Positions 1 to 64,000 of a stretch of 64,000 bases of DNA are shown piece after piece. A program made the translations under genes and the position numbers. Position 1 is the first letter of the stretch. Every line of letters begins with the position of its first letter. A model generated the notes under the pieces. It saw only the letters and a program-made list of their open reading frames with translations, had not been told where the DNA came from and searched no databases. The stretch is from contig JAPEUQ010000014.1 in assembly GCA_027946365.1 (NCBI GenBank), positions 186,001 through 250,000 on the forward strand, given 5' to 3'. The DNA is from Kalmusia sp. IMI 367209. Its lineage: Eukaryota; Ascomycota; Dothideomycetes; Pleosporales; Didymosphaeriaceae.

Positions 1-304
1 GGATTTTGGCGTTCGCGTTCTCTGTTCCGAGGGCCCATCATTGTTGCGCCGTCGCCGTTTCTCTGTATGCTCGTTAGCTAGTGATGGCTAGAGCTGCTGC
101 ATGACCACTCACCCATGGTAGCGGATGAAGTTTATCTCCAGTAGAATCAACTTTTCTGTCGTATGGATCACGGTTGTCTGGTGTGTATGGCGACGATGAC
201 CTGAAGACACGAGGGGCTCCGCTTCCGGCTAGCGGCTGTTGCTCCACAGGAGCTGCCCAGACACCACAGACGCCCAGCACTACAAGAACCGAGGAAAGAT
301 ACAT
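1..304 (-). CDS. oxalate decarboxylase (bicupin), N-terminal part, cut by window edge
   Basis: Secreted Mn-dependent enzyme family that converts oxalate to formate and CO2. Two exons are visible: 113-304 and 1-62, with a 50 bp GTGAGT..CATACAG intron (63-112) that has a CTAAC branch site; the junction is in phase 0. The start at 304 (MYLSSVLVVLGVCG) gives a clean signal peptide ending near AWAAP-like residues 15-18, so I prefer it to the longer frame beginning at 373. After the junction the protein reads PLPWRNGDGATMMGPRNRE, which matches the stretch just before the first cupin in fungal oxalate decarboxylases. The cupin domains and metal ligands lie outside the window. It is divergently placed from the DUF1275 gene. 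The family call rests on this short N-terminal match alone; another bicupin is possible. Confidence 0.72.
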
Positions 305-706
305 GGCTCCGATACAATTGACCCCAGACACAAAGTCAAAAGTCACTGACTGCAGTCCCAATTGCCGTACCACGCTGCTTTATGTTGCCGGCCGTCCCCC
401 GCTCGCTTCCTCTGACCAATGACGACATAACCGAATTTGCCTGTTACAACACGCCCAGCCCCCATGTTTAACTCGTGGAAAGGCGCTTTCCCCTGCAGAC
501 TCCGCTCTTCAAACACTGGCGATCAGACTATTTGCGAAAATTCAGTCGCCGACGCCGTCGCTGTCCTACATTTACCGCCGTCGTGAGATGGAACGTTAAA
601 GGCACGGGCCCCGCCCTTGTTTGCTCTCACCAGGAACATCTCACCTCGGAGCTACTTCTGTCGCCGAGAGGGCAAATCGTCAACAACGCGGAACACGGCA
701 GCCACA
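305..706. other. divergent intergenic region, oxalate decarboxylase / DUF1275 gene
   Basis: This 402 bp stretch separates two divergent start codons and must hold both promoters. It is moderately C-rich. The open frames crossing it (for example 475-840) show no recognisable protein and overlap the DUF1275 start in another frame. No convincing TATA box was seen. Confidence 0.5.
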
Positions 707-1580
707 ATGAACAGCAACGCGCGAAACAACCGGCGCGCGGACGAGGAAACCCCGCTGCTTGGAAGGTCTGGACCTGGGAAAGATTCGGACGCGGGTCGCT
801 TCGGGCTGAAGCTCAAGAAGCATTTGACTGCCAATGTTAGCAAGAATTGGGCAGATGCTGTGCTGCTATGGTGCTACATCATCACAGGGCTGCTGGACAG
901 CTCTGCCGTATTCATCTGGGGCTCCTTCGTGAGCATGCAGACGGGTGAGTGGCAATTGGGCGGGAGAGGTTCGCAATTGGTCTTCTGACGCTTAGCTAGG
1001 GAACACCGTGTATCTCGGTTTGGGTCTCGTCGCCCCTTCTGAAGGCATTCGCTGGGTCAAGGCCCTCACTTCGATCGCGTGCTTCTGCATTGGATCTTTC
1101 TTCTTCTCCCGCTTCCATCGCTACCTCTCGCCGCGCAAACGCTGGGTCCTTGTCTCCTCCTACACTCTGCAACTCCTCCTCATAGTCGTTGCCGCACTTG
1201 TTGTCACCTATGGCCGCGATGAATCAGGTGACACACACAACCTGCACTGGCAGGTCCTCGTACCGCTCGGGGCGGTTGCTTTCCAGTCAAGCGGACAAGC
1301 GGTGACATCCAGAGTGCTACAATACGGAGGATTGACAAGTGTGGTTCTCACAAGCAACTACTGCGATCTCTTCTCCGATCCCAATCTGGCTGCTATCACA
1401 AATGTGGAGAGAAACAGGAGGGTCGCCGCGCCCGTTCTGCTGCTCATCGGTGCGATGTTTGGCGGGCTATGGGCTCACAGCCCCATCGGTCTTGCAGGTG
1501 CTCTGTGGACCGCTGCTGCTCTAAAGGGTGTTGCTGTTAGTGCATGGATGGTTTGGAGCGCTGATCCCGAGGACGAATAG
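707..1580 (+). CDS. DUF1275 (YoaK-type) multispanning membrane protein
   Basis: Two exons, 707-944 and 1000-1580, joined across a 55 bp GTGAGT..GCTAG intron, give 272 aa. The join restores the typical DUF1275 segment FVSMQTGNTVYLGLGL. The start at 707 (MNSNARNNRR) is preferred over an in-frame ATG 90 bp upstream because it begins a usual polar tail carrying EETPLL, an acidic dileucine motif of the kind that sorts proteins to the vacuole. About six hydrophobic helices follow, the first near residues 55-75 and the last near the C terminus (GLAGALWTAAALKGVAVSAW). Members are conserved membrane proteins of unknown function, so the substrate or role cannot be given. The vacuolar location is inference from the dileucine motif. 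Confidence 0.82.
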
Positions 1581-2035
1581 TCTGGCAATGAATTGACAGT
1601 ACTGGTTATTGGGTTTCATGCAGAGCGTCGCTAAGAACATGCGGGCGTTGACACATAAGATATGGTAACCGATGACTAGGCATTGCCACATGGTAGGGTC
1701 AACATGATTCTTTCGCCAAGATCACAATCATGATTGCAGTCGGATGGAATATTGCGGTACCTAGCGACATGCTGGGTTCAGGTCGAGAACGAAGACGAGG
1801 TTCAGTTCAAGGAGAGCTTCAAGGGGTGCTAACTCTACACTGGAAAGATTCGTCATGAGATTTAGGGCTAGTAACAACATAGGCATCATACACAGAATTT
1901 GGATATATATCTCTACAAGATAGCTCTTCATATCATGTCCACCCGTATTCTACCCACCAACGCCCAGCCTCACAATCCCTCCGCCATGCGCCTACCCACG
2001 CCATCATCCTCCACCCTCCACCCCCATCCCGCTCT
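1581..2035. other. convergent 3' intergenic region
   Basis: This 455 bp lies between the stop of the DUF1275 gene and the stop of the arrestin-like gene on the other strand. It should hold two 3' UTRs. I see AT-rich stretches near 1900-1920 and a strongly C-rich stretch from about 1950 but no gene. Confidence 0.5.
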
Positions 2036-3466
2036 TCACCTCCCTCCTCTCTCGCAACGACATCCAAATCGCTCCTGACCCTCGCCTCTGCCTCTCCTCC
2101 CCGCAACCCTCACCCTCATCACACACTCCAACCTGTACCCCCGCCACGCATTATACGTCTTGAAGCTCGGCAGCAGCCCCTTGGGCAACGCAACCGTACT
2201 CACGCGCACCTGCCCCTCAAACGCCCCGTCGCGCGGGCTGAAAGAAGCGCCACGCGGCGTCTGCACCTGCCTGACCTCGTCGTGCTTGAACGTACACGGG
2301 TTCGTCCCCGAGAGCTGGCCGCGAACGCGCAGACCCGTGTACGAGCGGATGCGCACCGTGATGCCCACGACGTCAATATCCGGGATGGGGAAATTGTACA
2401 GTTTGCCCGGCGGGGGAGGACGGACTTGCATTGCGGCTGCGATCTTGATGTCTGCGCCCGGTGTACAGAGTCTCGGCGTGCGTACCGAGACGCTGAAGTA
2501 GAATATCGGTGCCGAGGCGTTGAATGCGTCTTTCAGCTGCTCGCGCAGGCTGAGTCTTCTTTCTTTTGCTAGCTGCGCGGTTTGGACGTCGAGGTCCTGG
2601 CTCAGCGCGTGGGTTTCGCTTGCGAGCAGGGCGATCTTGGAGGAGGGGAGGCGCCGCGTTGTGAGTGTGAGGGCGTGCTGGTGTGTAGCATTTGGGATGA
2701 GGGTGGCGGATTGGGGGGAGGATCCCGAGCGTACGGCGATGAGGCTGTAGGATATAGATGCTTGTCCGTACGCGTGTGTGGTGAGCGTTGTCGCGCTGCG
2801 GATGGGCATGTGTGTTGAAGGGGGGAGAGGGTGGCCTGCGGCGTTCTCGAAACGTTCATGCGTCGGCCATGTGGTTGTCCAGTATGGCTTCCCGTCTGGT
2901 CCATCTTTCGGTACGAGATCATTCAGGTTTTGCGATGCGGTCTCGCTGGTGTGAGGGATGGTGACTGCGAAGCGTGGGATTGCACCCCAGGACCCGGAAT
3001 TGGGCCTGAGATGCGTGGTCCTGAAGATGAGGGGCGTACGGGCTATGTGCTGTATTTTGGAGTCTTTGATAGTGGTGGTTGAACGGCCTGAGAGGAAGAT
3101 GTGGATGTGTGTTGTTGGGGTGGAGCAGCCGATTATGTAGCCGGTTATTGTTTCTCCTGGAGAGTAGACCTTGGAGGGATGGTCGAGGACTAGCTGTAGT
3201 TCTGCACTGTGCCTTGGGGTCGGTGCTATAGTTGGAGCGGAAAAGGCATCGAGCTGAGGAAGTGGAGGTGGGTCGTCGTCATATAGTGAGTCGGCATCGT
3301 CATCTGTGCTTTTGACATCGGGTTTTATAGATATGAAACCAAAGTCCGAGGGACGTGTGAGGCTTGGGCTTTGAAGCGATAGTCTTGCGGGCGAGGGAGG
3401 GCCAGGTGGTGGGCGAGGAAACGTTGAGAGCAGTTGCAGTTCCTTTCGCGGGATTGGCATCGTCAT
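2036..3466 (-). CDS. arrestin-fold domain protein
   Basis: Single-exon frame of 476 aa starting MTMPIPRKEL at 3466 (a second ATG is two codons on). Residues 1-85 are a Pro/Ser-rich disordered leader with an acidic patch (STDDDADSLYDDDPPP). From about residue 88 the text LQLVLDHPSKVYSPGETITG is the first strands of the arrestin N domain, and IFYFSVSVRTPRLCTPG (about 320) begins the arrestin C domain. Fungal members often act as adaptors that link ubiquitin ligases to plasma-membrane transporters or receptors; no PPxY motif is evident here, so that role is only possible. The last 40 residues are Arg/Gly-rich and do not look like arrestin sequence, so the true 3' end may use an intron or another frame. 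Confidence 0.72.
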   Translation of the reverse strand: MTMPIPRKELQLLSTFPRPPPGPPSPARLSLQSPSLTRPSDFGFISIKPDVKSTDDDADSLYDDDPPPLPQLDAFSAPTIAPTPRHSAELQLVLDHPSKVYSPGETITGYIIGCSTPTTHIHIFLSGRSTTTIKDSKIQHIARTPLIFRTTHLRPNSGSWGAIPRFAVTIPHTSETASQNLNDLVPKDGPDGKPYWTTTWPTHERFENAAGHPLPPSTHMPIRSATTLTTHAYGQASISYSLIAVRSGSSPQSATLIPNATHQHALTLTTRRLPSSKIALLASETHALSQDLDVQTAQLAKERRLSLREQLKDAFNASAPIFYFSVSVRTPRLCTPGADIKIAAAMQVRPPPPGKLYNFPIPDIDVVGITVRIRSYTGLRVRGQLSGTNPCTFKHDEVRQVQTPRGASFSPRDGAFEGQVRVSTVALPKGLLPSFKTYNAWRGYRLECVMRVRVAGRRGRGEGQERFGCRCERGGR

Positions 3467-3920
3467 GTTTGGGTAGGACCACGAGCTTTTAAGAGATATT
3501 TTATTTTTCTAGTGCACAACATAGAGTGCAGCAATTGCTAATGCAGCGACGCTATCTGAGGCTCGCGTGCCTGAAGAGAGAATGAAAGATGTCGCGGTAA
3601 GATGAGGATGTTGCAGACGTGTCGCTAAGGCATGTGGCCCATTGAATGAACAGACTTGCTCGGTCAGTACAGAAAGAAGTACAAAATGATGAAGATGCTG
3701 GCGCTATGCTAGACACATAGACCAAACGTCGTGGTCCCGAAAGCAGATGCGACGTTAGCAGTTTCGAGACCGCAAATGTCGACGTGTAACCCAGCTCCTA
3801 AATTACAGCGCATAATGCATATGCTACACAGATGTAAAGAATACGCATAAGAGAATGCCTGCATCCCCGGTAATCGCATCTAGCGGCCATCTTTTGATAT
3901 CGTAGCATTTCGTAGCTGGC
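3467..3920. other. intergenic region between arrestin-like and ASXH genes
   Basis: These 454 bp contain the arrestin-like gene promoter (minus strand, right side of its start) and the 3' flank of the ASXH gene. A T-rich tract sits at about 3496-3510. No gene or repeat was recognised. Confidence 0.45.
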
Positions 3921-4706
3921 TCAGTTTTGGCCCCACCAAGCCTCGGCCTGCTCGTCCTTCCAATCGTCGAAGGCACCGGCAGCGCGATCGATCACAGCCT
4001 GCTCAGCAGAAAGCTGCCATGTCTTTGCGAGATGCCCGTTCACGAGATCCTCTTTGAACTTGGCGACGTCGGTCCTGAATAGGTTGAAGTTGAGGGTAAC
4101 CTCACGGGGAAGCGCATCCTCAGCAGCCGTGCCAGCAGCAAGGTCCTTGGCGAGTTCGACATTGATAGGATTCTGGGGGAGCAGTGCGAGTATATCCAGC
4201 TTCTCATTGATGGTGAGGCAAGTCCAGGCTTCGGTCTTGAGGAGCATGTGGAAGACGTCGGTCTTCTTAAGGCGACTGTTGGAATTGGTCATGAGGTAGG
4301 TAGGATCAAAGACCTTACTTCCGGTCTTGCGAGGGGGTGCAACCTTCTTCGAGGGCTCCTTGAACGATTCGAAGCGTTCGGGAGCCTTACGGGTGCGACC
4401 GCTCGCACGAGTGCCAGAAAGAGGCAGTGGGGCGAGCTTGGTGCGCTTCTTGCTGGCCATGGCGGCGAAGGTTTGGTCGTCAACCTCGGTGTGCGAGCGC
4501 TTCTTGCTTGCACTGGAGGTAGTGGACCTTGATGAGCTTGGTGAAACGGGAGCACCGTCTTTGGCTAGGTTGAACTTGGTGGTGTTGATGGGGTTGGCAG
4601 GAGCGGCCGGGGAGGGAGGAGAACTGTCGAGCCAGGCGCCAGGCGGAGTCGGGAGAGACTCAGCCGAAGATAAAGGGGAAGACGAGTTGTTCATGGTAGG
4701 AGACAT
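3921..4706 (-). CDS. ASXH/DEUBAD-domain nuclear protein
   Basis: Single exon, 261 aa, start MSPTMNNSSS at 4706. Residues 1-110 are disordered, Ser/Pro-rich and basic, with likely nuclear localisation signals (SKKRSH, ASKKRTK). From about residue 125 the sequence matches the Asx homology domain: FDPTYLMTNSNSRLKKTDVF, then LTINEKLDILALLPQ, which corresponds to the conserved helix that ends in a Leu-Leu-Pro motif. In animals ASXL proteins use this DEUBAD domain to activate the deubiquitinase BAP1; in fungi these short proteins are mostly uncharacterised. A chromatin or deubiquitinase-partner role is therefore inference from the domain. Confidence 0.78.
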   Translation of the reverse strand: MSPTMNNSSSPLSSAESLPTPPGAWLDSSPPSPAAPANPINTTKFNLAKDGAPVSPSSSRSTTSSASKKRSHTEVDDQTFAAMASKKRTKLAPLPLSGTRASGRTRKAPERFESFKEPSKKVAPPRKTGSKVFDPTYLMTNSNSRLKKTDVFHMLLKTEAWTCLTINEKLDILALLPQNPINVELAKDLAAGTAAEDALPREVTLNFNLFRTDVAKFKEDLVNGHLAKTWQLSAEQAVIDRAAGAFDDWKDEQAEAWWGQN

Positions 4707-5979
4707 GACTGGGGATATGCTCTTTGGTGGTTTTTGGAATGGTAGATGGGTTTGCTTGGAAAGCGTTGGAGTGACGTTTGCTGTGCGTGAAGCGTCAAGT
4801 GTTGAGATTGAAAGATGATGTTCAGGCGTTGGATCTCGAAGCGTAGACGAAGCACTGGAGTTGTAAGTGGATGGCTGCGAGATAGGCGCTGCGTCCTATT
4901 GTTGTACTATTGCAACGACGCTATCGATGGGGGACGGAAGGTGGACAATGAGAAACAATGGAGACAGGTTCGTCAATGTCGGATTGAAAGCGTAGGTTTG
5001 ATAATTTGTTGGTGAAGTGAGCGGTGAAGTGAAAAGCACGGCAGCCATCGGTCTTTAAGGGGAGGGACAATAGCACAAAGACTGCAGTGAAAGATACCAC
5101 GGAATTACGCCGAGATATTGAAAGACGGATAAAAGGGCGGCGGACGACGTAACATGACCCATGAGACATTTCAAAAAGATTTTGAATGAATTAACTTACC
5201 GAACAGAAAGAGACACGGTGGAAGCTAGCGTTTTTCCACTTGCTGCGGTGGTGTACTAGTCGGAGAATGTATGAATTCTCTCGGACCAGCACCAGCCCCC
5301 AGCACCAGGCCCCAGCACCCCAAAGCCCCCAGATTCGGTTTTACGGCGCCGTATCGAGTCGAAGCAGCTCTAGAGAATAGCGCTCGTTCCACAACTTCGT
5401 GCAGGTGATGAAGATTGTGCAAAGGTAGAGAGACGGTCAGACCAAGTATCGGTGACAAATGCAGGCACCGAAGATGATAGGCTTTGGCCAGTGTGATCTG
5501 AGGTCACGCACGATACTATTCGTGATCACTATATGAGGGCAGTGTTCGAGTGTGAAGAAGACTAAGGCGGCACAGGACTCGTAACGAAAAGTCTGTCCAG
5601 CATCTTGTTCAAGCTCTAGTCGCACAGCAGTGTATATAGCTCTCACGAACGACGGGATAGATGATGCGTTTGGTCTATGTAATGTGTCTGAACTCAACTA
5701 GGCAAATGTCTACAGCCATTTTCAGCCAAACGATAGTTGAGGTGGAGCAATGACAGTACCGTGGCTATGTTGCCCGCTTCAAACATCATGTGGTCCGTGC
5801 GTGCTTCTTGTTGCGCACATCGCCAGTCCGTAGCTTCGCAGCAGCCACGGTAGCTTTCAACATCGACACGTAGCCTTTCTCCCACGACCCTGCCGCCTAA
5901 TCGATCGCGGCTTCACTTGTTGCCCTCCCCATAGAAACTTTGCTCCCCACACAGCCTGCAGCACGGTCGTACGCACACG
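4707..5979. other. gene-free stretch upstream of the ASXH and SEC22 genes
   Basis: A 1.27 kb divergent intergenic region. It contains only short open frames (at most 86 codons) that resemble no known protein. The first 300 bp next to the ASXH start should be its promoter and leader. A short CAGCACCAG-type direct repeat occurs around 5284-5315. Nothing else was supported. Confidence 0.5.
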
Positions 5980-6883
5980 ATGATTGAGCACACGGTGGTG
6001 TCGCGCCTCGAGGGCAGTACGTCGCGCTCCTAGGACACACACCGTGGAAGGGGCATTCGCAGCTAACAGTATGTAGGCTTGGTACTATGTGCCTCCCTCG
6101 AGACAAGAGAGGTATGACGCATATGCTCTTTCATTTGCACGCTACTCACAGAGCTCAGCTAGACCCAGAACTCAACGAGGTCATCAATAAGGCCAAACTC
6201 GTCCAACGCCGCCTAAACCGCAACTCAGAACCCCAGGGTAGCATCGAGAGCGGTAAATATACATACCAGTATGCCTCCCCTACCACCCTTAGACAACTAT
6301 ATCATGCATCCACCCCCGCCGTAACACAAGACACATTGCTGAGGCAAACGACAGTTACTCCTTAAACGACCGGGCAGATCTCGCATTCCTCTGCATATGC
6401 AACCGAGCCTACCCCCGCAAGCTAGCATTCACGTACCTCTCCGACCTACAGACCGAGTTCGAGAACAACTACAAGCCCGATTCATACAGCAGCCCCACGT
6501 TGCGGCCATACGCTTTGAATGGGTTCGACAAATACATTCAGCAAACAAAGGAGACGTATCAGGATACTCGCGCTACACAGAACTTGGACAAGCTGAATAG
6601 CGAGCTGAAGGATGTGACCAAGGTCATGACGAAGAACATCGAGGACCTGCTGTACAGAGGGGACAGTCTAGAGCGCATGGGTGATATGTCGAGCAGGTTA
6701 CGGGAAGACAGCAGGAAGTACAGGAAAGCGGCGGTGAGGATCAACTGGGAGCTACTGCTGAAACAGGTAAGCAAGCAACCCATTCCCTGACAACCTCATG
6801 CAGGAGCTAATGGTCTACAGTATGGCCCCTTCGGTGCGCTCGGCTTGTTCATAATCATCTTCATCTGGTGGCGATTTTTCTAG
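5980..6883 (+). CDS. sec22: R-SNARE Sec22 (ER-Golgi vesicle fusion)
   Basis: Five exons (5980-6016, 6077-6111, 6159-6268, 6355-6766, 6821-6883) with consistent phases give 218 aa, the usual Sec22 size. Sec22 is a C-terminally anchored SNARE acting in ER-Golgi traffic. It starts MIEHTVVSRLEG, then a longin domain (LVLCASL near 14-20; LCICNRAYPRKLAFTYLSDL near 75-95), the SNARE coiled coil from about 130 containing MTKNIEDLLYRGDSLERM with the central Arg (zero layer), and a C-terminal anchor GLFIIIFIWWRFF. The N-terminal strand differs from the MVKST start of most fungi but keeps length and register. The two first exons are tiny (37 and 35 bp). Splice choice for exon 3 (CTCAG rather than the CACAG six bases earlier) follows from reading frame. 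Confidence 0.93.
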
Positions 6884-7555
6884 CATGCGCATCAAGCGAA
6901 CCAGTGTGTAACGAACAGGTTGTGTTACAGAAGACCATAGCAAGAATCGGCGTTGAAAGGGTTTTGTTCAGTAAGGCCATGTTAGAATATGCAATAATAC
7001 CCATTCCAAGGTGGTTTCGATTCAGCTTGACATAGTCCTTCGCATTGCACCGGCCTTCGTTCTGTCATACGCTAGGAATTGGCTCCGCTTACCTTGGGCC
7101 CCAAAGCTAGCTCTTTCTTCTTCGCCGTGCCGCTTCGCCATAGAATTAGGAAAACTGGCAGTGCAGCTGAAATCTGTACTTGCCCACTGTGGTAGTTGGC
7201 GGAGCATAGACACATCGTGCTTACTAGCCTAGAGCCTAGTGGAGCTACGCCCCAACTAGACTCTGAATTGCAGCCCTGCTATTCGACGAGCCGCGAGAAT
7301 AGTAAATGCTACGGTACGCCTCATATGTATGGGACTAGATATCAACAGTGGTACGCTTTGATTTAGCATATAAGCCGCGTCTATCGCACGGTAGAAGCGG
7401 GCTTCTGTGTAGAACTTCGACAAGAGCTATAGACACATTGAGCATTTCAGCAATCATCTCTTGATCCAACAATCCTTATTGAGCCTGGTAGCTTTTCCTG
7501 GCACTTTATTTCTCTTTCGTCGCCCCAGGTCGTTACAATCGCAACCTCAGTCGCA
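6884..7555. other. intergenic region SEC22 to hydrolase gene
   Basis: These 672 bp hold the SEC22 3' UTR and the promoter of the next gene. A TATA-like CATATAAG lies at 7368-7375, about 180 bp before the start codon at 7556, and the last 100 bp are CT-rich, as is common in fungal leaders. No coding sequence was recognised. Confidence 0.45.
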
Positions 7556-8379
7556 ATGGCGAAGCCTCAAATCGTCCTCATCCCAGGCGCGTGGCACACC
7601 CCGGAGTGCTACAGCATCATCATCCCCAAGCTCGAAGCCCACGGCTACACAGTCCACACGCGCCGGCTCCCCTCCGTCACGGACTCCAATCCTCCCAAGG
7701 ATCTCTCGCAGGACATTGCGGCCGTCCAGGACCTCGTGACCAAAGCAATCGGCTCCGGCAACGACGTAGTCGTCATACCGCACAGCTGGGCGGGCATCGT
7801 GGCGGGCTCTGCACTAGGCGGCTTCGGAAAGAAACAAAGGGAAGCCAAGGGGGAGAAAGGTGGCGTGGTGAGGGCCGGATACATGTGCGCATTCATGGCG
7901 CCAGAAGGCGTGAGTCTGGTGGATGCCATCCAGGGGCAGATCCCGGAGTGGTGGAGCGTCAAGGTGCGTAAAAATCCCTCAATTCCATCGTCGTGCATCC
8001 CACGAGCATGCCTGCTGACGAGTTTTCCCAGGACGAACAATTCTCCGTGCTGGCACCCTCTGCCCAGGACATCTTCTACAACGACCTGCCTCCTGCGGAG
8101 CGCGCGCACTGGATCTCCAAGGTGTCACCTACGCACTCGTTTCACACCAAGGCGTCCAAAGCTACGGGTGAGAGCTGGAAAGAGATACCGACTTCGTATC
8201 TCATTTGTGAAGATGATCTGGCGATTCCGGTTTTTGCTCAAGAGGCTATGACGAAGATGGTGCAGGACATGGGCGGGGATCTGTCGACGGAGAGGTTCAA
8301 GTGTAGTCACAGTCCATTTTTGAGCCAGCCAGATGAGGTGGTAGGGTGGATGCGGAGAGTGGCTGGAGAGGAGGTCTAG
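7556..8379 (+). CDS. small alpha/beta hydrolase (AB hydrolase-6 type)
   Basis: Two exons, 7556-7963 and 8032-8379, flank a 68 bp GTGCGT..TTCCCAG intron in phase 0 and give 251 aa. It opens with MAKPQIVLIPGAWHTPECYS, the first strand and oxyanion segment of the fold. The nucleophile elbow is VIPHSWAGIVAG (Ser near residue 78), the acid is likely in LICEDDLAIP (about 205) and the His in CSHSPFLSQP (about 232). There is no signal peptide or membrane segment, so it is probably cytosolic. Relatives include esterases and secondary-metabolism hydrolases; the substrate cannot be read from sequence. It stands alone between two empty regions, with no obvious cluster. Confidence 0.82.
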
Positions 8380-10546
8380 GGCGGATGTGCAGCAGTACTA
8401 GAGACTTTGGTGACAAGAGGCTGAGTGCCGGGCGGACTGGAAAGACCATTGATTTTTTGATATCATTGCGTGAAATCTCTTGATTCTGACTCAATGTAGC
8501 CGCGGCCGTCTAGGTATGGTACACATCATTCCCAACGTCCTTTCGCTTTCGTACTGTCTTGATTGCGTACTAGTAGGCCGTGAAAAAAGTTTGCGTGAAG
8601 CTAGGAGCCTGCTGCGTATTATGCCAATCCGTTGAAAGACAAATAACTGTATTCATCATAAGCCAAGAACACCAAGTCTGTCACTGCATTCGACTTTACA
8701 TCATTATAAGCCACTCTCAAGATTTGCAAACGGCGATGACTAGGACGAAACATCATTTTTGCACCGCCGCACGACGGCGCCTTCGACTCCGATCATTCCC
8801 TTGGCCATCTTCGTGCTCGTTTAAAAGGTAATGTGAGGCAAAGCAGTCCGCATCTGTACGTGTGATATTTCATCACAATCAGGGGCCGAGTAACATATGT
8901 TCACGCTATTTTGTCTTCGCGCGATCTAGCACCCGAAAGATATAAGCACCACGAAGCAGCCTTCCGCATATGCAATGGTAGAATAGCCAATGCAAGATGT
9001 ACCTTTTGTATGCATTCAACTCGACTCGTGCTAGGCAAGTTATTCTTAGTATGCCAATTTCTTCGCGAATTCTTCTCCGTAGTCGAAGGAGACAATGCAC
9101 TTTCAGAGGAGATTAGATAGTATGCTAGTGGATCCAAGCGCTATCCTTGTTAGACATGAGCGTTGTGGGAAGAACAGTCACTGGCATGCATCAAGGACTT
9201 GATTTAATAATCTTCTTCTATCCGGACCTTTCTACGCCGCTTTCCTTTTTTTATTTAAAATCTCCTAAGACAGGCGAGACAAAGCACGAAAAGAATAAGA
9301 AAACCTTTTCGTTACCCCCTTTTCATACTATATTTTATGGCAGTCTTGAGGTGAGACTGGATCTTTGTTGGTTGTGCTTTTTGTAACGTATGCTAAATAC
9401 TTCTCTTTGCGTAAAGAACCAAAAAATACCCCCCTGCTAGATGATGTGTTATACCAGCGGAAGGATTGAATATGTTATTTGGTCGATGCATCGGAAGTAC
9501 TATCTTCCTATCTAGGTATATACTTTGCGCTGTTACGCACCAACGCGGGTGGAAGATGAACGGTCATCATCTGATGGAGAAGGTACTTATACAGCTCTAT
9601 GAGGGAAAGACAACGCCCTTCATCGTTCATGAATACGATAAGGATGTAGATAGGGTATGAGAAACTAAAATTCGACGTTGGTCGACCTACTCGGCATCGG
9701 ACTACCCCAGGGCAGACGAAGGCCGTTCACAGAAGCATACAAGCACAAGCTCTGCCACACTGCACATTGAGCTGGCCCAAACTGTATCGAGGTCTTGATC
9801 AGATAATCCATCCCTTGTTGGACGCAGGTCGTACGACACTTACGACATTAAGCAGCCTGCGCAAACCCTACGTATGCAAAGCAAGACACATGCCTCCTAA
9901 ATGAATCGGTCGAGCCACTGGCGGAGTGCAGAGAGCAGTCGCACAACCCATTGAAGTTGACACCTGATGCTCAGCTCACTTGCCCGCCCGTCTGAACGAC
10001 CCCTCCACATGAAGCTCTTTCCGTTTCGTAACAAACCACTGTGCAACCCCACATTCCCCACGATCACCAGATGATCGTCTTACATGCGACGCCGACTGCA
10101 GATTGCGACACATGTTGCGACTATGGGAAGGAAAAAAAAAACCGCATTTCACATGAAGTGGTCAGGCTGTCCGGCTGAACCAATGCATCCGCATGTTCGG
10201 GACATGCCTGGCCCCACGGATGAAGACTCGCGTGATGGGAATGGAACGATCGAAAGGGCAAATGAACCGCTACGTCACACACGTTGGTATTGTGTGTCTC
10301 GCCATCGCCTTGGCAAGTGTTGGTGGTGTTGGAATGTAGGAACGAGGCAGTGAGCTCTTAGCTGCATGCCCAAAGGAGCATTCCTCTGTTTCCAAAAAAA
10401 AAAACACGAGAGAACTTTCCTGATTCGATTAGGTACAGTATCTGAGACATACACATACCACAGCCCCTTTTCACGCATATACCACTTGTCCTCCATTCTC
10501 CTTACGTTGTCCTTCGTCCTTTCCACCCATGTCCACAGCATCGGCT
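8380..10546. other. 2.2 kb gene-free stretch
   Basis: This stretch is AT-rich by eye compared with its flanks and carries only short open frames on both strands without recognisable proteins. Runs of ten or more A occur at about 10132-10141 and 10396-10406. No tRNA, transposase fragment or clear terminal repeat was found. The right part includes the 3' UTR of UTR4. Confidence 0.45.
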
Positions 10547-12736
10547 TCACGGCAAATCTGTCAATTGTTGGATGACAACGAAGCGCTCCCTATCCTCGCT
10601 CGACAACGGTGCGTTGCCCGGACGATCCACCAGAATCGCGTACACGCCTGCGTCCTTCGCTGCTTCTGCTTCTGTGCACCTGCATGTCAGCATATTGTTT
10701 CCAGCGGCAATGCATGTGGGGTATCATGATTGGCTGGATGAGGAAACGAGATGATCTGCAGCGTGCAAACGAGGAGTTGGATCCTTGGCTTGTTTATGTA
10801 AATTAACAGGTGGGTGCGATGACGAAATGGACTGTTTTGACAGCTGGCCCCGAAACAGATGCGACGTGCATTGATGAGTACTGGTGTTGAGGTTGGGATC
10901 CGTCGTTGTCGTGCCATATTAATAGGTGGAGCGCCGTGGTGTTGGTGCGATACGAGCCAGTGCTTGATCGGAGATGTTTCATGTAGAGACGTAGCGCGAT
11001 GGCCAGGGTACAGGCGCGTAAACATCCGCGTAATCGGAGAATAGAAGCGAACCGAACAGGCGTGGAAGATTATGGACTACACGCAAAGAGCTACGTACCT
11101 TTGATATTGTCGGTAAGGAAAGTGACGTGAGCACCTTTCTGGCCCAACTGATCACAGATCTTCTCGTAAGACTCCCTCTCTAGTTTAGAGCCTGCGATGG
11201 TGGGGTCGAAGTGAGCCGCAAAGAGGGGCTTGAGGTCCCGTGTCGTTGAACCATCCTGGACGAACGAGAAGAATTGAAGCTGGGCCTGTACGCTGCCAGA
11301 GGAGAATATGGCAAGTGTCTTCCCTGCCGTCTTCCAGCCTTCTAGTTTTGATATCACGTCGTCAAAGAGAGGAGTCTTCAAGTCGCCATCTTCGTAGCCA
11401 GTCTTCCACAACTTCCCTGGTGATATGGTTAGAGTGGGGTCAATATCGACAGTCTTTCATTGCATGGACGACGTAAAGAGCAGACTTGGAGTGCAATAGC
11501 GATTAAACGGGGTAGTCAAAAGCATATTGGATATGGCTGCGGTAAGCAAGTATGAGCAACGAAGATGGGCTAACAAGACAATACAGAGCTTATCGCCCGT
11601 GGTACTATGACAGTATGATGGACTTATCGCAGGGTCCAGTCCCTGTGACGGACCGAATGATCCAAGGCCGATATCCGCTAAGATACTGGCGGAAATCGCG
11701 GTCCTGACGTGGCGATGATCGCTAGGCAAATATCGGATGGAGCAAAGACATCGCGGTGCTAGAAGAGGGGTGTGCTTGCGATAAGAACTCAACAGAAACG
11801 AAAAGACTCCATGGACAACCTACCTTGAAGCTGCTTCAAGTACACAGCCTTCACGTCTCTACGCGTCAGATCTTGCACATGAGCAAGCAGAGTCTCGGCG
11901 TTCGGTCTTGTTTCTTCAGGAAACCCCGCAATCAGGTCCTGGAAGCCCGGATCGTGCCACGAGTCCCGAGCGAGCTTTGTGAGACGATCGAGCGCGTACG
12001 TATACTGCTATCGTGAGCCTTGGCCCTGGAGTAGGCGGACAGATTACCCGCACGTAGCGGGTGTCGCGTGACAGGTCATGGAATCGTAAAGAAAGCGACG
12101 GAATCCAGAAGAAGACAGAATGGCATCTCAGGGGCCGTATGTGGAAATGAGTGGCTTGACGGTATCCGGACGAGATCCAGTGATCTGGGTATGCAGGCCA
12201 TTGGGGGCGCGATTCGCGTTGCTGGTGATCACACGCACCTCCCGACTGCGGGGAAATGGCAACCCTCGTTGCGACGACGGAGGCTAATGACTAACCCCAG
12301 GCAAAAGAGAGACGGCTTACCAGGACGTCTTTGACGAACGAGATGCTAGAAACGGTTCCCTCTGTAAGCGTTACACAACAGCGTCAGTATTGTCTTGGGT
12401 AACGGTTGCATGCATCGCCTGGCGGGGTCGAGCCTTCGTGATGGATGGCTGGACGGTGGTGGCGCGGAACCTGGGGTGCAGCTCCCGACCAGCAAGCGGT
12501 GCTGGGCACGCGAGGGCGAGGCGCGTGGTCCTTTTAAGTCTGTCTGTCGTGCGTCGAGAGGCTGGTGGCTAGACCACGCCAGAGAAAGCTCGGCGGCTGG
12601 ATGCAGACTGCGCCAGAGGGAACTGTCGCGAGCAGGCGCGAGCAGAGGCGCGAGACGGACGCATTCACGTACCGATGTCAAATAGCAGGACCTGGGATGC
12701 TCCCCAGCGCTCCAAGTCGAGGGATACGGGAGACAT
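10547..12736 (-). CDS. utr4: enolase-phosphatase E1 (methionine salvage)
   Basis: Five exons (12673-12736, 12321-12361, 11824-12004, 11099-11416, 10547-10671) with matching phases give 242 aa, the normal length. The enzyme is a HAD-family phosphatase/enolase acting on diketo-methylthiopentyl phosphate in the methionine salvage pathway. The catalytic HAD motif I is split over exons 1-2 and reads LLFDIEGTVSSISFVKDVL (Asp nucleophile near residue 20). Motif II Ser is in IFSSGSVQAQL, the conserved Lys in GSKLERESY, motif III in VTFLTDN, and the C terminus reads ILVDRPGNAPLSSEDRERF. All four introns are 311-427 bp, far longer than any other intron in the window; splice sites are canonical (GTACGT, GTAAGC, GTAGGT, GTACGT). 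Confidence 0.93.
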
Positions 12737-15700
12737 TGTTGTCGCGGAACTGTTGTTGTTTGGGAGCGGTGAAGGGCGGTGAGGCAGGAAAATTTTCAGA
12801 AATTCATAACGCTGTATAGTGGTGTCCCGAAACGCTCTCTGGTTGGTCCGACGGTACGGGTTGAGATCGAGCAAGGACGCAAGGCAAGGCGGTCAAGGTG
12901 ATATAGACTAGTAGAGCAGGGCTCTGCTAGGTAACAAGACCGAGTGCGAAGACGTGGAATGCGACGAGGGAAGGGAAGAAAATTTTCACGTCGAGTGTTA
13001 TCGTGAAGCTTTGCGACGGGCAAGAACAGGCTCGCTGAGCAAGCACGATTCACGGTTGCGCCTTCCTTGCCCAGATTCGGCATGATCAGGTGCGGTCATG
13101 TACATGGGCAGCTCCGTCGGGATAGCGCATCATCTATATACAGACCAAGTCCGCAGCACAGCAACATGTGCCGAAGTAAACAAATAGGTAAACAGACTGG
13201 ACAGACTTTCTGGAGCTGGCACTGCGAGGCCGGTGTCAGATTTCCCGAGGGCACGATCGGCGTCCGTCCCTTGACAGCCCCAGCTGCTGCAGCGGTCCGC
13301 AGGCCCACCAGAAAGTCCACTTTTGACATTGTGAAGCTATGGATTTCCGTACGGTGCTATAGGCTGGACAGGCCGCAAATACAGCGTGCTGTCTCGACAT
13401 TTTTTGCTGTCGCTTCTCACCGCCCTCAGGATCAGGGGGCCGAGTGGATCTGGATGCGTGTTACCTGCAGTAGCGTTCGGATTGACCTCGAGTACCTGTG
13501 AGGCTTTGTGGCGTGGTCATGCAGGCTGCTGCATGCTGCAGGACTGCTGCAGCGTCCCCTGGGCAGAGGACCACTTGCAAGCGTAGGCACGGCATCTCGG
13601 CGACGCTACGGAGGAAAGGACACTGGGCGCCTGCCCGAAGCCGGACAGCGAGCAGAGAGGCAGCGTCCCAGAGGGTTAGGAGCATGGCCTTCGCACGATG
13701 CCATTCGCCGCAGAGGCGCATACACCGACTTTGTTTCATCTCCGCGCAATGCCCTTTCTGGCCAGTGTATTGAGGCCACGATGCTCGAAGCGATTCGCGC
13801 CGCGGGCGAGGCTGGCAGACAGCAGAGGGCATGAGGTTCCCCAGCTCCCAAGACGTCGCGCGGCCACTACCCGCCGGCCGTGCGCCTGAGTGGAACTCGA
13901 GGGGAGCACCAAAGGGTTTCCGAGCGCCAGCTGGTTGAAACGCTTGCGAGCTCACCTGGCGGGGAGCGTCCAAGCAGCCCCTGATGCGTACAGGTCTGGC
14001 GACGGAAGCGATAACGTCTGCTCAGAGCCGGCGGGGTGGGAAATGAGGTTGAGCGCGCGATAGATGAACGATAACGGCAGTGTGGCAGCTGGGCGAGGGC
14101 GCTGCTATCCACGGGTGCACGCAAGCGGAGGCCAATGACAGGACAGGTGTCAGGTCGCGCGGCGTCGTTGACAGGGCACCGCGTTGTTGCACGCTCCCCC
14201 AAGGACAAAGAGCGGAGCTGCGGCAAGCCTGGCAAGCCGAGAGCCTGCTTACGCTTCCTGGCTTGATCGACGCCGCGAGCGTCCACGTCTGTCGCTGGCC
14301 CAAGAGTCCGCGCCCCAGTTCCCAGTTGTTCCCAGTCGTTGCCAGTTGCCGCCGTCACCGCCCTGGCCCAGCCTGTAATTGTGCGGCAAGATGGCGAGCT
14401 CAGTTTCAGGGCGGCGGGTGGCCAGCGTCATTGTTCCCCACGAAACCACCCCCCCTCCCATCCGGACGTTGCCGCGCGCAGCAGAGGGACTCGCAAGAGG
14501 ACTCGGAAGGGTGTGGAGCGATGGAGCGATGGAGCGATCACGCAACGCGGACTCGTCGCGGTGGTGAGACCGGGTGTGGAGCGCAGCAGCGCTGGCACGC
14601 ACGGCGGCAGAAAGCGCAGAAGCCTGGCCCAGATGCTGGAAGCTTCGACCCATGCAAGCCCCAATAATGCGCCAGTCCGCAACGGGCCCTAGCGCCGCGC
14701 CAGCGCAGATCGGGAATGGCGTCTTTGTCACCGCCTCCCCAGCCGTTTCATAAGGAAGGCTCCCTGCCCAGCTCCGCCCTCCATCACTCACCTAAGCTTG
14801 CCATGTCCTGAAAGTCTACATCCCGCCCCTTCGTCGTCGTTCTTGCTCGTCGCAGCCAGCGTCCCTTCCGCATTCCACCCCTCCGCTACTTCCTCCTCCC
14901 TAATATACGACTACATTCCTCTCGCTCGTTTCCCTCGCAACCGCTCCTGCCTCGCCCAGCTCGACGACACATCACCCGACATCTCTCCGCCCGCCTTCGT
15001 ACTCTCACCTACGCACCCATCTACACACCGCGCCCCGGCCATCTAGTCGACCATCTAAGTCGACCTTCTACCTACCACCGCTGGTCATTGATGTGATAGC
15101 GGACGCACGCTCCTGGCGATCCCCGACAACGTCATTCTCGCCTTCCAGCTCCTCCGAGCTCCGATCCTCTCACATCAGCCTCGGCCTTGAGACACATCCG
15201 CCAACCCAGCTTCGTGGCCAGACGTTTGATGCTTCTATCGGTCGTCGTCTGCTGCCAGTGAAAGCCCGCCCGCTCTAGCATCCTCGCTCCCGAGTCCTTT
15301 GCTAGCTCTTTGCCTGAGTCTTGCCGCTGACTCACGCTGCCAACCACGCCACCCTAGACAGCCGACTCTGTCTACACTCCTACGCCCTTCCACGTGTTAA
15401 CGACTCTCTCATCTCTCTCCCTCACGCAGCGATCCTCCTGTTCTTGCCTTTCCCGGACGTCTAGGACCTCCGCACCTGTCTTTGCAAACCGCTCGTTGAT
15501 TCGGGTTATCCATACAAAATTAATACAGCCAATGAGCACCACACTCTCTTGAGCCTTTCCTTGTCTTTACAGCCTACGGACCCCTGTGCATATCCCCGAC
15601 GGCTTTCTTGTTTCCGGTTTCCTTGGAGCGGCCTACTGCAACCTGCAGCCTGTTTACTTGACGACATTTCTTCTGTGCCTTATATCACACCCCGGATCGA

Positions 15701-15932
15701 AACATCATAACCCATTTATTCCTATCTTCACCGAAGCTTGCGACACCTAAAAGTGCATTAGACCATCGCTTCGTGGGTTGACGCCTCTCAGCCCTTTTTT
15801 GTTTGATTACGACATTTCACGTCCGTGTTTCATTCCCTCGCCTGTCCACTTGACCTTCATTGCGCTCTGCCACCGGGTATACCTTTGGATTCCCTTGGCC
15901 AGCTCCTCGTTATCATCCAACCAGTTTCACTT
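12737..15932. other. 3.2 kb gene-free stretch: GC-rich block then CT-rich leader
   Basis: From about 13100 to 14750 the sequence is very GC-rich and open in several frames on both strands (frames of 160-195 codons overlap each other), none with recognisable protein content; that pattern is expected from high GC. From about 14790 to 15930 the plus strand is strongly pyrimidine-rich and looks like promoter and 5' leader of the kinase gene at 15933. It contains minimal upstream frames such as ATGTCCTGA at 14803 and a seven-codon frame at 15532. A leader intron is possible but could not be placed. Confidence 0.5.
14514..14537. repeat. short tandem repeat, 3 x TGGAGCGA
   Basis: Three perfect copies of the octamer TGGAGCGA in the GC-rich block upstream of the kinase gene. 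No function is evident. Confidence 0.8.
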
Positions 15933-17861
15933 ATGGAGTGCATGCGCAACCAGCTTTACGAGGGTGTTGTGCTCAATGGACGATATGAAACCATCTCTCC
16001 TCTTAACCATGGCTCCTTTGGCATGGTCTTCCAGGCCAAGGACCTCGTAACTGGCGAACATGTTGCGATCAAGGTCATCACCAAGTCCACTGCGACCGTA
16101 ACCTGCCCTACCGCCTTCGCCGTTGACGAGCGCTCCGAGGAACTCGGCATTCACCTTCGCCTTGGCTCGCACCCCAACATTGTCAACCTGCTTCAGTCCT
16201 TCGAGACTACCAACCACGTTTACCTTGTTCTCGAATTCTGCTCCAATGGTGATCTGTACGAAGCCATTCGCCTAGGCAAGGGCCCATTGGAGACCGAACA
16301 TGTCCGCGACTTCATGCTTCAACTGGTCGGCGCCGTCGAATCCATGCATTCGAAGGGTATCTACCACCGCGACATCAAGCCAGAGAACATCTTTCTGACG
16401 CAGTCTGGCCTCATGAAGCTGGGAGATTTTGGCCTTGCCACTACCGACGCCTGGTCTTGGGAGGTTGCTGTCGGCAGCGACCGTTACATGGCACCTGAGC
16501 AGTACGATCCTCCCAGTGCAGGCTACTCTACCCGCCAAGCAGACATCTGGGCAATCGGCATCTGCCTATTGAACGTGCTGTTCTCGCGCAACCCGTTTGC
16601 TGTTCCGTCAGCCTCGGACCCTCTTTATGCCGACTTCGCCCTTGATCGCCAGAGCCTCTTCGACGTCTTTCCCAACATGTCCCAGGACACCTTCGAGGTC
16701 TTGATCCATTGTCTCGCCGTTGACCCTGAGAAGCGCGACCTAGGCCTCGTCAAGGAGGCTCTTGCCCGCGTTATCAGCTTCACTATCGACGACGAAACTC
16801 TGGACGACTTCTGCACAGAAGACCGTGACCCTGTCGTTGCCAGCGCTAATCGCGAGCCCCTTCGGACGCCTTCCATCTCCACTCCGCAGCTTGACAAGGG
16901 TGGCTCCTTCCCTTGGGCCAAGGCTCTGGCTATGTCTCCACCTCAGCCTATTCGTCAACTGTCCGTTATTCCGGACACTGAGATCTACAACGACGATTAT
17001 AATGATCGTCCATGGTACGAAGTCAAGCCTGCCAATGCCTCTGCTGCATCTTTCGTCGACTCCGGCTTGGGCGTGTCCGTGGATTCGGGCCTCGGTGTAT
17101 CGTTTGGATCTACTGATGCCAGTGTTCCGGCGCCCATGAAGATTGCTCGCTCTAAGCCAATGCCCATCGCTGCCTCCCTTCCAGTCAAGGCCTTCAACAG
17201 CATGGCGTCTGTTTTTGGCAAAAAGCGCGATGTCATCTCCAAGAGCTGGAGTGATCTCTGGGACGAAGAAGACGATGATCTCACCATCGAGGAAATCGAG
17301 AACAGCTTTACCCCGAAGAAGGAGAAGCCGCGTGTTCAATCTGAGGCTGGATCTGGTGTCTCAACCCCTCGCGGTGGCCTTTCTGAACTCAAGAACCCTG
17401 CGATGGTCAACAACAGCAGGGACCGTTCTCCCAAGCCCAGCCGTGTTGCGACTAGCCATGTTAGCGAACAGACTGGATTCATCTTCGAGGAACATAGCGC
17501 TGCTGCTCAGCGTTATTCTCCACCTTCCAAGCGCACCGTTGGAGCTGACAAATGGGCTGCTCTTGGTGACCGCAGGCGCTCCCCGCAGTCTCCACAACAA
17601 CAGACGCCTCAGAGGCCGACCAAAACTATTAAACAAACGCAACCAACTCCGAACTCCGCCCGGAAGCGAAGCCGGACTGGTAGCTGGAGACGACCTATCC
17701 ACTGGGGCCCAAGTCAGCCTGAAAACGCTGATGTTTGGATGAAGCCCAAGGAGAAAGATCCCTGGAGTCTGAGCAAAGATTGGCGCCGTCACCCCACGCC
17801 TTTGCACGATGACATCGGGGATCTTGAGTGGGTTGGAGGTTGGAATGACCTTCACTTGTAG
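15933..17861 (+). CDS. ksp1: KSP1-type serine/threonine protein kinase
   Basis: Single exon, 642 aa; ATG at 15933 (MECMRNQLYEG) is the first in-frame ATG, with a second at 15942. The kinase domain starts at about residue 13. Visible elements are the Gly loop NHGSFGMVF, the ATP Lys in HVAIKVI, catalytic loop YHRDIKPENIF, DFG in KLGDFGLAT, and SDRYMAPEQYDPP. The match to the filamentous-fungal KSP1 group continues past the domain (DDFCTEDRDPVVASANREP). In yeast Ksp1 acts around TOR and PKA signalling, autophagy and filamentous growth. Residues about 310-642 are low-complexity and Ser/Pro-rich, with an acidic patch (DLWDEEDDDLTIEEIENSF). An eight-residue unit, VDSGLGVS, is duplicated at residues 375-390. 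A long CT-rich leader precedes the gene. Confidence 0.87.
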   Translation: MECMRNQLYEGVVLNGRYETISPLNHGSFGMVFQAKDLVTGEHVAIKVITKSTATVTCPTAFAVDERSEELGIHLRLGSHPNIVNLLQSFETTNHVYLVLEFCSNGDLYEAIRLGKGPLETEHVRDFMLQLVGAVESMHSKGIYHRDIKPENIFLTQSGLMKLGDFGLATTDAWSWEVAVGSDRYMAPEQYDPPSAGYSTRQADIWAIGICLLNVLFSRNPFAVPSASDPLYADFALDRQSLFDVFPNMSQDTFEVLIHCLAVDPEKRDLGLVKEALARVISFTIDDETLDDFCTEDRDPVVASANREPLRTPSISTPQLDKGGSFPWAKALAMSPPQPIRQLSVIPDTEIYNDDYNDRPWYEVKPANASAASFVDSGLGVSVDSGLGVSFGSTDASVPAPMKIARSKPMPIAASLPVKAFNSMASVFGKKRDVISKSWSDLWDEEDDDLTIEEIENSFTPKKEKPRVQSEAGSGVSTPRGGLSELKNPAMVNNSRDRSPKPSRVATSHVSEQTGFIFEEHSAAAQRYSPPSKRTVGADKWAALGDRRRSPQSPQQQTPQRPTKTIKQTQPTPNSARKRSRTGSWRRPIHWGPSQPENADVWMKPKEKDPWSLSKDWRRHPTPLHDDIGDLEWVGGWNDLHL

Positions 17862-19010
17862 TCTTGACACTTTTCATCCCTTTGATTTTTTTTTCTGGTT
17901 TTCTTATTTGGGCTCAACAAAGAACACCTTTCAACAACTTCCATCACATTTTACTGGAGAACCCTAGGATGAGCTTTTCCACACCCGATACATGAGTTTG
18001 TAGCGCTAGAGATACCATTTCCTTACTCTCCTCTCCTCTCATCATCAGAAACCGATACCCCGAACTACTTTCTACTTCCTCACACATCATGTCTGCTTCT
18101 CGCCGCTGTATAAGTGGCACATTGTATCATTGAAGCTTTTGGTATCTCTCTCCTTTGTTACTTTACTACCTGGGTGCATTCTGGGGACTTCAGCAAGTCG
18201 CAAACTGCATATGGAAGGGTTGGCTGGGTTGGGATGATTCAAACTGACATACTGTATGCGGACGATGGGCGTTTTTCATTATTTTGTTGCGATTTACCTT
18301 CTTCATAGGGATGATTAGATAGTCAAGACTCGTATCCGTCAGGAGTGCTACTGCTGTCTCCTGGACAGCGCTGGTGCTCCGGGATTTACCCACTCAAATA
18401 ATTGTCCCTTGCGCATGTTGTGATATTGGAGCTGATTGGCATTATGTTACCAAAGCCTGAGGTAAGAAGCTAGCAGGCGATTGGATAGGTACAATGTAGC
18501 GCTTGCACTTTCCGTTGATGGTCTGTACATGCGAATTGTAGATAGTAACAAGCTAACATGTGTATTCGGCTTGGATTACAGTAATTTCGCTCATGATGCT
18601 CCACTACTGACTCAAGACCCAGCCCCATCAATGATGCCATAGTATAGTCCATCGTCCATTGTCAATCACGCCACGCCACACATGTTCCGCGCCATGCACA
18701 CTAAAAGCCGACGCAATATGAAGTCCGCTGCATGCAATAGCATGCAATACCAGGCACGGCACCCCCAGAGAAACGCTCAAAGTGTCTGTCATAGCCATGC
18801 ATGCGCCCGCAATGCTGCGCTCGTGAGGGGTATCACTTAATCAAAGAACGGAATCCGAAACAGCGTATCACGCGAGCGCACCACCACCACCACCACCACC
18901 ACCACCAGCGTGTCCACCGCCCTCCGCCATCGCAAAAATATATGCGGGAGTTCAAAACTTGCAGAGCATGTGAATCTAATTAGACTCGCAGACCGGCAGC
19001 TGTCGAGAGT
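17862..19010. other. convergent intergenic region KSP1 / MED6
   Basis: 1.15 kb between two converging stops. It begins with T-rich sequence typical of a 3' UTR (about 17881-17905). Only short unrecognised open frames are present. A CAC microsatellite lies at 18879-18907. Confidence 0.5.
18879..18907. repeat. CAC trinucleotide microsatellite
   Basis: Nearly ten uninterrupted CAC units in the intergenic region 3' of MED6. Any frame over it would be poly-His, poly-Thr or poly-Pro; the open frame across it (18801-18983) has no other support. Confidence 0.9.
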
Positions 19011-20114
19011 CTACACGCGCGGCCCCGTCGGCGTAACGGGACTCGCGAGACTGCCGGGTCCCTTGCTCTTGCGGCGCTTTTCCTTGCCGGCCTTGGGCAG
19101 ACTTGCTATGCTTGCTTTGCGGGAGAGGGACTCGATGGCGGCGGGGGTGGCAGGCTTGGGCGTCGATGTGGATGAGTGGATTCCGCTTTGGCTCTGCGAC
19201 TCCTGCTTTATGCTTACGGTGGAGGCCTGGGAGGCGGCGGCAGCAGCAGCGGCAGCAGTAGCAGCAGCGGCTTGTTGGGCAGCTTGCGCGCGCTTCTTCT
19301 CTTCGGCTTCGCGGTACGAGAGGATGGCTGCGTGCGTGTTGCTGAGCACGAACGAGCCGGGCTCGCCTTGCAGCGGGTTCTCGTCCACGTACTCGTCGAA
19401 GTAGGTCTCTGTGAGGTTGAGCGAGCGGAGGAAGAGGGCGTCCGAGAAGGCGGTCGTAGCATCTGCTTGTGCGGCAGGCTGTGACTGCGACTGCGACTGC
19501 GACTGCGAAGGCGCATCGGCGGCGGCGAGCGTGGGACTGCCCATGCGGCTGCCGACACGACTCGTAGCGCTCGCCTTGGACAGCTCAAACGAAGGCGGGA
19601 GATATGTGTGTCCGGTCGCGGGCGAGAAGTGCGACATGTCCTTGGACATCTGGAATAGCTCCTGCAGCTGCGTCGACACGGCGAGCAGCCTCAGCTGCAG
19701 CACGTCGAGCACGCTCTTGGCCATAAAGATCTTGCTTCCCTGCGTATAGTATGTGCCGCGCACCTCGATGCCGGCCAGGGCGCCCTCCCTATCCAAGATC
19801 TTCTCCTGGCGCTGGATGACCCAGGGCTCGCCCTCCGCCGTCGGCTCGTGCACGACGACGAACATGGTCCCATCCTTGAGGGAGCGCACTTTCTCTTCGA
19901 AGGCGTGCCGGTTCGACAGGTATATGCCGGCTTCGGGCGTGCCGCGGTACTGGTTGAAGATGATGTGGTTGTTGCTGCTGAGGTCGTAGAACGGCGAGTT
20001 CATGAAGTACCAGAGGATGGAGTCGGAGGTGAGAACGCCACCTGGCGAGACATTGTAGAGGTCGGGTATGCTTTCCCATACGAACTCGTCTTGGGGAGGT
20101 ATCTGGGGTGCCAT
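19011..20114 (-). CDS. med6: Mediator subunit 6
   Basis: Single exon, 367 aa, start MAPQIPPQDEFVWES at 20114. Med6 is a head-module subunit of Mediator, which links regulators to RNA polymerase II. Residues 1-165 match the family: ILWYFMNSPFYDLSSNN near 35-50, then FVVVHEPTAEGEPWVIQRQE near 85-105, GIEVRGTYYTQGSKIFMA near 115-135 and a helix VLDVLQLRLLAVSTQLQELF. The C-terminal half is low complexity: a Ser-Gln run (SQSQSQSQSQ, encoded by GACTGC repeats at about 19484-19507), a poly-Ala run from about residue 275 and a basic tail. It is divergent from the MMTAG2-domain gene with 316 bp between starts. Confidence 0.92.
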   Translation of the reverse strand: MAPQIPPQDEFVWESIPDLYNVSPGGVLTSDSILWYFMNSPFYDLSSNNHIIFNQYRGTPEAGIYLSNRHAFEEKVRSLKDGTMFVVVHEPTAEGEPWVIQRQEKILDREGALAGIEVRGTYYTQGSKIFMAKSVLDVLQLRLLAVSTQLQELFQMSKDMSHFSPATGHTYLPPSFELSKASATSRVGSRMGSPTLAAADAPSQSQSQSQSQPAAQADATTAFSDALFLRSLNLTETYFDEYVDENPLQGEPGSFVLSNTHAAILSYREAEEKKRAQAAQQAAAATAAAAAAAASQASTVSIKQESQSQSGIHSSTSTPKPATPAAIESLSRKASIASLPKAGKEKRRKSKGPGSLASPVTPTGPRV

Positions 20115-20430
20115 TTAAGGACGGGTGGTGGGGCGTGCTCGGTGAAGTGAAGGGTTGCGTTTGCCAGTTGAGTTTGAACCAAGGAGAGTAACTAGTGGAT
20201 TGGGACTTTCCTAGCTCTTTGACTACAACCGTTGTACGGGGAACGTGGGATTGAGGCGGCAATGGGGAAGCGTTGAGCTTCTTTGAGCTTGAAGTCGATT
20301 GTTTCGCGGGGCGCGAAGGTGGCCAAAGCTCCAAGTGAGCGAGCGGGTTGCTGCCTTTTGGGGACCTCCGCGTTTGCTCCGCACTTCCTTCACTATATCT
20401 CCTCGCTTCTCACCACGCGTTACCGCAAAC
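20115..20430. promoter_or_regulatory. bidirectional promoter region MED6 / MMTAG2-domain gene
   Basis: 316 bp between two divergent start codons, so both promoters must lie here. I see no TATA box; the sequence next to the plus-strand start (20385-20430) is CT-rich. Confidence 0.5.
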
Positions 20431-21269
20431 ATGGATCTCCTGCAGACTGTGCGCAAAGAAGGCAGCCGGTGAGTGCATCGTAAATTCACTTCTCATTCTT
20501 TCAGCTAACAGATTATAGCGGCGGGCGCGCCGACTTCAAGTGGGAAGATGTTAAGCAAGATACCCAGCGCGAAAACTATCTGGGCCACTCGCTCATGGCC
20601 CGTAAGCTATGTCCCCTTTCTCTACGAGAATTACAACTGACATTGAGCCTAGCTGTCGGTCGCTGGCAACAAGGTCGCGATCTGAACTGGTACGCTAAAG
20701 GCGACCAAGACGCTGAAGGAGAGAAATCCGTCGCCGAAAAACTCGCAGATGAGAAGCGCAAAATCAAAGAAGCAGAGGAGGACGCTATGCTGCGCGCAAT
20801 GGGCCTCCCCGTCCCGGAACGCGCATCTACCAACGCGAATCTGACGCCATTGGGCGAGAAAGCACACGAGGCGGATGTGAATAAGGTGCTGAATGAGAAG
20901 ACGAAGGAAGGAGATAAGGAAGATAGGAGACGAGAGAAGAAGGAGCGGTCACGGCGACATGGAGACGATGATGAGCACGATAGGAGGAGGAGACGCAGAT
21001 CGAGGAGTCGGTCGAGGGATCGGAGGGAGAAGCGACGGGACCGCTCACGGTCGCGCGATAGGAGGAGGGACAGAGAAGACAGAGAAGATGGTAGGCGTAG
21101 ACACCGCTCGAGGAGTCGCGAGCACAAACGTCGAGAGGATCGGCATGAGCAGCGCAAAGAGCGTAACGCGGATGGCGAGCGGTCGCGATCACGGGATCGA
21201 TATCGGGAGCGAAATCGTCGTCGCAGGAGCCGATCGCCATATGATAAGCATGAGCGACGACGAGACTGA
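20431..21269 (+). CDS. MMTAG2 / kinase-phosphorylation domain protein with RS-rich tail
   Basis: Three exons (20431-20468, 20519-20601, 20653-21269) give 245 aa. The N terminus is the conserved PF10159-type block: MDLLQTVRKEGSRGG, then FKWEDVKQDTQRENYLGHSL and APVGRWQQGRDLNWYAKGD, each spanning an intron, which supports the splice choice. A charged helix follows (about 75-105), then an Arg/Ser/Asp-Arg-rich tail from about residue 150 (RRRRRSRSRSRDRREKRRD), as in splicing-related proteins. Animal homologues are nuclear phosphoproteins of unclear function, so a role in RNA processing is inference from the RS-like tail. It is divergent from MED6. Confidence 0.86.
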
Positions 21270-21590
21270 GTTTGGTTTTGAATTTGGTGAGCTATGCTTA
21301 CCAGAAAGTTGTCTTCGGCGCGAGTCACCTATCTAATAAACACACATCCGCGGCTGTCCAGACACGTCACTCGAGGATTTGCTTTATAGCTGCACCTAGG
21401 AGTGATCTGGGAATATGTTTTACACGCAAGTCTCATGCCAGAAGTCAAGAGTGTGCGACGTCCCGCACCTTTGCCTACAGGTGGCTCAATGGTCATTGGT
21501 TCATGATTATCCGTATCTGAAGGTGGAGGTAGGCCTCTTCGCTATACCTGAGAATACATCAATTCATACAGAACTTTTTGGCGTAGGAAT
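21270..21590. other. convergent intergenic region
   Basis: 321 bp between the stop of the MMTAG2-domain gene and the stop of the amidase gene. It should hold both 3' UTRs; nothing else was recognised. Confidence 0.45.
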
Positions 21591-23387
21591 TTACTCTGCT
21601 AGGATGTCTTCGACGGTCTGCAGTATTTGCATCAGTTCCTCATCTTTCATTGGCTTGCCCATCACTTGTACATGCGCTGGTAAGCCCTCTAGTACCTTAG
21701 GCTCGTCTGCGAAGATGATCAGTACAGAAATCATTAAGCCCTCATGACAACTTACAAGGCGGTTCATAAGCCGCATCAGCCTTGAAGAAAGGCTTGTCTA
21801 GCTCTTCGTTCGCCTTCAGATGCGGGAAAATTCCAGACGGATACTAGCTGGGTTAGTCGAGCTCCAAGACAAGCTCTCCGAGGCAGCAAACTTACGTTCA
21901 ACAGATTCTGCAACACAGTGAAAGGCGTGAAGCCATAGGTATCATGCGGTACCGCTGTCGCCGAATTACCCGGCATGAGTATTGCGTCTAGTTCATTTTC
22001 GACCACAAGCGCATGGTACCTGTGCAAGATCTTGAACCGCTCCAAGTTCATATCCCACAGCCCGTCCAATGACGCCTCCCACCCGCGCAGTTCTTCGACC
22101 ATAGCCGTTGAAAGCGAAGGTACCGGCGGCTCGCCAGCGTCCCTCAAGTACTGGAACGGCGTCTTCTTCGGATCTAACAGGAAGAATTTCCATGCTAGGA
22201 CTGAGCATTCCCAAATATCCGGTACCTTGTCATCCAGTAGCACAATCTGGTGGCCTTTCTCTTTAAGCTTCGTAGCTGCGGAATGTAGTGCTCGGGCGAT
22301 TGGTGGGTGGAGAGGCCTCTTTGGGTGTCCGCGTATCAGTCCAAAGCGCAAGGGACGAGCGTGTGGCTCTACTTTCCGCCACGGCACACCGAGCACGTTC
22401 TCGTCGAATTGCCAGGTATCTGAGTCGCAAATCGTGCGCATAACGAGCTCCGCATCTCGCATGCTCCATCCCATGGGTCCGATGACTGGCATAATCGATC
22501 CGGGACTGCCCAGTCTACCTGGCGGCACGCCGCCCCCAAAAGGCACTCTCCCTGCACTCGGTTTAAAGCTCTTGAGTCCGCAGCATAGAGCGAGAATCCT
22601 GCAGCTGCCTGCGACGTCGGTAGCGAGACCTAGCACGCTGCCTCGCATGGCAATGAGTGCGCCCTCGCCGCCTGTGCTACCGCCCGCGGTTACGGAAAGG
22701 TTGTGTGGATTAAGCGTACGGCCAAAGAGGTTGTTGTGGGAGTCTGCAGTCATCATTGTTTGGGGGAGATTAGTCTTGCAGTAGAAGACCGCGCCATGTT
22801 GATGTAGGAGGTTTACGAGATTTGAGTTCGAAGCTGCTGGTGGGCGGGAGAGGAATGAGATGTATCCAATCGTTGCCTGGGTGCCTTTTACATTGAAGGA
22901 GTCCTGAGGAGTCTCAGCGCTTGATTGCTATGAGGAAAGAGCTTGGATGGGAGAGGCGCTGTACCTTCAAGGAGATCGGCAACCCATGCAACTCCCCCAT
23001 TCCCTTCCCTTCCTTCTTGAAGTAATCGTCACACTCCCTTGCTCTGACCATTGCCTCATCGAAAAATATCTCTGTCAGGCAATTTACGCACTGCTGTGCT
23101 ATCGCGGCCCTTTTACAAAAAGCGCCGACCACTTCGACGCTCGTCGCTTCGCCCGTCGTCATCAATTCAACCAAAGCTGTGGCATCGTAATTAGAGGTCA
23201 GGTCAAGCTCGCGGGGGGTTAGGAGACCGCATGTTGCCGGCACATCGACAACGCTGATGGTGGACGTTTCCGAGAATTGTGAGGTTAGTGACGAGGGGAG
23301 GTGCCATTGTGAGGGGAATTTTGAGAAGACGGATGAGCGTTTTGAAGAGGCGAGGGTCTGCCAGTCGGCGATGGGTACTTCGGACAT
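21591..23387 (-). CDS. amidase-signature family hydrolase
   Basis: Four exons (22965-23387, 21896-22903, 21756-21843, 21591-21706) give 544 aa. The start at 23387 (MSEVPIADWQTLASSKR) is typical of fungal amidases; an in-frame ATG 114 bp upstream is less likely. The triad of the family is present: Lys in LPISLK at the end of exon 1 followed by DSFNVKGT, the cis-Ser in TAGGSTGGEGALIA, and the nucleophile Ser in ATDVAGSCRIL. The signature deviates from consensus at several places (T after the cis-Ser, Ala for Gly before the nucleophile, Cys for the Ile after it, Leu for Pro). Exons 3 and 4 supply the normal C terminus (YPSGIFPHLKANEELD; GLPAHVQVMGKPMKDEEL). The substrate is unknown; relatives act on acetamide and other amides. 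Confidence 0.88.
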
Positions 23388-24125
23388 GGTGTGATGAAGC
23401 TTAGATAGTATGATGCGACATGTGAAGAATGTACTGAGGAGGGAGCTGGAATGCTTGAACTTTGCTAGGACCGTCAGAGTGGAAAAATACAAGTTATTCA
23501 ATTACTATGTAACAAAGCCATCTGGATAGACATTGAGGGGTGATGTTCAAGTGGAGCTTTGGGGATCCGATTACTGATTCCGAATCGGAATCCGAGATGC
23601 GGGGCTACAGCATGTGCTGGCGCGTCAGCAACACGCGTTGGTGTTGGATTAAATACAGTATTTAGAGGAGATATATTTACTTCCCTTATCTGTGAGGGTA
23701 TAATTTCGAGTGGGAGTCCGTTGTACGAAGATTGATCAGCTCAAGATGTCGAAGCAAACCTAGCTGCGGGTGAAGAAGCAACGGTTGACTATGTGTCGGT
23801 ACATGTATGCATGCTAATACTGGCAGCCCCATTTATTCAGATGGAAGATGTGCACTTAGTCAAGGATAGGAAGAAGCAGGCAGTGATGTTATCGCTATGT
23901 ATACGTAACACAGATGCTGCGCTACGCTGCGGATGCTGCGACTATCATGAAGATCTGGTGCGCAGATTCGCGAGAATTGCACGCGTATTGAGATACGTGG
24001 CGGAGAGTGGTTCAGTTCTCGTGTAGCCAATTCAGTAATGACCTCCAAAAAAGCGAGAAAGACGAAGAGTCTTATACAAAAACCAAAGACCTAATCTCCA
24101 CCCATATATCCGAGTCTTGTGCTTT
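23388..24125. other. intergenic region, amidase to coiled-coil gene
   Basis: 738 bp containing the amidase promoter on the left and the 3' flank of the next minus-strand gene. A short direct repeat CCGAATCGGAATCCGA lies near 23579. No gene was recognised. Confidence 0.45.
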
Positions 24126-25405
24126 CTAAGCAGTCTTATCCTGATGGGAAAGAGCGTGGTCCGCTGAATCTTCCTCCTCCTGATCCCGAGCCTCAGGTCC
24201 CTTCCCCTCATTCTCGCTCGTCTTCATAATATCATCCCTCTTGGACATCTTAGCAGCGTCGTCAACTTCATCGGTGTCGATCTTAGGGAGCTCAGCTTCA
24301 TCTTCGTCGTTCTGAGCTACCGTGGACTCCTTGAACGCGTCAAGGTTGTGGTCCGACTCGTCGATTTCCTTATGTCCATTAGCCTAGCCCATTATATAAC
24401 GGAAATCCATATGTATTATTCACCTTCACGAAACCCGTGAGTTGCTTGGGCTTGTTGGACGCTTCGAACTGTTCGAAGGCCCTCAACACTTCAATGACCT
24501 TTTCGCCATTAGTCTTACACAGGACGAAAGAACGATTTCGTATGCCTCACCTCGAGCTCTGAGTCGCTCTCGTCCATTTGCATGACTGCCTTTTCCTTGG
24601 ACTCTTGGCCCTGAAGCGCGATGGTAGCACGGAGAACAATCTTGAATTTTTCCCCATCCGACAACTGGGAGAAGTTCTCGGGAAAGTTTTGGTATGCTTC
24701 CATTGGGAGGCTCTGAAGAAGTTGCACATACATTGTCGACAGAGTCGCCATCTGAAGGCTGTTCTTGTGCTCCTGGGCCAGCTTCGCTTGTTCTGCTTCT
24801 ACCTCTATCTCTTCTTGCGTCTTTTGGTCAGCAAGCTCCTTGCGCATCTCTTCGAGACGCGACTTGGACACTTTGCCGACAGCCAAAATAGGCCTGTAAT
24901 GCTTGGCGGAGGTCTTGAGCTGCGCGGAGCGCCTTTCGCTAGTAGACTGCTTGGAGACTATTGGACCATTCTTCGCGGCTTGGGCTTTAGCAATCATTGC
25001 GGCACGCTTGCTGGGGTACTTGCTTGTAGGTATCCTAGACTTGTTGTCAAGCGTCAAAGCCTGAGCAGCGGAGGTATCAGTATCTTGTGCAGCGTTCACA
25101 CCCTCAGTGCTAGAACCACCAGTAACGCTATGTATAGTATTGCCCTGGACTTCAGCATCGACCGCTGAGAGGACGGACGGCTCATGAGTGGTACCGTCAC
25201 CAAGAGTCAAACCACTGATGTCGAGGATGCCGCCGGGAATTGTCTCTGCGTCGCTGAAGCCGGGTTCGTGCGTGCTATCTAGAGTTGGGCTGTAGCTGTT
25301 TCACCGTCAGCGCACTTAACTCGACTTTGTGAGGGCAGAGACGAACCTATCGGGATGACTCTCCATATCAGAAATTGGCAACTGATCGTTTCCTTGCGTC
25401 TCCAT
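24126..25405 (-). CDS. hypothetical protein with central coiled coil and acidic tail
   Basis: Four exons (25347-25405, 24551-25295, 24424-24498, 24126-24368) join in phase to give 373 aa, starting METQGNDQLPISDMESHPD. The first intron has a less usual GTTCGT donor, the others GTGAGG and GTGAAT. Residues 1-95 are acidic and disordered. A basic patch follows (KYPSKRAAMIAKAQAAKNG), then a long charged helix (RLEEMRKELADQKTQEEIEV) and a hydrophobic helical block (LSTMYVQLLQSLPMEAYQNF; LSDGEKFKIVLRATIALQ). The tail is very acidic (ESDSELE; NDEDEAELPKIDTDEVDD; QEEEDS). I do not recognise the family; architecture suggests a cytosolic or nuclear scaffold, which is inference only. Confidence 0.72.
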
Positions 25406-27399
25406 CTCTCCGCTTAGTTTGTAGCTGGCTTCTGTTGTGGTGCTGCAGGCTTGGCGCGATGGGGAGATAGGTAGAGATTATAGTGCGGTGAGGCTTTATA
25501 ATGCGACCGGCGGCGAGCTGGTGGGTTTGGTTTGAAGCAAACGCAATCGCTCTGTTCCACATGACATGCGCCGGCATGTGTCTGTGCACCGCCAACGTCT
25601 CCGAGTGAATGTGAACATGCATTCGACTAGAATATTCACTTGCTCACCACCTTACGTTCCAACCATTAGGGCTTGCATCTTGCAGAGCGTGGTCGACTCC
25701 TTCATTAATGCAAACTCCTATCGCCAAATAAAAGGTGTCCCATAATCAGTTCATCACAAGCTCTCTCTTTCCATGAAGGCTACAAACACCGTTCCTTCCC
25801 GACAGATAGCCGACCTTTATCGAGTAGTGGGGCAGCTGAATATGACCGGAGTTCAAAAGGGTGCGATACTGAAGATAGGTCGCATTTGCGGACGGCGCGC
25901 GATACCAACGAACTTCTGGGCTACTAGTTGAACCGTGTCAGTCCTAGGCTTATTCCGATCCTCAATCCAGTATGAATAGCTCCGTACCATCCAAATGTCT
26001 CTCTAATTCTTGTTAGAAAATACAGAAGAGGGATTCCCCAAAATCTGATACCAAGAAGAGGTTTGATCAGAAGTTCGTATCCGATGACTCGGGCCCAACA
26101 ACAACTAGGATGAGTCCTCAAAGCTCATAGGAACCGATCACGGCACCCGCCATCTCGAAGAACAGGGAGAGTAGGAGAGTGAGGTGGACAGAACGACGGG
26201 ATACCAAACATGGCTTCTGGACGACTTAGTACAATCGTGTAGATCTAGATCAGGTTTGGTACCGCACATACATCTCAGTTCATTTTGTCACGATGCCGCT
26301 TTCAACCCCTTCAATGATAAGCAAGAATTTTACGGTGGTAGAGCTATGGAAGAACCCCTGAAGGGGATGATACGGAAGAAAGTGGTGTTGCATTAGAAGG
26401 AGACGGTTGCCGCACAGCCGGATTTAGGACGATGTAGAAGTTGTGCACTGGCATCCTTAGCTTCAATTGATGTGTGATCAAGTCAAGGACAGCCCATGCA
26501 AAATAAAATACCCAACGCTTGGTAGATGCTGAGATAAGGCAGCAACCAGTCTGATGGAGTGACAGTATGAGGTGTCGGGCAAGCCTGTGGGCCCATAAGC
26601 ATGCGGATGTGCATCGGGTTTTCTTTGCTTGGTAATGGCATTGGTCGAGATGTATCAGTGAATACTGCGAGGAGGACCGACTTTCCGAAAGGCTTATCAG
26701 TGGAGTTGATGAAGGTAGTTCGATGCTTCTAGATCGATCAGATCGAGTTACTGTACTTTCTGCTTGACCCCTTTTCAATTTCCTTGTGCTAAGATTTCTT
26801 CAATATGTTCTGCGTTCTGCTACATCGTCTCTCATAAGTAGTCCACAGAATCTTTGAATAAGATATCATCTTTTGGTCAGTGATCGTGTTCAAGTCTCGC
26901 GCGATCCTCGAGCTCGCCTGTTGCGATCAAGTTGTGGTGGCATCCTACGATCTTTCTCCGCGGCTAAGAAGGTATGGCGTAAAGTACAAGAGATTCCAAC
27001 TCCACCCGTTGTCGTCATACATGTTTGTAAGGCGGGTCTCACAAGAGTAGCGCAAGCAATAAAGACGGTGAGGCAGGCTCGTTGGGCTGATTAGCCGACG
27101 TTTAATCTCAGGTGGCACGCGCCACGACCGCATATTAATTGTTTCCTGCCGGAATAGATTGATGTCGCTTTGTAGAGGAACGCTGAGTTGCTTTGATCTC
27201 TCGAAATCTTATGCTTGCCGCCTACCAGGTCGCAGCGCCATGTCGGCCCATTCATCCGCATGAAATTATCTCCGGCGACTCGATGATGTCGTATTGTCTG
27301 GAAATAGAAGCCAGGTAGGTACAAAAAAGCGACAGGATAAACCACTAAAGGTGCCTCGCATTCACTTATCCAGACTGCAAGACATCCTTCTGCAAAAAG
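25406..27399. other. 2 kb gene-free stretch at left edge of accessory island
   Basis: Only weak open frames occur here: 26344-26778 minus (144 codons) and 25924-26121 minus (65 codons, hydrophobic). Neither resembles a known protein and neither has a clear splice pattern. The right end must hold the AA9 gene promoter. No transposon ends were seen, though a decayed element cannot be excluded. Confidence 0.45.
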
Positions 27400-28220
27400 A
27401 TGAAGACCTTCACTCTGCTCTTGGCTGCCGCCGCCGCGGTTAGTGCTCACTGTATGTTTCTTAAACATCATCAAGTCGAAATGAAAGTTGCTCATCATCT
27501 CCATAGACACTCTACCGATCGTCAACGGCGCACCTGCATGGAGCGCTGTCCGTCAAGCCAAGAACTGGCAGAACAATGGGTACGTAGATTTACCCTGAGG
27601 TATACCTTTCTCATGACTGAGAAACGTATAGATTCGTCGGCGATGTGACAAGCAGTGATATTCGCTGCAATCAGCTCAACCCTGGCAACGAAACTGTCAC
27701 CGTTGCAGCGGGGGTCAAGCGTCAAAGTGAACGTCAACCCAAATGCCTACCACCCCGGGCCTTTCCAGTCGTATCTTGCCAAGGTACCGGATGGTCAGGA
27801 CATCAACAAGTGGGACCCAACGGGCGCTGTCTGGTTCCGAATCTACGCTGAGCAACCCAAATTTGGCTCCCAATTGACCTGGCTGAGTATGTCCCAAAAC
27901 ATTGTCTCTAGGCATCGAGGACTGACAACACTCAAGGTGCGGCAAACTACGACATCACTATTCCTAAATGCATCGCTTCTGGAAAGTACTTGATGCGCAA
28001 CGAGCACATTGGTCTTCACGTTGCTCAGAGCTCTGGCGGCGCCCAATTCTACTTGTCCTGCGCGCAGATTGAGGTCACTGGTGGTGGCAGCACAGCACCA
28101 AAGAACCTCGCTGCATTCCCGGGAGCTTACAAGGCCAGTGATCCTGGTATCTTGATTAACATCAACTACCCTGTCCCAACTAGCTACGTGAACCCTGGTC
28201 CAGCTACATTCACCTGTTAG
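27400..28220 (+). CDS. AA9 lytic polysaccharide monooxygenase, with one-base frame break
   Basis: Four exons (27400-27451, 27507-27579, 27632-27886, 27937-28220) code for a secreted copper enzyme that cleaves cellulose-type polysaccharides oxidatively. A 16-residue signal peptide (MKTFTLLLAAAAAVSA) leaves His at the mature N terminus, the first copper ligand. The second His is in NAYHPGPFQSYLAKVPDG, and the axial Tyr with its partner His and Gln lie in IGLHVAQSSGGAQFYLSC. No cellulose-binding module is present; the protein ends TSYVNPGPATFTC. Within exon 3 the frame changes by one base at the G5 run 27710-27714: upstream reads NETVTVAAG in one frame, and SSVKVNVNPNAYHPG continues in the next. 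No intron of sensible size can repair this. It is either a recent loss-of-function indel or a sequencing error. Confidence 0.85.
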
Positions 28221-29131
28221 AATATGGAATTGAAGGATACAAGAGCAATCGTACTAGGCTCGTTCTTAAGATCGCGAATGACAGAAGCCTCTCTTGTGAT
28301 AATAGTGGTGCTTATAGAAGGGATGAAAACTGTAGTAGATATTGGCGTTATGTACTAAGTTCAGAGTCAAAATACAGCTTCCAACCAAATCGGCTTTTAT
28401 AATGTACTATGATATTGATTGGGACCCTGAGCGGATACCTACCAGGGATGTCGACTTCGAACTCATTTCTTTTTGCCATGCGTTTAGTGGAATCGACAGA
28501 CCAAGTCAATGGTCTTGTCACTGGCGAGCAATGTTTCAAGGCTTTCAAGAAGCTGATATCGTCAAGCATGCCTAAGCCCTTGAATAACGACGAGGATTTG
28601 TTGGGGTGTTTCTACCGTTTAGCCTCAAAAACGTTCGCTCATTTCACACGAGCATACCCACCAGGCTGCACTCAACATCTTCACCTGTCCCTTCATGAAT
28701 CACTAGGGAAAAATAAGAGAATCTATGACAGATCGTCGCCTTCTAGATGGCGTGCGGGAGGGCATGGATATCATGCATAATTTCCCAGGCGACATTAAAC
28801 ATAGATCAGTAGGTACTATAGAAAAGGAAAACAGACGCTGACTATAGAGACAATACTTTTGGATATGCTCCGAGTCGACACATCCGTAGACCTCCACAGT
28901 AGCAATCCTGTTTTGAGCCTAGATTACTACGAATAACGGATATTTTGATGTTACTTTTGAGGAGATGAGAGATAGATTATAAGAGATACGTTACTCGTCA
29001 TACGTTCGAGCTTACGATGAAGCCCTCCGAGAATGAAGCGCCAAAAGAGGAGCTTATTGGTGGTGCTAAACCTACAACATAATAGAGTCCAGACATGATG
29101 AACCTTTTCAGTCGCCGGAAAACTGTATACT
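28221..29131. other. intergenic region AA9 / PTR transporter
   Basis: 911 bp between two convergent stops. The open frame at 28409-28780 (123 codons) shows no recognisable protein. Nothing else was supported. Confidence 0.45.
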
Positions 29132-31018
29132 CTATCCAACGGTTACTTCCGCTTCATCGCACGGGTGGGTCTGGCTGTCTGAGCTCCTATAAGAAGTGTC
29201 GAAATTTTTGAAAAAGGCCCAGAAAAGGACCATTGTCACAGTCATAGTGCCCGACAAACTTGAAAACAGAATAACCAGGAAAGGGTTCCTCAATACTGGC
29301 CCCAAAGCAATTCCCAATGCTGATCCAGCGGCAGCAGAAAATACCTGGAAAGCCTGAACCACTGCCTTTATATCCTTTGGAGATTCGGAGTAGGTGAACT
29401 CGTTCAAGGCTACCAAACCGAGAATCTCTCCAATGGCCAACAGAAAATGCAAAGGTGTTTGAAGCCATACGCTGATGTTGTTCGGCCGTTTGCCATCCTC
29501 TCCTGTAGCGGCAAGGCATTCTAAAGGATATTGAAAACAAGGGCCTCGGTGGTAGATAAGTTGCTGCAAGCCTGCTGCATAAGCAATGCCAGAAGCAATG
29601 AAGAAGAAGGCAATAGACATGCGCAAGATAGGACCGAGAGAAACCTTGCGGCGTCTGAAGAAAGGAAAAACCACGCTCTGGATTGTTGGGCCCATGATAA
29701 CGCAGGCCAATGGATTGAAAGATTGGATTGTGTCGTTGGAGACGCCTTGCTGCACCATCTGACCAGCTTGAGATATGATGTTGTTCGTTGTTTGGTTGTA
29801 ACAAAGCCAGAATATCACGAAGCACGTAAGTACGCGACAGGCCTTGAGCCCACGACGAATTTCGCCTACAAACGAAGAAGACCATGGGACTATCGTGTTG
29901 TAGTGCGAAGCTTGTATCTCGGGTTCTGCAGTGGATAACCGGAAACGTGATCGGCAGGCTATAAGAAGGATTTTACCTGCTTGGGGAAGTGCATTGCCCT
30001 GAGGCGGTAGTTTGACTGCAGAAAATTCAGCAAGAGCTTTGAAAACTCCCAAATTATTCCCTACCTAGGCGTTTATTGTAAAGAAGCACTGGGATGATGG
30101 ATATCCCAAAAATGCATGTAGGCAAGAGGTACGCTGCCCAGAAGTCAAGGTGCTTCTCCATTAGTGTTGTTGGAATGGAAGACAGAGCAGCGATATTGAC
30201 CATCCTATAGTACCTCGTTAGCGTTTGCTGAAGCCATCGACCGATCTTGGTATGCACTCACCAGTAGTATCCATTGAAAACGTACTGTATTGCTAGATTC
30301 CGGTCGGCTACCACGAGCTCTCCTTTTTTGTTTCGTTTTACTCTTGGGTTTGTATCTGGGATCTGATCCGCTAGTTTTACTTAGTTTCACACCTCGAGCA
30401 GTGCAATTTACCCACCGATGAAAGGGTACATCACAGCTGAAAGCCCTCCCTGACCAATTCCTAAAAGGACCATGGTGGTGACAAGACCTCCGAGACCAGC
30501 ACCGTGCACCAAGGCAGTCGGAAGCGAGGTGATGATTAGTACGAGATAACCGGCGGCTAGAAATCTGGCAATGGTTAACCTCTGTTGTTCACTTAGTCTG
30601 ACATTATTCAACACCCACCCGATACTGAGGATCGTAGTTCTATAGCGACCAATCCACACATCAGATATGACCGCAAAAGGTAGTGGAGTTAAATACTGAA
30701 AGAAAAGGAATGCGTTCTGGATGATCGTTGCCTTTGCTTGACCTAAGCCTAAAGCTCCAGGCAACTGCGCATCCCCACGAGGGTTTTGAAGATAGTTCTC
30801 TGTTCTGGCGTTTAGTTATTATTTGCATATATCCCAAGATAATGTTTGGACCCACGCCATACGACCGTGACACCATATCGGGCGAGTTGTGAAGCTGCAC
30901 CAGTGAATGCCAACAGCCATGCTGTTGCAGGTATCTCGCTCGGTTCATGAAGAAGCTCTTGAATCTCCTCCCGAGTTGCATCCCTAGACTCACGGCCTGT
31001 ATCGTCATCCTTCTCCAT
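29132..31018 (-). CDS. PTR/POT family proton-coupled oligopeptide transporter
   Basis: Six exons (30856-31018, 30619-30799, 30416-30564, 30262-30370, 30065-30204, 29132-30015) join in phase to 541 aa. The family imports di- and tripeptides, nitrate or related small solutes through about 12 helices. Family text seen in order: QLARYGVTVVWQNYLQNPRG (exon 1/2), YLTPLPFAVISDVWIGRYRT (PTR2 signature region), GQGGLSAVMYPFIADQIP (exon 3/4), VKLPPQGNALPQAGKIL, and RRGLKACRVLTCFVIFWLCY. The N terminus is acidic and cytosolic (MEKDDDTGRESRD). Intron 30565-30618 is 54 bp and has no stop in frame, so it could be retained; splicing gives the better membrane segment. It is the first of three minus-strand genes ending with the UstYa-like gene, so it may export or import a peptide of that system. 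Confidence 0.88.
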
Positions 31019-31492
31019 GAAGATGTGAAAGCTGGCAATCGAAGGTTAAACCGGCGGGTGGATAATATTGTTGAATGCCCTATAGACACTGCAGTCCATT
31101 GAACCTGCTGTTTTTGGGCTGGTTGTTCATTCCAGAATAGCGGGAATTTCAATACAAGCTAATCCCTGTTTTACCTCGAGTGTCGCAAAGTGTGTAATTA
31201 CTCGCCCATGATCTCGACGATAAGGTTTGAGACAGAGAGAGTAGTGAATACCCATGGCGCTGCAGTCTGGGGTCAGCAACGGCTGTGCCGCATGCAAGGG
31301 CTGTGCCGCAATCATGTAGATAGATTGTCGTTTGCCTTCTTGAAGATTAGCCAAGACCCCGAAAATGCATGGCATCATGTACGTATACGTAAGGTTCTGG
31401 ATTTCAAATGTGTCTCATGGTTCTACAGCTCTTTGTCGGCTGATGTGAGAATTTCCCCAGCCATACAACCCTCCAACCAGCAGTTTCTGCCT
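31019..31492. other. intergenic region, transporter to iminopeptidase-like gene
   Basis: 474 bp that must contain the PTR transporter promoter (transcribed leftward from 31018) and the 3' flank of the peptidase gene. No gene or repeat was recognised. Confidence 0.45.
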
Positions 31493-32452
31493 TCAATCTC
31501 CTAAGAAAGATTCCAACAATGCCATGTACTTTCCCCGCTGGTCCACGTGAGAAAAATGTGCAGCATTATCAAGAGTGACCCATTTCGTCTTCTCAATATG
31601 ATCGAAGAAGGGCTGCATTGCAACATCTTGAGCTTCATCGTCTGTGCCATTGATTAGGAAAGTGGGGACCTTGATTTTCTCCAATAATGGGATGCTTGTC
31701 CAATTACGGAGTGACCCAGAGATGTACAGCTCACTTGGACCATACCTGTTTGATGATTACTTAGAGGCATCGTAGCAGTCTGAAAAGATTACGTACATGG
31801 TCCCATACGTTGTGGGATCTTTTGCAAACCAGTCGAGTGCTGCTTGAACTTCCTTGGATGGCCATGGCTTACTCAGACTAAGATGTCGCTTATAGAATAC
31901 TTCGACGGCAGCTTCGTACTCGGGGGATTCAAATTTTTTGGTGTGTTCTGCACGGTCTAGTACCTGCTGTACGTCTTGTGGAAGTGCCTTTCTCAAAGCA
32001 GAAATTCCAATCCGCCACGCATCCATGCTGGCCAGACTGTTGGAAAGGACCAGACGCCGAAGATGGGCGGAGCTAGGAGTTGCTGCCCACTCGATTGCCA
32101 ACATACCGCCCCAGGAATGTCCATACACGTCGACCGGGCGATTATCGAGACGGAGATACGAGAGAAGATTGTCTAGTTCATCTTTGAAGAGATCGACCGT
32201 CCAGAAAGCCTCATCGCCAGCTTTGCTCGCCAGATGCGTGGATCGCCCATTGCCGATCTGATCATAGAAAACGAGCGGCCTGACGGGCGCGAGGTCTGCC
32301 AACGGAAGCAGGTAGTCGTGACATGCACCGGGGCCACCATGGAGGATAATCAAGGGCGTGGCGCTTGAGTTTAGGTCGCCAAAGATTTTGTACCACGTCT
32401 GGCATGGCTCTGACAATCCAGCGACTTTGAATTCCACTATGCCTTCGGACAT
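31493..32452 (-). CDS. proline iminopeptidase-like alpha/beta hydrolase (peptidase family S33)
   Basis: Two exons (31797-32452, 31493-31745) give 302 aa. Features of the family: oxyanion motif ILHGGPGACHDYLLPL (about 35-50), nucleophile elbow VYGHSWGGMLAIEW (Ser near residue 110), acid in FLINGTDDEAQD and His in LDNAAHFSHVD close to the C terminus. Start MSEGIVEFKVAGLSEP at 32452 has no signal peptide, so it is probably cytosolic. S33 enzymes release N-terminal proline or other residues from peptides, or hydrolyse amino-acid amides. It lies head-to-tail between the peptide transporter and the UstYa-like gene; the repeat peptide nearby is Pro-rich, so trimming of that peptide is a testable idea but only inference. 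Confidence 0.88.
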
Positions 32453-32744
32453 GGTGAACTAGAAAAGGAGTTTTACGCACAAGGAAGAGCAATGACACAC
32501 GCATCCACGAGGCAGTTTTATTATGTAGACAATATTCTCCCAACTGCACCTGGCACATTCGGGCAGGTGCTACGACGCATGCGTCCTAGCTCCAAGCAAG
32601 GACACCCTAGTTATCTAATATCAGCACCCTGCTCTAGTTACTGCACCTAGATGACTCCCGCCGCACTGCCCGTGGCGACCCGTAGAGGTGGATTGCACCA
32701 AGACCGAGTTCATATTATTCCCGCACGTTGCTAGCTTTCAACGC

Positions 32745-33726
32745 TTATGTCAACACCGTATTCTCGTAAGGTCCCGGGCGAACCTTGTATTCATTCCTCG
32801 GCAGCAGCCTTGTCCGCGCCCATGAGTCGATTGCTTCCCAATCCACGCATACTGTCTCAGACCCAGACCGCAACTCCTTGCTAGGAAAGGCATATTGGTC
32901 GCCGATCCAGTATGCAGTGTATATTGCCAAATCAGCCTTGCACATCAAGCTTCGTCTGATAGTGTCCGCGCAGTGTGCTGTGGACTGATCAGCGCAATTG
33001 GTCGTACATTCTCGTGCAGTTTGGGGTACCAACTCAGGTGCATAATATTGTAATCTTTGTCCCTATCCGTCGCGTCTGAATAGTAATACTCAGGAAATAT
33101 GTTCCTACGAAGAGCATCCTAGTTATTGGTTAACATCGAAGAATCAGAGCCATTTCAGCTGGATATGCTTTACCAGACAGTGGAGCTCATGATGCACAGA
33201 GAGGACGGCGACATAGTCTCCATCACTTAGCTGCACTATGTCTCCACTGAAATTTGTGTGGGCTTGCCGTAGTTCCGATCTGGTAGCTCGGATGTTGATG
33301 GCTGAAAACTTCAGTATTCTTACGTCGTAGTAGATTGCGTCTCACTTACGCTCCAAAAGGTAGTCCCATGCGACATCAACCTCCTCGGGCCGCCCTGTAA
33401 ATTTCGTATCTTCTCCAAAATAAAGAGGCTGCCGCCGGTATGATAAGGCATGGTTGACAGGCGCTAGAAAGTAATTTAGTAAAACAGCATACGGAACCTG
33501 GAATATTCCATAGCTTACAGTAGGATCGCGGCATGCGCACGTGTATCAGATATAGGATCGTGGGACCAGACGCCAAAACATAGAGAGTTAGAGCAGTGAC
33601 GAGAATCCAGCGCCAGATGTTTCGACTACCGGGCTTCTTCACTTGTCGTGTATGGGCGTTGTTTCTCGCAAGGTCTTCTTGATCCAAAGCTTCATATTCG
33701 TAGACTGTAGAGAGCCCTTTACCCAT
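32745..33726 (-). CDS. UstYa-like (DUF3328) oxidase, probable peptide-cyclising enzyme
   Basis: Five exons (33519-33726, 33350-33463, 33174-33301, 33034-33118, 32745-32977) join in phase to 255 aa. Residues 1-37 are a polar cytosolic tail (MGKGLSTVYEYEALDQED), followed by one membrane helix (about 38-60, WRWILVTALTLYVLASGP). The lumenal part has the family marks: YSPVNHALSY, FTGRPEEVDVAWDYLLE, INIRATRSEL, then the two metal-site-type motifs VHHELHCL (about 145) and THCADTIRRSLMC (about 180), and the C-terminal VCVDWEAIDSWARTR. UstYa-type proteins catalyse oxidative cross-linking and related steps in ustiloxin-, asperipin- and phomopsin-type ribosomal peptides and in cyclochlorotine-type pathways. 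It is divergent from the repeat-peptide gene 660 bp away, which is the arrangement expected for enzyme and substrate. Confidence 0.93.
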
Positions 33727-34386
33727 GATGTTAAAGTGCGTCCGTTGGAACCGAACGAGTGAGAAATGTGAATAGAATAACCCTCCACCCCGAAATATGC
33801 TGGCCCAAGTCAGGTTTATCTGCTGAATTCTCGTTGCACAAAGAGGAGAATAGCTCACTTTGGAAATTCTTTAAAGTGATTGGTGACAATGATATTTCTC
33901 TGCAACGCTGCTGCAAGCGCTCTACTGTAGCCAATTTGTGTTGCCTGGTTATATCATCACCAAATAAGCTCGGCACCCATGCAGGAAAGAGGCGTTAGCT
34001 TCCATACAGTAAAACACCGGTCACCCCATATATGCACCACTTGCCAACTTGAGGAAGCAAGGCAACCGCCAAGAAGGAGGACCAACCTGACATGCAGTGC
34101 ATTTATTGCCAACTGCTTCTATTGTGCAACCGATATCTCTCTCACCGGATCCCCATTTTGTCTATACGAGGGCTATTTTCTCGACCCAATTGTAGGGTAT
34201 CAGAAGTATGGGCTATTCTCGCCTGACTGGCCAAGGGAGCTTGTTCCTACTATATCTCTGCATATGGTGAACCATAACGCTTGAAAGGATACATATTTAA
34301 ACTCCCCTCATCTGATACAGGACTTACGTCTCAATCCACCACGATACCACTTTACTCATCTTCAAATTCTTCCTAAGACATCAACT
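33727..34386. promoter_or_regulatory. divergent promoter region, UstYa-like gene / repeat-peptide gene
   Basis: 660 bp between the two start codons. A TATA-like TATTTAAA at 34294-34301 lies 86 bp before the precursor ATG and is followed by a CT-rich leader. The frame at 33979-34284 (101 codons) overlaps this promoter and resembles nothing known. Sharing of this region would allow co-regulation of the two genes. Confidence 0.55.
34294..34301 (+). promoter_or_regulatory. TATA-like box of the repeat-peptide gene
   Basis: TATTTAAA 86 bp upstream of the precursor start codon, the right place for a TATA box with a leader of about 50-60 bases. Confidence 0.5.
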
Positions 34387-34763
34387 ATGCGGTATTACGG
34401 AATCTTGCTACTATCTGCTGCCCTAGGGAGTATTGCGGCTCCCACAAGTTAGTCGCTTGGATCGTCACCTTTGATCCTTCTACATTTCACTGACGCTTCA
34501 TAGCAATCGGATCTGCTATGAAACGCGGCATTCCTGACCCCCCTCTATGGGATGGAGAGCTGGAGAATAAACGGTCCAGTCCTGTTCCCCCCCTTTGGGA
34601 TGGCGGAGTTGAAGGTCAAACAGAGAAGAGCAAACGATCTAGCCCCGTTCCACCTCTTTGGGATGGCGGGGTTGAAGGGCAGACGAACAAGGGTAGACGC
34701 TCGAGTCCCGTTCCGCCCCTGTGGGATGGAGGGGTTGAATCCCATGCGGAGGAAGGAGAATAA
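34387..34763 (+). CDS. secreted Kex2-type repeat precursor, probable dikaritin-like RiPP precursor
   Basis: Two exons (34387-34447, 34504-34763) give 106 aa. The first 20 residues are a signal peptide (MRYYGILLLSAALGSIAAPT). The rest is four repeats, each preceded by a dibasic Kex2-type site: K27-R28, K43-R44, K64-R65 and R85-R86. Repeat 1 is GIPDPPLWDGELEN; repeats 2 and 3 are SSPVPPLWDGGVEGQT plus a three-residue linker (EKS, NKG); repeat 4 ends GGVESHAEEGE. Repeat lengths are 16, 21, 21 and 22 codons. PPLWDG is in all four. There is no Cys and no Tyr after the signal peptide; Trp is the only aromatic residue. This is the architecture of UstA-, PhomA- and GigA-like precursors, in which Kex2 cuts at the dibasic sites and a UstYa enzyme cross-links the core. 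I know of no described core with this sequence; that needs a database search. Confidence 0.9.
34521..34760 (+). repeat. four in-frame repeats coding for Kex2-bounded PPLWDG peptides
   Basis: Units start at 34521 (48 bp), 34569 (63 bp), 34632 (63 bp) and 34695 (66 bp). Over the 16 codons of SSPVPPLWDGGVEGQT, units 2 and 3 differ at nine codons, all silent. Over the 13 codons up to VE, units 3 and 4 differ at six codons, again all silent. The peptide is held constant while the DNA drifts. Confidence 0.92.
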
Positions 34764-35859
34764 TCTGGTTTCTGCTACCACCCCAATAATTAAGCGGACT
34801 GGTTGATATAGATCCTCTTAAGGATCTCTTTGATTCTCCTGCCCAACGTGTAACAATCAAGCTGCTGTGCAACATTACGTACGGTGAAGTGAATCCTCGC
34901 TTGGCAGCTAAGTTTGTGATCATGACTGTGTTTAATTTGTCTCGGTCGAGCCTAGAGCTTTGATCCGGTGTATCGGTAGAATCTCATTTAATACATACTT
35001 AAGGCCAGGACAAATGAACATCTCAACAGATGGTCACGGCATTTCATATTGCTGATGATGAATGCAAGAATGCTGAAAAACAGTTGAGTGAAAGGTGAAT
35101 GTGCCTTGCGCATGAATGTGTAGAGAGCAAAGTGACTCCTGATTCAATGCACCTGAGCACGCAGTCTGTTGCTTCAACGGAACCTACAGCATTATCAGCT
35201 TACCTGCATAAGTACTTTATCCTCGGTCACCTGCGCTCATACCTAGAAAATTTCGTGCTTACATATTGTATCATGGACAGGATGCAATCATCTAATCATC
35301 AAGTGCCGGACTTGGCCGCCATCTAGGCAACTGCTTTAAGTTCGAGGCAAACGTAGCAGTAAATGATAGCTCAGCTTTTCTATCGGTCGTAAGGCACCGA
35401 CTCATGGCCTATGCATGGGTGGCGACTACTTGGTTCTTTCGGTAACACCAAAATGAATGCAGCGGTTCGGGAAAAAAGGTGCACAGAGGCGAGAGCGCAA
35501 AGCTCGAACAAGACCTAATTGTTCACATCAAATATTTTCTGGGATTCAGCGAGGAAACTTGGGGAGCCGAGGCTGGGTTGTGTATCAACTTCCCTAGACG
35601 TGTGGGAATGAGTTGAAAGAGTTATTAAACCTACCTTATATTCAGGAATCACAGATGAAAACAGTATAGAGGGCATGGAGATTACCTTGAGTATCTGGTG
35701 TGACGAACTCAATCTATATTGAAACGATTGTGCCACATCTCGTCTGAAAGCCGTCTCGTGCGGCGTGAAGTTTTTAGACCAGGGTTTGTGGAAAGAAAGA
35801 AGGGAAATACATTTAGCATCGAAAACCATAGACTGAATTAACCTGAATTTCGAGGTTCT
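34764..35859. other. intergenic region, repeat-peptide gene to amino-acid permease
   Basis: 1.1 kb. It contains the precursor 3' UTR with a small hairpin at 34810-34827 (arms AGATCCT/AGGATCT, loop CTTA). A minus-strand frame of 104 codons (35515-35829) lies just past the permease stop; it is not recognised and may be 3' UTR or a small unplaced gene. No second biosynthetic enzyme was found here. Confidence 0.5.
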
Positions 35860-37970
35860 TTAAAATTCTATTTCGACAATTGGTCCTCTATACAACTTCC
35901 GTCCTCTCAAGAAGTACCAGATAAGGGCGAATAAAACCACCGATCCAAAAGTCAAGACACTGAAATTCATTGTCTCAGGCGATACTGGCGTCATTGGCGG
36001 CCAAAATGACATAAACCAAAGAAGCGATAAGAAAGCACATGCGAAAATATTATTGAGAATACCAAGCATGCCAGGTATGCGCCAAGGGCCCCAGTGTAGA
36101 TTCCCTGGCCCGACCTTTACGACATGAGGGTCGTATGATTGTATTCCTTTCGACTGAATGCGTCGCCAGAGGAGTAGGAGGCAGCTGAGGAGGTATGACG
36201 AGTATAAACCGGCGATGCTAAGGTTTACAATGTTGTTGAAGGCAACGTCGGAGCCGAGGATTATGAGAGATAGAAGCACGGAGACTGCAGTGGTGAATGC
36301 GATCGTATATATAGGAATAGACGTCCGAGGGTCGAGCTGTCCAACATACGTCAGTACTTGGTTTATTTGGAGCATGGCGATTGCCTAGAATGTGAATTCA
36401 CCTTTGTGAACTGGACGCCAAAAGGGACACCCCGGTCTCTCGCAAAAGACCACAACATCCGTGATGATGATGCAAGGACACCCACGGTGCTACATACACC
36501 AAGAGCGACAATAATAAGGCCCATTACAGCTGCACCAGAAGTCGAGCCGGTCCCAACCTGGAACACGAACAGAAAAGGGTATCCTAAGGTTTCCTGAGAG
36601 GCTATCACCGCTTCCAAGTCTCCCATGCAAAAGAGGTACGCGATCAGCATTGCGAAACCTAGTGTGCCGTTAAGAAGAATGCTTATCATAATTGCCCGTG
36701 GTACCACAGTTGATGCATGTTTTATCTCTTCAGCCATCTGAGCAAATGGGAAATATGCCATTAGCAATAGAAGTATGCAACAATCGCAGAACTTACATGA
36801 ACAGCCGAATCAGACCCTAGAACTAGGTAAATGGAGTGCTCGTATACCGTCAGAGTAGCGTACTTACCAATCAGAGAGAAAACAGAAGCCGGCAACCCGA
36901 CCAAGAACGATAGGCCTTGACTGGACCAGCCTCCATAATTTACAAAGGTAATGAACAAGGATTTGTCGCCATGAGGGGCGAGATAGACTAAAGGAATCAA
37001 TATAGATAAAAACCCTAAGATGTGCAAGACCAAGATCAGGCCTTCGAAGTGAGCTAATGTTTTGCTTGCCACAGTGTTGATGAATACAGCGAAAGCGAGG
37101 ATTGCCCATAGGAACAACATGGTTTGCCATGGCTGAGGCATATAGTCTGGGTTAATCATGACGATCACACTCTGCAAAAGCGACCCGATAAGGTACGCGG
37201 CAGATGCTGTGACGGCTTGCCAACCGGCGAATGTCACCCAACCTAGCATTTGGTAAGTAGCCTTGGGTGCAGGATCATGTATCTTGTCCTTACCCGTCAT
37301 GTAACTGAAGAAATGCCTCGATGACTCTGGGGCTAGCATAGAGACCCAACTACGACATTGGTCAACGAAAACATTCGTGTACTTAAGGCACGGTCACGGC
37401 TTACTGATATTGACCACCGGCGGTTGGCGCCCTTAAAAATTCAGTCACAGTGACTTGACGCTATTTAGAAAGGGTTACAAAATGCGAAACTTACATCGAT
37501 GCCAATTCAGCTAGAACACTAAAGGTAGATATAGTGCCGACCCATACGATGAGATATCCCCAGATGACGCCCGCTGGTCCTCCACTGTCGGTATTAGCCT
37601 CTCTGTAGCCAGTGTTTGCTAGAGAAGTACATACTTCAGAAGACTTTGAGTTGAGACGCTATAGCTAGCTAGTTAGCTAATTCTTAAAAGAGAATCCCAA
37701 CTTCTAAGGCATGCACGAACATGAGAATTCCCTCCCAAGTAATGAGGACTGTACAGGAGAAACCCAGTATAGACATAAAGCCAAAGTTGCGCTGGTTGTG
37801 TTATAATCATGCAATATAGCCCAGTTGATTGGCGAACATACCTTCAACACTGGTTTCTTTCCAAGCCTGATCAAATCTCTTTCATCTCTACTGTATCCGG
37901 ATTGATCGGCGTGCTCATCAGATGAGGGTTGCTGGGATATTTTCGAGCGGCTCTGAAGCTGAAAGTCCAT
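35860..37970 (-). CDS. amino-acid/GABA permease, APC superfamily
   Basis: Nine exons (37842-37970, 37721-37791, 37635-37658, 37495-37584, 37405-37431, 36868-37349, 36797-36816, 36402-36737, 35860-36336), three of them under 30 bp, join in phase to 551 aa. Start MDFQLQSRSK is the first ATG of the frame. The order matches fungal GABA/choline-type permeases: RNFGFMSILGFSCTVLITWE, LLNGGPAGVIWGYLIVW, MAPTAGGQYHWVSMLAPE, PASVFSLIGSDSAVHMAEEI, SSSRMLWSFARDRGVPFG, LDPRTSIPIYTIAF, and a C terminus GPIVEIEF. About 12 helices are expected. It imports amino acids or related amines at the plasma or vacuolar membrane; the substrate is not readable. The many small exons fix the splice pattern because each restores a conserved segment. 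A link to the peptide system is only by position. Confidence 0.9.
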
Positions 37971-38912
37971 CTTGAATCCCACAAAGTGTTGTGTCTAGGC
38001 TACATGAAGCAAGAATGAAAAGTGCAAGGCTGAAAGGTTGTCACGACGGGCCAAGCCAGGCTGAACTGCATGTATTTACCCCAAGCCGATCTTTACCAGA
38101 TGCGTCTGGCGGTCAAGTTTCGTCCATAATCTTTCAAGCTTGGGTGGTGTGATTGATGAGTGCATTATCTTTTCCAGGTTCGGACGCTGTGCCACCAACG
38201 GCATTGGGAGGTGACCACGCCACCGGTAAAGCCCAAGCTCTGACAACCTTGTGAGCATCCCTGCACTTCGGCCCATTCCGCTGATCATACCGTGCATACA
38301 AATAAGCGACATTGTATGTTGCAGCCAGCACTATTCGCTCACCAAATAGGACCACGCGACAAAGTTTGACAAAAAGGCAAACGCTGTCCTACACATGGGT
38401 ACCTAGGTAAGGCAATCGAACTACGCCGCCTGAATTCGTTGGCTTGTGGACCGCACAATATCAATCTGGTATGTGCGTGCATGCTCATGCTCGGGCTGCG
38501 AGTTTCATTTTTGTTATTATTGGAGATGAATCGTCACATGCAACAGACGATGTGGTCGCACAACTGGTGGAGGTCATTATCCTGCTGTCATCGAGGGCGC
38601 TGCCTAGATTGGCCCAAGAACATGCGAAGGTTAACCTGACCCAGAAGACTGTATACGTTGTCGTATTGCATAAACACATCTGCCTGCTCATGCTCAAGTG
38701 CGGCTCAGTCAAGGTGTCTTCTCCAAGAGCGATGCTGCCCCTTGGCAACATCCCAGAAGGTCGTCCTGCATCTGGAGATGGTCTGAGTTCAACAATTGCG
38801 ACAACGTACTAATAGTGTTCGTGGTGTGAACACGGGATGACCCATATTTTACTAAACTTTTTCTCAACCTTCAGCTCCACCCAAAAAGGAAGCTTCTTAA
38901 TCAGCCGTCCCC
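37971..38912. other. divergent intergenic region, permease / rhodopsin-like gene
   Basis: 942 bp holding the permease promoter on the left and that of the rhodopsin-like gene on the right. Open frames (for example 38444-38812) have no recognisable content and overlap on both strands. Confidence 0.45.
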
Positions 38913-40156
38913 ATGACTACAGTTTCGTATCTGTTGGTGGCGCGCCAATTACTTACACTCAACGATGAGGCACCAGTGGTCCAGATCCTAACGTTGCTTT
39001 TGCTGTCTTTTTCTATCATATCTGTCGTCGCCCAGTTCGTCACCAAACGAGCGGTTTCCAGGCCCTTCCGTGCTGCTGATGCGGTTCTGGCCTTTGCGCT
39101 GGTAGCAAATCCTCGCTATTGAAATACGAGATGTGCTCTTGTTCTAACCTTGTCGGTATGTAGATCTTGGCTGCTGGCCAGACTGCGACTTTGCTCGGCC
39201 CGCCGGGTCGAGTGATCGGGAATGACTTCAACACGATCACAGAGGATGCGAAATCGAAGGCTTTTAAAGTAACTATTTTCCTTCGCTACGTTGCGCTTGC
39301 ATGCACGCTAAGCAATACAGGCACTTTACGGCGGTGACATACTCATGATATTTACGCTCGTCGTTACCAAAGCATCATTAATTGTCGCACTTTTTGCCAT
39401 CACACCTATAGCGGAGCACCATATCGCACTATATGGGACCAGCGCAGTCATTGCTGCTTGGGGCCTGACGACCGTATTTTCTATATCTTTCCAATGCCCC
39501 GCACCTGAGAGATGGGATGTGTTAAACCAGGAATGCATTGACATTGTACGTGATTATTTGGGATGATCGAAAGGGACACCTTCTCGGTTCTGACACTTAG
39601 AACAGCGAGCACTCAAAACCTATTCAGCGGTGCTCAATATCTCTACAGACGTAGCTTTGATAGTAATACCTTCGATTGTTGTTTTACCGGTTCAAATGTC
39701 ATGGGGAAAACGGCTCACAATCTTGAGTGGCTTCTGGTTCCGCGTATTGTGAGTACAGCCTCCACGACTAGTCATCGCGATTTGCAACGGCATACTAACG
39801 GTGATCATGACAGGGTTATCGCGGCCACAATTGTCCAGATTGTTTTTATTCGGCAGCTTGCGTACGATGAAAGATTCCTTCATAGTGTGTGGAAGACAAC
39901 TGTTTGCAACGAAGTAGTTCAAACCACGAGCATCATGACTGCGTGTATCCCGTTCCTCAAGCCGTTCCTTATGAGCTTAGAGTCTGGGTTCCTCCGTGCT
40001 GATGATCTGAATCGGCGCACTGCGGCTGGCATGTATGGGTCTGACGATAGAATGTCCGGGTGGACGTCACGATACATCAAGCTGCGAAATTGGCCAAATA
40101 TCAAAAACTCTCCGGCAAATACCCAAGAAGAGCAAGGAGCAAGCGTTCGTGGCTGA
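38913..40156 (+). CDS. rhodopsin-like seven-helix integral membrane protein (fungal PTH11-related type)
   Basis: Five exons (38913-39101, 39164-39268, 39321-39545, 39606-39748, 39814-40156) join in phase to 334 aa. Family text appears in order: FRAADAVLAFAL, ILAAGQTATLLGPPGRVIG, GGDILMIFTLVVTKASLIVA, VFSISFQCPAPERWD, CIDIRALKTYSAVLNISTDV, and in the last part CNEVVQTTSIMTACIPFLKP then LMSLESGFLRADDLNRR. The acceptor of exon 4 must be the second AG (TTAGAACAG), because the first puts the exon out of frame. Such proteins are very common in plant-associated and other filamentous fungi, and a few act as GPCR-like sensors at the plasma membrane. No CFEM domain is present. Function here is unknown. 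Confidence 0.83.
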
Positions 40157-41979
40157 CTTCTTCTTGTGACTCCGCAATACTCATACATCCAAACCATAGG
40201 TATATGCATCCGAAAGCAGCAAGGATGCCTAGGCACGCTTTTAGAGGACTGGTACATGTATAGGAGTGGAATATATCATGCTACACAGGATACCACCATT
40301 ATGCAAACTCCCAACAAACATTAGAACTATCTTCATAGTCTGTTGGTATCATTCATAAGTTTTCAATTGACAGTAATTATGAGCATCAGCCTGGTGCTAA
40401 TTTTTGTAAAGAAGATTACACATGTAACTCGGTATGCCGTTCGTGGGAAACCGAGAACATAATGTACGAGTCCACTGACGCAACCTTTATCAATATCTCG
40501 CGACTTGCTACTAAAGGTATAACGATATAATGGTAGCCCCTTTGTGTGGTTTCGATCATAGTAGAGACCACCTCCTTCTTTATACTAATGCTCGACACTT
40601 GCTGACCACGCAGACAGAAACCATGAGCATATGTACAATGAGGAAGCCTTATAGCTAGTTTTACGGAGGACCACAACCCCTGTCCAACCAACACTTGACT
40701 GTGGAGTCCGTAAGGATGGGTAGCGATATCTCACTATAGAGCTTATCGAGGGTGTGACCCTAGATACTTTCTGCAGATCGAGAATGCTCGATCTCAGGGG
40801 CTTAGAAGCATACAGGTGAGGCATTTTACAAGGCGTGTGCCAACCAAGGATACTTGAAGGCCCTCAATTTTCTTGATACTACAGTGGTTCCCGGCTTACG
40901 AAGCTCATTTCTCAAACATATGGTGTCTCAGGTTTTGTTATGCCACCGTTCTAGATGAGCCATGATATACAGCCTCCGTGGAAAGACAAAAGCTATTCTG
41001 GTGTATTGCATTGGCGCGATAGACTCCACTATTTACTTCTCTATACATATTTTTAGTCGTAATTGAGATTCGATACGGGACCTTACACACTGAACGCATG
41101 AAATTTGTAGGGTTACTTTTATTTCTAACAATACCTCAGTATCTCGAATATGCGGATATGAAACTGCGAATAAGAAAGGAATCGGATATGATTATGATGG
41201 CCAGGAGAATCAGGTCACCCAAAACAGCGACTCACTCTTCTGCCTGTCCTGATGTGCGTTGAAAGCCCTTTACCCCAACACAGTCAAGTCTACAAGTTAT
41301 GCTTAATACTGTGAAACGCAGTATATGGGAGACTTGGTACTCAATCTAAATACGTTTCGACCGAATGTCGAGGATAACATTCGGCTTAAGGAAGTAAGTA
41401 GCCAATAACAACAGGATAAAGATCTGCTCTTCTGCCCCTGAAAACCGGGCGTAGTAAACTCAATTCTACATGAAACTTTGGTATGACGTATTATCTCGGC
41501 ATGACATGACTACTTCTCCGTAAAAACTTTGCATTGATGTTGAGGCACTTTTGGCGGAGTCCAAGTTACCATCTCGCACGAGATGTTTATAGTACATATG
41601 ATGATCGCCACAACCGATTCCAAGTCCGGCTACCCGTCGGCACCCGAGTATACAAATCCGAGTAGACATCCCTGAGCAAAATGCGGAGCCGTACCAAGAC
41701 TCTTCGATGAGTACAACTCCGAACGGACAACCTTGTTTGCCCCGTACACAAATGCCCTCTTACCACACTTTCGCACGAAAACATGACCATGGAAAGTCCA
41801 AAAGGGAACAGGCTTACGCTGGGACTACTAAGTGATCACAGCCATTAAGTGTATGTATATAAACGGGCGAGTTTGTGTCCATATCATCAAACGCTCAAGC
41901 AATTCACCATCCCCTCTCCATACTTTGTCGCACTTCGACCGCCACACCACTAAAAAAGGCACTAATACCTCACATAAAT
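40157..41979. other. 1.8 kb gene-free stretch upstream of the small secreted protein
   Basis: AT-rich by eye, with short frames only (at most 92 codons). No recognised genes, tRNA or transposon parts. The promoter of the small secreted gene lies at its right end. Confidence 0.45.
41856..41863 (+). promoter_or_regulatory. TATA box of the small secreted protein gene
   Basis: TATATAAA 124 bp upstream of the start codon at 41980, followed by an A- and C-rich leader. A strong TATA box suits a highly induced gene. Confidence 0.55.
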
Positions 41980-42201
41980 ATGAGACTTTTCGCAATCGTC
42001 GGAATGCTCATGGCTTCCGTGGCTCTCGCGTCCCCAAGTGCCAGCGTTGAGGGAGAGATTGAAGCTAGGCAGGTCTGCGGGCCTTCGCCTCCCGTAAGTG
42101 AACCATTTTAACATAGTTTTGCTTGCCTCAGAAAGACTTAATTTGGAGCTAACATCAAGCAGTGTCGATGGCTCGATGGCGCCTGCCGTTGTGATGGTTA
42201 G
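41980..42201 (+). CDS. small cysteine-rich secreted protein
   Basis: Two exons, 41980-42093 and 42163-42201, separated by a 69 bp GTAAGT..CAAGCAG intron, give only 50 aa. Residues 1-18 (MRLFAIVGMLMASVALAS) are a signal peptide; a short acidic pro-region follows and ends at E-A-R, and the mature end reads QVCGPSPPCRWLDGACRCDG, with four Cys and a Trp in 20 residues. The second exon codes for 12 residues but supplies three of the four Cys, which supports it. It is too short for a known family call. Size, Cys content and place in an accessory region are like fungal effectors or antimicrobial peptides, but that is inference. Confidence 0.72.
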
Positions 42202-42821
42202 GCTTGGAAAGTGATGAAGGATACAAGCCAAGTCGACAATTGGGCTTTCATATGTGCTGAAAAGTAACGCTGAAAGCTGCTATCAATCATACGCCTGTCA
42301 TTCTTCTCGTTTGATGTTATATGCACCCATGATACCGTTATGCCAATTAAGAAATCTACTATAAAGACCGCTTTGTTCTAGTTCAAACACCTACTGCCTA
42401 TTTTCTCTCAGTAGACTCTGCCCCAACAGCTAGCTATTGTTGGCTTTTCATACTCTACAATACTGACAGCAGAGACGATCTACCAAACGAAAATTACATC
42501 AACAATTTTCTAAGATTGAAGTTGTAATATAAAAAGCGACGCTAGACCTCATGACATCACGGCGGCATCAACGTTAGCTCACCACACCGCGCTTTAACAC
42601 ACAGCCAGTGACACCTCACAAAGCACATTCCACCCACCAGAAAGCCCAAACGGAATAGCCAAAGCACTTATTAAATAAAGCTACCAAAATAATGGCACGC
42701 ACTCCCACAATGTTCACCACCCTCCTCGCCTCCTACCCTCGCCCACCCCTTCACCCCTTCACCCTTGCGCCTTGCAAACGCAAGAGCTTTTGCAACCTCA
42801 GCCCAAGCCAACGAAAAGCGC
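42202..42821. other. intergenic region with probable broken 5' end of the next gene
   Basis: 620 bp. The last 60 bp before 42822 read LRLANARAFATSAQANEKR in frame with the next gene, which looks like a mitochondrial presequence but has no ATG; ATGs at 42692 and 42710 are one base out of frame across a C-rich stretch (42741-42764). Confidence 0.5.
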
Positions 42822-43058
42822 ATGGGCTCCAACCCCAAAGCAAACCAGCCTGACTCGATCAATAAATCTGTACGGCGGGACACGCCCAACACGGACGCGC
42901 AATCAAGTGCTTCGCAGCAAGAGCACAAGAGTGGCGATGACCACCCGGCGAAACAGCCCGATTATCAGCAGGAGCCCGAGAGGAAGACAGGGATCGGAGG
43001 CGGGGATGAGGTCAAGAGTGGGAAGGAAGGATTGGGAGAGAGGGGGGATAAGCAGTAA
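42822..43058 (+). CDS. small hydrophilic protein, probably mitochondrial
   Basis: From the first in-frame ATG (MGSNPKANQPDS) the protein is 78 aa, hydrophilic, rich in Lys, Asp, Gln and Gly (GDDHPAKQPDYQQEPERKTG), without membrane segments. The same frame is open upstream to 42693 and codes for a mitochondrial-presequence-like stretch (ANARAFATSAQ), so the real protein is probably longer, starting MFTTLLASYPR at 42710, with a one-base indel in the C-rich run 42741-42764. I recall similar short fungal proteins of unknown function but no named family. Alternatives are translation from 42822, or a true frameshift. Confidence 0.55.
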   Translation: MGSNPKANQPDSINKSVRRDTPNTDAQSSASQQEHKSGDDHPAKQPDYQQEPERKTGIGGGDEVKSGKEGLGERGDKQ

Positions 43059-43415
43059 GAATGGGACGCGATAGAAATGATGGAAAGTGTTTTTCACCTC
43101 AGCACTACTACACAGGCGACAAACTACATGGAGCTTCAGACCAAATGTAGGCATAGCCGAAGACTATTATATACTTCCGGCCGCTAAGATGTTCATCCTG
43201 TTCGTGTAACATGCATAGTGTCTACAATACATAATTGAGAACATGCACGGTCCCAAAGTTTCCTCATGGTTGACATATAACACCCCAGATCCGAAGAGAG
43301 CGCCGAGCTTCCCGTGACCCATGGTATCGTGCCAGTAAAACAGTAAAAGGTAAATGCTAGTAGAATATACCATCCCGCAACAACGCCAAAGGATGCTAAA
43401 TAATGCAACAATACG
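43059..43415. other. convergent intergenic region, small protein / MAU2
   Basis: 357 bp between two converging stops; it should hold both 3' UTRs. Nothing else was recognised. Confidence 0.45.
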
Positions 43416-46049
43416 TTAGCTCGCCATGTCAATATCGCCTTCTGCATCCTCCGCGTCTGGCGCTTCGCCTCTCAGAGCTGGAGGCAACTTCTCACGGATC
43501 GCGTCGAACGCGACTTGGCAATGATACGCCTCCTCCAGCAGACCGTTGCGCTGAAAAGTATCAATACATACACCGAAAGCGACGGCACGCCAAAGTGCAG
43601 GACCCTGGTTACTGACGTTTCTCGCGGCTCGAGCACATTTGGTTGGTTGTTCCCCCACCTGGTTGGAGAAGAACTTGCTCGCCATATAGTTTAGGCACAT
43701 GGAGACAAACTGCGCGTTAGCCAACCTTTGCGCCCTTTGTGTACTTGTGTGTATGAGTGTCTTGTGGCGACTTATGGACTCCTCATGGGTAATCGCCTGG
43801 ATAATGCGGAAGGCGCAGTCTATATACTGGTTCGGGTGGTTGGCGCATAGAGGTTGAAGCTGCGCAAATAGAAGTTGTACCCGGAAGTGCTCAGGATGTG
43901 AAGGATTCCGGATAATAAGTATCCTGTTCAACGCTGCGAGTATTGCAATGTCTGTGCCGAAATTCGTTCCAGGTTCAATACTTGAGAGGTCCAATTCCGG
44001 AGCTGCATAGGTAGATTGGGCTGTCTCTATCAATCCGTTCGCTTGATCTAAAACACCAGATAGATATGACAAGGCACGAGCGTAGTGCTCTAGACCCTTG
44101 AAAGGGAGCTCAAGTGTGCACTCTCGAAGCATTGTTACCGCAGTCGTAGCTGTTGATCTGTCCTCGTGGTAACAAGCAGCGATACCAAGGGCGTACTTGA
44201 GATGCCAATCGAGCACCTTGATCCAGTTCCGCTGCACTAAAGATTTCGGGACTGACATGGGAAACGAAGAGTAACGTTGGAGAGAATCTAGACATGTTAA
44301 AGATAAGTTACGGTGGTTAGGCGGAGAACCCTACCTTGAGTACAGCTATGCCCCTCTTGTAGGTATCTGGTACCTTTCTCTTTGGGAAACATTACTAGCC
44401 CACTGAGGTAGTAGGCTAGCATTCCGAAGTCATTCTGGGGAAGCCAGGCAAACACCAACTCGTCGCGACCATCTTCTGCTTTACGAAAGACGCCGCCAGT
44501 GGAAAACGTCAGGTTGCCGTTTGAGCTCTTTTCGATGAGAACGGAGAAAGTTCCATCGTTCGGCTTCGCATTTTGATCCACCTTTTTTTGCAGAGCTGTA
44601 AGTTTCTCTGCGTTAGGTTGGCCATGCTGGAGACTGCACGCGACATCAATGTAATCGATAAGTATGGTTATCGAACCGAGTTGTTTGACCGACAGCTCTA
44701 GCTGGAGACTTCGCGCCGAGGCAATAGCACGCTGCGCTTGCTCAAGACGATCTGGTGCGTTTGACCGTAAGTGTATCATAGCCTCGAAGGCACAACAGGT
44801 GACATAGATTGCTCTGTCTCCTCGCCGTTCAGCATGATTGGCTATTGCATGCAATTGTTGGAGAGCAGAAGTTGTTTCTGGCCTCCCAGGAACCTGGAGG
44901 GCTAAAGAGACTTTCAAGAAACGAAAAGCGTACACCCAGACAGTGTGCTGAAACGTCTCGGTTTCCGATATCGGCTGGTCTAGTAATTTGAGAGCAGCGC
45001 GATGATTGCTCTTGAACTGATACCGAGCCTGGAGATGCAGCATAGCATACTTTAAGTCGGTCAAGCGATTTCGATTGCAGAGTGTGATTCCTTTCGCTAG
45101 TGTCTCTTCGATATCCTGGGTATTGTCCGTCTCCTCAATCAGCAGATTGGCATATCTCAACCTCAATAATGCTTCATCACGCGGTGTTTGGTTGTACTTC
45201 TTCAACACGGTTTCCATGCACCCCATCGCAGTAGCCATTAACCTGTAATACTGGTCTAGGTCAGCCTGCCTCAGCGTACTCGCAGCGACTGATCCTAAAC
45301 TTCGCGCCGCCGCCATGTACTCATCTCCTACAGAGAGTATGAGGACCATGAGGTCGGCCGGAAGAGGTCTCGCGGGCGCATGCTGTGGTCTGGTTGGGGT
45401 TTGTAACTGTGTGGTCGAAGGTTTCTTTATGACGACTTGAGGGTGCGACCGTACTTGGGAAGACGTTTGCGTGGCGGAGGGGGTCCGGGTCTGTGCCGTG
45501 GGTGTGCGTAGATGGGCGGGTGTTCCCTGTGGCTGCAGAGGGACTCGATGCTGGTTTTGATTCTGGTTTGGATTATGAACGGTTCGTTGCTGCGGTTTCG
45601 GGGTATTCTCTTGGAAGGACTGCGACCTCTGCGCGGGCTTTGCGGGTGTCTGCGCTGACGGCTGTCCTCGATGCTCCACAGTTGTGCCGCTGCTTGTCCG
45701 CTGGACCGGTCGCTGGACAGGCATCTGAACTGTCCGAATGCGCGGACCCTGCATCTGGCCCATTTGATGCATGTTTCGCTGCGGTACAACAGCTTGCGGG
45801 TGCGCGAATCGTGGTTGCGGCGCAGCTTGCGGGGGCAGTTGCTGGCTCGGCCGTGGGGGGTATCACAACTCGCGGATGCGATGGCGCCGGCTGCGAGGAG
45901 TGAAAGGCCGACTGCATCAGCGGCGGTTGCGACCCGTACGGCATGCGATATCCATTTTGCTCGTACCCGTTTGGCTGCGAGGAAGGCGCATGGTGGCCGT
46001 TGGGGTGGCCATGACGGGCCTGGGGTGGCCAGTTGTATCGCGGGTCCAT
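43416..46049 (-). CDS. mau2: cohesin-loading factor Mau2/Scc4, with one-base frame break near N terminus
   Basis: Two exons, 44335-46049 and 43416-44287 (intron 47 bp, GTAGGG..TCTAG). Mau2/Scc4 partners Scc2 to load cohesin on chromosomes. After a long Pro/Gln-rich N terminus, TPR-like helices start near LMVLILSVGDEYMAAA and continue (RYANLLIEETDNTQDIEETL; KYAMLHLQARYQFKSNHRAA; GLVMFPKEKGTRYLQEG). The second exon gives WHLKYALGIAACYHEDRS and the acidic end DAEDAEGDIDMAS. The N-terminal MDPRYNWPPQARHG frame from 46049 and the downstream frame differ by one base at the C6 run (G6 on plus strand, 45855-45860). Dropping one base gives a smooth VIPPRPSQQLPPQ. If the break is real, translation could start at 45772 (MHQMGQMQG) with the TPR part intact. 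As this gene is essential in yeast, an assembly error is more likely. Confidence 0.85.
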
Positions 46050-46739
46050 GATCGATGGTTCCGTGGCGTCGTCAATATTGTCACTGGAGGAGGATGTTCA
46101 TTTTCGCCATGGCTGCCGTCTGCGACGTACGTTTGCGCCGACAGGGTCTGGAAGTCGCGATGCGGTTGGGTCGAGGGCATGTGGACGCGGCGCGACTGCC
46201 GCCATTGGCGCGCGTGAAGGCGGCGAATCATCTGTCCATGCTGAACCGAGGCGGGCTATAACCCGACACTATATGCTACGTTTGTCTCAAATTCTCTTCT
46301 TCATACAGACGTACTGTTTCCGGACCTAAGAATTCTACTCGGTGCCTTTGTTGGAGTTGCTCTTATAGATTGGAATTTGAGCATTCGATTCATTTGCGCT
46401 TGTCTTAGATGTCAGTCACTCGTCAAGGCATCACATGCCATTTCTAGAGGACCACGGCGTATAAGCGTCTCTGGCTTTTCAGACCTTCGGAGGGAAGAGT
46501 TTGCCGACCTGTAATTGAACGGTGTCTAGCCTTTTAGTCTTGGTCATCTTGAGCTCAACAGCTATCCTTCCACGAGTGTCCGAGCCAACGACATTGATAA
46601 CTTGGATCAAATCGCATACTAAGTCTGTCTACGATCTAAAGGAAAATTCTGACTGGATCGAAAATTAGATAGTGAGTTCTTCCATGCTACCCATTCTGTT
46701 CGGACATATCCTGAGATCTCACCCGCAGATCAGCTCAAG
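46050..46739. other. divergent intergenic region MAU2 / alpha-beta hydrolase
   Basis: 690 bp that hold both promoters. The left part is GC-rich and open in other frames by chance; the right part, from about 46270, is AT-richer. No gene was recognised. Confidence 0.45.
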
Positions 46740-48133
46740 ATGTCCTGGACCCTCGGCCACGCCAAAACAACCTACACCCATCACCCAACTCCTCTCTCTC
46801 TCCCCACTAAGTCCGGAGATACCCTCTCTTTTGAGTCTCTTATCAAATCCGCTATCCCGCCATGCCGTCTCAACCCTCTCCTATTCAACGGCCACCTCCA
46901 AACCATGTGGACAGCCGTAAAGGACGATGGACCCCCCGTCTACTATAAGCGTAAAATCTACTCCTCGACGCACTCCGTCTACCCTGGAGATTTCACAGTC
47001 GACTTCGTCGTGAGCAAAGAGGAAGGACTAAAGGCTAGCGTGGATGAGAATTTGCCGGAACGTACGACGCATTATAAGGAAGAAGATTGGAAGAATGTGG
47101 GGAGTGAGGATAAGAGGCCGATGTTGGTGTGTCTGCACGGGTTGTCTGGGGGGTCACATGAAGTCTATCTCCGGCAATGTGTTGCTCCTGTCACGACACG
47201 TGGATGGGAAGCATGCGTTGTGAATGGTCGTGGGTGCGCACTCTCGAAGATTACAACGCCGAGGCTGTTTAATGCCCGCGCTACATGGGACGTTCGCCAA
47301 CTTGTGGAGCACCTACGCACACTCTTTCCCAACCGGCCCTTGTACGCGGTTGGCTTCTCTCTTGGTGCCAATATCTTGACCAACTACGTTGCTGAGGAGG
47401 GCTCAAATTGTGTGCTGAAAGCTGCAGTAGCATGCTCGAATCCATGGAACCTCGAGATTTGTAATCTAGCACTGCAGCGAAGTTGGTTAGGGCTGGAAGT
47501 CTACAGCAAGGTAATGGGCGGTAATATGATGAAGCTGTATGAGAAGCATAGAGAAGAGCTTTCGAAGGGCGAAGGACTTGACGAGGAAGAAATCAAAAAG
47601 TGCAAGTATTTGTTCGAGTTTGACAGGTATGTCGTCCTTGAAATTCCAAATTTGAAAGGGCACTAACAGGATTATAGAGCTATTCAAGCACCAACATGGG
47701 GATATCCAACAGAAGGAGCATATTACCGCGACGCACAGTCAGTCGACGCTGTCATTGCTATCAAGATACCCTTCCTCGCTATCAATGCAGAAGACGATCC
47801 GGTACCTATGCCTCTTTTACCCTCATGTTGGTCTATAAGTCCCACTAATCCTAGTAGATATCCAGCCTCGAAGCGATACCCTATGAAGAGTTCAAACAGA
47901 ACCCCTACACCGTTCTTTGCTGCACCAATTGGGGTGGCCACTTGAGCTGGTTCCAGTTCGGCGGTAAGAGATGGTTCGCAGATGCCGTGGCAGCTTTCTT
48001 CACCAAGATACACGATGAGATCGACGTAGATGCATCAGTCGGCAAGGATATCAAGGCTAACGGAGAGTTGCCGACCAAGAAGTACCCAATCTTTGATCCA
48101 TGCAATAGACGCTTGATCTGCCCGCCAAAATAA
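46740..48133 (+). CDS. alpha/beta hydrolase of the YheT / yeast EEB1-YMR210W type
   Basis: Three exons (46740-47626, 47678-47801, 47858-48133) give 428 aa, start MSWTLGHAKTTYTHH. Marks of the group: NPLLFNGHLQTMW near the N terminus, oxyanion region LVCLHGLSGGSHEVYLRQ (about 125-140), nucleophile elbow AVGFSLGANILTNYV (Ser near 204), acid in LAINAEDDP at the end of exon 2, and His in CTNWGGHLSWFQFG in exon 3. Yeast relatives are medium-chain acyl ethanol transferases/esterases and a monoacylglycerol lipase-type enzyme. A lipid-ester substrate is therefore likely but not certain. Exon borders restore conserved text on both sides. Confidence 0.9.
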
Positions 48134-48327
48134 GAAGTCGGCCGAGATAATGTTTCGTTAATGTGGGGTATCATGGCGTCGCGAAATAGATATAGACATA
48201 GAAAGCCCGGTCCGACCTGCTTGTATATAGATCCTCGGAGAATGTCATGACTTAAAACGTCGAATGCACAGAGTCCCGTGGCTCTAGACAGTAGGCCGCA
48301 GCGTGAAGACCGGATGGCAGCGGCTTA

Positions 48328-48973
48328 TCAACCGAACGAGACCCTTTTCTTCTTTCCCTTCGCAGACTTCTTAGGTGCTTCATCTTCTACGTCCTCGATC
48401 CTCGCAGGGTCAGAATGCCTGCTCTTTCTCTTCTTCTTCAAGCCTTTCTTTGTCTCCTCCTACACATCGTTAGCAATCCAAACCATAGCTTGAAAACAAC
48501 ACTAAACTTACAAACTTTGAAGCCTTCTCTTCCGCTCTAGCCTCGGCTTCCTTTCTCTTAGCCTCTCTAACTTCCTCCAGCTGCCTTGCCCTCATTATCC
48601 TACTCTCAACATCCTTATCCTTCTCCGCATTTACGACACTCATAATCGCCATCATGCTCGCTGGGTCATCCACAAATGTCTTGCCCTTCTTTTGCCCCTT
48701 CGGTTTCGCGATGCCGGCTGGTATAATGCCATTGAGCTTAGGTATATCCAACTCTTTCTCAGTGTAGACACGCTTCTTGCGTTTATTGGAATGTACCATA
48801 GACTTCGACTTTTGCGCGCCGCCAGGTTTAGCGAGGGAGAGAGACTTTTGCTTGCGCTTCGAAATGCCTTCAGGTGCGCTGCCGGTGGGCTTTGGCTTTG
48901 CCGACTTTTTGGAGGAGCCGCCTGACTTTCCGCCCTTCGAGGACTTGCCTTTTACCGATTTCGTGGGTGCCAT
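48328..48973 (-). CDS. loc1: Loc1, 60S ribosome assembly / mRNA localisation protein
   Basis: Two exons (48512-48973, 48328-48459; intron 52 bp) give 197 aa. Residues 1-70 are a Lys/Ser/Gly-rich tail ([19 protein letters not shown]). The family core is clear: [20 protein letters not shown], then [39 protein letters not shown] and a charged helix [18 protein letters not shown]. The second exon continues [15 protein letters not shown] and ends in a basic patch [10 protein letters not shown]. In yeast Loc1 is a nucleolar RNA-binding protein needed for 60S subunit assembly and ASH1 mRNA localisation. It converges with the hydrolase gene, stops 194 bp apart, and is divergent from VPS68 (248 bp between starts). 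Confidence 0.9.
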
Positions 48974-49221
48974 TGTAAAGCGTGGTAACTCGTCCGTTGC
49001 GGTCGGCAGAACTCAGCAGTGCGCTCGAACTTTTTTGGTGGAGAAATGCAGGTCGGCGCTTCTAGTTGCCGACCTAAGCTTGGCAGCTGCGACTGACGAA
49101 GCCTAGCCCAGCCTCACAGGCGCATGCACAGCTTCAACATCAAATTCCATAATTTGCGCCCAGCTGCATCCTGTAACGCATAAGATATTTGCGGAGACGA
49201 TTAAAACTCACAGGAAGCAAC

Positions 49222-49864
49222 ATGTCTTCGCATCCATTCCGCTTCCCGAAGCCCGCCTGGTTAAACAGCGCGAACACTAGAACAGCAGGCGTCTACGCAG
49301 CTGGAGCTCTGGTACGCAGACCAATCTCTAGAAAGGACATGCAAGAGTAGATATGAAGACTAACATGATATATAGTTCTCCCTTGGCTTCTTCCTCCTCA
49401 TCGATGTCGCCTCGTGGTCTAAGTCAGCAATGAACCCTTCCGACCCAGCCGTGCATGTAACATTCGTCGACTGGATCCCCGGTATCTGCTCTGCGCTCGG
49501 CATGCTCGTCATCAACTCGATCGACAAATCACGCCTCTCCGCCGACTCTTTCTCGTATAGCGGGAACGGTGTTGCGTGGAAAGCACGGTTGGTGCTATTT
49601 CTGGGGTTTGCGCTGCTGGCAGGTGGACTCGCGGGTAGTGTCGTGGTGCTAGTGCTCAAGTACATCGTTCCTGAATACACGTGGCCGACTATCTGGATGG
49701 GTGTCGGTAATGTGGTTGCAAATGGCTTGGTTATGCTGAGGTGAGTGTGATTCCTCTGGCTCTGCGACAGGTGGGAGCATCACGTGCTAACGGATCGCAG
49801 TTCTGCCGTTCTCTGGGTTGCGCAGAATATGGAAGATGAGTACACGTACAATCTTGCGCTGTAG
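49222..49864 (+). CDS. vps68: Vps68 (TMEM50-like), endosome-to-vacuole sorting
   Basis: Three exons (49222-49311, 49376-49740, 49801-49864) give 172 aa. Four hydrophobic helices are visible: VYAAGALFSLGFFLLIDVAS (crossing intron 1), VDWIPGICSALGMLVINSI, VLFLGFALLAGGLAGSVVVL and MGVGNVVANGLVMLRSSAVL (crossing intron 2). The loop KSRLSADSFSYSGNGVAWKA and the tail NMEDEYTYNLAL are typical. Vps68 is an endosomal membrane protein that in yeast forms a complex with Vps55 and works with ESCRT-III in late-endosome sorting. VPS55 is the next gene, in convergent orientation. Confidence 0.92.
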
Positions 49865-50371
49865 AGTCGACTCTGCGAAGATTGCTTGGATTTTTGGCGA
49901 ACATAGTTGGCTTGTTGGGAACGACGAGAGCGGGAGATGGATACCCTAGGCTTCAGGGTGGGGTTTCCCTAGCATTTTGGATTTCAATTGTATGAATACC
50001 AGCACGGCGTCGGAAGTTCAATGGGCCTATTCATGGGTTTCTAGATGTTGACTTTGGAGAACATATGTAAATGCAAATCACTTGGAAACAGATGTTGCCG
50101 GCGGCCTACATATGGAACTTACATCGCCGGTCACCATTCGCAATAACATCCATATCCCAGCATAACCGCCAATAATGATGCAATACAACCCACATAGTTT
50201 ACATGAACGCTCAAAATGAAAAATCCCTTATGCACACGCTGATACAACGCGCAACCCAGTTTCCCTGCTGGGTATCTCGGTAATGTAGGCGGTCTTCAAC
50301 CCAACATCAACACCAAGGAGACAACTGTATCTTCCCTTCACCACCTCTCATTCGTCATTTTGGCCGGCTAG
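49865..50371. other. convergent region between VPS68 and VPS55 stops
   Basis: 507 bp that hold the two converging 3' UTRs. No gene or repeat was seen; A/T-rich patches near 50070 and 50215 may be polyadenylation regions. Confidence 0.45.
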
Positions 50372-50922
50372 TCAGAAATCTTGATCCTCCTGGAAGAACA
50401 ATGTGAAGCTCATGATCGTCCCGTATATCAACAATCCACCCACGACAGACATAGCCGCAGCGCCTGCCTGAATAGTATTCGAATGGTACAGAAGGGTTGG
50501 AAGTGCTATAAAGCTGTCAGTATAGGCGCCCTGGTTACATAACCTTGGCTGTTATCGAACAGGAATATTCGCCATGTTCAACTGCAATGCCCCGGCTGCA
50601 CTAGAAGACTCACCGATTCCCATAACAACAAAGAAACCTGTCAAAAATCTCCCAAAGTCTACCACTCCGCTTCCCGAGCTTTCCATGAAATCATCTGGAT
50701 TGGCTGCACGCCCGCATATCCAGTTCGGTAGCGGTGCGATCACGTATGTCGCAACGACGAGGAGCGTCAGATAATTATGGAACAGCGCTGCGCTGAGAAT
50801 TACGAGGAGAAAGCCGATCGCTAGAACCTATAGCTTCAACATCAGCTCATGGGTGGACTGAAGCGCATGCGACAAGGCAGTCGTACGAAGGACAACCCTA
50901 TGATCGTCTTGATGCCGGCCAT
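50372..50922 (-). CDS. vps55: Vps55 (LEPROT-like), endosome-to-vacuole sorting
   Basis: Three exons (50887-50922, 50614-50827, 50372-50505) give 127 aa, matching the family length. The short first exon codes for MAGIKTIIGLSF; the next begins VLAIGFLLVILSAALFHNYL, so the splice rebuilds the first helix. The family core follows: YVIAPLPNWICGRAANPDDF, SSGSGVVDFGRFLTGFFVVM, then exon 3 ALPTLLYHSNTIQ and the last helix MSVVGGLLIYGTIMSFTLFF. Vps55 is related to animal LEPROT/OB-RGRP and forms the Vps55-Vps68 complex on late endosomes. It is divergent from PRE5 (383 bp between starts). Confidence 0.93.
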
Positions 50923-51305
50923 AGCGGAAGCTGTGATGAAGTATTATGACGTCTGGCGCGGAAGAAATGTTCGACGATCGGTAACATGCGACGACGAGGT
51001 TGTCGAGTTGTCTGGGAGGATTGACGACTACCCGCTGAGCTGCGGTTGCGTAGCGCCTGTCGTGAGGCTGGGTTCCGATGCACGGACGTTTCTTGGCACG
51101 AAGCTCTGGCGGAGCTTCGTAACATGAGGGCTGCCTGCCCTCAGTATTATTGCCGCTACTTTTCCCCACGGACCTATCCTCGACCTCCCCGCACCTTCTC
51201 TCTTCTTCATCTCTCCGTAAACCGGGCCGTGCAATCATTGTGATCCTACGGTGTTAGTTCTTCAAGGCGACTCTAGATCATCAGCGCACAACTCCCACTT
51301 TCATC
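50923..51305. other. divergent promoter region VPS55 / PRE5
   Basis: 383 bp between start codons, containing both promoters. Open frames on both strands are short and unrecognised; the last 130 bp before PRE5 are CT-rich. Confidence 0.5.
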
Positions 51306-52129
51306 ATGTTCAGAAACAACTACGACAACGATTCGGTGACATTCTCACCCCAGGGCCGCATTTTCCAGGTCGAATATGCACAAGAGGCTGTCAAGCAAGG
51401 TTCGGTCGTGGTAGGTGTGGTCAGCAAAACACATGCCGTGCTCGCGGCGATCAAGGTACGCATCGATGACCCGCATTTGACAGTGATAGCACTTGGATAC
51501 TCATGATGTCTCAGCGAAATGCGGAAGAACTTTCGTCCTACCAGAAGAAGATCATCCCGATAGACTCCCACTTCGGAATTGCGCTCGCCGGCCTCGCCTC
51601 AGATGCCCGTGTCTTGTCCAACTTCATGAAGCAGCAGTCTCTCTCATCCCGCTTGACCTACGACCGCGCAATCCCCCTCTCCGAGATCACCGCTCGCATT
51701 GCAGACCGGGCACAAATCAACACCCAACAGTACGGACGACGACCATACGGCGTGGGGCTGCTGATCGCCGGTGTTGACGCGAAGGGACCGCATCTGTTCG
51801 AGTTCCAGCCGAGCGGCGTCACGCAAGAGATGGTCGCTTGTGGAATTGGTGCTAGGAGTCAGATGGCAAGGACGTATTTGGAGAGGCATCTAGATGACTT
51901 TGAGGGCTCAAGTCGCGAGGATTTGATCAAGCATGCGTTGAGGGCTTTGAAGGAGTCTCTGTCTCAAGACAAGGAGCTCACGGTCGACAATACTAGTGTA
52001 GGTGTTGGTGGCATTGGTGAGAATTTCCAACTGTTCGAAGGCCAGGACATTACTGAGTGGCTGGACGCTACGTTTGAGAATCGGGAGGGCGGCGACGATA
52101 GTGGGGAGGCCATGGAGACAGACTCATGA
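51306..52129 (+). CDS. pre5: 20S proteasome alpha-type subunit (yeast Pre5 / human PSMA1)
   Basis: Two exons, 51306-51455 and 51515-52129, in phase 0 give 254 aa. The N terminus carries the alpha-subunit signature [20 protein letters not shown]; then HAVLAAIK joins [20 protein letters not shown] across the intron. Further marks are [38 protein letters not shown] and the acidic tail [15 protein letters not shown]. The Pre5/PSMA1 group is indicated by the long acidic C terminus and the [13 protein letters not shown] segment. It forms part of the alpha ring that gates the proteasome core. Confidence 0.94.
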
Positions 52130-52636
52130 GGGACAACTAGCCGAGATACCCTTCCATCTGGGTGATCTTCTTAGACTCAGCGACGACGATTGTGTCGCGA
52201 CCGGCTCGGCCAGCAACTCTGGCTGATAGCTTGCAGACGAAATAGATCACGAATACAAGCTCGATGAATGACATAAGTTCTCCACTGTGCAATCACTACG
52301 ATGCTGTTTTGGCTAGACGAAGCATCAATAAGAGAGTGGTTTGTATGATTGCAGATACTTCATCGTGGGATGGATTTGAAACAAGCGATTCAACTGACAG
52401 TGTGGACATTGACGTTGTAATCAACAGCTTAGAGCATTAATGCACGCACTTTTAAAAGCCCAACATTTGATGTTATATGATGGAACTCGAGTCAGAGGCC
52501 CGGCCTGTATGTTGGCACGTGATCTTTATTCCGCCGAGCCGCGAACTTTCGGGCAAGCTCCGTCCAACCCTTCACAACCACAAGCTCGATCCGTAAACCA
52601 CCCACAACCCTCGAAAAGACCCATCCGACCATCACA
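52130..52636. other. intergenic region PRE5 to ATP15
   Basis: 507 bp with the PRE5 3' UTR and the ATP15 promoter. Nothing else was recognised. Confidence 0.45.
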
Positions 52637-52971
52637 ATGGCATTCGCGTGGAAAGCCGCCGGCATCTCGTACGCTATTCGCACCTCGCATGTCTCAAGGA
52701 AGCCGCAATTGACTGTCTAAACAGCTACAACCGCTACATCTCGGTCGCATCCCGCGTCGTGCGCCGCTCGCTCAAGGAGGACAAGAGGATTGCTGCCGAG
52801 CGAAGGGGCGAGAGCGAGCTCAAGTTCGCCAAGTGGGAGGTGAGTGAAATGATACTAAAGCAGTGTTGGGCCAAGGGAGAGGCTGATCGAAGACAGAATG
52901 GCAAGCAGGGTGAGGTCAAGAACCTGAACGAGGCCAACGCTGCCGCAGCCGAGAGCGCAGCATCGTCTTAG
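52637..52971 (+). CDS. atp15: mitochondrial ATP synthase epsilon subunit
   Basis: Three exons (52637-52668, 52725-52839, 52897-52971) give 73 aa, the normal size for this small F1 central-stalk protein. It begins MAFAWKAAGIS and exon 2 continues YNRYISVASRVVRRSLKEDK, then ESELKFAKWE; the third exon reads NGKQGEVKNLNEANAAAAES. The first-exon Trp-Lys-Ala-Ala-Gly and the Tyr-Asn-Arg-Tyr motif are diagnostic. It has no cleavable presequence, as in yeast. Because exons are short, the frame at 52648-52971 that reads through the introns should not be taken as the protein. Confidence 0.93.
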
Positions 52972-53300
52972 ATGGAGAACAGTTGCAATGGCCGGATGAG
53001 GGGATAGACAACGGATAGCTGGTGGAGGATGTGATGGATAGTGAAATGTATATTCTGTATTATCAATACGGCATTCGCGGTGGGAAATTTTAAAAGCCAA
53101 TGCACGACGATATTTGAGCCTCAATCACGCTCCCAAAATAAATCTGCCAGTAAAGTGAAGCTATAACTGTAGTAGGGTGCCGTGAAGCTCCACTACGGAC
53201 AGAGCTTGCAGCTCCAAAGATACGCCAGCCGGGCTTGTCATGCCGCACCAACTTCCGCATCGGAACCGACTCCATTCCCAACCCAAGGGTACGGCGCATC
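52972..53300. other. intergenic region ATP15 to MAK10
   Basis: 329 bp with the ATP15 3' UTR and the MAK10 promoter. Nothing else was recognised. Confidence 0.45.
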
Positions 53301-55948
53301 ATGGCAGAACCCTTCCTCCACCACAACACTACATCTACACGAGATCTAGATGCGCTAGCAGAATCTAATGGCACAGGTCCGTTGCAATCCACCAGCTTTC
53401 CGTTTGCAAGTGTTGATGAGGCTTCAGGCCCCTCCTTCGCCAATGCAGTGCCGCAAGAGAATTCAAGACTTGCGCACAGCGGCTTACCGTTGAGACAGGC
53501 ACCCAGGCGTGGTGCTTCGCCGCCCCAGATCCACGATGTGACGGAAAAGTTCACAAGGGCTTGTAAAGGTAAGTACCGGGGTCCTACGTGAGGTTCCGAC
53601 TCTCGGAATAGATGCACGCCTCAAGGCTGCAACCCTATGTCCTTACTGAAAACAACTCTAAATCATGCTCTAACTCATCGAAACCTTCACTGAGATAATC
53701 GTCTAGCCCTCGACATTGGCCAGCTTGTCAAAGATGAGTACTTTACACTATTCGAATCTATTGGGGCTATCGAGGTACCGTCTCCAATTCAGGTATCAAT
53801 CTCTCTTCTAATACAGGAGCCAGATCATGGACCCCAAGATGGATAGCGGCTTCCTCCAACCAGGCGAAACTCTGGAAGATGACTATGATCACCTCACTCC
53901 CATTTTGCCTGACGAATTAATCGGCATAATGGACCAACTCTTAAGCTACGAAATGGCTTGGCACACGGGCTACCCGCTTTCCCAGACCCTCTTCACTTCG
54001 GTCTACATCGACAGGCTTCTATGGCCAGAGCCCAAAACTATCCCCCAGGCGCAATTCTACCGCGGCGACATCCCAGATGACAAAAGACCTGGAACGTTGT
54101 TGGAGGTTTTACGAGCGTATTGTTTGGCACTCATCAAAGGATGTGACTTTGTGATTGCAAAGGTCATGGCTAGGGACTACTTTGAAGAGGAAGACTTCTG
54201 CACGCATACATATAATAGGGTGTTGTTTGTGCAGGTGCCGATTGATGTATTCTTGCGAGAATTAGATGCGAGCGTAGAAATGATCGAAGAGTGAGTAGAC
54301 ACACTGCGTATGCAATTCTTCGCATGCTAATATTCACGGACTTAGCCTTGAGATCGATGACACCCTACGGTTGGCTATAATTACTAGGCTCCAATTCCGA
54401 AAAGCTTTTCTAAGCGCTCTGGATCCCGATTTGCCCCCAGGTATCATGTTCAACTATTGGCCGCCTGTACTGCCAAATATTACTGCTATCAGCAGTACAC
54501 ATCATCTAGGAAAGACGGTTCCCGGCTCCTTTAGCACAAAGATACAGCGACGGCTTGCATCAACTGTGCCACCGCGGCCAATTGTTGAAGTTGAGTTCAA
54601 AGATGCGTTGCAGACACTGAACCAATTGTGCGCCGATTGCGAAGAAGCAACTCGCTTCACAACCCTTCCCACGGATCCGCTAGAGTACCAGTCCTTTTTA
54701 TGGACTTTTGCTTCGCGCTTGCCAACGCCATTACCATATTCGAGATCATACCTTGCGAACATCCTCTTCGATCCATACATCCTGAATGCCCCTGTATCAC
54801 TACCTCTCGAGGATGTAAAAGCGTTCGTCTTCCATGAATCTCCCATTCTGGATCCAGCCAATTGGACGCTCTCCCCGCCACGCAGCCCATTCCTACCTAA
54901 AGCGCCAAAGCTACAATTTGCTCTCTCAATCGACGACTTCGTGGAGCGCGTTGGCCAACCCTATCTCGATTTCTGGGTAGCTCTAGGGCAGAATAGATGC
55001 CGTCTTCGTCGAATGCTCACACATGTCATAAACGCTTGGGATACGCTGCAAGCAGATACTGTGTCTGTTGATGCAGACCTCGCAGCTGCCAGCCAGCAAC
55101 TCGATATCTCTGACGAAATCCTCATCAACCCGCTCTTGTCATGGGTGTACATAAAAAAGCTTTGGATGATTGAAAAGATTGTCATCTTAGGTTTTGAACA
55201 GGATATATACTTGCCAGACGAATATGCAGGGATGTACTACTTCCTAAGTGTTATTGCAAAAAAGCGCAAGAATGCTTTAATGGCTTGCGAAGAGCATGTC
55301 CGCGACCGTACTATGCAGCTCCTCAAGGCTCAACGTTTGCAAGACGCACAAGATACAGACAAAAAGGCGTCATTTCTCGACTCAGAGCTCCACCACGCCA
55401 GCGGCATCAGCGAGTTCGCCAAAGCACTATACAGCTTCTACACCATCGCCAACTATCTTCACCTCCTACCTTACCCTAACCGTCCCTTCAGCACAGAGTC
55501 CCTTCGCTACGAAGTTCGCATGAAACCTTTTCTTACACTACAACCTCCAGAAGTTCCGGCCTTCGAAGATTTCCAAAGCATAATTCAACCTTATGGCGCA
55601 CCTTCTAGTCCTGAACCAGACTTCTACGACGATCTCAAGAACGCGACTTCGGAGCTTTGGACGAGCATCGAAGCATCACTTAGGGCTGCCAAGGATTCCT
55701 TTACAAAAGTCAAGAAGTACGGCCCGGCAAAGTCCAAGGCTGGAGGCGTGGGACAGGCGTGGAATAAGGAAGTGCAGGGTATGCTGGCAGGTTGCGTCGC
55801 GCTTGGTGTAGCCGTGGCCGAAATCAAGGCCGAGGCGAAAGATGTCAAGCCCAGGACTGAAGTGGGGTTCAAAGTTGAGATTCCAGGGCCTGCAACAGGG
55901 ACAAGGTATGTCGAGGGTTGGATTGTCGCGAAAGTTGTGAAGAACTAG
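53301..55948 (+). CDS. mak10: NatC N-terminal acetyltransferase auxiliary subunit Mak10/Naa35
   Basis: Four exons (53301-53568, 53707-53774, 53824-54290, 54346-55948) give 801 aa. The first exon codes for a poorly conserved, disordered N terminus (start MAEPFLHHNTTS). Exon 2 is ALDIGQLVKDEYFTLFES; exon 3 starts with the hallmark IMDPKMDSGFLQPGETL and continues YEMAWHTGYPLSQTLFTSVY. Exon 4 carries DDTLRLAIITRLQFRKAFL and the long helical body, ending GTRYVEGWIVAKVVKN. Mak10 anchors the NatC complex, which acetylates nascent proteins starting Met-Leu, Met-Ile or Met-Phe. An in-frame ATG exists 66 bp upstream (53235) but adds a basic, non-conserved stretch, so 53301 is preferred with modest certainty. 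Confidence 0.9.
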
Positions 55949-57064
55949 TCTTTCTCTATTGTGGCGGATTGCTAGTATAGTGAATTGAGGAGATATTGGT
56001 CTCGCTGTAGCATAGTCTGAAATTGTAAAGAGTTTCAAAAAGACGCCGAATCCCATTGCAAGCCTATCAAGAGGGTATCATAAAAACAGTAATCCCGAAC
56101 GCCGTATACCGTCCCATGTCATCACAATGTCGCACCACCCTGGATGGCGGTTATCTTCCCAAAGTCGCGAGATCGCTATTTCATATCATCGTCACCAGCC
56201 AACGTGTCCCCTCCTATCCCTTGAACTTCCTCAAACAATTCTCCCTCACTTTCCTTACGCTCTTTGCCGACAGCCCACGCTCACCAGCTTGCTTCGACGC
56301 GATGCTCGCTTCCTTGATCACCCTATTGCTTCGTTAGAAACTACACACACGGATCATTCGCATTCTCCTATTGCTCTCCCTCTTCCTCTTTTCTCGACTG
56401 CGCGCGCATCGAAGGAACGGAACGGATACGTACTCCTGCATGAACAGCGCGTAGTTCAGAAAGATCTGTGATCCCAATTAGCCCAGATCGTGCAAGAGAG
56501 CCAGTATTGGAGGCGCAAAATCGTACAAGGATATCTACATTTTTGCTCAGCGGGCGGTTCGCGTGCGCTTTTACAATCTTTTTGACTGTGCCGCGGGGGT
56601 AGAGGTTTTGTGGCATTTTGGCTTGAGCTTGTCCGTTCTATGTGGTATATTCGCCGCGCGATCGCAAGAGTGGTATGTGGTGGTGGGGAACGCGTGGTAC
56701 TCTGGAGGGGTTCGTTGTTTAGGTGATGTTCATCGGTGGTATGTGCGTCGCGTTGAGATGAGATCAGCCAATGAGCACCGGGATGCTGCTGGTGCCAGTG
56801 CTTTACGCAACAAATGCATGACTTCTTTTGTCGCGCAGTGATAATATTTACAGTATATCTTTAGCACTGGTATCTGCGTATACTGCCAGGTTCGTATACG
56901 CTACAAAAGCCAGACTAACAACTGCACTTGTTACAAATTAAAACTAACAAATGAGAAATCTTCATATAAAACACTTCTATCTGGGACTAATCACAGGTAA
57001 TGTTACATCAAGCCCCTGTCCAACCATTCTTTCGCAGCGCATCCACATTCGACTACTATTGTAT
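55949..57064. other. convergent intergenic region MAK10 / QCR2
   Basis: 1.1 kb between converging stops. Frames at 56127-56471 and 56563-56841 (plus) are open for about 90-115 codons but show no recognisable protein. Sequence from about 56830 to 56970 is AT-rich and probably the QCR2 3' UTR. Confidence 0.45.
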
Positions 57065-58610
57065 TTACACATTGAGACCAAGGTCCTCAGCGAACGGCAG
57101 CACGTGGAGGTCACCGACAGCTGATACTGACGCCTTTTGCTCGAGTAATGACTTGGCGGCCTAAGAAGCTTAGTTAGCATACTGGTTGCGATATTATGTA
57201 TGATCATAAGACTTACCGATTTGACAGCCTCCTCTGTTACGCCATCAATGGCCTTGGCAACCTCGTCAATCTGGTAGGCCTGGTTGTTGCTTACGAGACC
57301 GGAGCCAGTGAGGACAAGGCCAGCCGTGATGTCCTGGCCGTTTTCGAGTTCCTTGAACTTAGCAGCAGCCTTGGCCTTCTGGAAGAGCTCCTTGGGAATG
57401 TCACCCGAGGCAATCTTCTTGATGAGGTCTACTGTTGACTTGGCAGTCTCTGCGACATACTGGGCGTTGCCCGTAATTGCAGTGTACAGAAGGCCGGCAT
57501 CGGAGTAGATGGCGCTCGTTGTCTTAACCTGGGTACCGGGAGAGGCCTTTGCGTTACCGAGCAGAGAGAAGCCAGATGACCACTTGATGGCAGACTGGCC
57601 GCCGAGCAGCGATCCGAGAACGGCTATTTCGGGCTTGTAGAACTTGCCGGTGAAGGAGCTGGATCCAGGGAAAGCGATGACAAAGGCGTTGGCCTTGCCG
57701 TGGGCAATGCGTTCCTGTCCTCCGTAGTACTTGGTCTGCTCAGTGCCAGTGGTGAGCTCCTCAATGGGTGAAGCCGGAACGTTCTCAAAGAATTCGTTGG
57801 TCCACTTGCTCAGATCGCTGTGCTCGGCTCCGTTGGCGACGAGGGCAAAGTTCGGCTTGGCATAGGCGACCTTGGAGAAATATTCAATGGCATCGGCTTC
57901 GAGATACTTCGTGTAGGCATGCGACGACGCGGGAGCGGTGGGGTTGCCTAGACCGCGATGAAAGGCAAGGCCGTGTGCGGAGTTGATGGCCATATCGAGC
58001 GGGTTGGCAAGGAAGCGCTGGTGGGAAAATTGGAGCAAGGGAAGGACTTCCTCGAGGTAGACGTGGGCTGTCAGGGTCAGCACACTGTTCCAGCTCGACC
58101 ATCATGGGTCACATACGGAGGTACTTGGTCGAAGCGGCGACTTCGCCGAAGAGCTCGACGTAGTAGGGCAGGTCATCGCGGAGGAACTTGGCTTCGAGCA
58201 CTAGGTGCTCGCGGGTGTGGTACGAGGAGAGCTGAGCTCCTAGAAGCTCGGATTCGCGGACGATGCGCAGCGTCGACCGTCTGTCGGTGCTCTGGAGGGC
58301 AATTGAGCGTTAGTAAAGCTCTACACGACTGTGATGGCCCTCAATGGCGTACCCGGAATGCAAAGTGCTGCAGGCCCTCGGTCAGGCCGGGCAGCGGCTG
58401 GTATCGCGTACCGGCCTTGGCCACCAGGGCGAGCGTCGTTGTCGCACCGGCGAAGTCTCTGCTCGCAAATTTGACGCCGTTGGCATCCCCCGACTGGTAC
58501 TGGAACGATCCTGATGCTGGGGCAGCGAGGCCGCGGCGCTGTGACGGGCGAACGGCGTGCTGGCGCGCAGCTCTCTGGGCGCCCCGGCAGGCGGTTGTAC
58601 GAGAGAACAT
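57065..58610 (-). CDS. qcr2: ubiquinol-cytochrome c reductase core protein 2
   Basis: Four exons (58353-58610, 58117-58291, 57217-58067, 57065-57160) give 459 aa. The product is a mitochondrial inner-membrane subunit of respiratory complex III, from the M16 peptidase-like family without protease activity. Residues 1-30 are an Arg-rich presequence (MFSRTTACRGAQRAARQHA). Then SRDFAGATTTLALVAKAGTR, LPGLTEGLQHFAFR, REHLVLEAKFLRDDLPYYVE, FPGSSSFTGKFYKPEIAVLG and the C-terminal exon AAKSLLEQKASVSAVGDLHV all fit. No HxxEH zinc motif is present, as expected. The frame that continues past 57217 to 56977 is intron read-through. It is divergent from RPC82 with 297 bp between starts. Confidence 0.93.
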
Positions 58611-58877
58611 GGTGAAGCGGACGCCGTGCTACGGGGCTGGCGGGTGTGGGGAGGCGGCAATGGATGGGATGGTGCTGGCGGGAGTCGTCGTTGAAGCTTG
58701 CAGTTTCCTCGTTTCCGCCGGTGCTGACATAACGAGGTCGCGCCTTCCCTGGTTGGTCGCCCACCTGGATTCTCCCCGCCGCCCTCACTTTTTGCGCAAG
58801 CTCCGCGCCAGAGACTCCGCTCACCTTCAGCGCAGCCGCAGAAACCCACCAATGCCTCCACGGTAGCACCTCTGACA

Positions 58878-58902
58878 CCTAGATATCTGGCAAATATCTA
58901 GG
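58878..58902. repeat. perfect 9 bp inverted repeat just upstream of the RPC82 start
   Basis: CCTAGATAT, seven-base spacer CTGGCAA, then ATATCTAGG; the right arm ends five bases before the ATG at 58908. It could form a hairpin in the 5' leader or be a dimeric protein-binding site in the shared QCR2/RPC82 promoter. Confidence 0.8.
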
Positions 58903-58907
58903 CAAAC

Positions 58908-61001
58908 ATGTCGTACACCCAGCGCGAGACTCCGGTAAGCTGCGCGACACGCTCGCCGCATGATTCATGACCAACGCGCCACAGGTTCTTGCGGAGCTCT
59001 GTACCTTCCTCGTCGAGGATATGTACGGTGAACTTGCAGCGGTACGTCGATGACCCGAGCAAGGCAGCCTATCTGCTTCTCAGATCCCCAGTCTTGCGTC
59101 GACGCTGACCTGTGTAGCGCGTCTTCTCGGTGCTCGCGCGCTTCGGACGACAAAGGCGCGCAGAGATAACAAAAGCTTCATACTTGAACTCGAACCAGAT
59201 CGGCCTCGGACTCGTCATCCTCACTCAGCAGCACCTCGTTTTCCACTCGCCCGCGGACGAACCCACCGTATTCTACGATATCGACTGGCAGCAGTCGTAT
59301 GGTTTGGTACGACACGGGAAGATCGCGCATTTTGTCGAGGAACGTTTCGACAAGAAAACCGCCAACGTCGTATCGAATCTCTTAACACTAGGTCACACAT
59401 CTATCGAAGATCTGAGGCACGCCTACTTTCCCCCATCCGGGGGTGACGACGAGGGAGTGAATGGCAGCGAAACTAAAAGGGCCAGACTGAATCTGAATGG
59501 AACAAAAATCAACGGGAACACTGGGCTTGTGAACGGCGAAAACACTTCTAACGGAGACTCTGAGGTGACCAAAGTTAATGGGTCAGTGCACAACGACCTT
59601 GCAGCATTGGACGATGGGTCCGTGGCATCGCCGGAAGAGCTATATGGAATCGTTCAAGCCCTCATGGAACATGGATGGGTCATGCAAGCTGCCGAGCCAC
59701 AGTACCTATCACCGGAAGATATGCATAACATAGCAAGGCAGGAGGCACTGAACACTCTGTTTGGTGGCGCCGCTCCCACCGGCACTAAGGACAAGGACAA
59801 GCTTGCGGTAGCCATAATGGAAAACAAACGACGCACTCGTGATAACTGGTTAGAGCTTCCCCAATTATCTACAAAGAAACGGAAGGCAGACGATTCGGAT
59901 CATGGTGGTTCGAATAAGCGGATGAGGCTTAACGGAACAGGCCAACATGCCAACGCCGCCTCTCCTGAGGACGACTTGGTGATTCGTGTCAACCCAGAAA
60001 AGGCGGCTGTGGCGATGCGAAACCAATACCTCGTTCACCTTGTGGAGCAACGCATAGGCTACACTACTGCCCGCGTCTACGAGATTTTGCTACGGTCCCT
60101 TGAGAAGGATATTCCTCGCTGTTTTGAGGATTATCCGGATCCTCCACCTCCGAATATTGAGGATGCGCCACAGTGGGAACCTAACCTTGCGCATGTTGTC
60201 AACACAAAAGACATTGCCAATCGAGCTAAGATGCTCCATCTCGACGTATGTGAGGGTTTGGATCCAAATGCCATAGTTCGCATTACCAAAAAGGCGACGG
60301 TTGGCAAAGATAACGTGCTTACTCAATCTGTTGACCCTTCGACATTGAGCTTTCATGAAAGGCTAGAAATCGTCGAGGCACATCTCAGCTTGCTCGTAGA
60401 TCATCCTTTTCATTTTGTTACTTGGCATGCTCGTGGTCAATACCGAGTTGACTTCGACCTGATCGCGAAGAATCTAATTCAGCAAGAGATTGAGAACACG
60501 GTGCTAGCACGGAAAAGCAACGTGGCAATGAAGCTGATTCGAACATTGAAAAAGAAAGGCAAGCTGGACGAGCGACAAGTTTGTAACACCATGATGATGT
60601 CGGCCAACGATATCCGAGGTATTGTCAACGACCTCACTATCCAAGGCTTCGTGCAGACTCAGGAGGTTCCCAAAGTGGACCGACGGGAAGCTAAGCTGTC
60701 GCTACACCTCATATGGTACGATGTTCAGCGTGCTCGCGAGAAGCTCCTCCATGATACGTACAAAGGCCAAGTGCGCATCCTGCAGCGCATCGCTTTCGAG
60801 CGCGAAAAGATCCAATCTCTCCTATCTAAAGCGGAGCGTAGCGACGTGGCCGGCAATGAATCGAAGTACCTCAAACAGAGTGAACTTGATGAGCTGAAAA
60901 AATGGAAGGAGGTGCAAGAAAAGTTGTTGTTACAACTTGACAGGGAAGACGATCTAGTCGCGACACTACGAGACTACTGCGGGCCCTTGATCACGGCCTG
61001 A
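58908..61001 (+). CDS. rpc82: RNA polymerase III subunit Rpc82 (C82/RPC3)
   Basis: Three exons (58908-58934, 58985-59041, 59118-61001) give 655 aa. The first exons code for MSYTQRETP and VLAELCTFLVEDMYGELAA, joined to RVFSVLARFGRQRRAEITKA, which rebuilds the first winged-helix domain. Later marks are QNHLVF-like QQHLVFHSPADEPTVFYDID, FDKKTANVVSNLLTLG, a polar insert (about 120-160 and 245-285), YPDPPPPNIEDAPQWEPNL-type linker and a C-terminal coiled coil (LDELKKWKEVQEKLLLQLDR). Rpc82 belongs to the Pol III-specific C82-C34-C31 subcomplex needed for initiation at tRNA and 5S genes. An inverted repeat sits immediately before the start codon. Confidence 0.93.
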
Positions 61002-61975
61002 GCTAGTAGCATCGACCTCCCTACTTGGTCTTGTATATTAAGTTTCACAAAATCACGGCGGCGTTCTGAATTTCAAAGAGATTGCGCGTTGTTGTGGGTC
61101 GCGCATTGAGGTCTCTTACTTTCTACGAAAAGCATTCAGGTAGGAAAAGATACCCCGAGCATGGACGGAGTTTTATCTCTCTCTTCTGTAGCCTTAGCGT
61201 ATAGGGGTAGTCGATCAGGCCGGAAATTGCAGTTTCGGTTGATATCAGTTCTGCCTTCTTGCTATTCTAACGCTCTTCCTTATACAAGAACATCATGCAT
61301 AGGGCAGCTATGGCCCGTGTGACGCCACTACAGAATTATCTAGTCAAGGATAGCATGCTACGGAAATGCTGAAGAGGATTGTTCACCACGGTCTCTGTCG
61401 GTGTAGGTGGGTTCACGCACACCGCATGATCTTTCGGTGCGGGGGAGGACTTGAGAATTATTAGCTGATTGCTGCGAATGGAAGTCGTACTCATGCAGGT
61501 ACATTCTGTGACAGCGTGCCATCATTATGAACTTGTTCGGACACATATATCCTCCATGAGTCCAACGGATATCGGCAGTGCCTACTCTAGGAATCGTTAC
61601 GTAAATCTCCTAAGCCCATAACATGAAGAGAGAATTAAACTCAGCATTGTTAGTGAGCACAGCTTGACGAATTGCGAATGAGTTGGATGCAGATGACGAA
61701 GTGTAGAGATGTCGTTTCCGTCTTCAATAAATGCACCCAGAGCCTCCAATGTAAGAAGAGGCAAGATGTGATAATTGCCGTTCCAATGCTAATGTGTTGG
61801 GCAAAGGCCAGACTGCGAATGTGTACATGAACAACCCTGTATCCTTCGTATATACACTATTAACAAATCGTTCAATGATGTCAGTGAACGAGCGAGCCAT
61901 ACTCCCATTTTTGTCTACGCAAATATGCGCTGCCCAAGCGATTTCTTTGAAGCTCCCCACGGGAATGCCCAGCCA
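61002..61975. other. convergent intergenic region RPC82 / BOR1
   Basis: 974 bp between converging stops, with only short unrecognised frames outside the antisense extension of the transporter frame. No features supported. Confidence 0.45.
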
Positions 61976-64000
61976 TTACCCTCTCTCGATATTATCCAGC
62001 TCGATGCCCTCGGCAGTCCTAAAACTGCTCCTCCGCCGACTCGCCCCCTCGGCATTCTTCCTCCCCTCTTCCTCGACGCGCTCATGCCTCGACAAACGCC
62101 GCGCCTCGCCCCTCTCCGCCTCGTCGCTCTCGTCCAACACATCCTCGCTACTTGTGTCGGGCTCGACGACCTCCCCGTGGTTCCCTCCGACGCTCTCCAT
62201 CGTGAAGGGGCTCGCGGTCGGCGCATCGAGGACGCTCAGTTCCTGCGGGGTGAACCACCGCGGCATGGCCCACGTGCGCATGGGGATGTACAGTAGGATG
62301 AAGACGGGGAACCCGATGGCGGCAATGGTCTGCGTGATGGCGAAGGTGGCGCCGAAGCCGACCAGCTCGAGGGCGACGAAGACCCAGATGGCGCTGCGCC
62401 GCTCGATGCGCATGAGCGCGTCCGACCGCGGCGTCAGGTTCTTGTCTCGCGCGAGGAAGAGCAGCTTGAGCGTTATGCCGTTGCCTTCGAGCGCTTGCAC
62501 GCCCATGACGAAGAAGAGGCCTGCGAGTACGGCTTGCGGGATGAGGTGCAAGACTATGAGTAAGGGGCCTGTCATGGTTCCGAGGGTGAGCAGGCCTTGC
62601 GCGAGGTTGGAGACGCGCTGCTCGACAACGTGGTCGACGATGCGGCGCGTGTGGCCCTTGTTCGCTTCGTCGTCGTCGTCGGAAACGGTTCGCGTGACGC
62701 AGAGTGAGGTGGTGTGGAACGGCGCTTGGGGTATCAATCCATTGGGGAAAGGGATTCCTAAAAGACCTGCTACGCCTGTCGTGAGGCCGAGTAGGAAGAG
62801 ATCCCAGTGGAAGCCGGCCGGCTTGCGGAGAGGGAACTCGGTCCCCTGGGCGATGAGGGAGGAGACGTTGTGGTCGAACCAGAAGAGAATGGTTAGCAGG
62901 ATAGCGAAGGGTATCGCTAGGAATACGTCTCCCACGCTGATATCCCAGAAATGGATGAACCATCCACGATCGGTAGTTGGGAAGAAGGCGCGAGAAGTAG
63001 GTAGCTTGAGGAGTTCGATGTTCGCCATCTTTCCAATGTGCACGAAGCCCGTGAAAAAGATGACCGTCAGGGGCGTCCCGTAGTCCTCAACGAACTTTCG
63101 AATGTGTCGCTGGAAGAGGGACGAGCTGCCTATGATGCCACAGATGTAGGCTACCGCCGTCACCATCAGCGCGATAGCGATGGAGAGGTATGCGGAAGCG
63201 TCGCTCAGCTCCCACTGGCGAGTGAGCACCTGGATGCCTTTTTGCAGATAGATGAAGGCGACGTAGAAGCCAAAGATGTCGCACGAGAATCTCGTAACGT
63301 ATCTGAGTCCATTGCATGAGTTCGTGATGGCGAGCCCCCAGTGGAATATGAGGGACCAAATGCCGATCCAAGCCATGAAGGCAAAATAGTTGGTACCACG
63401 AGGTGCTATGATATCGTAGACGGTGTAGTTAAACACAGTTATAGGACCTTGAACGAGTGTAAGCTAGTGTCGTCCAAGCTCATGGTGGTAGCTTACCTGT
63501 AACTCCCACAATGACAAGGGGCTGGCAAGCCGCCAAAGAGAAAACCACGGATGCAAGCACCGACGCGAGAAGCACCTCATTGACACCGAAGCTCTGGTCC
63601 GTCTTCGCAAACATATCCAGACTGAAGGCCAAAGCGGGAAGAATGCTGCTCAAAAATCAGCACTTGCGCTCCTTTTGCCACCCGGCCCTGATATTTGAAC
63701 AGCAAGAAACATGGTTCCTATATAAGTGTTCACTTTGTAGGTTTGGGCAACATTCAGGTGGTGGTATTATTATTGAAACATACTTCGCGAAATACATATA
63801 GACCGTAGCCGGCACTACGCGATAGTCCCACGCATCCTTCCAGTCGCTCCAGTAGTACGGCGTCCGCCTTCTCACATCATTATACATGCCCGCAAACAGG
63901 TTCGTCTTCCACCATGCCGTCTTCTTCGAGCCCGAGCCCGCCGACCGCCTCGACTGGCGCGTATTCTCGCGACTCAAGCGGTCTTCATTGGAGCGGTGCT
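61976..64000 (-). CDS. bor1: Bor1-type anion (borate/bicarbonate) transporter, 5' end outside window
   Basis: Three exons are visible: 63784-64000 (open to the window edge), 63497-63645 and 61976-63447, joined in phase to about 612 residues. It belongs to the HCO3-/SLC4-like family; yeast Bor1 exports borate across the plasma membrane. Order of family text: AWWKTNLFAGMYNDVRRRTP, DWKDAWDYRVVPATVYMYFA, NILPALAFSLDMFAKTDQSF (intron crossed), GPITVFNYTVYDIIAPRGTN, GFYVAFIYLQKGIQVL, FHWDLFLLGLTTGVAGLLGI, HLIPQAVLAGLFFVMGVQAL. The C-terminal tail is long, acidic then Arg-rich (SSEDVLDESDEAERGEARRL) and cytosolic. The frame upstream of 63977 stays open, so the true start is beyond the window. Confidence 0.92.

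Follow-up and report, generated by a model that had tools for sequence, protein, structure and literature searches.

A probable UstY-type RiPP precursor with a tyrosine-free repeated core in Kalmusia sp. IMI 367209, and a paralogous locus in the same genome

Introduction

The closest described counterparts of the locus reported here are the dikaritins ustiloxin, phomopsin and asperipin-2a, whose precursors combine a signal peptide with a repeated core bounded by dibasic sites and whose genes adjoin a gene for a DUF3328/UstYa protein with two HXXHC motifs. To our knowledge, the peptide cross-links made by known UstY enzymes mostly use an aromatic side chain. The class of UstY-type RiPPs is defined, in the excerpted text of one account, by its enzyme, a DUF3328 protein with two HXXHC motifs (PMC12048977). 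These proteins have recently been shown to be copper oxidases, and the available part of that work describes them as dicopper enzymes whose products include the Tyr-to-Phe ether of asperipin-2a (PMC12186524). In phomopsins, PhomYc, PhomYd and PhomYe are held, in the portion of the source at hand, to make dehydro-Ile, dehydro-Asp and dehydro-Pro (PMC10880069). The wider setting is given by the excerpted text of the Umemura 2020 survey, in which KEPs, defined by at least three repeats of at least eight residues between dibasic sites, number 7878 in 1461 strains, 22% of them with a DUF3328 neighbor; in the DUF3328-linked group 65.6% of repeats carry Tyr, and in three of the seven abundant DUF3328-linked types HH or W plus P takes the place of Tyr (PMC7329392).

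Here, we describe a gene of the same build in a 64,000-nucleotide stretch, hereafter the window, that corresponds to C6:186001-250000 of the Kalmusia sp. IMI 367209 assembly (42.8 Mb in 30 contigs). Its core contains no Tyr, and we regard the encoded protein as a very probable UstY-type RiPP precursor. We consider it likely that this Kex2-processed precursor belongs to a cassette of four genes, the others encoding a UstY enzyme, a proline iminopeptidase and a POT transporter.

Results

The precursor gene (34387-34763) comprises two exons and one 56-nt intron and encodes a 106-aa product (Table 1). Its signal peptide and intron were assigned by eye and from the reading frame: a hydrophobic start, MRYYGILLLSAALGSIAAP, ends before AP as judged by eye, and splicing brings this stretch and the repeats into one frame, a frame that needs the splice because the in-frame TAG at 34450-34452 is intronic. 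The four units that follow, behind KR, KR, KR and RR, make the protein a KEP under the repeat definition given above. Unit 1, GIPDPPLWDGELEN, is shorter and more divergent than the other three, which are full copies of SSPVPPLWDGGVE; the spacers are GQTEKS and GQTNKG, and the tail is SHAEEGE. A sequence-only reading had proposed a signal peptide followed by four repeats, each preceded by KR or RR and sharing PPLWDG. The spliced frame bears out this architecture, with the qualification that only three of the four PPLWDG units are full copies. The protein contains no Cys, and it matched no Pfam family.

Three 63-nt repeats at 34564-34752 underlie the full copies, and their divergence is informative. 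Over 13 core codons, each pair among the three copies differs at six sites, all of them third-position and silent, vs about 26% silent expected of random changes. Six differences per pair without a single replacement indicate that the amino acids of the core were held by selection as the DNA drifted. We also scanned the ORFs of the window (at least 40 aa) for dibasic-bounded 12-residue repeats; three ORFs had at least two units, namely the precursor with four, an arginine/serine-rich ORF at 20484-21266 with three, which we take as a false positive of the scan, and one more with two. None of 20 mononucleotide shuffles of the window, run as the control, gave three or more units. A chance repeat as the origin of the precursor units is ruled out by the silent-only divergence together with the conserved homologues described below.

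Table 1. Coordinates of the precursor, its partner genes and the paralogous locus; positions refer to the window unless a contig or locus is named.
Feature	Position	Strand	Remarks
POT/PTR2-family peptide transporter, models ~542 aa	29132..31018	-	start and splice sites uncertain
Proline iminopeptidase-family hydrolase (S33), 302 aa	31493..32452	-	exons 31797-32452, 31493-31745
UstYa/DUF3328 gene, 255 aa, five exons	32745..33726	-	PF11807, two HXXHC motifs
UstYa exons	33519-33726, 33350-33463, 33174-33301, 33034-33118, 32745-32977	-	
Divergent intergenic region, UstY/precursor	33727..34386	.	TATTTAAA at 34294-34301
Precursor exon 1	34387..34447	+	start codon, signal-peptide-like stretch, phase 1 end
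Precursor intron, 56 nt	34448..34503	+	GTTAGT donor, CTGAC branch-like, TAG acceptor
Precursor exon 2, four dibasic-bounded core units	34504..34763	+	
Precursor unit 1 with KR site, up to PPLWDG	34521..34556	+	PPLWDG 34539-34556
Precursor unit 2 with KR site, up to PPLWDG	34569..34604	+	PPLWDG 34587-34604
Precursor unit 3 with KR site, up to PPLWDG	34632..34667	+	PPLWDG 34650-34667
Precursor unit 4 with RR site, up to PPLWDG	34695..34730	+	PPLWDG 34713-34730
C4 paralogous cassette	L036 (G000:C4:24001-34000), 894-7308		
C4 precursor, 106 aa	C4:30935-31308		divergent from UstY

The direct divergent neighbor of the precursor, 660 bases away, encodes a UstYa/DUF3328 protein, and the region between the two genes is their probable shared promoter. 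By eye, a single hydrophobic segment is visible close to the N terminus of the protein; both HXXHC motifs are intact, HELHC occupying residues 145-149 and HLTHC residues 177-181. The protein matches nearly the whole PF11807 profile at E 4.3e-42, a score obtained with a 262-aa model; the 255-aa model preferred here differs at one donor site, and its splice agrees with the PYSPVNH of homologues. A sequence search returned no solved UstYa structure (best match E 0.56), and the AlphaFold model of the Whalleya homologue has a mean pLDDT of 52. Of the genome's PF11807 matches, those inside the window belong to one DUF3328 gene. The assembly as a whole is rich in this family, with 102 exon-level PF11807 matches at E ≤0.001. 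Because UstYa genes are so common in this genome, adjacency to one is a weaker argument here than it usually would be.

Moving away from the precursor, the minus strand carries UstY, the proline iminopeptidase and the POT transporter in that order. The iminopeptidase, 100% identical to N0V90_010929 of Kalmusia sp. IMI 367209, a fungus of the Pleosporales, contains HGGPG and GHSWGG motifs, shows no evident signal peptide by eye, and scores 212.7 bits against TIGR01250 (cut-off 167.65); its nearest solved chains, 7a6g and 3wmr, are proline iminopeptidases. The transporter matches PF00854 at E 2e-29 over 29135-30064. A scan with 38 Pfam entries (37 distinct), covering part of the window, found no methyltransferase, and none of the 37 genome matches to the tyrosinase family PF00264 lies on contig C6. 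To the left of these genes lie exons of an AA9 lytic polysaccharide monooxygenase (27649-28217) with a signal-peptide exon upstream (27349-27645, by eye), and to the right an amino-acid permease (35863-37393, minus strand) and a fungal rhodopsin-domain gene (39312-39563, plus strand); we do not count any of the three as a cassette member.

A protein search (E up to 1; weakest match 8.8e-4) returned 10 precursor homologues, all of them containing one or more core units, from Whalleya microplaca, Xylaria curta, Camillea tinctor, Melanomma pulvis-pyrius, Monosporascus sp., Xylaria grammica, X. digitata and X. longipes, together with two metagenomic proteins. They are 66-133 aa long, some with only two repeats, and a hydrophobic start before [AIM]P is visible by eye in eight of the 10 and absent in the two metagenomic ones. 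Across the 11 precursors, the window gene included and the core not required for selection, 26 of 28 dibasic-preceded stretches hold the core; the two without it are in Monosporascus and one metagenomic protein. We gathered 27 core units by a pattern that fixes P+1 and limits positions +3 to +6, so that counts in those columns are overstated: R stands just before 26 units, D is present in 26, and the two G of GG in 26 and 25, and the Trp position holds W in 21, V in five and R in one. Pro is the third residue after the cut in 26 of the 27, a column that the pattern does not fix. KR or RR is in register in 22 units and missing in five. No unit contains Tyr, and the X. longipes cores, SSPVPPIVDGGLDLG, contain no aromatic residue. 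The sequence-only reading took the gene for a RiPP precursor, suggested a search for the repeat in fungal relatives, and named unconserved repeats or a match to a characterized unrelated family as outcomes that would count against it. The repeat proved conserved among the homologues from the protein search, as the 26 of 28 stretches show, and the lack of a Pfam match and the divergent UstYa neighbor further support the assignment.

To what extent the partners travel together was judged from contigs of equal length; adjacency does not follow from such agreement. The UstY search returned 19 homologues, 15 with both HXXHC motifs as annotated. The other four, in which we suspect gene-model gaps, include the X. 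grammica protein, whose contig is among the six paired with a precursor contig below. For six of the 10 precursors (six of the eight from named species), the contig agrees with a UstY contig in species and exact length (162368, 591403, 77685, 448630, 392469 and 104947), vs about 0.06 expected by chance if one place in each 40 Mb genome is drawn at random. Adjacency is hinted at only by close protein numbers in three of these pairs (Camillea, 669587/669589; Melanomma, 324690/324692; X. digitata, 462510/462513); the numbers are not close in Whalleya, X. grammica and X. longipes. Among the 19 UstY matches, none agrees in contig with the precursors of X. curta, Monosporascus or the two metagenomic sources.

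The iminopeptidase search gave 1788 matches, 120 of which were used for comparison. Among those listed, at least nine of the 19 UstY contigs agree in length with an iminopeptidase contig (0.57 expected), as do at least five of the 12 UstY contigs below 1 Mb (about 0.1 expected); four of the nine agreements fall on contigs above 2 Mb. In Xylariales sp. No.14919, UstY and the iminopeptidase have consecutive tags (ANO14919_111970 and ANO14919_111980), and this UstY clusters in the tree with its counterparts from two species with precursor-bearing contigs, X. grammica and X. digitata. A jgi contig of length 12,314 is common to a precursor and an iminopeptidase. In Whalleya and Camillea, a second iminopeptidase elsewhere is nearly as similar (73% vs 77%). 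The iminopeptidases on UstY contigs do not form an exclusive clade, their smallest common clade spanning 87 of 98 tips. In the UstY tree, four of 17 inner branches are well supported; the patchy distribution suggests horizontal transfer between Xylariales and Pleosporales, which we do not claim on a tree of such poor support.

Contig C4 of the same assembly carries, at ~25-31 kb, all four gene types once more, here with the core TAPEVILPDAGL, which differs from that of the window. The C4 precursor begins with a signal-peptide-like stretch, has a phase-1 intron where the window precursor has its own, and carries three units behind RR (TAPELILPDAGLVTESKD, AAPKVILPDAGLSTGEKH and TAPEVILPNAGIKESLK) whose core stretches contain no aromatic residue; the divergent arrangement of UstY and precursor recurs as well. 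The closest genome paralogue of the window UstY lies here, at ~29.4-30.2 kb (51, 54 and 36% identity over three pieces; next best 39%), as do those of the transporter, queried with its last exon (27.7-28.5 kb, 52%; next 44%), and of the iminopeptidase (24.9-25.8 kb, 51 and 53%; next 49%). Judged by these identities, the margin is clear for UstY and the transporter and thin for the iminopeptidase. With these paralogues beside a divergent precursor, the four gene types are present twice, each time with its own core. By eye, the window and C4 cores share the pattern [ST][SA]-P-x-x-x-[LI]-x-[DN]-[GA]-G-[VLI], from which an AAP unit departs at the first place.

Other stretches of the genome were inspected as well. 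A third cassette was considered at C30:20-27 kb, where a transporter lies near a UstYa gene, but the searched patterns picked up no core. A small protein with a signal-peptide-like start is encoded there divergently from the UstYa gene (locus L049, G000:C30:24001-34000, 1217-1576, minus strand), near the POT transporter at C30:20.4 kb; no repeated core was seen in it, and it is perhaps a single-core precursor. Two stretches on C1 and one each on C3 and C29 likewise held no core of the searched patterns. Repeat proteins with other cores lie near UstYa matches at three further places: a Kex2-type protein that is truncated at the locus edge, holds six units like APTVDEGFSKIIYKR and lies within ~1.5 kb of the match (L017, near C26:1827689, 1-300, minus strand); a precursor with three units TEFAPWYRATNILPASDDKKKR (L032, near C27:873239, 3043-3465, plus strand); and one with three units around ARTPIGQFISIWYGEDGDDTP, two counted by the scan and the third read by eye (L009, near C4:1097661, 151-537, minus strand).

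Discussion

We propose that the four genes act in a short maturation route. The signal peptide would carry the precursor into the ER, where UstY, a membrane-anchored oxidase of the copper type that carries two HXXHC motifs, would oxidize the core. Kex2 would then cleave after KR/RR and a Kex1-like carboxypeptidase would strip the basic tail, as the conservation of the sites suggests, to release near-identical peptides around (S)SPVPPLWDGGVE. In the fourth and weakest step, the transporter may move the peptides and the iminopeptidase may trim them at the conserved Pro (KR-x-[SA]-P); the near-invariant Pro at the third residue, found also in the C4 core, would suit a prolyl aminopeptidase acting after loss of a dipeptide. 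Since the iminopeptidase looks cytosolic and the precursor secretory, this step would need import from the vacuole or from outside.

As to the oxidation itself, an ustiloxin-like Tyr ether cannot be the shared chemistry, because the C4 and X. longipes cores contain no aromatic residue; for the same reason, a family-wide reaction should fall on Pro, Leu/Ile, Asp or Gly. On this analysis, desaturation, hydroxylation or a cross-link at the conserved Pro, Leu/Ile or Asp is more likely than a Tyr ether. Desaturation would be our first choice, followed by hydroxylation or an aliphatic cross-link, in view of the dehydro-residues attributed to PhomYc, PhomYd and PhomYe in phomopsins. A wider proposal, which we put forward tentatively and regard as rather doubtful, is that these loci represent a separate class of UstY RiPP: a four-gene cassette, mobile or ancient and present twice in one genome, in which a copper oxidase acts on wholly aliphatic residues of a core, [ST][SA]P-x3-[LI]-x-[DN]-[GA]-G, that lacks an aromatic anchor, and the peptide, once cut, enters the cytosol for trimming at the N-terminal Pro.

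The cassette might instead consist of the precursor and UstY only, with the iminopeptidase and transporter an adjoining pair for nutrient peptides. The iminopeptidase family is widespread, as its 1788 matches attest, its members on UstY contigs form no separate clade, and the link to the transporter is seen in the Kalmusia sp. IMI 367209 genome alone. We nevertheless think this smaller unit unlikely, given that the closest paralogues of UstY, the iminopeptidase and the transporter all sit at C4 next to a second precursor and that UstY and iminopeptidase contigs agree as often as they do (at least nine of 19, among the matches listed).

For the enzyme of the four-gene cassette, one may also ask whether UstY cross-links the conserved Trp, in the manner of the Tyr-type dikaritin ring or of the Trp link of plant burpitides. 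W occupies its position in 21 of the 27 units and in all four window units; moreover, UstY enzymes are known for aromatic cross-links in the excerpted text of PMC12186524, and the survey, in its available part, lists a type with W plus P beside DUF3328 (PMC7329392). We hold such a link to be improbable, however, because the paralogous C4 cores are without aromatic residues and so are those of X. longipes, whose UstY keeps both HXXHC motifs and whose UstY and precursor contigs agree in length; a lineage-specific reaction at Trp is possible.

It is quite unlikely that the precursor yields unmodified linear signaling peptides, in the manner of an alpha-pheromone, with UstY a chance neighbor. Ascomycete alpha-pheromone precursors typically have a Trp/Cys-bearing pheromone-type core and no DUF3328 partner; the window precursor, which we take to be unlike them, has no Cys and does have a UstY partner, and alpha-pheromone identity was rejected on these grounds. 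The genome is full of UstYa genes, and only 22% of the 7878 KEPs have a DUF3328 gene nearby, which would leave room for linear products; on the other hand, the excerpted survey text places precursors with a mating-factor or pheromone annotation without DUF3328 neighbors, with three exceptions (PMC7329392). For six of the 10 homologues, in addition, there is a UstY contig of matching length, and a UstY is present in the C4 cassette. Signal peptides and tandem repeats also occur in structural or surface repeat proteins, but a repellent- or cell-wall-like role, whether for the whole protein or for linear surface peptides cut from it, is scarcely credible for so small a product (106 aa; homologues 66-133 aa) with few repeats, no anchor seen and a UstY partner.

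A modified peptide from the four-gene cassette would be of interest for several reasons. The cores of the family range from Trp-bearing to aromatic-free and occur with closely related UstY proteins, a natural series for studying recognition and oxidation by these enzymes. The doubled cassette offers a simple test bed with two cores in one genome, the layout of four genes with a single UstY is small enough for direct testing, and the presence of a prolyl peptidase next to a peptide transporter points to a maturation route of a kind that we did not find described in the available portions of the open-licence full texts searched.

With respect to known systems, the sequence-only reading had likened the gene to the precursors of ustiloxin, phomopsin and asperipin-2a. 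The likeness holds for the build of the precursor and for the UstY enzyme and fails for the Tyr-based ring, the core having no Tyr. Unlike the dikaritins, the window locus has no tyrosinase match on C6 and includes a proline iminopeptidase and a POT transporter. Of the older five-gene definition of dikaritins it has the transporter and the peptidase and lacks the tyrosinase and the several DUF3328 genes; for want of a tyrosinase on C6, the cassette stands outside that definition. It has a DUF3328 protein with two HXXHC motifs and a precursor adjoining the DUF3328 gene, and by the definition that rests on this enzyme it belongs to the UstY-type class. PhomYc, PhomYd and PhomYe are likewise DUF3328 proteins, and their targets Ile, Asp and Pro are residue types conserved here (PMC10880069, in part), a likeness of family and residue type rather than of individually compared homologues; they stand among five DUF3328 genes and act on a Tyr-bearing core, whereas the window has one UstY and a Pro-Leu-Trp-Asp-Gly core.

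Multicore Kex2-type precursors are also known in ascomycetes from the epichloecyclins (GigA) and victorin, with other cores and, in the portion of the source at hand, rings anchored on Tyr or Phe (PMC9233826). The KEPs of Umemura 2020 have a signal peptide, which is putative in the window precursor, and share with it the dibasic-bounded repeats, the DUF3328 neighbors and the existence of non-Tyr types, so a Tyr-free core is not new as such; homologues with two repeats fall below the three-repeat threshold of that survey. The window core is absent from its excerpted main text, and its supplementary tables may list some members (PMC7329392); nor is the core named in the available parts of PMC6339444, PMC9632046 and PMC7099791. 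That no product with this core had been described, as the sequence-only reading supposed, agrees with our search for the core strings in open-licence full texts. As far as those texts show, what is new is the core family itself, its aromatic-free members and the repeated link to an iminopeptidase and a transporter.
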